In this document: positions 1 to 34,949 of the stretch, piece after piece | Layout of the letters: the number at the start of each line of letters is the position of its first letter | Position numbering within the stretch: the stretch's first letter is position 1 | Source: Methanomicrobiales archaeon | GTDB lineage: Archaea > Halobacteriota > Methanomicrobia > Methanomicrobiales > Methanospirillaceae | DNA: 34,949 nt | Assembly (NCBI GenBank): GCA_025350045.1 | Contig: JANXYM010000088.1 | Location: 1 to 34,949, forward strand | Reading direction: 5' to 3' | Program-made: the position numbers and the translations under genes | Notes under the pieces: generated by a model | Databases searched by the model: none | What the model was told of the DNA's origin: nothing | The model's input: the letters and a program-made list of their open reading frames with translations, nothing else

Positions 1-27
1 ATGGCTTTGGGATTACAGAGAGTCAGT

Positions 28-35
28 AAATATAC
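28..35 (+). promoter_or_regulatory. Putative TATA box for the uS15 operon
   Basis: AT-rich box aaatatac lies about 45-52 bases before the uS15 ATG, which would give a short leader carrying the GGAGG at 68-72. The first 60 bases also read as a short open frame ending in TAG at 58-60, but nothing in it is recognisable. Placement alone supports this call. Confidence 0.4.
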
Positions 36-79
36 TGTACTTTTCTGGACTTACGTTTAGTCTATATGGAGGCTACACT

Positions 80-538
80 ATGGCACGAATGCATGCTCGA
101 AGAAGAGGCAAGTCATGCTCAGTCCGCCCCTACCGCAAGGAAGCTCCCGCATGGTCCAACAAGGACGTTGCAGGAATCACAAAAGTTATCCTTGAACTCC
201 GGAAGGAAGGCGCGTCGAGCAGCAAGATTGGACTGGTCCTCAGGGACAGCTACGGAGTTCCCGATATTAAACTTGCCACCGGCAAGCGTCTCGGGGATAT
301 CTTAAAGGAGAACAATGTCGCGACCGAGATCCCCGAAGATCTCCGTGACCTCATGATCAAGGCACTCGGCCTGCGCAAGCACCTGAGTGAGAACAAGAAA
401 GATCTGCACAACAAGCGGCAGCTCCAGTTGACCGAATCCAAGGTCCGCCGTCTCGTGAAGTACTACACGGGAAGCAAAAAACTGCCCAAAGAGTTTGTGT
501 ACAAGCCGGAGACTGCAGAGATTCTGCTGTCCAGATAA
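80..538 (+). CDS. rps15: 30S ribosomal protein uS15 (S15P/S13e type)
   Basis: Small-subunit ribosomal protein that binds 16S rRNA. The 152-residue length and the basic N-terminus ([12 protein letters not shown]) are typical of the archaeal/eukaryotic S15, which has an N-terminal extension compared with bacterial S15. The C-terminal half carries the conserved S15 core, including [18 protein letters not shown] followed by the RRLVKYY segment. The start is set by GGAGG at 68-72, seven bases before the ATG; a longer overlapping frame at 66 lacks any family resemblance. It is followed after 27 bases by the recJ-like gene, an arrangement common in euryarchaea, and probably heads a four-gene operon. 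Confidence 0.97.
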
Positions 539-565
539 TCCATTAAGAATAATTATCCACACACT

Positions 566-1783
566 ATGTCGCTCGATACCGCAGCAGAAACCGTGGCCGA
601 ACAGATTCGGCGGCAGGAGTTCATCGAGGTGTTCACTCACCACGATGCAGACGGCATAGCCGCCGCCTCGATCCTCTGCCATGCGATGCTGCGCTCAGGT
701 ATCCGCTTCCGGCTCCGCGTCCGGCAGGAGATTACTGCAAAGGACGTAACCGGTGACGATGCCTACCTGCTCTGCGATCTCGGTGCGGGCATCAAGGATC
801 TCCCGCAGGATGCCATGGTGGTGGATCACCACCTCCCGGTATTCGACGGCGAGTTCCATGCAAACCCGCGGCTTGCCAGCATTGACGGCGATCGCGAACT
901 CTCGGCTGCAGGCACCGCATACATTGTCGCCCAGAAGATGGGAGACAACCGCGACCTCGCCGGATTAGTGATTCCCGGCATTCTCGGTGACGGACAGGAG
1001 ATGACCGGCAAGAACCTCGAGATCTTCAACGAAGCGATCACCAACGGGGTCATTGTACCGGACCGGGGACTCACCCTGCCGGGCAGGGACATGACCGAAC
1101 GGTTCTACACCGCGATCAGCCCCTATCTCGAAGGTGTGAGTGGCGAAGAAGAACTCGTCTCAACGCTCATCAGCCAGTCCGCAGGTGCTGACGGGGTTAA
1201 GCTCGAGAGCCTGCTCTCGCAGGTCGTCATCACGGCAGCAACGGACACCACGCTTACCGGCCTGCAGGCGATGTACGGCGATACCTACCACCTCCAGCGT
1301 GAAGTGATAGAAGATGCCCACGCACTCACCGCAGTCATCGACGCCTGCGGCAAAGCCGGGCGCGGCGATCTCGCTGCATCCCTCTGCCTCCGGTCGTCTC
1401 ACGACATTGACCGGGCATGGGAGATTGCACGAAAGCACCGCGTCGGCGTGATCGATGCGATCCGGACTGCCCACCCTGCAGAGGGAGCACCGGGCGTCTT
1501 TGAAGTCAAAGATGTCACGCTCGCCAGCGATGTGGCCGATGTGTTTGCCCGCGACCGTGTGAACGCACAGCCCGTACTGGTCTATGCACGGGATGGAAAG
1601 TCCTGCAAGATCTCGGCCCGCTGTCCCGCGGGAGTTGAGCATGAACTCGGCCCCCTGCTCAAGGCGCTCGCCGCAGCGAACAACGGGCATGGCGGAGGAC
1701 ACAACCGGCGGGCAGGGGCGACCATCCCCTGCGACCAGATCGGTGCGTTCACGAAAGCATGGCAGGAAGCGGTGGCATCATGA
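566..1783 (+). CDS. DHH-family RecJ-like phosphoesterase/exonuclease
   Basis: Archaeal RecJ-like protein of the DHH/DHHA1 superfamily, 405 residues. Visible motifs are HHDADG at residues 25-30 (motif I), DLGAG at 71-75, and VDHH at 86-89 (motif III, the DHH signature), which together bind the catalytic metals. The C-terminal DHHA1 part contains the Gly/His motif GHGGGHNRRAGA near the end. Characterised archaeal relatives are single-strand nucleases linked to the replisome (GINS-associated nuclease) or to RNA processing; which role applies here cannot be read from sequence. It lies between uS15 and pcc1 and its stop overlaps the next start as ATGA at 1780-1783, indicating translational coupling. 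Confidence 0.93.
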   Translation: MSLDTAAETVAEQIRRQEFIEVFTHHDADGIAAASILCHAMLRSGIRFRLRVRQEITAKDVTGDDAYLLCDLGAGIKDLPQDAMVVDHHLPVFDGEFHANPRLASIDGDRELSAAGTAYIVAQKMGDNRDLAGLVIPGILGDGQEMTGKNLEIFNEAITNGVIVPDRGLTLPGRDMTERFYTAISPYLEGVSGEEELVSTLISQSAGADGVKLESLLSQVVITAATDTTLTGLQAMYGDTYHLQREVIEDAHALTAVIDACGKAGRGDLAASLCLRSSHDIDRAWEIARKHRVGVIDAIRTAHPAEGAPGVFEVKDVTLASDVADVFARDRVNAQPVLVYARDGKSCKISARCPAGVEHELGPLLKALAAANNGHGGGHNRRAGATIPCDQIGAFTKAWQEAVAS

Positions 1784-2004
1784 TGCAGATCGAAGGCAGG
1801 ATAACAACCCTGCACGGGAATGCAGGCGCAGTTGCCTCGGCATTAACACCGGACAACATGCGCAGCATGAGCACCACTGCAGAGGGCGACAGGGTAACGA
1901 CAGTGATCACCGGTACACAGTGCCGGTCGGTCATTGCATCGGTGGATGATTATCTGATGAATCTGGCAATAGCGGAAGACGCAACGAACGTTTCCGCACT
2001 CTAA
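1780..2004 (+). CDS. pcc1: KEOPS complex subunit Pcc1
   Basis: Small 74-residue protein matching the Pcc1/CTAG family, the dimerising subunit of the KEOPS complex that makes the t6A modification of tRNA together with Kae1, Bud32 and Cgi121. The alternating beta strands (QIEGRITT, RVTTVITG) and the C-terminal helix SVIASVDDYLMNLAIAE fit the family fold. Start choice: a frame begins upstream at 1759, but ATG 1780 overlaps the RecJ stop by ATGA and gives the expected family length, so it is preferred (the adjacent ATG at 1783 is also possible). It sits between recJ and eS1, a familiar archaeal neighbourhood for pcc1. Confidence 0.85.
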   Translation: MMQIEGRITTLHGNAGAVASALTPDNMRSMSTTAEGDRVTTVITGTQCRSVIASVDDYLMNLAIAEDATNVSAL

Positions 2005-2028
2005 CAACAATCACCAGGTGATGTAAGT

Positions 2029-2634
2029 ATGGCAAAGAAGAAACAGGTTGGAAGAAGAGTAGAAGGCTGGAAGGCCAAGAGCTGGTACAGGGTGCACACC
2101 CCCGACAACCTCGGGAAAGTGTTCATCGGCGATACCATTGCAAACGATGCTGATAACGTTATCGGCAGGATCATGACGTCAACGCTCGGTGAGATCACCA
2201 ATGATTACGCCAAGCAGCACATGAAGATGAGCTTTAAGATCAACTCCGTAGCAGGCGACTCGGCATACACCGAGTTCGTTGGCCACGATGTGACAAGGGA
2301 CTACCTCCGCTCGCTCGTCAAGCGCCGCAGCTCCCGCATTGACTGCCATGTCCCGCTGGTCACTAAGGACGGCAAGAAAGTCCAGCTGACCATCAGCTGC
2401 TACACGTTTGCCCGTGCCAACATCTCACAGGAGCACGCAATCCGCAAGATCATTACCGAAGCAGTCAAGGCTCAGGCATCCGCATGGGACTTAACCACCC
2501 TCGTGAACGTGATCGTCTCCGGAGAGATCTCCCGGGATCTCTTCAAGGCAGTCAAGATCATCTACCCCACCCGCAGGGTCGAGATCGTCAAGTCGAAAGT
2601 CCAGCCCATTGCGGCACGGATCTCGACAGCTTAA
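2029..2634 (+). CDS. rps3ae: 30S ribosomal protein eS1 (S3Ae)
   Basis: Archaeal/eukaryotic-type small-subunit protein of 201 residues, the usual archaeal length. The Lys-rich start (MAKKKQVGRR), the WKAKSWYRVHTP segment and the later FVGHDVTRDYLRSLVKRR segment are conserved in the S3Ae family. An AGGTGAT at 2016-2022 precedes the ATG by six bases and decides the start. It is the last gene of the operon with uS15, RecJ-like and Pcc1, and is followed at once by a long T-tract. Confidence 0.97.
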   Translation: MAKKKQVGRRVEGWKAKSWYRVHTPDNLGKVFIGDTIANDADNVIGRIMTSTLGEITNDYAKQHMKMSFKINSVAGDSAYTEFVGHDVTRDYLRSLVKRRSSRIDCHVPLVTKDGKKVQLTISCYTFARANISQEHAIRKIITEAVKAQASAWDLTTLVNVIVSGEISRDLFKAVKIIYPTRRVEIVKSKVQPIAARISTA

Positions 2635-2657
2635 TTTTTTTTTTTGTTTTTTTGTAA
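2634..2657 (+). terminator. T-tract terminator after eS1
   Basis: Two runs of T (about 11 and 7) with single interruptions follow the eS1 stop directly. Oligo-T tracts without a stem are the usual intrinsic termination signal in archaea, so the ribosomal-protein operon probably ends here. Confidence 0.7.
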
Positions 2658-2756
2658 GGGTTTTTACCCAGACCGTACAGGTTTTTCACAGCAGGGTCCG
2701 GTGAGGAATGACCGGAGGATTTGTGAGAGTCACGGCACGGCCCCCATAGTCCGAAC

Positions 2757-2768
2757 GTTAATAAAATT
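2757..2768 (+). promoter_or_regulatory. TATA box for a leaderless MFS transcript
   Basis: AT-rich gttaataaaatt is centred about 28 bases before the GTG at 2791. That is the normal archaeal TATA-to-start distance, so transcription would begin at or next to the GTG, making a leaderless mRNA. This box supports GTG 2791 over the upstream ATG at 2644. Confidence 0.5.
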
Positions 2769-2790
2769 CCCCGCCCATACTTGTATCCCT

Positions 2791-4206
2791 GTGACCTCCA
2801 TCATCACCGATCCCCTCCGCCAGAAACTCCTGCTTGCCGCTATAGCTCTCGGCGTGGTAATGGACGGGATAGACGGATCGATTGTGAACGTGGCGCTCCC
2901 GACCATGGCTGCGTACTTCGACACGGACACGGGAACGATCGCGTGGGTCATCATCACCTACCTGCTCATGATGGCAGGGCTCCTTCTCGTCTTCGGGAAA
3001 CTCGCAGACCGGGGCCTTGCAAAAAAACTGTTCCTGCTGGGGTTTGTTATCTTCACCTTTGGTTCTGCTGCCTGCGGGATCGCTCCTTCGCTTGACATCC
3101 TGCTCGCTGCCCGGCTCGTGCAGGGACTCGGGGCTGCGATGATCGCTGCCGTTGCCCCGCTGCTCTGCATCCGCTACCTCCCCAAAGAGATGCTCGGTAC
3201 CGCCCTCGGCGTTATCGCCGCAACCGCTTCCATCGGGTTTGCCGCCGGGCCGGCCATTGGCGGCATCCTCACCCAGTACCTGTCGTGGCACTGGATCTTC
3301 TTAGTCAACATCCCGATCGGTATCATCGGGATCCTCTTTGCGGCCCGGGTGATCCCGGCCGATGCACCGGAGGACCACCCGGAGTCCTTCGATTACCCGG
3401 GCGCGGTCACCCTCTTTGGCGCCATGGTCTTCTGTACCTTTGTGTTAGAAGAGATTGCCGCCCGTGGCGTAACAGACCCGCTGATCCTCACCTGTGGAGC
3501 ACTGTGCCTGCTCTGCTCGGGGCTGTTTGTCGTCCGGGAGCTTACAGCAAAAGAGCCGTTTCTTAACATCCGGATCTTCGCAAAGTGGCAGTTTACCGCG
3601 GTCCTCGTCGCATACCTGCTGGTCAATATCATCTTCATGGGCATCATCTACCTGCTCCCGTTCTACCTGACGATGGAGATGCACTTCGATCTGGCAACCA
3701 GCGGCCTGTACCTCCTGATTCCCCCGGCGGTGATCGCCTGTCTCAGCATCCCGTTCGGGCAGTGGTCGGACAAGCACGGCCGCCGGGTATTTGCGGTCGC
3801 AGCCTGCGGACTGTTCGTCCTCTTCAGCGCCATCTTTGCAGTCATCTCCCCCGATTCCGGCAGTATCCCCCTGCTTGCCGGCCTCATCCTGATGGGGGTG
3901 GCGTTCGGGATCGCAGCCGGACCGGCCTCAAGCAGGATCATCGAGAGCGCTCCCAAAGGTGAGGAGGGGAGCGGATCCTCGCTTATGGTGACCACTATCT
4001 ATTTCGGCGGCGTGCTGGGGACGGCGATCTATGCGATGCTCTTCACGTTTACCACCGCGAGTGCCGGAGGGATTGTTGCCTTTACTGATCTCGATTCCGC
4101 AACATTCCTGTCCGGGTTCCACATCACGATGGCTGCCGGTCTCGTGCTCTCGGCACTCCCACTGGTGCTCTCGGCCGTTGTGCCGGATGAGAAGAGAGAT
4201 GTGTGA
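2791..4206 (+). CDS. MFS drug exporter, DHA2-like 14-TM
   Basis: Proton-coupled efflux permease of the major facilitator superfamily, 471 residues from the GTG chosen. Motifs: DGSIVNVALPTM in helix 1, GKLADRGLAKK in the first cytoplasmic loop (motif A), ARLVQGLGAAMIAA in helix 4, and SWHWIFLVNIPIG, which is typical of the EmrB/QacA (DHA2) group. About 14 hydrophobic segments can be counted and GQWSDKHGRR marks the second-half motif A. Start choice: the frame is open to ATG 2644, but the first 49 residues are not MFS-like; the GTG lies about 28 bases after a TATA box, implying a leaderless transcript. It stands alone between T-tract and toxin-antitoxin genes. The substrate is unknown. Confidence 0.88.
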   Translation: MTSIITDPLRQKLLLAAIALGVVMDGIDGSIVNVALPTMAAYFDTDTGTIAWVIITYLLMMAGLLLVFGKLADRGLAKKLFLLGFVIFTFGSAACGIAPSLDILLAARLVQGLGAAMIAAVAPLLCIRYLPKEMLGTALGVIAATASIGFAAGPAIGGILTQYLSWHWIFLVNIPIGIIGILFAARVIPADAPEDHPESFDYPGAVTLFGAMVFCTFVLEEIAARGVTDPLILTCGALCLLCSGLFVVRELTAKEPFLNIRIFAKWQFTAVLVAYLLVNIIFMGIIYLLPFYLTMEMHFDLATSGLYLLIPPAVIACLSIPFGQWSDKHGRRVFAVAACGLFVLFSAIFAVISPDSGSIPLLAGLILMGVAFGIAAGPASSRIIESAPKGEEGSGSSLMVTTIYFGGVLGTAIYAMLFTFTTASAGGIVAFTDLDSATFLSGFHITMAAGLVLSALPLVLSAVVPDEKRDV

Positions 4207-4280
4207 TCCTCGTGGCCACCACAGCGGCTGGGGGAGGCCCAGTTAGCATCCGCAATCGCAATCATTATGCTCACAAAGTG

Positions 4281-4318
4281 CATGATATAATGTAGGACAT
4301 TTAAGGAGCCATATCATG
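4281..4318 (+). promoter_or_regulatory. Promoter with perfect 8-bp inverted repeat before Phd-PIN
   Basis: CATGATAT at 4281-4288 is repeated inverted as ATATCATG at 4311-4318, the right arm covering the antitoxin start codon. Between them lie TATA-like DNA and the AAGGAG ribosome binding site at 4303-4308. Phd/YefM antitoxins usually repress their own promoter at such palindromes, so this is a candidate operator; a hairpin masking the start site is the alternative. Confidence 0.45.
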
Positions 4319-4591
4319 AATTTTATTTCAAGTCGCGAAATCCGATCGAATCCGGCCCGCCTCTGGGAAGTAACCGGGACAGATGAAACCGTTATCACCG
4401 TAAACGGAAAACCCCGGGCGATTGTCCTTGCTGTTGGTGAAGACCTCGAAGAGACACTGGCAACCATGCGGAGGGCACGCGCCTCATCAGCGCTTGAAAA
4501 GATCAGGATATTCTCCCGTGAAAAAGGGCTTGAGAACCTGTCAGAACAGGAGATCGAAACCGAGATCAGCCTTTCGCGGAAGAGGCGATAG
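4316..4591 (+). CDS. Phd/YefM-type antitoxin
   Basis: Antitoxin-like protein of 91 residues. The N-terminal half (SSREIRSNPARLWEVTGTDE, then VITVNGKPRAIVLAV) matches the Phd/YefM DNA-binding fold, in which the N-terminus binds the operator and the C-terminus wraps the toxin. The C-terminal part is charged and helical (EKIRIFSREKGLENLSEQEIETEIS). A clear AAGGAG precedes the ATG by seven bases. The partner is the PIN gene 11 bases downstream, and the promoter carries an inverted repeat fitting autorepression. Antitoxin first, toxin second is the usual order. Confidence 0.85.
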   Translation: MNFISSREIRSNPARLWEVTGTDETVITVNGKPRAIVLAVGEDLEETLATMRRARASSALEKIRIFSREKGLENLSEQEIETEISLSRKRR

Positions 4592-4602
4592 AAACGGAAG
4601 CA

Positions 4603-4992
4603 TTGCAGATCGTGCTTGATACCAATGTGCTGGTATCAGGGTTGCTCTCGCCCCATGGAGCCCCTGCCGGAATTCTCAACCTTGTGATCAATGGTAATGT
4701 TGGTCTGGTACTCGATGCACGGATATTCGATGAATATGCGGATGTGCTTCACAGAAAAAAATTCTCGTTCCCTAGAGATACGGTAAACGAAATCATCGCC
4801 TTCATCCGCAGGGAAGGCATGTTTGTCTCGCCGGTTCCCGTTGCCTGCACCATTCCCGATCCGGGCGATCTCCCGTTCATTGAAGTGTCACTGCACGCAC
4901 ACGTGCCGGTGGTAACCGGGAACCTACGTCATTTCAGTGGATCGGGCGCGATCATCATGACCCCCGTCCAGTTCCTTGAGCAATTGAAATAA
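4603..4992 (+). CDS. PIN-domain toxin (COG1569-like)
   Basis: Putative ribonuclease toxin of 129 residues. The acidic PIN residues are visible: D6 in VLDTNVLVSG, a glutamate in the YADVL helix region, and two further aspartates around IPDPGDLPFIEVSL with VTGNLRHF nearby, as in the COG1569 subgroup. PIN toxins of this kind cut RNA using Mg2+. No ATG is available; TTG 4603 gives the full first beta strand, while GTG 4612 would shorten it by three residues, so the exact start is uncertain. It pairs with the Phd-like gene just upstream. Confidence 0.83.
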   Translation: MQIVLDTNVLVSGLLSPHGAPAGILNLVINGNVGLVLDARIFDEYADVLHRKKFSFPRDTVNEIIAFIRREGMFVSPVPVACTIPDPGDLPFIEVSLHAHVPVVTGNLRHFSGSGAIIMTPVQFLEQLK

Positions 4993-5093
4993 GATACCAA
5001 TCTCATTTCTCATGTGAGCGCTGCTCAAAGGCGATGATGTGCCCCCACCACCACGAAATCTAATTACTCGGCCCGTCCAACCATTCCATACCA

Positions 5094-6329
5094 ATGACTG
5101 CGAGCAGGATTCTTCTTATCGTTCTCGATGGAATCTCCGATCGCCCCTGTCCCGCGCTCGGGGGTACCACCCCGCTTGCAGCAGCGAAAAAACCTGTACT
5201 TGACAAACTTGCGCAGGAAGGCTGCTGCGGCATCATGGATACCATTGCGCCGGGCATCCGCCCGGGCTCCGATACCGCACACCTTGCTCTCCTCGGGTAT
5301 GATCCCTACAAGTACTATACCGGCCGGGGACCGCTCGAATGCGAGGGGTCCGGCATCCACATGGAGCCGGGCATGATAGGGTTCCGGTGCAACTACGCCA
5401 CGATATCAAAAGATGGGTTAGTCACGGATCGCCGTGCAGGACGTATCCATGATACTGCCTCCCTGAGCAAGGCAATACAGGACGGGGTCGATCTCTCGAA
5501 GTTCAGCGTGGAGTTCACGTTCCGCTCCGGCGCCGGCCACCGGGCCGCACTTGCTCTCAGAGGAGAGGGAATCGGCCACTGCGTCACTTCCAATGATCCC
5601 AAGAAAGAGGGAGTCAAACCGCTCACCGTTGCCGCGATAAAAAAGACCCCGGCCCATGAGAAGACCGCCGCAGTCTGCAACGAGTTTGTCCGGCAGTCCA
5701 CAAAGATTCTCTTTGAGCATGCCATGAACCGGGACCGGCTGGCACAGAACCTCAGCCCGGCAAACATGGTGCTGATGCGGGGCGCCGGCGAGATGGGGAA
5801 GTATGAACCCTTCGCGGAAAAATACGGCCTCACGGGATCGGTCATCTCCGCAGCAAGCCTCATCACGGGTATCGGACGGGCGGTAGGCCTCCCGCATATC
5901 GAGGTAGCAGGCGCCACCGGCTCGCAGAACAGCAACGTGGCCGGCAAGATTGCGGCAGCACTTGGGGAGTTGAAGACCAAAGAGTTCGTGCTCCTCAACA
6001 TCAAGGGTGCCGATGAGTCCGGCCATGACGGGCTTGCCGAACAGAAGAGGGATTTCATCGAGAAGATCGACCCGCTTCTCGAACCCCTGCTGGCACTCAA
6101 AGATACCATCGTCATCATCTGCGGGGACCACTCGACGCCCTGCACCATCAAGGACCACAGCGCCGACCCGGTGCCGGTCCTGATCCGGGGAGACGGTGTC
6201 AGGATGGACGATGTCTTCCATTACGATGAATACCATTGTGCGAACGGCGGCCTCAACCGGATCCGGGGGACCGACCTTTTACCCATAGCACTCGACCTGA
6301 TCAACAAGTCACACAAATTCGGGGCCTGA
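5094..6329 (+). CDS. apgM: 2,3-bisphosphoglycerate-independent phosphoglycerate mutase, archaeal type
   Basis: Interconverts 3- and 2-phosphoglycerate in glycolysis/gluconeogenesis in the cytoplasm. The 411-residue length matches archaeal ApgM, a member of the alkaline phosphatase superfamily. The N-terminal metal site is seen in IVLDGISDRP (D12), the catalytic serine in RPGSDTAHLALLG (S59), and later metal ligands in GADESGHDG and CGDHSTPC. An AT-rich box near 5060-5070 lies about 25-30 bases upstream, so a short or absent leader is likely. It is followed at five bases by the polymer-type gene on the same strand and may be cotranscribed with it. Confidence 0.95.
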   Translation: MTASRILLIVLDGISDRPCPALGGTTPLAAAKKPVLDKLAQEGCCGIMDTIAPGIRPGSDTAHLALLGYDPYKYYTGRGPLECEGSGIHMEPGMIGFRCNYATISKDGLVTDRRAGRIHDTASLSKAIQDGVDLSKFSVEFTFRSGAGHRAALALRGEGIGHCVTSNDPKKEGVKPLTVAAIKKTPAHEKTAAVCNEFVRQSTKILFEHAMNRDRLAQNLSPANMVLMRGAGEMGKYEPFAEKYGLTGSVISAASLITGIGRAVGLPHIEVAGATGSQNSNVAGKIAAALGELKTKEFVLLNIKGADESGHDGLAEQKRDFIEKIDPLLEPLLALKDTIVIICGDHSTPCTIKDHSADPVPVLIRGDGVRMDDVFHYDEYHCANGGLNRIRGTDLLPIALDLINKSHKFGA

Positions 6330-6333
6330 TGGC

Positions 6334-7197
6334 GTGGTAGCGGAGAAGAGGATGAGCGAGAGAGCAGTAAAAAACTGGCATAAGCACTGCCTGCTTCCTG
6401 ACGGCACCGAGCTGCAGGAGCACAGCATCAAGACCGACCGGGATATCGTGATTGGGGAGTTCTGCCAGATCGATTACGGCCTGAGGGGTGCCGATGTCTA
6501 CGTGGGCGAATCCTCAAAGATCCGCGAGTATGTCTGGGCAAACGGGGATGCACGGATCGGCAATCTCTGCGAGATCGGCAGCGATGTCATAGCAAAGCAG
6601 GATGCCTACATCGGGGAAGGCGTGAAGATCAACGGGAAGCTGGTCGTTTCCGGTGCCCTGGATATCGGCGAGAAGGTTGAGATCCGGGACGGCTTTGAGG
6701 CAAAAGGTGCTATCGAGGTGAGAAACCCGATGCCGGTCTTCATGTTCATCCTCATCTACTTCATGACGATGTTAAAGATCCAGAACGAGAAAGAACTCGA
6801 CCGGATCATCGACAACCTCTTCTCGGAAGATGAGGGGAAGCGGCAGATCCCGCTCATGATCCCTGCCCACTCGAAGCTCAACATGAAGCTCTTCTCCGTA
6901 CCCTCCACGATGAAGATCGGGAAGAACTGCCGGCTCCACGGGAATATCCGGGCGGGTTCTATCGAGGTCCAGCAGAACACGGTGATCTTCGGAAGCCTGC
7001 GGGCAAAGAACCAGATCAGCGTGGTGGAAGGGGTAAGTATCCATGGCAACGTGGAGAGCGGCAGTACGGTCTATGTGAAGAAGGGGGCTCACATCCTCGG
7101 GAACGTGATTGCACGATCGATCGTGCTCCACGAGGATGCAAAGATCGACGGCACGATCCAGGCGCCGCACGGGATGCGGATCGAGAGAGGACCATGA
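6334..7197 (+). CDS. Polymer-forming (bactofilin-like) left-handed beta-helix protein
   Basis: Protein of 287 residues built largely from short repeating strands of the hexapeptide/beta-helix sort (ADVYVGESSKIREYVWANGD, then IGNLCEIGSDVIAKQDAYIGEGVKIN), interrupted by one hydrophobic stretch at about residues 135-148 (MPVFMFILIYFMTMLK) and resumed at about residue 190. Such repeats occur in bactofilins and in LbetaH acyltransferases; no acyltransferase catalytic histidine pattern is obvious, so a scaffold or cell-envelope role is more likely. GTG 6334 or ATG 6352 could be the start. Its stop overlaps the next start (ATGA at 7194-7197), so the two proteins are translationally coupled. Confidence 0.7.
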   Translation: MVAEKRMSERAVKNWHKHCLLPDGTELQEHSIKTDRDIVIGEFCQIDYGLRGADVYVGESSKIREYVWANGDARIGNLCEIGSDVIAKQDAYIGEGVKINGKLVVSGALDIGEKVEIRDGFEAKGAIEVRNPMPVFMFILIYFMTMLKIQNEKELDRIIDNLFSEDEGKRQIPLMIPAHSKLNMKLFSVPSTMKIGKNCRLHGNIRAGSIEVQQNTVIFGSLRAKNQISVVEGVSIHGNVESGSTVYVKKGAHILGNVIARSIVLHEDAKIDGTIQAPHGMRIERGP

Positions 7198-8033
7198 CCA
7201 TAGCAGAAATATTTGAACTCGAAGACCTCCGGTTCGTAGAGCCATCGTTTGCTGACCTCACGGACAGCAGGTTCAATGCCCTGCTGGCACAACAGGATGC
7301 CCGTGAAGGACGCCTCCTTTTGGATGAGGCGGAAGAACCGCTCGCCCTCGCGTTCCAGGGTGCGGATGGCTGGATTGCCGGATCCTTCCTGTGCCGGCAC
7401 CCTTCGGTTCCCCTCATCGACCTGTTCGAGAGCGTGAATGGCGAGATCTTCCAGGAAAACCGGGCGGTCTTTGCTGCTGCGGTGCGGGAATATTTCAGCA
7501 ATGTCCTGACGGCTGAAGTCCCCCCGGCAATCGAGGACCTTAATCCCGCCCGGCGCGGAATTCTCGGGGCCCTGATTGAGAATACCTGGGGAAGCTGCCT
7601 CGGGGAGGAGACCTGCGTGGACTGTTGCTGCGGGTCGGGTGTCGGCTCGCTGGTGCTCCGGGATCTCGGATACTCCCCGCTCTCCTATGACAACGATGCA
7701 GCGCTCCTGTCGCGGGGACTTTTAACCGGCCGGCTGCTCCCCGCAGAAACGATGTGCATCAATGCGATGGTAGCTTCGCAGTATGGGGAACCATCCCCCA
7801 AGGGTATCGGGATCATGATGGGCGATATCAACACGTTTACCCAGGATATGTGGGAAGCGATCGCAAAGGAGCTCTTCGCCGCCACCAGAGAGACGCTGAT
7901 CACAGTGGGAAGGGAGCCCGAGGCCCGTCTCGTGGCCGCATGGGGCGAAGAGATGGGGCGCACGGTTGAGGTAAAGGAAAATCCCAAGGATCCCATCTAC
8001 GATCTCTGGGTGTGCGAAGCGCACATTGCGTAA
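7194..8033 (+). CDS. Conserved methanogen protein with SAM-binding-like motif
   Basis: 279 residues, function unrecognised. The central segment DCCCGSGVGSLVLRDLGYSPLSYDND resembles motif I of class I SAM-dependent methyltransferases, where a Gly-rich loop is followed by an acidic residue at the end of strand 2; no target-binding motif is clear. The N-terminal 130 residues look like a separate helical domain. The start codon overlaps the stop of the beta-helix gene, so they are probably made together and may work together. The gene is followed by a T-tract (from 8038), suggesting the end of the transcript. Confidence 0.6.
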   Translation: MTIAEIFELEDLRFVEPSFADLTDSRFNALLAQQDAREGRLLLDEAEEPLALAFQGADGWIAGSFLCRHPSVPLIDLFESVNGEIFQENRAVFAAAVREYFSNVLTAEVPPAIEDLNPARRGILGALIENTWGSCLGEETCVDCCCGSGVGSLVLRDLGYSPLSYDNDAALLSRGLLTGRLLPAETMCINAMVASQYGEPSPKGIGIMMGDINTFTQDMWEAIAKELFAATRETLITVGREPEARLVAAWGEEMGRTVEVKENPKDPIYDLWVCEAHIA

Positions 8034-8035
8034 AC

Positions 8036-8046
8036 ACTTTTTTTAT
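8036..8046 (+). terminator. T-tract after the SAM-like gene
   Basis: A run of seven T directly after the stop codon, read as an archaeal oligo-T termination signal. Confidence 0.5.
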
Positions 8047-8056
8047 TGAGAGAAAA

Positions 8057-8257
8057 TTATTCCGGGGCCTGGGCGCGCTTTAGCCGTTCGCTGACGGAAT
8101 GACCCGGCTCGTGTGCACTCTTGAAGGGGGGGGTGCATGCCCGTATCCCCCGTTTGTGGGAGAACATCTCTTCGGTGTCGAGATTGTCCCCGGTAAGGGT
8201 CTGGGTCAGGGCCTGCAGATCTTTTTTGACCCGGCGTTCCTGCTCTTCCTGTTCCAT
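8057..8257 (-). CDS. Small charged hypothetical protein
   Basis: 66 residues, unrecognised. It starts MEQEEQERRVKKDLQAL and is strongly charged with a predicted helical N-terminus and a Pro/His-containing tail. The frame remains open upstream to 8371, but those residues look like translated promoter DNA, and ATG 8257 follows an AT-rich stretch (tcctttatcc) at about the right distance for a leaderless start. It is the only plausible gene in the 525 bases between the SAM-like gene and grpE, and is divergent from grpE. The alternative is that this is chance; no family was recognised. Confidence 0.45.
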   Translation of the reverse strand: MEQEEQERRVKKDLQALTQTLTGDNLDTEEMFSHKRGIRACTPPFKSAHEPGHSVSERLKRAQAPE

Positions 8258-8558
8258 GGTACATACTGATCCGTGTGAAAGGATAAAGGATTTTGTGAAG
8301 GATGGATCCGGGAGTATGCGTTCCCAACCAGTTTGCCGCTTAACACAGGTTTTTCTTTCCCCCAAAGGCATCCCGATTGTGTCTGAGAACCGGAGGAGGC
8401 CCCTTGCGCAGGGTGGGGCAGACCAGAGAGGGAGGAAGGAAAGGCAGGATTGAGAAGATCAAGAGAAATGGCAGAGATTTAAAGTAAAAACACCCGGTTA
8501 ATTTTCCGAAATGTTGTACGAGGGTATGAGGGAAAGTATTATGTGGTGAAACAGTTGA

Positions 8559-9098
8559 ATGCACTTTTCAATGGATACTGATGATGTCCGGCTGAAAAAG
8601 CAACAGCTGACGGAAGAGATTGAACGGCTGAAATCGGAACTTGATGAAAAAACCCTTGTCGCAGAGGAGCGGCTCAACCGGTTGAAATACCTCCAGTCAG
8701 ATTTTGATAATTACCGTAAATGGTCTGAAAAGGAGAAAGGAGCGATTATTGCACTCGCAAACGAGAACCTGATCAAAGACCTCTTAGTTATACTCGATGA
8801 TTTCGAACGGGCGCTGCCTGCTCTTGAACAGGAACAAAACAGGGCAGGGGTCGGGATGGTCCAGAAAAAGTTCTTAAAAATCCTGGCCTCATATGGGCTG
8901 CAACCCATTGAGTGCCTGGGGAAAAAATTCGATCCGCATTTTCACGAGGTACTCTGCAAGGAGCAATGCGATAAGGAGCCTGACACGGTTATGAGCGAGA
9001 TCGAAACAGGCTACCAGCTGAAATCGAAAGTCATCAGACCCTCAAAAGTACTGATTGCAGAAAACATGAGAAACAATGAAGGTGAGAACAATGGGTAA
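8559..9098 (+). CDS. grpE: GrpE nucleotide exchange factor
   Basis: Releases ADP from DnaK in the heat-shock chaperone cycle. 179 residues: a long N-terminal coiled coil ([34 protein letters not shown]) leading into the conserved FDNYRKW segment, then the beta-wing domain with FDPHFHEVL and [20 protein letters not shown] at the C-terminus, all GrpE signatures. A second in-frame ATG at 8571 is also possible. It overlaps dnaK by eight bases, so the two are translationally coupled. This operon is bacterial in origin and found in only part of the Archaea, including many methanogens. Confidence 0.95.
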
Positions 9099-10977
9099 AG
9101 AGAAGATTATCGGAATTGATCTTGGGACTTCCAACAGTGAAGGTGCAGTGATGCTTGGCGGCAAACCGACTATTATCCCCTCGGCAGAAGGTGCAACGGT
9201 TGCCGGAAAGATGTTTCCCTCGTATGTAGCATTCACCCCGGATGGCCAGCTGCTCGTCGGTGAACCGGCGCGGCGGCAGGCCGTGAGCAATCCCGAAGGT
9301 ACGGTTACTGCAGCAAAACGAAAGATAGGAACCGATCACATTTACAAAATTTATGGCAAGGAATACACGCCCCAGCAGATCTCGGCATTCCTCCTCCAGA
9401 AGATAAAGCGGGATGCAGAAGCATTTCTCGGAGAAACGGTGACAAAGGCCGTAATCACCGTCCCTGCCTATTTCAACGACAACCAGAGGACGGCAACAAA
9501 GGATGCAGGCAAAATTGCCGGACTCGATGTTGTCAGGCTGGTCAATGAGCCCACTGCTGCATCGATGGCATACGGTCTCGACCGCGCCGGGGAATACAAG
9601 ATTCTTGTCTTTGACCTTGGCGGGGGCACGCTCGATGTGACCATCATGGAATTCGGCGGCGGGACATTTACGGTCCTTGCCACCTCCGGCGATACCCAGC
9701 TGGGCGGTACCGACATGGATAACACAATTTACGAGTGGATTGCGGATGAATTCAAAAAATACGAAGGTATCGATCTCAGAAACGACAAGATGGTGATCAC
9801 CCGGTTAAAAGAAGCTGCTGAAAAGGCAAAGATCGAACTTTCCACCGTGCTTGAAACCGAGATCAACCTCCCCTATGTCACCGCCAACCAGGCCGGTCCC
9901 AAACATCTCTCGATGAAGCTGAGCCGCTCGAAACTCGAACAGCTGATTGAACCTATCATAAAGCGCTGCATCCACCCGTTCGAACAGGCATTAAAAGATG
10001 CAAAACTTACCAAAAATGATATCCAGAAAGTGATCCTTGTCGGAGGGCCAACCCGGATGCCGGTAGTCCAGAAGTTCATCGAGGACCATGTGGGCAGGAA
10101 GGTGGAGCGGGGGATCGACCCGATGGAATGCGTGGCAATCGGTGCATCCATCCAGGGGGGCATCCTTGGCGGCGAGATCACGGACATGGTGCTTTTGGAC
10201 GTGACGCCCCTGACGCTGGGTATCGAGACCCTCGGGGCCGTGAGGACACCATTGATCGAGCGGAACACTACGATCCCCACAAAAAAGAGCCAGATCTTTT
10301 CTACCGCAGCGGATTTCCAGACCGCTGTTACCGTCCACGTGCTTCAGGGTGAACGCCCCATGGCGGCAGACAACGTGAGTCTCGGGCAGTTCAATCTTGT
10401 CGGCATTCCCCCGGTACCCCGGGGCATTCCCCAGATAGAAGTCTCATTCGACATCGATGCATCGGGCATTCTGAATGTATCTGCAAAGGATCTCGGTACC
10501 GGTAAAGAGCAGAAGATGACGATCACGGCCTCGACCAAACTCGGAGAATCCGATGTCAAAAAGATGGTGAATGAGGCAAAAGAATTCGAAGAGCAGGACA
10601 AACAAAGAAAAGAGGAAGTCGAGGTCCGCAATACTGCAGATTCCCTCATCTATACGGCTGAAAAAACAAAATCCGATCTTGCCGGAAAAATAAGTGCCGA
10701 TCTCATTGACAAAGTGAATGCTGCAATAGTCGGGGTAAAGGCAGCACTGGAAGGAAAAGATACTGCAAAGATCAAGGCAGAGATGGAAAAACTCCAGAAA
10801 GTGCTCGGAGAGGCCGGGTCTGCGGTATACGAGCAAGCTGCCCGGCAGCAACAGACACAACAGGCACAACAGCAACAGGCAGGTCCTGCAGGAAATGAAC
10901 GTTCCCGGCAGGAGACGACCGGCCCGGGCGGGGAAAAGGTCGTTGATGCCGATTTCAAGGTAAAGGATGAGGAATAG
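9091..10977 (+). CDS. dnaK: Molecular chaperone DnaK (Hsp70)
   Basis: ATP-dependent Hsp70 chaperone of 628 residues. Phosphate-1 loop [14 protein letters not shown] near the N-terminus, [13 protein letters not shown] and [15 protein letters not shown] in the ATPase domain, [11 protein letters not shown], and [11 protein letters not shown] at the linker to the substrate domain. The C-terminus is Gln-rich ([11 protein letters not shown]) and ends [11 protein letters not shown], close to the usual bacterial tail. Most Hsp70s have DLGTTNS and CVAV in the first motif; here Ser and Glu-Gly replace two positions. ATG 9091 is chosen because AAGGTGAG at 9080-9087 precedes it; an in-frame ATG at 9076 is less likely. 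Middle gene of grpE-dnaK-dnaJ. Confidence 0.97.
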
Positions 10978-10990
10978 TCCTTAAAAAACC

Positions 10991-12055
10991 ATGGCAGAGA
11001 AAGATTATTACGAGATCCTCGGCGTGAAAAAAGAGGCATCGCAGGATGATATAAAAAAGTCATTCCGGCAGCTTGCACGAAAGTTTCACCCGGATCTCAA
11101 CAAGGGGAGCAAGGAGGCCGAGGAGAAATTCAAGGAGATCAACGAGGCCTACCAGATCTTGGGTGATCCCCAGAAAAAAGCCCAGTATGATCAGGTCGGC
11201 CACGCGGAATTCCGGCCCGGTGACGCTGCCGGGTATAAACCGCCCAGTTATGATGACCTGTTCAGGGATTTTGGCCTTGGGGATATTTTCGATGCCTTTT
11301 CCGGCACTTCTCCCCGGGCTGCCCGGCAGCGCAGCGGTGCGGATCTCCGGTACGAGATCGAGATCTCCTTAGCCGATGCTTTTTACGGTACGAAAAACAC
11401 GGTCGGGGTGCCCCATCATTTCGCCTGCGGGACCTGCCATGGTGCGGGAGCAGAACCGGGTTCTGTGCGGGAATGTCCTACCTGCAACGGTACCGGTGAG
11501 GTCCGCAACGTGCAGAGGGCCGGCAACCGCCAGATGGTGAATATCGCGGTCTGCCCGACCTGCCGGGGACAGGGTAAGATCATCGACAAACCCTGCCAGG
11601 CCTGCAAAGGGAAAGGGACAATGCAGAAGGTGCGGAGGATTGAAGTATCAGTCCCCCGTGGCGTGGAAGATGGCCAGTTCCTGCGGATCCCCGGTGAAGG
11701 GGAACCCGGTGAGAACAACGGACCTCCCGGCGACCTGTATGCCGTGATCCATATCCGTCCGGACCGCACCTTCGAGCGCAAAGGTGCGGATCTCTACAGT
11801 TCAGTCATTATCAGACTCGAAACTGCCCTTCTTGGCGGGGAAGAGGTTGTGCCTACCCTCACGGGCACAGCGCACATAAAAATCCCCCCCGGCACCCAGA
11901 GCCATACGCTGTTCCGGCTCAGGGAGCAGGGAATGCCTTACCTGAATTCCGATAAGCGCGGAGATCTGCTGGTAAAGACGCTCGTGAAAATCCCGGAAAA
12001 ATTGTCCACGAAACAGGAAGAACTGGTAAAAGAGGCTTTTTGTTCCCGAGGGTAA
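10991..12055 (+). CDS. dnaJ: Molecular chaperone DnaJ (Hsp40)
   Basis: Co-chaperone that stimulates DnaK ATPase and delivers substrates. 354 residues: J domain at 1-68 with the HPD motif (FHPDLN), then a short linker, a zinc domain with four Cys-x2-Cys-x-Gly-x-Gly-type repeats ([32 protein letters not shown]), and the C-terminal substrate-binding domain. The usual Gly/Phe-rich region is short and has few glycines (residues about 75-110), giving a smaller protein than E. coli DnaJ at 376 residues. It begins 13 bases after dnaK, in the same operon. Confidence 0.96.
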
Positions 12056-12135
12056 CTGCCCCACAAAAAGGTACGGCAGGAGAAGAATGCAAAATGGGTT
12101 CTTCAATTACGACAGGTTGCGGGAAATGGCCGGAT

Positions 12136-12195
12136 TACTCCGTAACCGGAAGGCAGGCCCCGCCCGTCCCTGCTGAAACCCGGGGGCGGGCACAG
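12136..12195 (+). repeat. R element copy 1 (left-end fragment)
   Basis: Carries the left-end signature of the R family (tactccgtaaccggaaggc, the C-rich block, then aaacccgggggc) and breaks off before the middle hairpins. It follows the chaperone operon. Confidence 0.6.
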
Positions 12196-12267
12196 CCCGA
12201 ACCATGAAGGAGGACGATAGGGTACAAAAATGACGGCTTTTTGATCTTTCTCTCCGTGCAGGTTCTT

Positions 12268-12636
12268 TTATTTCGTTTTCTCCCGGGTTTCCTTTACCCT
12301 GAATAAGGTAATTTTTTTTACCAGCTCGTACGGAATCGGCTTGTCAAGGGGGAATTGCACCGAGCCTTTCCCTCCAGGATAAAGCGATAATTCTTCTTTG
12401 AAGGCTTCAATTCCCGAAGATGCCGGATAAAAACCGATATGTTTTTTGAACGCTGCGAAATGCACTAAATTGCCGTTTTGTTTGAACGTGGGTATCCGGT
12501 AGCTGATTGCCTCAACGGCATCCGGGGCGGCATCGTGTATTGTCTGCCTCATTTTTTCCAGAATACATTGCACATCTTCAGGAAATGTTCCGATGTATTC
12601 ACCTATCGTAGTGAATTGCTTTTTGTCCATGGCCAT
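12268..12636 (-). CDS. DUF1801 (YdhG-like) small protein
   Basis: 122 residues matching the DUF1801 family of small cytoplasmic proteins related to YdhG. Recognisable parts: FTTIGEYIGTFPEDVQCILEKMRQTI at the start, EAISYRIPTFKQNGNLVHFAAFKKHIGFYP in the middle, and GKGSVQFPLDKPIPYELVKKI near the end. The function of the family is not established. The frame is open upstream to 12786, but that part is translated R-element DNA; ATG 12636 or 12630 gives the family-like start. Confidence 0.85.
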   Translation of the reverse strand: MAMDKKQFTTIGEYIGTFPEDVQCILEKMRQTIHDAAPDAVEAISYRIPTFKQNGNLVHFAAFKKHIGFYPASSGIEAFKEELSLYPGGKGSVQFPLDKPIPYELVKKITLFRVKETREKTK

Positions 12637-12720
12637 AGGAATCCGGTTGGGGCAGATCCTATTTTTTTCTTTGGGCCTTTTCGTTACCACAAGCGAACCG
12701 ATCCTGAGGATGGCGGGGCA

Positions 12721-12826
12721 GCCGTGGGCCGGTGATGGCAGACCGTTTGGCAATTGCCGGTACACGACGGGCACCGGAACCTGCACGTAACGGGGATTTT
12801 GGGAGGGTGAGGTACCGGCATGGGCC
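12721..12826 (+). repeat. R element copy 2 (right half)
   Basis: Contains the middle and right parts of R: gccggtgatggcagaccgtt, the gacgggcaccgg block, then gattttgggagggtgaggtac. The C-rich left half is missing or strongly degraded. Same orientation as the other copies although both neighbouring genes are on the minus strand. Confidence 0.6.
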
Positions 12827-12883
12827 GCGGGCTACACCGGGACCTGACGGAAGGTTCCCGGTCCCGTTGAATCCCCTGCCGTA

Positions 12884-13270
12884 TTACAGCGGTTCCGGCT
12901 CCCAGAGGCCGATTGCATTTCCCTCGGAATCCTGGATGATCGCAACCTGCCCGACTGTTTTTATCTCTTCTTTAGGCCGCATGATCCTGCCGCCCAGCGT
13001 CTCTACCTTTGCGAGTATCTTGTCAAGGTCATCAACAGTAACGAAGTTGATGATGGGCTCGGTCTGCTGCCGCTTGTACAGCAGGCCCATGTTCATGGTT
13101 CCTTCCTTTGCATTCCCGGTGAGGATATCCTGGAACTGCACGGAGGCCATCATTGCCGGGTCCATCGGGGTCCGGGTCGGTGCGATATTCCACCCGAGCA
13201 GGGTGTGGTAGAAGTGCTTTGCGCGCTCGACGTTGTCGGCCGGGATCTGGAAGAAAGCAATATTTGCCAT
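12884..13270 (-). CDS. VOC (glyoxalase/bleomycin-resistance) family protein
   Basis: 128-residue member of the vicinal oxygen chelate superfamily, a small metal-binding fold found in glyoxalases, dioxygenases and resistance proteins. Both beta-alpha-beta-beta-beta halves are visible: FFQIPADNVERAKHFYHTLLGW at the start and NFVTVDDLDKILAKVETLGG at about residue 75, ending in IIQDSEGNAIGLWEP. The reaction cannot be deduced. ATG 13270 fits the family start and lies about 27 bases downstream of an AT box (taaatatgat on the minus strand), suggesting a leaderless mRNA; the frame itself extends to 13294. Confidence 0.85.
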   Translation of the reverse strand: MANIAFFQIPADNVERAKHFYHTLLGWNIAPTRTPMDPAMMASVQFQDILTGNAKEGTMNMGLLYKRQQTEPIINFVTVDDLDKILAKVETLGGRIMRPKEEIKTVGQVAIIQDSEGNAIGLWEPEPL

Positions 13271-13457
13271 GAGCAGTGATAGACAGCGAATCATATTTAG
13301 GGTTTAGGGTGTATTTTCTCCCGTATTCCGGCCCGGTTCTCCTCTCATTTTTTTCGAGGGAACTAAGAGCACCCGGACCCCATTTAGTACCCCGGGCTAC
13401 GTATCCGGCCAGCCATCCCATTAAACAATAACAGGAAAATACTCACGTTAAAAAAAA

Positions 13458-13676
13458 TTAATCGTATTTTCCCAACAGCGCCGGGTTCTGCCTCCGGATC
13501 AACCAGCGCCTCACAAGAATTGCACATGCAATGAGGGCAATTACTCCAATAACCCCGGCAATAAGGGTAGTCAGAGGAATTGCAGTCACAGGTGTCCCTT
13601 CTACCGGTACTGGGGCTGTTCCGGTCGTGAAGAGCGGATAATCGATCTCCTTTTTTGCAGTTAAGAAAAATACGAA
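13458..13676 (-). pseudogene. C-terminal remnant of a membrane-anchored surface protein
   Basis: Read on the minus strand this frame encodes a Thr/Pro-rich stalk (TTGTAPVPVEGTPVTAIP), one hydrophobic span (LTTLIAGVIGVIALIACAILV), a basic stop-transfer segment (RRWLIRRQNP) and a stop at 13458-13460, followed by a T-tract on that strand. The frame is closed upstream by TAA at 13677-13679 and has no start codon. The composition is what one expects of the C-terminal anchor of methanogen S-layer or surface proteins, so a 5'-deleted gene is the best reading. Confidence 0.55.
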
Positions 13677-13717
13677 TTATCACAGTCTTTATACTACCCG
13701 GATGAGAATACACACTC

Positions 13718-14788
13718 ATGCGATTCCTTCAGTTGTCTCTCATCCTGATCCTGATAGTTGCCCTATGCGTCTGCGGGTGCACGACTTCATCACCGGCCCC
13801 GGTCCCTATGACCCCGGCAACCGCAGTCCCCGCACCATCCACCGGGTCCGGGGACTGGAAATTTGTCGTATTCGCAGATTCCCCCGACCCGGCGGGGAAC
13901 ACGACAACCGGGGTCAGTCCGGCCCTCATCCCGATTGCCAAAGCAATAGCCGAAGAGAAGCCGGACCTTGCCCTGTACATGGGTGACCTGGTCAACGGGT
14001 GGGAATTAACAAAAGCATCCCCGATGGCAGGCAATTACACGGGTCAGTTCGAAAACTGGATGAACTACGTTGCTCCTATCCACAATTACACTGACGGCAC
14101 CGGAATCCCGCTGTATGTAATCCGGGGTAACCACGAGGACGGTCCGAACCAGACCGTTGCTCCCCTTCTCGAGGCCTATCTCGCAACGGCGGCTGCCGGC
14201 ATGCCGGCAAACGGCCCGCCCGGTGAAGAGAAGCTGACGTATTCGTTCACGCACAAGGGTGCAAAATACCTCCTGAACGACAATTATATTGCACACAATG
14301 GTCAGAAAGAGACGGTGAACCAGAGCTGGGTCACCGGGCAGCTCACGCAGGATACCCGGCCATTCACGTTTGTCTTCGGGCATTCTCCCGCATACGCCGT
14401 GGTGAACGATACAAAAGAGAATGATTACTCCATTGACACTCATAGAACAGAGCGTGATATCTTCTGGAAGAGCCTGGCCGACAACAACGTCTCTGCCTAT
14501 TTCTGCGGGCATGCCCACCTGTATGTCAGGAGCGAATCACAAGGGGTCCTGCAGATAGTCAGCGGGAACGCCGGGGCACACGCGATAGCGTTCGATCCTG
14601 CGAATATCGATCCTGCTCTTACCCTGGAAAACCCACTAAAAACAATCGCCAAGGATGACCAGAGAGTCGGCTACCTTGTCATCACGGTCCACGAAGCTAC
14701 CGGGACGTTTGACGGGGTAGAGAAACAGTTGAACCCCGCGACCGGTTTGTGGGAAACCGGCGATACGTTCACCATTAAAACCCGGTGA
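13718..14788 (+). CDS. Secreted calcineurin-like metallophosphoesterase lipoprotein
   Basis: 356 residues. The N-terminus is a hydrophobic signal (LQLSLILILIVALCV) ending in a lipobox-like cysteine (CGCTTS) followed by a Pro/Thr-rich spacer, so the protein is exported and probably lipid-anchored. Metallophosphoesterase motifs in order: VVFADSPDP (an altered form of the usual D-x-H motif, with Ser in place of His), MGDLVNG, IRGNHED, GHSPAY and FCGHAHLYVR. The enzyme should hydrolyse a phosphate mono- or diester with two bound metals; the substrate is unknown. An AT box (tttatact) about 30 bases upstream fits a short leader. Confidence 0.87.
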   Translation: MRFLQLSLILILIVALCVCGCTTSSPAPVPMTPATAVPAPSTGSGDWKFVVFADSPDPAGNTTTGVSPALIPIAKAIAEEKPDLALYMGDLVNGWELTKASPMAGNYTGQFENWMNYVAPIHNYTDGTGIPLYVIRGNHEDGPNQTVAPLLEAYLATAAAGMPANGPPGEEKLTYSFTHKGAKYLLNDNYIAHNGQKETVNQSWVTGQLTQDTRPFTFVFGHSPAYAVVNDTKENDYSIDTHRTERDIFWKSLADNNVSAYFCGHAHLYVRSESQGVLQIVSGNAGAHAIAFDPANIDPALTLENPLKTIAKDDQRVGYLVITVHEATGTFDGVEKQLNPATGLWETGDTFTIKTR

Positions 14789-15091
14789 ACGCCGGGATAT
14801 CCTGACGGGGTGCACAATTCCACCCCCCTCATAAACCGGGGACACACGCACCACAATCTCACGTTACCCCCAGGGATGTTACGCATCCGTGGATTCCGGC
14901 AAATGTGATCCGGAGTCGGTTGCGACCAGAGCGGGTATCCGGTAAGCCATACAGTTAAACAGTTACAGCAGAATATTCAGAATAAAATCTCCGGTTTACA
15001 TCGGGATGACAGAGCTGCGGAGGGGGTCTGGGACACTTCACCTCCAGCGGGAACCTTGCTCCTTTTACCGGCCGGAACGGGATTGAATCAT

Positions 15092-16621
15092 ATGCAAACG
15101 GGTAAAGTATCAACGGGTATTCTGGTATGCTGCTTAATCCTTACCGGGTGTTATTTCCTGGCGGGATGTACCCAGACAGGACCGGATGCCGGCGTTGTGA
15201 AAAGCAACGCCATGGTTGTGAAGACAGACGCAGGCTCGGTATCAGGATTACAGCAGGGCGGGCTCCGGGTTTTCCACGGGATCCCGTTCGCGGCTCCCCC
15301 GACCGGGGACCTGCGCTGGAGACCACCCGCGCCGGTAAAACCCTGGGACGGCGTTAAGGAGACGAAGGAGTACTCAGCAACCTGTCCCCAGCCGGGATCC
15401 CCGGCTCCCCTGAACATGAGTGAGGACTGCCTGTACCTCAATGTCTGGACCCCGGCAAAAAGTGCTGATGAGAAACTGCCGGTCATGGTCTTTTTCTATG
15501 GCGGGGCATTCATGGATGTGGCCGGCTCCATGCCGCTCTATAACGGGACGACCCTTGCACAGAAAGGAGTCATTGTCGTTACGCCGAATTACCGGCTCGG
15601 CGCCCTCGGGTTCCTTGCCCATCCCCAGCTGGATAATGAATCCCCGCATAACGCTTCGGGCAATTACGGGATCATGGACCAGCAGGCTGCCCTGCAATGG
15701 ATCCAGCGGAATATTGACAAGTTTGGCGGCGACCCGGCCCGGGTGACCATATTCGGGCAGTCGGCAGGAGCCGAGAGTGTTCTCGTGCATGTTGCCAGCC
15801 CGACGAGCAAAGGGCTCTTTTCGCAGGCAATTTCCGAGAGCGGTCCTTTCTGGGCGCACGGGGCAACGATCAACGCTACGCACCCGAAAGCCTTTGCCGA
15901 ACAGCTCGGCATGGAGTATGCCGCCGGCCTCGGGTACTCCGGCCCGGATGCGATTGCCGAAATGCGACATTTAAGTCCCGAAGCCCTGATCAATGCAACG
16001 CAATCGCCGGCACCCGGGTTCTGGTCAACCCATACCGTCCAGTTCGAGCCAACGATCGATGGTTGGATTCTCCCGGACTCCATGGACAACCTGTACCTTT
16101 CCCATAAGGAGAGCCCGGTCCCCCTTATGATCGGGAACAATGCCAATGACGGGACCACGCTCTCTGCTAACGCCAACATGACCGTCCCGGAGTACGTGAG
16201 TTTCATTAAGGGCAGGTTCGGCAATGATACCGGTGCGGTCCTTGCAAAATATCCCGCCAACTCGACTGCCGAAGTCCAGCTCCGGCTGGCCCAGCTCATG
16301 ACCGACTACGATTTTTCTGACTCGGTAAAGTTTGCAGCGGGTTCCATGGGAGACATCAGCCCGGGCACGTACGTGTACCGGTACAGCTATATCCTGCCCG
16401 GACAGCCCAACGGAGCCTTCCATGGCAGCGAGACCCTCCTGTTGTTCGGGGTGCCGGTCCCGGCGGACCCGGTGGTTACTGGCAACGTTGTGGATCTCTG
16501 GACCCGGTTTGCCAAGACAGGAAACCCGAACGGCGGCATGAATGTCACCTGGCCGAACTACACCCGGCAGAAGGGCCAGTATCTCGATATCAATAGTACC
16601 CCTTCCGTGATGACGGGTTAA
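15092..16621 (+). CDS. Carboxylesterase type B, secreted lipoprotein
   Basis: 509 residues of the alpha/beta-hydrolase carboxylesterase/cholinesterase family. Signal segment and lipobox at LVCCLILTGCYFLAGC. Family motifs: GIPFAAPPTGDLRW, EDCLYLNVWTP, FFYGGAF (oxyanion hole), and the nucleophile elbow FGQSAGAES with Gln rather than the more common Glu before Ser. The acidic triad position is in NNANDGTT (Asp where many members have Glu), and the histidine in GAFHGSE. It hydrolyses carboxylic esters, substrate unknown. The frame opens at 15056, but ATG 15092 gives a normal signal peptide. It ends before a T-tract. Confidence 0.9.
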   Translation: MQTGKVSTGILVCCLILTGCYFLAGCTQTGPDAGVVKSNAMVVKTDAGSVSGLQQGGLRVFHGIPFAAPPTGDLRWRPPAPVKPWDGVKETKEYSATCPQPGSPAPLNMSEDCLYLNVWTPAKSADEKLPVMVFFYGGAFMDVAGSMPLYNGTTLAQKGVIVVTPNYRLGALGFLAHPQLDNESPHNASGNYGIMDQQAALQWIQRNIDKFGGDPARVTIFGQSAGAESVLVHVASPTSKGLFSQAISESGPFWAHGATINATHPKAFAEQLGMEYAAGLGYSGPDAIAEMRHLSPEALINATQSPAPGFWSTHTVQFEPTIDGWILPDSMDNLYLSHKESPVPLMIGNNANDGTTLSANANMTVPEYVSFIKGRFGNDTGAVLAKYPANSTAEVQLRLAQLMTDYDFSDSVKFAAGSMGDISPGTYVYRYSYILPGQPNGAFHGSETLLLFGVPVPADPVVTGNVVDLWTRFAKTGNPNGGMNVTWPNYTRQKGQYLDINSTPSVMTG

Positions 16622-16628
16622 CAGAATC

Positions 16629-16646
16629 ACTTTTTTTTAAAAAAAT
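16629..16646. terminator. T-tract after carboxylesterase
   Basis: Eight T followed by seven A, usable as a termination signal after the carboxylesterase gene and potentially on the opposite strand. Confidence 0.5.
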
Positions 16647-16700
16647 CGTACGGTTGAAGATTTTTCGCCCGGGGTCCGGCCGGGATAGTTCCGGGCGGAA

Positions 16701-16871
16701 TCCCACCCGCCACGCTGGGGCACGGGGGCTGGTTGGGTCTCAGCGTGGCGGTGCAACCGGAGCCGGCGAGCGTGGGGCGTGGGGTAATTGCCGGTACAGG
16801 ACGGGCACCGGAACGTGCAGGTACCGGGGATTTTTGGAGAGAATGCGGTACCGGCAGGGTTGAGTTACTCC
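16701..16871 (+). repeat. R element copy 3 (diverged)
   Basis: Degraded in its left part (cacgggggctggttgggtct, then the variant gtgcaaccggagccggcgag) but clear in its right part (ggtaattgccggtacagg, acgggcaccgg, gtaccggggattttt, gcggtacc, ttactcc). Same orientation as the rest. The remainder of 16.87-17.16 kb holds no gene I can support, only the AT-rich promoter region of the next gene (tataaattg near 17099). Confidence 0.6.
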
Positions 16872-17162
16872 TGAACAAGAAGGAAGGACTCTGAAATCTG
16901 CCGGGGTATCAGGGGATCGGATTACCGAAAAAGCATTGCATGATCTCCGGGTATGATGGGCGAAGCAGAAGGAGATGCTTTAACATCGTTAATTTTGCCC
17001 AGTGGATTATCCTGGTCAAACGTTCGACATACTTTCCGCCGCAGGATCACATTCTGACACCGGAATTCCGGGATTATTCGTATCATTATTATTATCGTTA
17101 TAAATTGCCACAATGATTATTTACCCCACCGCATATTGTCTAGATGGAACCTGTGATTCCTT

Positions 17163-18059
17163 ATGAAAAACCCTGCTTATGTCGTACTTTGCGTTACAGT
17201 ATGCGCAATTGTTCTGGCTGCCGGATGCACGCAGAACACCCCGGCACCTGCTGCGAACCCTGTTGCAACAGCACCGGTTACACCGTCCTTACCTTCGGCT
17301 TCGATTAAAACCATCACCACTTCACTCGGGACAGTCCTCACGGATACACGGGGTATGACCCTCTATTTCTTTGCACGTGACCGTCCCGGCAGCGGGAACA
17401 GCACCTGCGCCGGAAAATGCGCCACGATCTGGCCGGTCTTTTACACGAATTCCCCCGTTGTTTCCCCACCTCTTGCAGCCTCCGACTTCACCGTGATCAC
17501 TCGCGATGATGGTACACCGCAGACCAGCTACAAGGGCTGGCCGCTCTACTACTATCAGGGAGATGTAAACGCCGGCGACATGAAAGGGGAGGGTATAACC
17601 GGGAACTGGTTTGTTGCAAAACCCGACTACTCTGTTATGCTCTTTCAGCAGCCCGCTGTAGGTGAATTCTTAACAGATGGATCCGGCAGGACACTGTATT
17701 TCTTTGCATCCGACACGTCAGGGGTAACAGCCTGTACAGGTGCATGCATTGCTAACTGGCCGCCGTTTTCGTCCGGCCCGCTTGTAGCGCCATCGACCCT
17801 GAAAAACACAGATTTTTCCGGGGGTAAACGTGCGGATGGCGGCATGCAGTCCCTGTACCAGAACCGGCCGCTCTATTATTTCATCAAGGACACTAAACCC
17901 GGAGACATAAATGGGCAGGGCGTGAACAATGTCTGGTTCGTGGCAAACATGTCCGGGTTCGTACCTTTGGCCCCGACAGCGGTACCGACTACACCTCCGG
18001 TTCCAACTCCGACGCCAACCTTTGATTATGGAGGCAGCAGTGGTGGCGGCGGCTACTGA
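17163..18059 (+). CDS. Lipoprotein with two Lipoprotein_15 (COG4315-like) repeats
   Basis: 298 residues. Signal and lipobox at VCAIVLAAGCTQ. Two copies of the 'secreted repeat of unknown function' follow, one at about residues 50-150 and the other at about 165-265. Each contains a TLYFFA strand, a Cys-x3-Cys in an acidic loop followed by W-P (STCAGKCATIWPVF; TACTGACIANWPPF), a plain Y-K/N-x-x-PLYY strand, and a W-F-V-A end. A Thr/Pro linker and a Gly-rich tail (GGSSGGGGY) close the protein. It is extracytoplasmic; function unknown. An AT box (ttataaattg) lies about 60 bases upstream. Confidence 0.85.
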   Translation: MKNPAYVVLCVTVCAIVLAAGCTQNTPAPAANPVATAPVTPSLPSASIKTITTSLGTVLTDTRGMTLYFFARDRPGSGNSTCAGKCATIWPVFYTNSPVVSPPLAASDFTVITRDDGTPQTSYKGWPLYYYQGDVNAGDMKGEGITGNWFVAKPDYSVMLFQQPAVGEFLTDGSGRTLYFFASDTSGVTACTGACIANWPPFSSGPLVAPSTLKNTDFSGGKRADGGMQSLYQNRPLYYFIKDTKPGDINGQGVNNVWFVANMSGFVPLAPTAVPTTPPVPTPTPTFDYGGSSGGGGY

Positions 18060-18171
18060 TACCTAAATTTTTTTAAGACAGGATGGCAGAAGGCCGGAAG
18101 CAGATTTTCCCGGCAGGCCCGGTTGATCCGGAAAACATTTTTGATGGGGTATTTCAATCCGGTTTATGGGA

Positions 18172-18278
18172 TTTTTGCGTCACTTGCGTCACATTGCCAG
18201 CATTTTCCGGGATCTTTTTTGTACATTTTTCTCGTACAAGATCCCGGAAACCAGGTACAATGTGCCGGAAGTGCCGGA
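18172..18278 (+). repeat. H element copy 1
   Basis: Core stem TTTCCGGGATCTT (18204-18216) pairs perfectly with AAGATCCCGGAAA (18238-18250); inside it GTAC at 18221-18224 can pair with GTAC at 18234-18237. The left flank has the 9-mer TTGCGTCAC twice in tandem (18176-18193), and the right flank gtgccggaagtgccgg is also a doubled motif that partly pairs with it. Conserved sequence is shared with copies at 22.45-22.76, 24.46 and 32.5 kb. Confidence 0.75.
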
Positions 18279-18390
18279 GGGTTGAAAGCGACCACCTGGC
18301 AACAATCTGCCGGCACACCAGCACGCGTGAGATCGCCGCACCGGGTTTGGCTGTTGCCGGCGTTTTTGGGGCCCGGGAGAATTCATGACA

Positions 18391-18448
18391 GAGGTTTTTG
18401 GGAGAGGGAAAGGTACCGGATAGGGCTCTGTTACTCCGGAACCGGAAG
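18391..18448 (+). repeat. R element copy 4 (right-end fragment plus start of a new unit)
   Basis: Shows gtttttgggagaggg, ggtaccgg, agggctctg, then ttactccggaaccggaag, which is the left-end signature of R. It therefore looks like a right end joined to a left end. Confidence 0.6.
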
Positions 18449-18517
18449 TATGGATGGCAGGGGGCAAAAAACCGGGTACGACCACCATTAAGCCCTATCA
18501 GGAACAAGCGAATACAC

Positions 18518-18745
18518 ATGAAAGTAAGTATCGACCGTTCAACCTGTGTCAGCTGCGGCTCCTGCTGGGATGCGTGCCCGGGATTTTTCGAACAGAATCC
18601 CGATGATTCATTCAGCCAGGTTATTGAAAAATTCCGGCTCAACGGAGATATCGCGCAGGGCATGCCACTACCTGACCTGGAGGGTTGCGCCCAGGATGCT
18701 GCGGATCTTTGCCCTGTGCAGATAATCAACATTGAAAAGAGTTGA
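18518..18745 (+). CDS. Ferredoxin, single [4Fe-4S] type
   Basis: 75-residue electron carrier. Cluster ligands are in CVSCGSC (Cys-x2-Cys-x2-Cys) with the fourth ligand in DLCPVQ near the C-terminus. Two more cysteines, in WDACPG and EGCAQ, sit where Desulfovibrio gigas ferredoxin II has its structural disulfide or a vestigial second cluster site, so a disulfide is likely. It should donate low-potential electrons to a cytoplasmic oxidoreductase, unknown here. The frame is open from 18398 through R-element DNA; ATG 18518 gives the proper ferredoxin start. Confidence 0.9.
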   Translation: MKVSIDRSTCVSCGSCWDACPGFFEQNPDDSFSQVIEKFRLNGDIAQGMPLPDLEGCAQDAADLCPVQIINIEKS

Positions 18746-18773
18746 AGGAATCCAATCGAAGGGGGCTGTCCCG

Positions 18774-18942
18774 TGACCGGAAGCCCGGGCCCCACCCGCC
18801 CCCGCTGAGGCCCGGGGGCCGGCCGGGTCTCCGCGTAACGGTCCAGCCTTGAGCCGGTCATCGCATGCCGTTTGACTATTGAGCGGAACAGGAACGGGCA
18901 CGTACCGGGAATTCTGGGAGAGCGAGCAGTACCGGAATGGGC
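18774..18942 (+). repeat. R element copy 5
   Basis: Nearly complete: gaccggaagcccgggcccc, cccgggggccggccgg, gtaacggtccagcc, gagccggtcatcgcatgccg, ggaacaggaacgggcac, then gagcagtaccgg. It separates the ferredoxin from the RelE-type toxin-antitoxin pair. Confidence 0.75.
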
Positions 18943-19013
18943 CAAGACGCGGTCGTACATTCCATCAAAATGCCTTTGTAGGGCAACAACAATTATGGTA
19001 CAGAGGCATCTTT

Positions 19014-19232
19014 ATGGGAACCGAAGCAGTATCCCTCAATACCGTTCTTGAATACGTCGAGAAGCTCGATATCGAAGACCAGCAATATCTCCAGGAGATC
19101 ATCCACCGCAGGCTTATCGACGCAAAACGCATGGCTGTTGTCAGCAGGGCAAAGCAGGCGAAAGCAAACGTGCAGAAAAATAAAAGCCGGAGCGGAACGG
19201 CAAAAGATCTTCTGGCGGATCTGAATGGTTGA
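19014..19232 (+). CDS. Antitoxin-like small protein (partner of RelE-type toxin)
   Basis: 72 residues, mostly helical: LNTVLEYVEKLDIEDQQYLQEIIHRRLIDAKR followed by a basic tail KQAKANVQKNKSRSG and a short acidic end DLLADLNG. This pattern (N-terminal helix pair, then a basic linker) is common in unclassified antitoxins located before RelE/ParE-type toxins. The stop overlaps the toxin start by eight bases. The frame is open from 18879 but that part is repeat-derived; ATG 19014 is the sensible start. Confidence 0.7.
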   Translation: MGTEAVSLNTVLEYVEKLDIEDQQYLQEIIHRRLIDAKRMAVVSRAKQAKANVQKNKSRSGTAKDLLADLNG

Positions 19233-19500
19233 ACTCATCTGGGACGAACGCTTCAAGAAAATTTACAAAAAATGGTCGCACCAGCACCCGGAGCTGAAGG
19301 CACAATTTGCCAAAAAGATTGTTCAGTTTGAAGAAGATCCGTTTCATCCTTCCTTGAAAACCCATACGTTAAGCGGGGTCCTGAAAGGACTCTGGTCGTT
19401 CAGGATTACATACGAGCACCGCCTCGTTTTCGATTTTATCGATGAAAGCCGGACACAAGTTGTTCTGATCGATATCGGTTCGCACGAAGAAGTGTATTAG
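19225..19500 (+). CDS. RelE/ParE-superfamily toxin
   Basis: 91 residues. The order KKIYKKWSHQHPELKAQFAKKIVQFEEDPFHPSLKTHTLSGVLKGLWSFRI, followed by YEHRLVFDFIDES and VLIDIGSHEEVY, matches the RelE/YafQ-like mRNA interferase fold, with the basic and His residues near the C-terminus that usually carry catalysis. Relatives cut ribosome-bound mRNA. It overlaps its small upstream partner by eight bases, so the two are coupled. An R element lies on each side of the pair (18.77 and 19.52 kb). Confidence 0.85.
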   Translation: MVELIWDERFKKIYKKWSHQHPELKAQFAKKIVQFEEDPFHPSLKTHTLSGVLKGLWSFRITYEHRLVFDFIDESRTQVVLIDIGSHEEVY

Positions 19501-19516
19501 CGTTCGAATCTTTTTT

Positions 19517-19610
19517 GCCCCCACCCGCCCCCCCGAAACCCGGGGGCTGGCCGGGTCTCACTTGGCGGGAGCAGCCGGGAGCCGGTGATCTGGGTCGCCA
19601 TACCGGGCCA
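19517..19610 (+). repeat. R element copy 6 (damaged)
   Basis: Left part is intact (ccccacccg, aaacccgggggctggccggg, gagcagccgggagccggtga), then it diverges; gccataccgggccaatggg may be a remnant of the right end. It lies between the RelE pair and the membrane-protein gene. Confidence 0.65.
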
Positions 19611-19721
19611 ATGGGGTGGATAGGGCTTAGGAAGAGGACATCAGGGTGTTTAACGCTGGTGATTGCCAAAGGGAGACGACTATGCTCCAGTATTTTTACA
19701 AGTAAACACTAAAAGAATATC

Positions 19722-20312
19722 ATGCATGAACTGGCAGAGGTCCTCACCGATCGGAAGGGACTGACCTGGATCGTGGTAACTGCGCTTTTCTATGTGCTGG
19801 TCCTGGTCCCATTCAATCAATACCACTGGGAGATTGCGGGTATTGCTCTGCGCCCGGCAGCGGTACTCCCCGTGGTCTGCGGGATTCTCTGGGGCCCCGC
19901 AGCAGCGTGGGGTCTTGGACTTGGCAATGTGACTGGTGATCTCTTTGGTTCGTGGTCCCTCATGAGCATCTTTGGTTTTCTCATCAACTTCCTCTACCCG
20001 TACCTCGCTTACCGGCTCTGGCACCGGTTGATGAAAGACCACGAGATCCGGAGGGATCCTTTTTGCCTTGGGTGTTTCTGGGCAGTAACACTTGTGACAA
20101 CCTTCTTCTGCATGCTCCTTCTCGCAGCAAGCGGGACGATCTTCTTTGGCCGTCCTTTTGAAAGCAAGTTCATCAGTTATTTTGGTAACAGCATTTTCTG
20201 GGCTATGATTGCCGGGCCAATCCTGTTCCGGCTGATGTTTGTGCCGGCATTCCGGAACGGACTTGTGTATGGCCGGGAATGGGACCGCCGGTTAACCCTG
20301 GCGCCAAGGTAA
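19722..20312 (+). CDS. Integral membrane protein, ECF S-component-like
   Basis: 196 residues with about five or six hydrophobic segments. The stretch LRPAAVLPVVCGILWGPAAAWGLGLGNVTGDLFG resembles S components of energy-coupling-factor vitamin or metal transporters, which have an Arg/Pro start to a helix followed by a small-residue-rich helix and a Gly-Asp-x-x-Gly turn. No ECF ATPase or T component is nearby, so a shared module encoded elsewhere would be needed. Specificity cannot be assigned; a general conserved membrane protein is the alternative. Confidence 0.55.
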   Translation: MHELAEVLTDRKGLTWIVVTALFYVLVLVPFNQYHWEIAGIALRPAAVLPVVCGILWGPAAAWGLGLGNVTGDLFGSWSLMSIFGFLINFLYPYLAYRLWHRLMKDHEIRRDPFCLGCFWAVTLVTTFFCMLLLAASGTIFFGRPFESKFISYFGNSIFWAMIAGPILFRLMFVPAFRNGLVYGREWDRRLTLAPR

Positions 20313-20416
20313 CGAAAAATCTTAAGCCCGCCACAGGACATGACACGGAATTGATTCACTTTCACCCTCTGCGCCCGGATCTTTATCTCCTGAATAACCG
20401 GTAATTGAACCGGGGA

Positions 20417-21238
20417 ATGGCAGTGACAAAGATCCGTGTGCTGGATAACGAAATTTCCGTTTGTTCGCTGAATGATGAGGATTATATCAGTATTACCGAT
20501 ATTGCACGTTACAAAGATCCGGACAGGTCTGATTATATTATTCAGAACTGGTTACGGAACAGGAATACCATAGAATTTTTAGGGATTTGGGAGCGTCTTA
20601 ATAATCCGGATTTTAATCCCATCGAATTCGATGGGTTTAGAAAACTCGCCGGGCTTAATAGTTTTACCCTGACTCCCAAACAGTGGATTGTTCGGACATC
20701 AGCCATCGGCCTCATCTCTAAGCCGGGAAGGTATGGTGGGACATACGCTCACAAGGATATCGCATACGAGTTCGCGTCCTGGATCTCAGTCGAATTCAAA
20801 CTTTATCTCATCAAGGAATTCCAGCGGCTCAAGGATGAAGAGCGTAAACAGCTTGGCTGGGATATCCGCCGGAATCTGGCAAAGATCAATTACCGGATCC
20901 ATGCGGATGCGATAAAAGAGAACCTGATTCCGGCTGAACTGACCCGGCACCAGATTACCACGATTTACGCATCCGAAGCGGATGTACTCAACATGGCACT
21001 ATTCGGGATCATCGCGAAGGAGTGGCGTGAGGTAAACGCTGACAAGACTGGAAATATCCGGGATTATGCCGACATCTCGCAGCTCGTATGTCTCTCCAAC
21101 CTGGAAAACCTCAATGCCCTGTTTATCAGCGAGAACCTTTCCCAGCATGAACGACTGGTGAAACTGAACAGTATCGCGATTCATCAGATGAAACTGCTGA
21201 CGGATGATGCAGGTATCAGGCAGATTGGCGGTGTGTAG
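20417..21238 (+). CDS. KilA-N domain protein
   Basis: 273 residues. The segment DYISITDIARYKDPDRSDYIIQNWLRNRNTIEFLGIWE, followed by PIEFDGF and the GRYGGTYAHKDIAYEFASWISVEFKLYLIKEFQRLK block, is the KilA-N DNA-binding domain known from large DNA viruses, phages and defence islands. The C-terminal part is helical and unassigned. ATG 20417 is annotated, but GTG 20423 is better spaced from GGGGA at 20412-20416 and would give MTKIRVLD as the start. It begins the accessory island and may be a viral relic or a regulator. Confidence 0.85.
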   Translation: MAVTKIRVLDNEISVCSLNDEDYISITDIARYKDPDRSDYIIQNWLRNRNTIEFLGIWERLNNPDFNPIEFDGFRKLAGLNSFTLTPKQWIVRTSAIGLISKPGRYGGTYAHKDIAYEFASWISVEFKLYLIKEFQRLKDEERKQLGWDIRRNLAKINYRIHADAIKENLIPAELTRHQITTIYASEADVLNMALFGIIAKEWREVNADKTGNIRDYADISQLVCLSNLENLNALFISENLSQHERLVKLNSIAIHQMKLLTDDAGIRQIGGV

Positions 21239-21245
21239 CTGGGCT

Positions 21246-21450
21246 ACTCCGGAACCGGAAGGCCCGGCCCCCACCCGTCCCCTCCGGAACCCGGGGGCTA
21301 GCCGGTCTCTTTGTAACGATCCAGCCCTGAGTCGGTCTTCGCAGGCCGTTTGACAATTGCCCGGAACAGGAACGGGCACCGGACCGGGCACGTATCGGAG
21401 ATTTTGGGAGGGGGTACCGGAAAGAGCGGAGAGTCTCCGGAACCGGAAGG
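21246..21450 (+). repeat. R element copy 7 (complete, flanked by 16-bp direct repeats)
   Basis: Full unit. CTCCGGAACCGGAAGG occurs at 21247-21262 and again at 21435-21450, exactly 188 bases apart. Between them are the C-rich block, cccgggggctagccgg, ccagccctgagtcggtc, gccgtttgac, ggaacaggaacgggcacc and gggggtaccgg. It separates the KilA-N gene from the hic cluster. Confidence 0.8.
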
Positions 21451-21520
21451 TATTGGAATCATTCAGATCCTCAACAAAGATTTTAGGAAGAGACAACCCA
21501 TTGTGATTCAGGATAATATT

Positions 21521-21733
21521 ATGTCAACATTTACTGCTGTGCTTCACAAAGAGGATGACACCTATGTGGCAGAATGTCCCGAGGTAGGTACAGTAAGCCA
21601 GGGCAAAACAGTGGAAGAGGCAGTCAGTAACCTGAAAGAGGCGACCGAACTGTACCTGGAAGAGTTTCCCCTGACGAAAAAGAAGCGGGCAATCCTCACA
21701 ACCTTTGAGGTGTCATCGGTTGCCACATCATAA
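21521..21733 (+). CDS. hicB: HicB-type antitoxin 1
   Basis: 70 residues with the partial RNase-H-like fold of HicB: FTAVLHKEDDTYVAECPEVG for the first strands, then SQGKTVEEAVSNLKEATELYLEEFPL for the helix. HicB neutralises HicA and often represses the operon. No extra C-terminal DNA-binding domain is present. The frame is open from 21350 through R DNA; ATG 21521 gives the family start. It overlaps hicA. Confidence 0.87.
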   Translation: MSTFTAVLHKEDDTYVAECPEVGTVSQGKTVEEAVSNLKEATELYLEEFPLTKKKRAILTTFEVSSVATS

Positions 21734-21950
21734 GCCGGTTTCCGGTGAAGATACAATCAAAATACTCTGCAATAAATTTGGTTTTTCCACATCCGGTCGT
21801 TCAGGCAGTCATGTGCGGCTTTCGAAGATGAGTTCTAGCGGAAAGACCGGAACCGTTGTTCCTCTCCATGATGAGTTAAAACCGGGAACACTCCGGGGTG
21901 CACTCAGACTGGCTAAAGTTGATATCGATGAATTTTTCCGGTTTGTCTAA
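21720..21950 (+). CDS. hicA: HicA-type mRNA interferase toxin
   Basis: 76 residues from TTG 21720 with the typical order KPVSGEDTIKILCNKFGFSTSGRSGSHVRLSK, VVPLHDELKPGTLRGALRLAKVDIDEFFRF. The catalytic histidine is in GSHVRL. HicA cleaves mRNA after binding through its double-stranded-RNA-like fold. TTG 21720 overlaps the hicB stop (TAA at 21731-21733) and matches the family start better than TTG 21705. A second hicB follows six bases downstream, an unusual arrangement. Confidence 0.85.
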   Translation: MPHHKPVSGEDTIKILCNKFGFSTSGRSGSHVRLSKMSSSGKTGTVVPLHDELKPGTLRGALRLAKVDIDEFFRFV

Positions 21951-21956
21951 GGGAAA

Positions 21957-22181
21957 ATGACCCTGCACAGGTTTTTGATCGTCATTGAAAAAGCCGAAAA
22001 AAATTACTCGGCATATTCACCGGATCTCCCCGGTTGCATTGCAACAGGAAAGACCCGGGAGGAAACAGAAGAGCGAATGCATGAAGCGATCGAGATGCAT
22101 ATCCGTGGACTTATCGAAGACGGGATTCCAGTCCCGAAATCCCATTCATCTGCAACTTTTGTCGCAGTCCAAGCTGATTGA
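21957..22181 (+). CDS. hicB: HicB-type antitoxin 2
   Basis: 74 residues, clearly HicB: FLIVIEKAEKNYSAYSPDLPGCIATGKTREETEERMHEAIEMHIRGLIEDGIPVPKS. It belongs to a different HicB subgroup from the first antitoxin (long C-terminal helix ending in IPVPKS). It follows hicA by six bases in the same direction, so the three genes are likely one transcript. Either antitoxin could serve this HicA. Confidence 0.87.
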   Translation: MTLHRFLIVIEKAEKNYSAYSPDLPGCIATGKTREETEERMHEAIEMHIRGLIEDGIPVPKSHSSATFVAVQAD

Positions 22182-22245
22182 ACATTTCCACCACTTTTTA
22201 ATCAATCGTTTATTTTAAGGTTTCACCAAAGAGCTTTTCATTATT

Positions 22246-22421
22246 TTCCGGCCCGGGCCCCACCCCTCCGGAACCCGGGGGCTAGCCGGTCTCTCGCGTA
22301 ATGGCCTAGCCTTTAGCCGGTCATCGCAGGCCGTTTGACAATTGCCCGGAACAGGAACGGGCACCAAACCGGGCAGGTACCGGAGATTTTGGGAAAGTGA
22401 GGGGTACCGGAAAGGGCTCAG
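22246..22421 (+). repeat. R element copy 8
   Basis: Complete copy: ccggcccgggccccacccc, gaacccgggggctagccgg, then AATGGCCT at 22300-22307 facing AGGCCGTT at 22328-22335 (paired with one G-U), a TGCCCG/CGGGCA hairpin, and two GGTACC sites. Confidence 0.8.
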
Positions 22422-22444
22422 TTCATTCTTGAAATTCGGATAAG

Positions 22445-22540
22445 TTGGACAAAACTATCACGATTTCCGGGATCTTTTTTCTGTACACTTTTCTCGTAAG
22501 AAATTCCGGAAATACTGTACCTTTTGTCCACTTTGTCCAA
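22445..22540 (+). repeat. H element copy 2
   Basis: Core ggatcttttttctgtacact, then ttttctcgtaag, is shared with the other H copies. TTGGACAAA at 22445-22453 pairs perfectly with TTTGTCCAA at 22532-22540. The right arm holds a doubled motif (TTTTGTCCA then CTTTGTCCA). Confidence 0.75.
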
Positions 22541-22562
22541 AACCGGTTTTTCTTCCGGGCAG

Positions 22563-22653
22563 TTGGACAGATCTATCGCGATTTGCGGGATCTTTTTTCT
22601 GTATGATTTTCTCGTAAGACTTTTCGGAAATCAGGTATTTTTTGCCTTTTTGC
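22563..22653 (+). repeat. H element copy 3
   Basis: Same core (cgggatcttttttctgta, ttttctcgtaag). The left flank again has ttggacag, but the right flank has TTTTTGCC twice in tandem (about 22638-22653), so the outer arms do not pair in this copy. Confidence 0.7.
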
Positions 22654-22756
22654 CCGGCACTTCCGGCACATTGCCAGCATTTTCCAGGATCTTTTTTCTG
22701 TACATTTTTCTCGTGAGAGTTTCCGAAAAACAGGTACAATGTGCCGGAAGTGCCGG
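22654..22756 (+). repeat. H element copy 4 with perfect 20-bp outer arms
   Basis: CCGGCACTTCCGGCACATTG (22654-22673) is exactly complementary to CAATGTGCCGGAAGTGCCGG (22737-22756). The conserved core lies between. Copies 2, 3 and 4 are tandem, with the ggatc of the core at 22470, 22588 and 22687. Confidence 0.8.
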
Positions 22757-22767
22757 AGGGCTCAGCT

Positions 22768-22938
22768 CTCCGGTACCGGAAGGCCCGGGCCCCACCCCTC
22801 TGAAACCTGGGGGCTGGCCGGGTCTCGCGTAACGGCCCAGCCCTGAACCGGTCATCGCATGCCGTTTGACAATTGCCCGGAACATGAACGGGCCCGGACC
22901 GGGCAGGTACCGGAGATTTTAGAGAGGGGACGGCGGAA
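22768..22938 (+). repeat. R element copy 9
   Basis: Starts ctccggtaccggaaggcccg and runs to the gattttagagaggg block. AACGGC (22831-22836) pairs with GCCGTT (22861-22866). It begins directly after H copy 4. Confidence 0.8.
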
Positions 22939-22955
22939 GAAAGAATATTGCCGGT

Positions 22956-23222
22956 CTACAATCCCCGGTATGCCACACTCCGGTGCCGGATATATTTCAC
23001 CGTTACTTCGCGATTCGCGTGAAGTACCTGATAGATCACACGATAATCGCCCACGCGAATCCGGTAAAGATTTTCTGCACTGGCAAGTTTGTAGGCATCA
23101 TGGGGAACCGGTTCGTTCACCAGATTCTCAATATGATCAAAAATGTGCAGGACGATTTCTTTGGGAATTTTCCGGAGATCTTTTTCTACGCCATTTTTAA
23201 AAGAGAGTGAATACGGTTCCAT
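22956..23222 (-). CDS. RelE/ParE-superfamily toxin
   Basis: 88 residues. KNGVEKDLRKIPKEIVLHIFDHIENL, followed by YKLASAENLYRIRVGDYRVIYQV, EVTVKYIRHRSVAYRGL, is the standard RelE/YoeB-like pattern with Arg in the two central strands and the C-terminal His-Arg region. mRNA cleavage is expected by family. It lies nine bases after its antitoxin gene in the same transcript and is bounded by R elements. Confidence 0.87.
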   Translation of the reverse strand: MEPYSLSFKNGVEKDLRKIPKEIVLHIFDHIENLVNEPVPHDAYKLASAENLYRIRVGDYRVIYQVLHANREVTVKYIRHRSVAYRGL

Positions 23223-23231
23223 GAACCCTGC

Positions 23232-23405
23232 TCACATTACGCGTTTCTTCAGCTCGGCAAGGCTAATCGTACCTTCGTCCCGCCGCTCGGCAACCATGGC
23301 AAGATCATGAAGATCTTCCTTGAGGTGCTGGTATTCGGCGAGCGGGAGGATGACTGCGACCTTATTGCCGTTCTCATCCACAACATACTGTTCAACAGCA
23401 CTCAT
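23232..23405 (-). CDS. Phd/RelB-like antitoxin
   Basis: 57 residues: EQYVVDENGNKVAVILPLAEYQHLKEDLHDLAMVAERRDEGTISLAELKKRV, the short form of antitoxin common before RelE toxins (an N-terminal strand for operator binding and a C-terminal helix for toxin binding). ATG 23405 is preferred over 23435 because AGGA on the minus strand precedes it by seven bases. An AT box (gattatatcatc on the minus strand, about 23440-23452) is a likely promoter. Confidence 0.8.
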   Translation of the reverse strand: MSAVEQYVVDENGNKVAVILPLAEYQHLKEDLHDLAMVAERRDEGTISLAELKKRVM

Positions 23406-23507
23406 AAAGAATTCCTGATTGTACGTTGTATTCACCTGATGATATAATCACTTTTTGTTGCAGTTGTGATGACCATCCGTATCCACTCAAGGCAGCTGCA
23501 AACACTG

Positions 23508-23694
23508 CTCCGGTACCGGACGGCCCGGCCCCCACCCATCCCCACCGAAACCGGGGGCTGGCCCGGTCTCCGCATAACGGCCCAGCCTTGAGCCGGTCGT
23601 CGCATGTCGTTTGATAATTGCTGGTACAGGAAACGGGCACCGGACCGGGCAGGTACCGGAGCGTCTAAAAAAGTGAGCGGTACCGGAAAGGGCT
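23508..23694 (+). repeat. R element copy 10
   Basis: Complete: ctccggtaccggacggcccg, ccgggggctggcccgg, gtcgtcgcatgtcgtttg, caggaaacgggcaccgg, gagcggtaccgg. Forward like the others even though the toxin-antitoxin pair before it is on the minus strand. Confidence 0.8.
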
Positions 23695-23786
23695 GGGCTA
23701 AGGCTCTGAGTGGGGGAGATGTGAAACCGCAACCGGATACAATCATTTATTGATGCCGGGGAAAAATAGGAGAACTGGAGTACCCG

Positions 23787-24242
23787 ATGCGAATCTACCT
23801 GGATGTCTGCTGCCTCTGCAGGCCATTCGATGACCAGACCTCAAACCGGATCAGGATGGAGACAGAAGCAGTGATCGCAATTCTCAAACGATGTTCCGAT
23901 GACTGGACACTTGTCGGGAGCGAAGTGATTGAATTTGAAATTGCCGGAATTTCCGATGAGGAGAGGCGCAGACATGTCGCAAGTCTCATGCTGTTTGCAC
24001 GGGAACAGGTGAATCTCGATCAGGCACTCCTCACCCGGGCAAGATCTTTTCACGAACACGGAATGGATACCTTTGATTCCCTGCATCTTGCAAGTGCCGA
24101 GCGTGCCGGGGCGGTATTCCTGACAACCGATGATACCCTCATCAAAATTATTAAGAAGCATGCGGATAAGATTACTGTTGAGACCAAAAATCCCGTGCAG
24201 TGGTTCATGGAGGTGACGGCCGATGGAAGCAAAGACGCTTAA
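23787..24242 (+). CDS. PIN-domain nuclease toxin
   Basis: 151 residues. The first PIN aspartate is in IYLDVCCLCRPF, a conserved Glu in VGSEVIEFEI, and the later acidic residues in GMDTFDSLHLASAERAGAVFLTTDD, a classic PIN C-terminal pattern. RNA cleavage is expected. Upstream, aggagaactggag provides a ribosome binding site. The gene for the probable antitoxin starts inside its 3' end (overlap of 20 bases), which reverses the usual antitoxin-first order. Confidence 0.85.
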   Translation: MRIYLDVCCLCRPFDDQTSNRIRMETEAVIAILKRCSDDWTLVGSEVIEFEIAGISDEERRRHVASLMLFAREQVNLDQALLTRARSFHEHGMDTFDSLHLASAERAGAVFLTTDDTLIKIIKKHADKITVETKNPVQWFMEVTADGSKDA

Positions 24243-24432
24243 CGAGATCAGGATTCAGGGGTTTGATGTGCTGGTGAAAAACCTGGGCCCTGCTGATGCG
24301 ATCCGGTTTATTCAGAGTTATACCCATGGAAGCGGGGATTATACCAAAGAGCGGAAGGCCTGGCTCGAAAAGGATTTCGATACGGTGGTTGCCGGGATCA
24401 TGGAGCACCGGAAGAAGAAATCCCGGGTCTAA
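24223..24432 (+). CDS. Small partner of the PIN protein, probable antitoxin
   Basis: 69 residues, charged and helical (EIRIQGFDVLVKNLGPADAIRFIQSY, then KERKAWLEKDFDTVVAGIMEHRKKK). I do not recognise a named antitoxin fold, but the overlap with the PIN gene and the GGAGGTGA at 24209-24216, six bases before its ATG and inside the PIN coding sequence, strongly suggest coupled expression and partnership. Confidence 0.7.
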   Translation: MEAKTLNEIRIQGFDVLVKNLGPADAIRFIQSYTHGSGDYTKERKAWLEKDFDTVVAGIMEHRKKKSRV

Positions 24433-24454
24433 ATTTTTATTCTCTTTTTATTCA

Positions 24455-24520
24455 AAAGGGATCTTTTTTCTGTATATTTTTCTCGCAAGAGATCCGGAAA
24501 ACAGATACAATGTGCCGGAG
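24455..24520 (+). repeat. H element copy 5
   Basis: Core gggatcttttttctgtatat, ttttctcgcaagagatccgg, then acagatacaatgtgccgg and agggctcagctcagg. GGATCT and AGATCC form the stem. The left outer arm is missing, so this copy is truncated on that side. Confidence 0.7.
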
Positions 24521-24530
24521 GGCTCAGCTC

Positions 24531-25200
24531 AGGAGACCGACAAGGGTAGCACGTCGTTACCGTCGGAGAAACACCCTCCCAAACCCCTCATGAATCCACT
24601 TCCAATCCGGGCTCGCAAAAACCCCGGTTTGCCATTCCGGAGAGTTCATTTCCGGAATATGTGCAAAAAACCATACACTTTTTCACACGTTTTCCAGAAA
24701 ACAATTTTACTTACGATTTACGCCAAACGGAGCGTTTTGCTTCGAGCAATTAAACGCTAATGTACGCTTTTGGAAGGCAAAACTCAAGGGGTCTGGATAG
24801 GTAGCACGGTCAAGAGGAAAAGAACCCCCTTTTTGAGGCCCGGAACGAAGCCATCTCTCGTCGGACACCGACGTAAATTTCACGATTCATGCCGGACCCT
24901 CTGTTCATGCAATTCTTCCAGGAGTTTTCGATCAAACAGGGGGTGATCTTCATCCAAAAGGGGCTCAATTTGGGCGTTGTTTGGAAATTCTGGTGGAACG
25001 GAGGCCGATGCATGCCCGGATAGAAGAGGTTGTAAAGTGCTTTGAAAAGGGGGTTTTGGGGGGTTGGGATCAGGATGGGGCGAGGGGAAATTTCGTGTTG
25101 AAGGGATCGTGTGAATTTTTTATTTCAGGATCATCTTGAAATTTTCCCGGCAAAATCCGTAAAATATTTTCAGGAAAATCCGGTTGAAAATTTTCCGGAA
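24531..25200. other. Gene-free stretch, no coding sequence supported
   Basis: About 670 bases with no recognisable protein in any frame. Short structures are visible: GCGTTTTGC followed by caattAAACGC (about 24732-24754), AAACG-gag-CGTTT (24725-24737), and the word ggtagcacg at two places (24545 and 24800). A minus-strand frame at 24810-25013 has no family features. It could hold a non-coding RNA or be the wreck of an older cassette. Confidence 0.4.
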
Positions 25201-25209
25201 AAAGTACGG

Positions 25210-25390
25210 CCGGTTTCCCGGCCCGGGCCCCACCCCTCCGAAACCCGGGGGCTGGCCGGCTCTCCGCGTAACGGCCCAGCCATGAGCCGGTCATCGCACG
25301 CCGTTTGGCGATTGTCCGGAACAGGAACGGGCACCGGGACTTTCATTTACCGGAGCGTTTGGAAAAGTGAGCGGTACCGGAGGGGGCTCA
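25210..25390 (+). repeat. R element copy 11
   Basis: Complete: cccgggccccacccctccg, cccgggggctggccgg, gtaacggcccagccatgagc, cggtcatcgcacgccg, TGTCCG/CGGGCA hairpin (one G-U), gagcggtaccgg. The AT-rich segment just after it (atatttc, tatttaccg) is the likely promoter of the next gene. Confidence 0.8.
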
Positions 25391-25445
25391 CCCGCAAAAA
25401 TATTTCACAACCTATTTACCGCTCCGCACAGATTTTTGCTATACT

Positions 25446-26474
25446 ATGACCGCACGCCCGATTGTCTCTGATTGCCGGAGGAGACCAGTGCATGTTGCGG
25501 TTGCATTAGTGGTCGTGATGGTGGCGGTGCTGCTGGCGGCGGGGTGTTCAGGAGAAAATCCTAGTAATTTAACCCCGGGTAAATCTGCAATAAATAACAC
25601 CACTTCATCTATAACCACAATCCCGGTGATCACTATACCAATTCAAACGATCACCATAACTGTTCCTCCATCAGAATGCCCGGGAAAAAATTCAAAAATA
25701 AATTCCGTCTTGAGTGGGAATTCCTTTATTTTCTCTGGTACCGCTATTCGTCCCGAAGAGAATCTCGTGAGAATCTGGGTTTTCGGGGACAACTTTGCCC
25801 AATGGTTCAATAGTTCCGTCAGACCCGGCGTATTGAATACTATTTCACTGGACAGTATGCATACATCAAACCTGAAGAGCGGTACATATTATCTTCTCTA
25901 CCAATACTCCGAAAATGGAAGTCATTTTGATATCGATTTGAAAAATGCCAACTACCCAGACCAGGTCAAAAACAAAAAAGGGGATCTGATTCTTGATCTT
26001 CAGAGAGTTCGAACAGGTTTTGTGAAAAGTCTGGAAGCCCGGACAATTCTTGAACAAGCAATCAATACTCCGGGAAATAATGATCGATCAGACAATACGA
26101 CACTCATTGTTGAAGAACCCTGGATCATCATCAATCCATTGAAGGATGTCAAAAAGGGAACCTCATTTACAATAAATGGCACAACAAATCTTCCAACAAA
26201 TCGTCCCAAAAATATGAAATTGAAACTCACAATCTGGCCAACCAAACAAGACCCGCGCCGGTTACTGGGTGAACAGTCTGTTGAAGATTATGGCTCCGCT
26301 TTTTCCACATATCTGGATATTGAAAGTGGTGAGAATTGCACGAATACATTTTCTATTCTCGTTCCACCCTTAAACGCAAAAACCGGAGAATATTTCGTGT
26401 CTATGTTTGATTATGACTGGGATAAAGGGTACTCAGGACATGCTCAAAATGGAACAGTATTCAACATCAATTAG
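25446..26474 (+). CDS. Surface lipoprotein, unknown function
   Basis: 342 residues. Signal with lipobox VALVVVMVAVLLAAGCSGE, then a Thr/Ile-rich spacer (TTSSITTIPVITIPIQTITIT) and two beta-rich domains. The second begins around PWIIINPLKDVKKGTSFTINGTTNLP, a pattern seen in DUF3821-type domains of methanogen surface proteins. Many N-x-S/T sites suggest N-glycosylation. Start could be ATG 25446 or GTG 25488. It stands alone between R elements. Its codons are more AT-rich than the core genes. Confidence 0.65.
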   Translation: MTARPIVSDCRRRPVHVAVALVVVMVAVLLAAGCSGENPSNLTPGKSAINNTTSSITTIPVITIPIQTITITVPPSECPGKNSKINSVLSGNSFIFSGTAIRPEENLVRIWVFGDNFAQWFNSSVRPGVLNTISLDSMHTSNLKSGTYYLLYQYSENGSHFDIDLKNANYPDQVKNKKGDLILDLQRVRTGFVKSLEARTILEQAINTPGNNDRSDNTTLIVEEPWIIINPLKDVKKGTSFTINGTTNLPTNRPKNMKLKLTIWPTKQDPRRLLGEQSVEDYGSAFSTYLDIESGENCTNTFSILVPPLNAKTGEYFVSMFDYDWDKGYSGHAQNGTVFNIN

Positions 26475-26493
26475 TCGGGTGACCACCAGATAA

Positions 26494-26660
26494 CTCCGGT
26501 ACCGGAAGGCCCGGCCCCCACCCACCCCCGCCGAAACCGGGGGCTGGCCCGGTCTCGTGGCGGTGCAGCCGGGACCGGTCATCGCACGCCGTTTGGGAAT
26601 TGAGCGGTATAGGAGCGGGCACCGGACCGGGCGAGTAACAGAGATGTCGTGGGGAGATTG
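26494..26660 (+). repeat. R element copy 12
   Basis: Left end ctccggtaccggaaggcccg, ccgggggctggcccgg, gcagccgggaccggtcatcg, cacgccgtttggg, ggagcgggcaccggaccggg; the last hairpin is degraded. It precedes the minus-strand CoiA-like gene's 3' end. Confidence 0.75.
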
Positions 26661-26680
26661 AAGCGAAGGAAAAATGTTAT

Positions 26681-28024
26681 TTATTTTACGATTTTACCAT
26701 ACCCTTTTTTTTCAAATTCGACTGCATCCTCTATATGTATTTCACTTGTGAGTCCGGCAAAATTTTGATACTTATATCCCCTTTGAGATTCAACTGTTGG
26801 CGTTGGTAACTCTGAAAAAAATTCAAACAATATTTTATAATTTTTTGGTAAAGTTTTTTTCTTCGTGATTTCTTTGTACAACTGAATCAATTTTTCTCTT
26901 TTTTCTACCCTTTTTTTCTCTACTTGTTCCCCTACATAATTCAAAACGGATCGAAAATTTGACTCTTCGGTCTCTAAATTGTTGATCTGGTCGTGAATTG
27001 AGGTTATCTGGGTTTCAGAAAATAAATTGAGAATTGGCTCTTCCTGCCCTTGGTCCATAGGATCTTCCCATACAAAACCATTTTGAGGAGATACAATTTT
27101 TTCCCAGGCATTCTCGAATGAATCAAAAGTTGAATATAAATAACTAATTCCTTTTAGCATACTTGAACGATTTTCCCATTCATTGACTTTAAAAAAGGCA
27201 TAACTATTTTTTATTTCATCTTCATATTGACAACATCTCGAACTAAAATTACAGAGTTTCTTCATTTCGGGTTTGGCAATATCCCTCAGTTTTAGTTTTT
27301 TCTGATAATTATTCTCAAAATTCCTGAATGCGGTTTCATACTCTCCCCTTAAAGTTGACTTGACCCAATCTGCAATATCGATAGCGAGGATTTCAGCGGT
27401 GTAAAGACAATTATCCTGAAGGAGTAATCCGATAGATCGGATTCCATGCTCAACAAACAATAATTGTTCACGATAAAGTGAGAACTCACTCTCATTAATG
27501 TAAGTATCAATGAAAATACAGGAATTACTGCTTGCGACTATTGTTGTATCATCATCGGGAAAAAATTTCAGGAAATTTTTCAGTACCCAATAAGATTCAA
27601 TTCCATCTCGACGATATTTACTTTCTCTTCGTTTGAGTTCCTCCAAATCAATAATGCTTAACTGAACTTCAAATACAATTTTTCTACCATCTTTCATTGC
27701 AAGAACATCAGCACGCCAATCTCCTGATGGCGATTGATATTCCGGTTGCACCCACCAACCTTCAGATTTGCAGATTTGGTAAATAAAATTTTTTAATTCC
27801 ATATGCTCCAGGGATTCCGGCACCCCCCCGCACTCGGCCGATTTAATAGCGTGATAAAAATGTTTTAGACCGTTCGGTGATATTCGAAGATGACCTTTGG
27901 CTCCACAACAGGTCATGGTGACATCAAGGCCTTTTTTATGTCGAAGTTTGAGGTCAGCCCAAGCTTCATCAGTTAAATCCGGACCAATTACGCGGTCGCC
28001 GTTAATTATTGCCGATAGTGGAAT
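26681..28024 (-). CDS. CoiA-like protein with putative nuclease domain
   Basis: About 447 residues. The N-terminal part (LSAIINGDRVIGPDLTDEAW, then LRHKKGLDVTMTCCGAKGH, LRISPNGLKHFYHA) matches the N-terminal domain of CoiA-like proteins. A PD-(D/E)XK-type nuclease core follows: LKNFIYQICKSEGW, then GDWRADVLAMKDGRKIVFEVQLS, where D and E-x-Q take the usual D and E-x-K places. The C-terminal 250 residues are coiled-coil-like and charged. The only ATG, 27916, would cut the conserved N-terminus. The frame is open to TAA 28048, and homology indicates a start at ATT 28022-28024, five bases after an AGGGA-like site. AT-rich codons suggest transfer. Confidence 0.75.
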   Translation of the reverse strand: MPLSAIINGDRVIGPDLTDEAWADLKLRHKKGLDVTMTCCGAKGHLRISPNGLKHFYHAIKSAECGGVPESLEHMELKNFIYQICKSEGWWVQPEYQSPSGDWRADVLAMKDGRKIVFEVQLSIIDLEELKRRESKYRRDGIESYWVLKNFLKFFPDDDTTIVASSNSCIFIDTYINESEFSLYREQLLFVEHGIRSIGLLLQDNCLYTAEILAIDIADWVKSTLRGEYETAFRNFENNYQKKLKLRDIAKPEMKKLCNFSSRCCQYEDEIKNSYAFFKVNEWENRSSMLKGISYLYSTFDSFENAWEKIVSPQNGFVWEDPMDQGQEEPILNLFSETQITSIHDQINNLETEESNFRSVLNYVGEQVEKKRVEKREKLIQLYKEITKKKTLPKNYKILFEFFSELPTPTVESQRGYKYQNFAGLTSEIHIEDAVEFEKKGYGKIVK

Positions 28025-28263
28025 GACAATCCCTTTTGGTTTTGCTTAGCTTTTTGGAGAGTCATTTTCTTCGAGAATTTTAAAATCTATTACCTGTATG
28101 TGTCTCGCATTGGAAATGCGGGATTTGATTGCATTGTATGGTCCCAATCCCTTTGTTTCATTATCGGAAACGTATGTCTTAAAACTGACTGTGGCTTCTA
28201 TCGTTGGCATACTATCCCATCTTTTTTTGTATCTTGTTAAAGTAGTTCAAACGGTTTTTCTTA

Positions 28264-28313
28264 CGAGGCGAGGTTGCAGCCGGGAGCCGGTGAGCGTGGG
28301 GCGTCTGGCTAGT
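28264..28313 (+). repeat. R element fragment 13
   Basis: gttgcagccgggagccggtg, then agcgtggggcgt, matches the middle part of R copies 3 and 6. The remaining DNA between the CoiA-like gene and the SIR2 gene (28.05-28.39 kb) is AT-rich and holds no gene I can support. Confidence 0.5.
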
Positions 28314-28389
28314 GGGGAAAATAAAAAAAGGCTCAGTGAAAAAAGTTATGTCGATAATTTGATGCTAATTGAATTTTATTCTCATATAC

Positions 28390-29502
28390 ATGAGTTCGGT
28401 TGATTCAGTTATTATTCTAGGTGCAGGGGCCTCATTTTCCGACGGGGCTCCTCTCCAAAATGATTTAATAAAAGAATTTTGCTCAACTGCCCTTATTAGA
28501 AAACTGGGGTTCTCTAGTAAGGGAATCCCTATAGAGAAGTTGAGTGAAATAGAGATAAATCAATTAAGCCAGATAGAAAAATATTTTGATTTGTTTTGGG
28601 GAGCCGATCTATTATCCTCATTCGATAAGAAATTTTCATATCCAACTTTTGAAGATTGTTTAGGCATTTTAGATATTGCTCAAAACCGGAATGAAAGCTT
28701 TGGGCTAGAATATCGTTCGAAGTTGAATGAATTTCGAAATTCTTTGATTTTTTTAATCGCTAAAACCATCGAAGAAAAATTAACAGCGTCTGAATCTCAC
28801 AATCATGAGACGTTAATAAATAGGTTGGTAAAACAGGGTACTCTCAGATCTACAGCGTTCATAAGTTTAAATTATGATATAATCATTGATAACACACTTA
28901 CCGGGATTCGTAATTCAGATGGCTTTGATTTGGATTATGGTATTGAATTCATGAATTTTAAGAGAGACCCGAATTCGGATGAAAATTCCTGGGGGAGACC
29001 AAATCCAACAAAATCCATCCTTCTTTTCAAACTGCATGGTTCGTTAAATTGGCTTTATTGCCCAACTTGTAACCAAATCGAAATTACTCCAAAAATAAAA
29101 GGAGCAATTAAAGCATTTACTCAGTCAGAAAAATGCTATGCATGCGGAACACCGATGGAACCAATAATTGTTCCTCCGACATATTTTAAAGAGATGGAAA
29201 ATGTCTACCTCCAGCAAATATTCCAAAGGACTGATGAAATTCTTAGGAATTCTAAAAAGATATACATATGCGGATATTCTCTCCCAGATGCAGATTTACA
29301 TATAAAATATCTCTTGAAACGAGCAGAATTATTGAATAGGAATCCACTAGAAATTTTTATCATAAATAATCACAAAGGCAAAAAAAATCCAAAAAAGATA
29401 GATAAAAAGAAACGATTTCTGCAATTTTTTAAAAGAAAAACGATGGTTAAGTACACAGAGTTGAGCTTTGAAGATTTCTGTAGAGATGGAATACAAGATT
29501 GA
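28390..29502 (+). CDS. SIR2-family protein (probable defence NADase)
   Basis: 370 residues. NAD-binding SIR2 motifs: VIILGAGASFSDGAPL at the N-terminus, SLNYDIIIDN in the middle, and KLHGSLNWLYCP with the catalytic-type His. A zinc site follows, CPTCN and CYACG, and then ICGYSLPDADLHIKYLLKRA. Such stand-alone SIR2-like proteins often deplete NAD+ during phage infection in Thoeris, DSR and other systems, but no recognised partner gene is adjacent. ATG 28390 is preferred to 28369 because the SIR2 core begins right after it; there is no clear ribosome site, so the mRNA may be leaderless. AT-rich codons. Confidence 0.85.
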   Translation: MSSVDSVIILGAGASFSDGAPLQNDLIKEFCSTALIRKLGFSSKGIPIEKLSEIEINQLSQIEKYFDLFWGADLLSSFDKKFSYPTFEDCLGILDIAQNRNESFGLEYRSKLNEFRNSLIFLIAKTIEEKLTASESHNHETLINRLVKQGTLRSTAFISLNYDIIIDNTLTGIRNSDGFDLDYGIEFMNFKRDPNSDENSWGRPNPTKSILLFKLHGSLNWLYCPTCNQIEITPKIKGAIKAFTQSEKCYACGTPMEPIIVPPTYFKEMENVYLQQIFQRTDEILRNSKKIYICGYSLPDADLHIKYLLKRAELLNRNPLEIFIINNHKGKKNPKKIDKKKRFLQFFKRKTMVKYTELSFEDFCRDGIQD

Positions 29503-29590
29503 ATCCTTTTTTATCTTTCGACATTCGAGCGATTAATAAAACAGCTATGCTGGACCCGGATTTCTGTCCTCCCCATCTTCTGATGTATGG

Positions 29591-29613
29591 CTAGCGATGA
29601 CCGGCTCCCGGCT
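29591..29613 (-). repeat. R element fragment 14 (inverted)
   Basis: Reverse complement reads agccgggagccggtcatcgc, the middle of R. It is the only piece in the opposite orientation; with fragment 13 it brackets the SIR2 gene as an inverted pair. Confidence 0.55.
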
Positions 29614-29700
29614 ATCTTTTTTGCGAGCTCCCGCCAGCCTAATGTTTCGGCAGTTTCATGAAAACAGGTACTTTCTGTCCAACTGCCCGGATTTATCGAA

Positions 29701-29877
29701 CGAAGGCCCGGGCCCCACCCCTCCGGAACCCGGGGGCTGGCCGGCTCTCGCGTAACGGCCCAGCCTGGAGCCGGTCATCGCAGGCCGTTTGACAATTGCC
29801 GGAACAGGAACGGGCACCGGGACGTGCAGGTACCGGAGATTTTGAGAGAGGGAACGGTACCGGAAAGGGTGGGGCTA
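29701..29877 (+). repeat. R element copy 15
   Basis: Complete: ggcccgggccccacccctcc, cccgggggctggccgg, gtaacggcccagcctggagc, gcaggccgtttgacaattgc, gtaccggagattttgag, ggaacggtaccgg. It lies between the SIR2 gene and the 3' end of the HD gene. Just upstream, aggtactttctgtcc resembles the right flank of H copy 2. Confidence 0.8.
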
Positions 29878-29954
29878 TTCCACAAAATGAAGATCCGTAG
29901 GAGGAATGCAAGTGCAGAAAAATCTCGCGAAAAGAGCGAACGAATTATTATGAG

Positions 29955-31529
29955 TTATTGATCTGTTGTTGCAAGTTTCTTCTCATATTCCGTCATTGCG
30001 GCTTCAATTTTCTTTTTGTAATTATCATCTTTAGTATAAATTCCGTAAATGTGTAGCTCAGTATTTTGGAGAAATTTAAATAATGAAGATGAATCATTCG
30101 TCAAAGAAACAGGTTCATTTTTTCCGTCAAAAATCTTAATCTTATGTTCAACAAATTCATCGTCTAAATCCCCATCTTTGGTTAATTTTGAGGGGCTAAG
30201 ACCTGTTATTGGATTTTCAATACGGGATGTGATATACCACTCTTTAGGAATTCCAGCTTGTTTAACGATATAATCGATTACTGCAGGATCGAAATATTTG
30301 ATTAATTTATGGGGTTTTTCACCATCCCTTTTTTCTATCCCTTGCAATATCATTTGCTCTTCTAAAACTCGCTTTAATGGGTCTCGATAAAGAACTTTTT
30401 TTACGAGATCTTTTAAAAATGCTGAAGAAACAGCCGGATTTTTTATTTGCTTAATTGATTTCGGATTGCTTTGGATTGCTTTTAGTTTTTCAAAAATATA
30501 GGAATCGTCATAATTCAGATAATCATTCTCTCTTGTTTCGTCAAACATCGCTACTAAATCGCCATATGAATGAACTTCCCCTCTTTCCAAGAGACCCGAA
30601 TAGATGCGTTCGGCCATCCGGTGAAAACCAGTAGTAGTTTTTTGGTAAATTACAGTACTATACAGGAAATATCTGGATAGTAAATAATGTTCAACCGCTT
30701 TCTGACCTTTTTTATTTATCACAAGAGGAGATGATCCTTCTCTTTGAGGTTTTTCAGTATAAAGATCGATATTCCTGATTATCTGTTCTAAATCAAAAAT
30801 TCCATACGGAACACCAGTCTGCTTTGAATCACGTAACAAATAATCGAATCGATCAGCATCCAATTCAGAATGGATGATAATTTTTTCCGGTCCTGGGTAT
30901 TCTCCAGCAATGATCTGTGCAATTTTAGTAATTTCATCTTTTGAGAACTCTGTTTTGAGAATAGAATGAAGACTGGATTTAAAAAGAATAATTCCTGCCA
31001 TTCTTTCATGGTGGGCAAAATCTAAGGTGGGGTTCCTTTGAGTGTACAAACTAAGATTAAGTTTATGTGATTTGCTTGAAGTGAGATTTGCATAAGGCAC
31101 TACATTATCATTAGATTTGGATAACTCAACAGTAATTTGTCCTGATTCCTTCGGTACTCTTTTTTTCGCGTCTTTTTTTACTGCCGATTCAATAATATGG
31201 GACCAGGGATAATGACCGATATCATGAAGCAGGGCAGAAATACGGACTATTTCACGGGCTCTGTCACTATTTAATTTATTTTTCTCCTGAAGCGAGACTA
31301 CCATTCTGTCTGCAATATGCATAACTCCTAATGAATGGTTAAACCGGTTGTGCAATGCACCGGGAAAAACATAATCGAGCAGTCCCAGCTGGCGAATATT
31401 GCGTAATCTCTGGAAAAGGGGCGAATCTACAAGCTGCCATTCGAAATCTGTTAACTGAATAAAACCGTGAATATTATCGAATATCCGTTGCTCGGAAAAA
31501 TCAAGTTTTTCAATTTTTGGTTTTGTCAT
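29955..31529 (-). CDS. HD-domain phosphohydrolase (dNTPase/SAMHD1-like)
   Basis: 524 residues. Metal-binding HD residues: H65 in NRFNHSLGVM, H102-D103 in ALLHDIGHYPWSH, the HHE at 173-175, and an aspartate in HSELDADRFDYLLRD at about 220-234. The opening (RIFDNIHGFIQLTDFEWQLVDSPLFQRLRNIRQLG) is typical of the dGTPase/SAMHD1-like and YwfO-type group. Known relatives hydrolyse dNTPs, and some restrict phage by draining nucleotide pools; the activity here is inferred. It begins seven bases after the YwgA-like gene on the same strand, so the two form an operon. AT-rich. Confidence 0.88.
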   Translation of the reverse strand: MTKPKIEKLDFSEQRIFDNIHGFIQLTDFEWQLVDSPLFQRLRNIRQLGLLDYVFPGALHNRFNHSLGVMHIADRMVVSLQEKNKLNSDRAREIVRISALLHDIGHYPWSHIIESAVKKDAKKRVPKESGQITVELSKSNDNVVPYANLTSSKSHKLNLSLYTQRNPTLDFAHHERMAGIILFKSSLHSILKTEFSKDEITKIAQIIAGEYPGPEKIIIHSELDADRFDYLLRDSKQTGVPYGIFDLEQIIRNIDLYTEKPQREGSSPLVINKKGQKAVEHYLLSRYFLYSTVIYQKTTTGFHRMAERIYSGLLERGEVHSYGDLVAMFDETRENDYLNYDDSYIFEKLKAIQSNPKSIKQIKNPAVSSAFLKDLVKKVLYRDPLKRVLEEQMILQGIEKRDGEKPHKLIKYFDPAVIDYIVKQAGIPKEWYITSRIENPITGLSPSKLTKDGDLDDEFVEHKIKIFDGKNEPVSLTNDSSSLFKFLQNTELHIYGIYTKDDNYKKKIEAAMTEYEKKLATTDQ

Positions 31530-31536
31530 AAAAAAA

Positions 31537-32067
31537 TCAGTTAAATTTGGTCAGATCCTTGCATGCGGAATCTATTATTTTCTGGATATTGTGGACATTT
31601 TTAAGATCTGGTTTAAGTGTGAGAAGTCTAACCCCTATTTGTGGGCATTTACTTTCACCAGGAGGAAGTGTTGTACGGAGATAATGAAGGGATGCAATAA
31701 CTTCCAGATAATTCGGATCGTCAAAATTAGACCCCAGAACACTCTTTAGATGTTCTAATCGCTTTATGACTGCCTCTTCATTTCCGAGTTTGATTGTCTC
31801 AGCTTGATTGAATAATTCCGGGTTATCTTTGATGTGGAATAGCGTGCGGGTCAATGCCGGAGAATACGGTCCGCGTACATACCAGCTATATCCGTACCCA
31901 AGACCCACTCCCAGATTCTGGGTAAGATAAATTAATTTCTGATATTTTAGACGATTATCGAAATCATCCATGAACACACCCACGAATCCCAAATGCTTTA
32001 GAATTCTGCTGAGAATGATTCCATTCTGATTTTCATTGGTATTATTTTCCACAATTGACCTCTTCAC
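31537..32067 (-). CDS. YwgA/GepA-like (Panacea-type) protein
   Basis: 176 residues from GTG 32067. The segment KYQKLIYLTQNLGVGLGYGYSWYVRGPYSPALTR is the hallmark of the YwgA/Panacea-like group, small helical proteins often serving as antitoxins or regulators of phage-related genes; the rest is helical. It is the first gene of an operon with the HD phosphohydrolase. In Bacillus subtilis the HD gene ywfO and ywgA are near neighbours, to my recollection, which suggests a conserved pair. The exact role (sensor, inhibitor or antitoxin of the HD enzyme) is unknown. Confidence 0.65.
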   Translation of the reverse strand: MKRSIVENNTNENQNGIILSRILKHLGFVGVFMDDFDNRLKYQKLIYLTQNLGVGLGYGYSWYVRGPYSPALTRTLFHIKDNPELFNQAETIKLGNEEAVIKRLEHLKSVLGSNFDDPNYLEVIASLHYLRTTLPPGESKCPQIGVRLLTLKPDLKNVHNIQKIIDSACKDLTKFN

Positions 32068-32365
32068 GCTTTTGAGTGCCTAATAAGTGTTTACTTCTAT
32101 TGTTGTTATTATTAAGCGTTTTTTAATTAATTTTTGGTCAGATATAAAACATTCACTCGCGCGGTGTGAAAATGTGTTTTGTACGTACTGATTGAAATTT
32201 TACAGCAAAGTCTGGTTGAAACGTGACCATGCAACTGCTGTTCACGAACTTGTTGACCAGATTGTAAAATGTTACGGCGTTCAACACGATTACCGGGCCT
32301 ACCTTATCCCCTCCTTTTCTGCAGCTGCGCCTTCTCAATAGGCAAGTTAGGCTGAAGCCGCCCTC

Positions 32366-32417
32366 GCGATGATAGCTGGTGCTTCGGCTTCTCCATCTCC
32401 CACAACCGCTCCCCAGT
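32366..32417 (-). other. Fragment similar to the 3' part of the gene at the right edge
   Basis: tgcttcggcttctcc at 32380-32394 also occurs at 34696-34710, and the following tcccacaaccgctcccc matches tcccgcagccgctcccc near 34763. Read on the minus strand both give Gly-Glu-Arg-Leu and Glu-Lys-Pro-Lys-His. It looks like a rearranged remnant of that gene. The rest of 32.07-32.48 kb has no gene I can support. Confidence 0.35.
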
Positions 32418-32483
32418 TTCCGGCACATTGCCCAAGTATGACTGGGTTTATATTCCAATCCGAGTTCATGGAATTTTTTTACG

Positions 32484-32575
32484 TCACTTGCATCGCATTC
32501 CATGCCATTTCCGGGATATATTTTAGGGATAATTTTCTCGTAAGAAATCCCGGAAAAAGGGTACATTATAATACA
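32484..32575 (+). repeat. H element copy 6 (diverged)
   Basis: Left flank cacttgcatcgcattcc resembles that of copy 1; core TTTCCGGGAT at 32510-32519 faces ATCCCGGAAA further on, and aattttctcgtaagaaatcc is conserved. Right arm is degraded. Confidence 0.65.
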
Positions 32576-32622
32576 CGAAAGAGTTTGTCTGATGCCAGTT
32601 GGGGCTCGGAGAAATTCGCGGA

Positions 32623-32724
32623 TGGGAGATTTTGGGAAAGTGGGGGTACAGGAAAGGACTCAGCTACTCCAAAACCGTAAGTCAACCCCCACACGTCACC
32701 TCAGAAACCCGGGTGTTGACCGAG
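32623..32724 (+). repeat. R element copy 16 (right end joined to left end)
   Basis: ggagattttgggaaagtggg, ggtacaggaaaggactcagc, then ctactccaaaaccgtaag, caacccccacacgtcacctc and gaaacccggg. The right-end block comes before the left-end block, so this is a head-to-tail junction between two units. It precedes the retron. Confidence 0.65.
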
Positions 32725-32769
32725 AGCAGAGATTGTTAGACCTGAAATACAAAAAGCAATTCAGAATGG

Positions 32770-32778
32770 ATATATATG
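32770..32778 (+). promoter_or_regulatory. TATA box for the retron RNA
   Basis: atatatatg is centred about 24 bases before 32797-32799, where the left pairing arm (a1) of the retron RNA begins. Archaeal transcription starts at this distance, so the RNA 5' end would coincide with the start of a1. Confidence 0.55.
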
Positions 32779-32796
32779 AGATAAATAAATAAGAAT

Positions 32797-32971
32797 CAAG
32801 GATTGTCTTTCGCTTTGAACTCATCTTAGGCGTAAGATGATGTGTGGTGTTACGCCACGCAAATGGATTACTTACCGAAGTGCAAGCACTTGATCATACG
32901 CAGTCCTGATGAAAGCTTCGGCCTTCATCACCGAAAAGTCCCGAGGACTTTAGGAAAGACATCCTTTTTTT
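32797..32971 (+). ncRNA. Retron msr-msd RNA (putative)
   Basis: About 175 bases directly upstream of the RT gene. The ends pair: AAGGAT-T-GTCTTTC at 32798-32811 with GAAAGACATCCTT at 32954-32966 (a1/a2, 13 pairs with one bulge). Inside: TCATCTTA-ggcg-TAAGATGA (32821-32840), TGTGTGGTG-tta-CGCCACGCA (32841-32861), AAGTG-caag-CACTT (32878-32891), a GATGAA stem with a C(UUCG)G tetraloop (32908-32929), and AAAGTCC-cga-GGACTTT (32935-32951). AGTCCT (32902-32907) could instead pair with AGGACT (32944-32949), enclosing the UUCG stem like an msd hairpin. The branching G is not certain. A T run at 32965-32971 follows. Confidence 0.72.
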
Positions 32972-32989
32972 AATAATCGAAGGATAAAT

Positions 32990-34612
32990 ATGGAAAACAA
33001 ACCTCTTCTCAAAATAGGACAACTTAAAAAATTTCTGAATTCAGTCAAACCAATAATTTCTCAGTTAGAATTTGAGACAGAGAAAAACTCCTTCAAAAAG
33101 TTACGCTGCAATGAATTACCATATATTTATGATTTAAACCATCTCGCGAATTTATGCGACATTTCAGCGGATCAATTATCTCTTTTCGTCACCGATAAAA
33201 GAAAAGCATATGCCTCATTTAAAATTCCTAAGAAAAATGGGACATTAAGAGAAATTCATGCACCTTGTTTTCAATTAAAATGGGTTCAACGCTGGATACT
33301 CGATGAAATTTTATACAATCTTGATCCTGGTGATTATTCGCACGGGTTCATCCCAGATCGTTCAATAATTACAAATGCATCCGTCCATGTTGGAGAAGAG
33401 TTAGTTTTGAATATTGATCTAAAAGACTTTTTTCCAAATATCAAAACAAATCGAATCGTGGGCCTATTCAACAAAATGGGATATACAAAAAAAACAGCCG
33501 TTTTACTAGCAGAGATTTGCACATTCGAATGGGCTTTACCGCAAGGTGCACCTACAAGCCCGATGCTATCAAATTTGATCGCGTGGCATTTGGATGTTCA
33601 TTTGGCAGAATTTTGCGAAAAGCGTGGATTAAACTATTCAAGATATGCCGATGACATCTCAATTTCTGGTCCACGAATTCTACCAAAATATAAAACATTG
33701 ATTTTCCGTATTATCGAAATTGAAGGTTTTAAAATAAATTATGAAAAAGTAAGGTTACATGATAGAGGATCAAGTCAAAGAGTAACTGGATTAGTCGTAA
33801 ATGAAAAAGTAAGTATTGAACGAAGGAAAAAAAAATTTCTGCGTGCTATTGTCTACAATATTGTGAAAAATGGTCCGCTTGCTGAAAATCGAACAAATGA
33901 CCCATTTTTTAGAGAAAAAATTTTAGGCTTACTTGGGTTTGCGAAAACGGTTGATCCAATATTCGCCAATCCACTTCTTGAAAAACTTAGGACTGTTAAT
34001 TGGAATGAGAGAGAAATAAAAAAGGAAATTTCAATTGAGAGAGGATTGGATTTAAGGTTATTAAAAGAAAGTCACGATAATTTAATTAGTTTTGATCAAT
34101 TGCAAATATTCGAAAATGTTTGTAAATTATCTGATGTAAAATGGGATGAGGCATTAATCAATCATTTAGAGAAAATGCAGGAAAAATGTGCGGACCAATC
34201 AGATGAAGAATGTTTAGATTGCCTGCATAGGAAAAATGACAATACGAAATATTGCATTAAACATGTTTTAGGTTTTTTTACCGGAAATACTTGCGGTTCA
34301 CATCACGGACATGAAGTATCTGATTTGTTTTCAATTACAAAGATTAAAGAAAATCAAGTATTTGTAACATTCATTGCAAAATCTGGAAAGATGAAAAGAA
34401 GTGAAAAAGATACATTATTACGTCAAGTATTTTGGAATACTGCTTATAATGATATCAACGTAATATCAATTGTTACGAATAGATTTTTAGATACACAATC
34501 AATTTTAGACATAATCCGACTTATAAAAAGTTGTAATAAGGATCAAATGTGCTGTTTAATTATGAGAAATGAGATGGGACAAATTTTAGTCACATATATT
34601 GAACGTTTTTAA
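32990..34612 (+). CDS. Retron-type reverse transcriptase with C-terminal extension
   Basis: 540 residues; retron RTs are usually near 300-330. RT domain at about 70-300: NAxxH at 129-133 (NASVH), DLKDFFPNI at 143-151, LPQGAPTSPMLSN at 183-195, catalytic YADD at 219-222, and VTG at 265-267. NAxxH and VTG are the retron hallmarks. After about residue 340 comes an extra module: a Cys cluster C400, C408, C411, C422, C435 that may bind zinc, then HHGHEVSDLF (438-447), VFVTFIAKSGK (457-467) and an alpha/beta tail. It could be a built-in effector, perhaps nuclease-like, but I do not recognise the family. AAGGA at 32980-32984 precedes the ATG. The codons are strongly AT-rich. Confidence 0.9.
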   Translation: MENKPLLKIGQLKKFLNSVKPIISQLEFETEKNSFKKLRCNELPYIYDLNHLANLCDISADQLSLFVTDKRKAYASFKIPKKNGTLREIHAPCFQLKWVQRWILDEILYNLDPGDYSHGFIPDRSIITNASVHVGEELVLNIDLKDFFPNIKTNRIVGLFNKMGYTKKTAVLLAEICTFEWALPQGAPTSPMLSNLIAWHLDVHLAEFCEKRGLNYSRYADDISISGPRILPKYKTLIFRIIEIEGFKINYEKVRLHDRGSSQRVTGLVVNEKVSIERRKKKFLRAIVYNIVKNGPLAENRTNDPFFREKILGLLGFAKTVDPIFANPLLEKLRTVNWNEREIKKEISIERGLDLRLLKESHDNLISFDQLQIFENVCKLSDVKWDEALINHLEKMQEKCADQSDEECLDCLHRKNDNTKYCIKHVLGFFTGNTCGSHHGHEVSDLFSITKIKENQVFVTFIAKSGKMKRSEKDTLLRQVFWNTAYNDINVISIVTNRFLDTQSILDIIRLIKSCNKDQMCCLIMRNEMGQILVTYIERF

Positions 34613-34616
34613 TCCC

Positions 34617-34949
34617 CTACCTCTTCCTCCTAACCTTCTGCTTCTTCACCGAAACTTCATGCCCCACATGCATCTTCGTCGCCGCCGACTGCACATGCTT
34701 CGGCTTCTCCGCAGACTGGTGAGACTGATACTTTCCCCTCGGTGACTGCGGGTGCTCCCGCTTCTCCGGTTCCCGCAGCCGCTCCCCGGGCTTCCCGCCA
34801 CCGCCCGGCCCCCGCTTCTTCTCCGGCCGGTTATCCCGGTGCACATCCTCGCACTCCAGCTCCCCGATGATATCGAGCGGCTCGGTCTCGCACTTCGTCA
34901 GCCGGATAATCTCCAGCAGCCGCTCCATGCCGATGAAATGCTCCGCCAT
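34617..34949 (-). CDS. Hypothetical basic protein at the window edge
   Basis: 110 residues from an ATG at the very last bases; the true start may lie outside the window. An N-terminal acidic helical part (HFIGMERLLEIIRLTKCETEPLDIIGELECED) is followed by a long low-complexity Lys/Arg/Gly/Pro tail ending KKQKVRRKR, which is probably disordered and could bind nucleic acid. Its base composition is GC-rich, unlike the adjacent retron, so the retron's right boundary lies between 34612 and 34617. The two genes converge with only four bases between their stop codons. The function is unknown. Confidence 0.5.
   Translation of the reverse strand: MAEHFIGMERLLEIIRLTKCETEPLDIIGELECEDVHRDNRPEKKRGPGGGGKPGERLREPEKREHPQSPRGKYQSHQSAEKPKHVQSAATKMHVGHEVSVKKQKVRRKR

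Follow-up and report, generated by a model that had tools for sequence, protein, structure and literature searches.

A probable inverted-iteron replication origin of small virus- or plasmid-like replicons in Methanomicrobiales

The repeated unit described here, which we call H, is very probably the replication origin of small virus- or plasmid-like replicons of Methanomicrobiales, carrying inverted iterons that would be read by the C-terminus of a replication protein, here named Rep. Sequence comparison appears to give good support to the reading as a pRN1-type origin: it places H behind the rep gene, gives it an iteron layout resembling that of pRN1, links its arms to the Rep C-terminus by covariation, and, as a natural negative control, finds it absent where the C-terminus is of another kind. 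Against this reading stands the fact that, of the 82 different copies present in the loci that were read, only 16 adjoin a Rep, and the other 66, including all copies in the window, lie away from any Rep. The window, that is, the whole 34,949-nt stretch analysed, is contig C105 of a 121-contig, 2.53-Mb archaeal genome, and it contains four full and two partial H copies, all on the + strand (Table 1).

The H unit is ~105 bp long and consists of two sequence-variable, mutually complementary arms of 16–20 bp with a near-invariant, AT-rich core of almost constant length between them (AT content, 72% in the core and 40% in the arms). The outer arm is followed by a linker of ~11 bp, the inner stem, the loop, and the mirror half. 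The inner stem reads TTTCCGGGATCT / AGATCCCGGAAA, often reduced to TTTCCGG / CCGGAAA, and encloses the near-invariant loop TTTTTTCTGTACAATTTTCTCGTAAG. The left arms could be aligned with almost no gaps, and approximately 12 arm types were distinguished (GCGTCAC, GGGGCAC, CCGGCAC, CGGGCAC, GTGTCAC, AGGGCAC, GGGCAACC, GGACACC, GGGCAAAA-GGACAAAA, GGACAAAG, GGGCAG-TTGGACAG, and ATGACAC). Within a type, each arm has two direct GNCA-bearing units 8–9 bp apart, and the arms are inverted across the core. An earlier note on this DNA had regarded the arm sequences as unrelated; they do have something in common: two GNCA (TGNC) tetranucleotides 4–5 bp apart recur in 64 of the 82 left arms and 66 of the 82 right arms. 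Together with the C-terminal covariation described below, these doubled GNCA units are the probable repeated short sites of an iteron origin similar to those of P4 and SaPI. A pattern based on the core matched 16 of 60 related genomes, all belonging to one genus, and the reversed control pattern gave no match; the core pattern was likewise missing in 24 genomes from other genera of the order and in IMG/VR. With a covariance model, the count rose to about 90 copies, spread over 19 of 39 genomes from this genus (Methanoregula and its relatives).

Table 1. Positions of H copies, D1 repeats, and neighbouring features in the window
Feature	Position	Strand	Remarks
H copy 1	18177..18279	+	Orphan origin, chimaeric; perfect inner stem 18204–18216 / 18238–18250
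H copy 2	22437..22541	+	Orphan origin with iterons of the GGACAAA type; 12 of 16 outer pairs formed
H copy 3	22555..22659	+	Orphan origin, chimaeric; arms largely non-pairing
H copy 4	22654..22758	+	Orphan origin; perfect CCGGCACTTCCGGCACATTG inverted double iterons
Partial H	24459..24519	+	Core and right-hand remnant; left arm gone
Decayed H copy	32493..32580	+	
D1 repeat	22244..22436	+	GC-rich, ~190 bp; immediately precedes H copy 2 and is oriented like H
D1 repeat	22768..22951 (start 22768–22775)	+	Directly 3' of H copy 4
Other D1 repeats	Starts 18781, 21259, 23520, 25214, 26508, 29702		~190 bp each
Toxin-antitoxin island	19000–32100		Dense; HicA, ParE, YoeB/YafQ-like, PIN; defence candidates KilA-N PDC-S22, SIR2, HD/dGTPase-like
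Non-coding stretch	32790–32990		Structured-looking; upstream of the reverse transcriptase
Retron-type reverse transcriptase	32990–34612		Best PADLOC match RT_III-A, E 4e-100

Direct reading of the window confirmed the details given in the earlier note, namely the arms of copy 2 (TTGGACAAAA / TTTTGTCC..TTTGTCCAA), the perfect 20-bp pair of copy 4 (CCGGCACTTCCGGCACATTG / CAATGTGCCGGAAGTGCCGG), and the 13-bp inner stem of copy 1. When compared with dinucleotide shuffles, the folding z-scores were −3.45 for copy 2, −7.59 for copy 4, and −6.55 for copy 1, and only −1.60 for copy 3, which overlaps copy 4 by 6 bp. The arms of copy 3 largely fail to pair because they come from two different arm types (left, GGGCAGTTGGACAG; right, TTTTTGCCTTTTTGCCCGG), and copy 1 similarly combines a GCGTCAC-type left arm with a CCGGCAC-type right arm. 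Such a switch of arm type within the core also occurs in three loci elsewhere (L189:10038, L126, and L174) and points to recombination between origins; recombination inside the conserved core is the simplest explanation for the chimaeric copies. No Rep gene was found on the window's contig, and the window copies, some of them chimaeric, are thus orphan origins without the adjacent Rep of a pRN1-type origin. The single type-A Rep of this genome is located on another contig (C112), beside an H of a different arm type from those in the window.

Complementarity of the two arms was far better within than between copies. For 65 copies, the median pairing score of left and right arms was 14.5 when both came from the same copy versus 6.5 when they came from different copies, and a score of 12 was reached by 71% versus 7%, respectively. 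In a 38-sequence alignment, 12 of the 16 outer pairs had changed on both sides, the whole structure contained 166 double-changed cells as against 53 ± 6 after shuffling, and the covariation score was 0.40 versus 0.11. Paired cells made up 88.6% of the H structure, compared with 72.3% after shuffling and no more than 53% in slid versions, and at least 13 of 16 Watson–Crick pairs were formed in 60 of the 76 copies having both arms. The earlier note had doubted that drift alone could maintain the pairing, had proposed that core conservation be set against arm covariation, and had expected its idea to fail if further copies were mostly unpaired; the figures above support the doubt, and the further copies are mostly paired. 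The inner stem was paired in 84% of cells with hardly any covariation, and it is not explained by the iterons. Orphans seemed to retain their GNCA pairs preferentially (mismatches at 23 of 357, versus 117 of 595 elsewhere), which was considered as a sign of selection and set aside as confounded, because any chimaera of two types still matches at GNCA.

These arms might be taken for the stem of a structured RNA, the structural role suggested earlier, or for the transcription terminator of the Rep gene, and strong stem potential, a position behind a gene, and a T-rich loop would suit either. However, G-T and A-C mismatches were equally frequent in orphan arms (36 each), whereas one of the two would be favoured in RNA pairing or in a single-strand hairpin that accepts G-T; the arms behave like binding sites on duplex DNA. 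Searches against Rfam gave no match at gathering thresholds and only chance matches below them, mostly to eukaryotic miRNAs. Most copies are not behind a Rep, and in pRN1 a short terminator-like hairpin proved dispensable while the large stem-loop did not (PMC4234260). Membership of a structured RNA family was therefore rejected for lack of an Rfam match and of a G-U excess, and we consider an RNA or terminator role extremely improbable.

The partner of H became apparent when copies and their flanks were compared across the genus: H is followed by the same 800 bp at many unrelated places, and these are the 3' end of the gene for Rep, a protein of 840–900 residues. Rep contains D5_N and DUF5906 domains, matches DNA-primase PHROGs, and scores 244 bits against TIGR01613 (“phage/plasmid primase, P4 family”; cut-off, 108.7), which places it among the P4-family primase/SF3 helicases. 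The same replication gene occurs in records from Methanoregula and Methanomicrobiales. Fifteen loci coding for a Rep of the P4-family primase/SF3-helicase kind with the matching C-terminus were examined, and each has H or a counterpart directly 3' of the stop codon, as in pRN1-type origins. The distance from stop to core is 62–73 bp in the 13 loci that keep the core; in the remaining two, Methanolinea UBA277 and Methanoregula RA.bin51, the core is altered and the doubled inverted arms are retained. Around one Rep locus (G006:C7), no viral structural gene or integrase was recognised.

The earlier note had also proposed a hairpin-type mobile element and a search for a transposase or RNA partner. 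A mobile element does appear to be involved, but the recurrent partner is a P4-family primase/SF3 helicase, that is, a replication protein rather than a transposase. For H to be a MITE or REP-like element with its arms as terminal repeats is very unlikely in our judgement: dispersed copies do have little in common outside the 105 bp, and some abut other repeats, but within one transposon family the terminal repeats would resemble each other instead of varying from copy to copy, the arm ends of H differ by copy, no transposase recurs, and it is the replication protein that the arms track. An empty orthologous site, against which a target-site duplication could be recognised, was sought with the flanks of three copies; no junction was obtained, the flanks ending in other repeats or at contig ends.

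The association of H is with one part of Rep. About 30 Reps that share only the N-terminal half (mostly 1,000–1,300 residues long) were not followed by any inverted repeat above the shuffled background, so it is the C-terminal part of Rep that H accompanies. Reps of this second kind, with the same N-terminal half, another C-terminus, and no hairpin behind the gene, are widespread in Methanomicrobiales (L241–L274). Pfam called no N-terminal primase domain on the whole Rep, and the N-terminal half forms a separate conserved module; its occurrence in Reps with differing C-termini suggests module exchange. The C-terminus of Rep is predicted to be a winged helix (core pLDDT, 85–90). The best structural matches to this model were RFX DNA-binding domains (Z scores of 10.3 and 9.5), followed by ASFV PrimPol and the P4 origin-binding domain (8.3 each).

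Arm sequence and C-terminal sequence vary together. Across 15 loci, several of which are related to one another, arm similarity correlated with the similarity of the C-terminal domain (Mantel r = 0.55, P = 2e−4), and a modest correlation was retained in the 12 loci left after removal of orthologues (r = 0.29, P = 0.02); in contrast, no such relationship was seen with the helicase next to it (r = −0.16 and −0.19). The residues IS, at one constant position of the C-terminal domain, accompany GACA inner iterons in 5 of 5 Reps and occur in 0 of 10 others, a count from which a decayed, frame-shifted Rep (L069) was left out; two Reps read later conform (L080, GACA with IS; L128, GGCA with VS). As a lead, the GGGCAACC arm type resembles GGCAAC, the half-site of the RFX X-box. 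With many arms, many Reps, and one core, the H family is a natural covariation set from which residue-to-base predictions can be derived.

These observations are consistent with replicons that carry one large Rep, composed of a P4-family primase, D5_N, an SF3 helicase, and a C-terminal RFX/P4-like winged helix. This C-terminal domain would bind the iterons on both flanks of the core, two helicase assemblies would be loaded face to face, and the AT-rich core would then be melted and primed. The arms would remain complementary because the same double iteron on either side must fit the same Rep, and a change in Rep specificity would cause both arms to change together.

The closest known counterpart is found in the pRN family of Sulfolobus. 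In pRN1, a 100-bp stem-loop that begins 54 bp past the Rep gene is needed for replication and functions when relocated, and sequence conservation among related plasmids is lowest in its stem, although the fold is retained (PMC4234260); loop deletions down to 3 bp yielded no transformants (PMC3869888). In 2014, its authors described the origin as having no iteron structure and the binding motif as not identified (PMC4234260), and the replication mode of such origins is disputed between two groups. The pRN family resembles H in overall size (~100 bp), in a 20-bp stem located tens of base pairs past the Rep gene, in a P4-family primase/SF3 helicase with a C-terminal winged helix (pRN1 Rep is annotated with the same family), and in a stem that differs among replicons while pairing is retained. 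We found a doubled unit, 9 bp apart and inverted across the loop, in the stems of pRN1 (TGTCCATAG-TGTCCAAC; shuffle P = 0.002) and pHEN7 (GTCACCACT-GTCACAACT; shuffle P = 0.010). The doubled unit of pRN2 is suggestive (shuffle P = 0.08), and none with this spacing was found in the stem arms of pDL10 and pSSVx. Unlike H, these plasmids do not have the core sequence, and the pRN1 units are oriented oppositely relative to the loop; pRN1 and pRN2 also differ from each other in this direction. The H family suggests that two double iterons, recognised by an RFX-like winged helix, make up the pRN1-type stem.

A second counterpart occurs in the Methanoculleus virus Blf4, for which the original paper describes no origin. 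Inverted GGGCAC-like double units (GGCACGAAGGGCATGA / TTTCGTGCCCTTCGTGCC) are present 97 bp past the stop codon of its primase/helicase, the helicase part of which shares 57% identity with the Rep studied here; in contrast to H, the core sequence is another one, it lies inside an overlapping reading frame, and the Rep is shorter (689 aa). The ori/crr system of phage P4 and the origins of staphylococcal pathogenicity islands (SaPI) are similar in having an SF3-helicase Rep whose C-terminal winged helix reads short iterons (the P4 domain being the one with the Z score of 8.3). In SaPI, the iterons lie on either side of an AT-rich region 3' of rep. Both P4 and SaPI origins differ from H in the number and layout of their iterons, and the P4 alpha primase is of the Toprim type (PMC4234260). 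H can serve as a marker for a little-known family of virus or plasmid replicons in methanogens, and its survey brings to light many origins that have no Rep.

With regard to these orphans, tblastn detected almost no Rep remnants near the 66 copies, whereas in Rep loci the Rep end is ~25 bp from H, indicating that most orphans are not whole integrated elements decaying in place. Neighbouring H copies had the same orientation in all 27 cases. Neighbouring D1 repeats across the genus did so in 87 of 87 cases, and H agreed with D1 in 35 of 35, often abutting it within 4 bp. Phage satellites are known to borrow helper functions, and orphans could similarly be origins of satellite cassettes that lack a Rep and depend in trans on that of a helper for their replication. 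The rarity of Rep remnants suits this proposal, and the uniform orientation of H, its agreement with D1, and the chimaeric origins would fit repeated integration or exchange at H, but neither a common satellite backbone nor a capsid, integrase, or excised form was observed, and the flanks of orphans differ; we regard it as possible, although rather doubtful.

Alternatively, orphans may be decoys kept by the host, origin mimics located in defence islands, where they would titrate the Rep brought in by a virus or plasmid. Several observations are in line with this: in the window, orphans are found amid toxin-antitoxin, KilA-N (PDC-S22), SIR2, HD, and retron-type reverse transcriptase genes; their arm types differ from that beside the one type-A Rep of the genome; three H-bearing genomes (G018, G021, and G024) have no Rep match; 13 of the 60 orphans with both arms are perfect; and few Rep remnants lie beside them. 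Nevertheless, orphan arms are more poorly paired than Rep-adjacent ones (13.5 and 15.1 of 16 pairs kept, respectively; P = 0.004), such islands gather mobile DNA of all kinds, and a literature search yielded no natural precedent. It is therefore unlikely that orphans are decoys, and equally so that Methanoregula chromosomes keep uniformly oriented sets of Rep-less origins from many different foreign replicons in defence islands as decoys or sensors capturing Rep; relocation by recombination or replication in trans seems likelier.

The uniform orientation of H and D1 in arrays also raised the question of integron attC sites. This candidate was not adopted because no match to TIGR02249 exceeded the cut-off in 39 genomes and H adjoins Rep. 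A tyrosine-recombinase fragment of 116–146 aa in one genome (L298, positions 1495–1845, G022:C120) scored 171 bits against TIGR02249, being incomplete and below the cut-off; this genome also carries D1 and H. D1 itself separates small toxin-antitoxin and defence genes, forms arrays across the genus, and looks like a cassette-array boundary. Another repeat (ACCCCCCGACCCCCCACCCCCTTCGATCC...) adjoins H in G021 and G018 (L104, approximately 2005–2330; L177 and L160, from 1501) and also occurs without H in G021. Finally, a short dispersed repeat present in most genomes of the genus (query 686–875) is located ~260 bp from an orphan H in L183 (approximately 9585–9775).

Follow-up and report, generated by a model that had tools for sequence, protein, structure and literature searches.

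Retrons have, to our knowledge, been studied almost only in bacteria. In Retron-Eco1 (Ec86), the effector is encoded by a separate gene. Type III-A retrons are marked by genes for a phosphoribosyltransferase (PRTase) effector and a DNA-binding protein (PMC12548924), and in Retron-Eco2 (Ec67, type I-C) the ncRNA is followed by a single fusion protein of RT and effector, in which the RNA-DNA complex restrains a C-terminal Toprim RNase (PMC12405507). A retron RT in an archaeon has been known since 2003: Rest and Mindell (2003; cited in PMC6868368) reported one in Methanosarcina acetivorans and, as far as their work is represented in the citing paper, reported the RT alone. An earlier reading of the present DNA from its letters (the sequence-only reading), which proposed a retron at the locus described here, missed this prior report. 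In our literature search, outside of which the Mestre 2020 classification lies, we found no description of an ncRNA, a promoter or a C-terminal domain for the M. acetivorans RT, which probably belongs to the same family as the RT described here.

The locus lies in a window (the whole stretch of DNA analysed) that is one entire 34.9 kb contig of a 2.53 Mb methanogen genome in 121 contigs, and we are highly confident that it comprises a retron RNA together with its cognate retron RT. The best RT profile is that of type III-A and, as in the type III-A retron of Rhizobium (L032; the RT of Priestia L030 is similar), the ncRNA lies directly upstream of the RT and has a G after the a1 arm and a G before the a2 arm. 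In contrast to Rhizobium L032, where a gene for a phosphoribosyltransferase and a further, small gene lie upstream, the PRTase/HTH operon genes of type III-A are absent upstream of the window RT, and an effector-like domain is instead fused to the RT. The order of ncRNA and single RT-effector fusion protein is that of Retron-Eco2; however, the window protein carries four cysteines (Cys4) and a PD-(D/E)XK-like domain in place of Toprim, which a Pfam scan did not detect in it, its RT is, by profile, nearer to III-A, and the I-C profiles match the RT part only. The closest solved proteins are the RTs of Ec86 (1.8e-50) and Ec67 (1.4e-37), and the ncRNA of Ec86 differs in sequence from that of the window. 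The fusion of the RT to the Cys4 and PD-(D/E)XK-like domain, the other C-terminal domain found in close relatives and the missing III-A upstream genes are new beyond the sequence-only reading.

Structure and conservation of the RNA

The promoter and RNA features of the window are:

32770-32778, + strand: archaeal TATA-like box ATATATATG, putative retron promoter, recognized by sequence and by an offset before a1 that is conserved among relatives
32798-32811, + strand: a1 arm, pairs with a2 (folding; compensatory changes among relatives)
32812, + strand: candidate branching (priming) guanosine in the context UCGC (G directly after a1 in 11/11 loci)
32821-32840, + strand: msr stem P2, 8 pairs (both-side changes in 6/8 among relatives)
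32841-32861, + strand: msr stem P3, UGUGUGGUGUUACGCCACGCA with AAUG after it, the best-conserved part (near-invariant in 11 loci; 96% paired)
32878-32891, + strand: stem P4 (folding; 86% paired among relatives)
32908-32929, + strand: stem P5 with a cUUCGg tetraloop (folding; hairpin here in all relatives, variable in length and sequence)
32935-32951, + strand: stem P6, adjoining a2 (a hairpin in this position in every relative; 3 both-side-changed pairs; 89.5% paired)
32953, + strand: G before a2 (in all 11 archaeal loci and two bacterial relatives)
32954-32966, + strand: a2 arm, pairs with a1 (folding; compensatory changes among relatives)
32965-32971, + strand: seven-T run after a2 (sequence; not conserved among relatives)

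Folding yielded a minimum free energy of -59.5 kcal/mol versus -40.4 +/- 4.1 kcal/mol for dinucleotide shuffles (z -4.7; 0/200 as good) and recovered the architecture proposed in the sequence-only reading: the arms a1 and a2 form 13 pairs, from A32798-T32966 to C32811-G32954, with T32804 as the single bulge; the five stems P2-P6 are enclosed between them; and one of these, P5, has the UUCG tetraloop (TTCG, 32917-32920) on a C-G closing pair. P6 is likely the first part to be copied into cDNA, and P5 is likely part of the reverse-transcribed msd; both hairpins, which may correspond to the long msd hairpin of retrons, are found in all loci, although the limits of the msd are not definable by sequence. 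The ncRNA matched no family in an Rfam search of the window at gathering thresholds.

A covariance model built from ten relatives with the window left out (R2) matched 32800-32964 on the + strand of the window with 85.7 bits and an E-value of 4.3e-19, with zero consensus pairs marked as non-standard in the alignment, and this was its sole match in the whole 2.5 Mb genome. In other genomes, every one of the strong matches (E < 1e-20) lies beside an RT gene, and an RNA of the same build is present upstream of the RT in 11/11 methanogen loci. The window RNA has ~50% base identity to any relative, yet standard pairs make up 93% of pair cells. Among the eleven loci, 20 of the 39 pairs show a change on both sides, and the count of compensated cells is 38 versus 10.1 +/- 2.6 in shuffles (0/2000); RNAalifold independently detected both-side change in 18/32 pairs. 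Because many of the related loci belong to one genus, the number of cells counted overstates the number of independent covariation events. The closing helix itself occurs as AGUUGCYCUCA/UGAGGGCAACU, AGUUGUCCUCA/UGAGGACAACU and AGUUAUCCUUA/UAAGGAUAACU in relatives and as AAGGAUUGUCUUUC/GAAAGACAUCCUU in the window. A lack of covariation in homologous loci had been named in the sequence-only reading as the outcome that would speak against it; the compensatory changes found are strong.

The TATA box read from the letters is present as ATATATATG, and the centre of its core lies ~24.5 bp before a1, a distance in the usual archaeal range. When TATA-like octamers are scored across the 11 loci, the mean peaks ~24-26 bp before a1, the score at that offset is higher than in all 1000 dinucleotide-preserving shuffles, and a TATA-like box lies ~24 bp before a1 in most of the loci. 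The Methanosarcina loci are related and not fully independent, and their shared descent weakens this evidence, while their divergence keeps it from vanishing. We infer that transcription starts at or beside a1. Scans for sigma-70-type promoters and for intrinsic terminators were both empty; the seven-T run possibly represents an archaeal terminator or merely the leader of the RT mRNA.

The arrangement of a G directly after a1 and a G directly before a2 is common to all 11 archaeal loci and to the bacterial loci Priestia L030 and Rhizobium L032. In published retrons, the priming guanosine is located at this place in the contexts UAGC, CAGA, CAGC, GAGC and ACGC (PMC6868368). The contexts in the archaeal loci are CAGU, CAGA, CAGC, UAGA and UGGA, and UCGC in the window, which is not the commonest retron form. 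Judged by its position, G32812 is the candidate branching guanosine, at which the branching chemistry of retrons would take place.

The RT and its fused C-terminal domain

The RNA is followed by a single reading frame with two parts:

32990-34612, + strand: fusion protein of 540 aa, retron RT and C-terminal effector-like domain (profiles, motifs)
33998-34609, + strand: C-terminal domain, residues 337-540, predicted PD-(D/E)XK-like nuclease (alignment A4, model, weak Foldseek matches)

The retron RT occupies the first ~340 residues. PADLOC RT_III-A is its best profile (3.9e-100) and RT_XIII the second, a ranking by profile score and not by a full RT tree, and NCBIfam retron_St85_RT matches above its cut-off. 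The RT motifs by which retrons are recognized are present and invariant among relatives, i.e. NAxxH at residues 129-133, YADD at 219-222 and VTG at 265-267; NAxxH and VTG are specific to retron RTs (definitions in PMC6868368). RT profile, motifs, solved structures and the a1-G/G-a2 arrangement thus agree with the retron layout that the sequence-only reading had expected from an ncRNA and a neighbouring RT.

Neither Pfam nor PADLOC has a family that matches the C-terminal ~200 residues. In alignment A4 of eight sequences, Cys 400, 408, 411 and 422 are invariant and are followed by an equally invariant HHGHE-x2-D ... FxxK ... Q pattern (E442, D445, K464 and Q479). The AlphaFold model of the domain has an alpha-beta topology (pLDDT 71.4), and in Foldseek searches of two fold libraries proteins of the PD-(D/E)XK fold are enriched near the top, including FokI, BamHI, MspJI, SfsA, viral RPB5 and phage restriction endonucleases, all of them at sub-significant E-values above 0.001. 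Because of these E-values, and because the usual acidic residue two positions before the lysine is missing (FIAK), the assignment as a nuclease is weak; we consider a PD-(D/E)XK-like nuclease fold probable.

Full-length relatives that are 45-48% identical to the window protein are found in L002 (another family of the same order), in L016-L019 (Methanosarcinaceae; L016 48%) and in METP1 (L027), and the fused architecture is thus common to the Methanosarcinaceae and a second family of the order to which the window belongs. In L020, L021 and L023, the RT is ~54-55% identical to that of the window and the C-terminal domain is different, with a PD-(D/E)XK-like motif of the D...EFK type (TDEG...DFKF...AEFKL); in L023 it is followed by ~290 further residues with a very weak match to carbon-nitrogen hydrolases. 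When the profiles of the two C-terminal types were compared with each other, only the linker aligned, and we therefore treat them as different domains; the predicted model of the second type (pLDDT 47.9) is too poor for use. Since nearly the same RT and RNA occur with two C-terminal domains, the effector end has been swapped at least once, a lower bound that we adopt because the RT-domain tree is mostly unresolved.

Patterns from the C-terminal peptide detected three archaeal loci only and zero viral ones among the genome and viral contigs; whole-RT peptide patterns matched nothing in the same contigs, and a search of plasmids gave no copy of the C-terminal domain. Several further archaeal loci were observed. 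The 474-aa frame of L061 (G418:C91) has no RT and is an otherwise unrelated archaeal protein without a family match, and its C-terminus is the same domain of Cys4 and HxGxE-x2-D...K...RQ. In L024-L026 (G571:C17), the RNA looks intact and the RT frame is broken by shifts and a stop, by decay or by an assembly error. The retron-like RT of L022 (G420), also archaeal, is more distant (35% identical), and complementary ends of its own, GGAGAGGGCCA/TGGCCCTCTCC, lie upstream.

Genomic setting, proposed mechanism and alternatives

Between positions 26000 and 34949, the GC content of the window is 33-42% versus 48-61% in its remainder. Besides the retron, this GC-poor stretch contains:

26681-27916, - strand: gene with a CoiA nuclease domain
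28369-29502, + strand: SIR2-like gene
29955-31529, - strand: HD/dGTPase-like gene
31537-32067, - strand: DarG-like gene (weak match)

The stretch, including the retron, is likely a defence island. The genes directly 5' of the retron are on the opposite strand or unrelated. Elsewhere among the window proteins, one matches an S-layer glycoprotein family named for Methanoculleus (MEMAR) with a score under the cut-off of the model, and this match suggests that the contig is archaeal.

Combining the RNA, promoter and protein data, we suggest a single-operon archaeal retron with a fused nuclease-like effector that is restrained by msDNA, and we regard this explanation as a whole as very likely. In this model, (i) the TATA box would drive transcription of an RNA with its 5' end at or next to a1, (ii) the a1/a2 helix would close this RNA, with G32812 exposed at the junction, (iii) the N-terminal RT domain would bind the msr, i.e. 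P2/P3 together with the conserved AAAUG region, and (iv) cDNA synthesis would be primed from the 2'-OH of G32812 and copying would run back from beside a2 through P6 and P5 to give branched msDNA. Judging from the anatomy common to known retrons, branched cDNA is very probably made. By analogy with the RT-Toprim fusion of Retron-Eco2, the RNA-DNA molecule would remain on the fusion protein and keep the C-terminal nuclease-like domain inactive; viral damage to the msDNA, or its remodelling by a virus, would free the domain and cause growth stop or death of the host. It is reasonably likely that the C-terminal domain acts in anti-viral defence.

With its start codon at 32990, the RT gene begins 23 bases after a2, and RNA and RT could share an mRNA, as they would if the RNA served this gene as a cis-acting leader (an autoregulatory 5' UTR) and not as a cDNA template. 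We consider such a leader very improbable, given that the end-closing helix, the G/G junction and the msr-like core are retron anatomy, that the distance from RNA to RT start varies widely between relatives and that a retron-type RT is encoded next to it. An RT is likewise combined with a structured RNA in some DRT systems, and the Drt2 profile gives a very weak match (8.4e-10) here; nevertheless, a non-retron defence RT of the DRT/UG class, with its own ncRNA and with cDNA made otherwise, is hardly credible in view of the retron profiles, which score ~90 orders of magnitude better, the presence of NAxxH and VTG, and the a1/a2 helix with its junction G.

The C-terminal domain leaves more room for doubt. 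In a true retron it could be a DNA-binding or structural module, with the toxic step performed by another gene; the lack of a family match, the sub-significant fold matches and the atypical motif would fit such a module, and the adjoining SIR2-like and HD genes could be partners. We nonetheless think it unlikely, as the invariant HxGxE-x2-D-...-K-...-Q residues are also kept in the otherwise unrelated L061 and as relatives swap in a domain with a D...ExK motif, which is expected for exchangeable effectors.

The analysis delimits an archaeal retron family by its RNA, promoter, RT, fused effector and covariation support. An RT with exchangeable C-terminal domains on one type of RNA would provide a clean test of the sensing part versus the killing part, and the system is a candidate producer of ssDNA for genome editing in archaea. 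M. acetivorans is culturable and genetically tractable and appears to hold a close relative; therefore, archaeal msDNA and its anti-viral use are directly testable.

A possible archaeal lineage and RT-less RNA copies

We tentatively suggest that these loci form a separate archaeal lineage of retrons, without the PRTase operon, with swapped effectors at the C-terminus of the RT and with archaeal promoters, from which an msr-like RNA has spread without an RT beside a gene for a membrane-anchored Mrr protein in Methanosarcina; this scenario is possible, and we would not call it probable.

The covariance model also detected weaker RNA copies without an RT in five Methanosarcina genomes (G484, G518, G418, G534 and G500), with E-values of ~1e-9 to 1e-3 per genome search. 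Three of the five genomes have no such RT. The copies are located at L042:1501-1657, L042:3036-3157 (= L047:1501-1687), L045:1501-1650 and 2574-2694, and in L044, L046 and L043. The strongest one, L041:1501-1670 (G418:C124:78240-78409; 76 bits), has no Mrr gene or RT within ~8 kb. Most of the RT-less copies adjoin a gene for a protein with a hydrophobic N-terminus and an Mrr_cat endonuclease domain (PF04471, 7.7e-31), and in at least two genomes this gene is flanked by RNA copies on both sides. In the RT-less copies, the a2 arm and P3 have mostly disappeared; these copies may be decayed retrons or re-used RNA.
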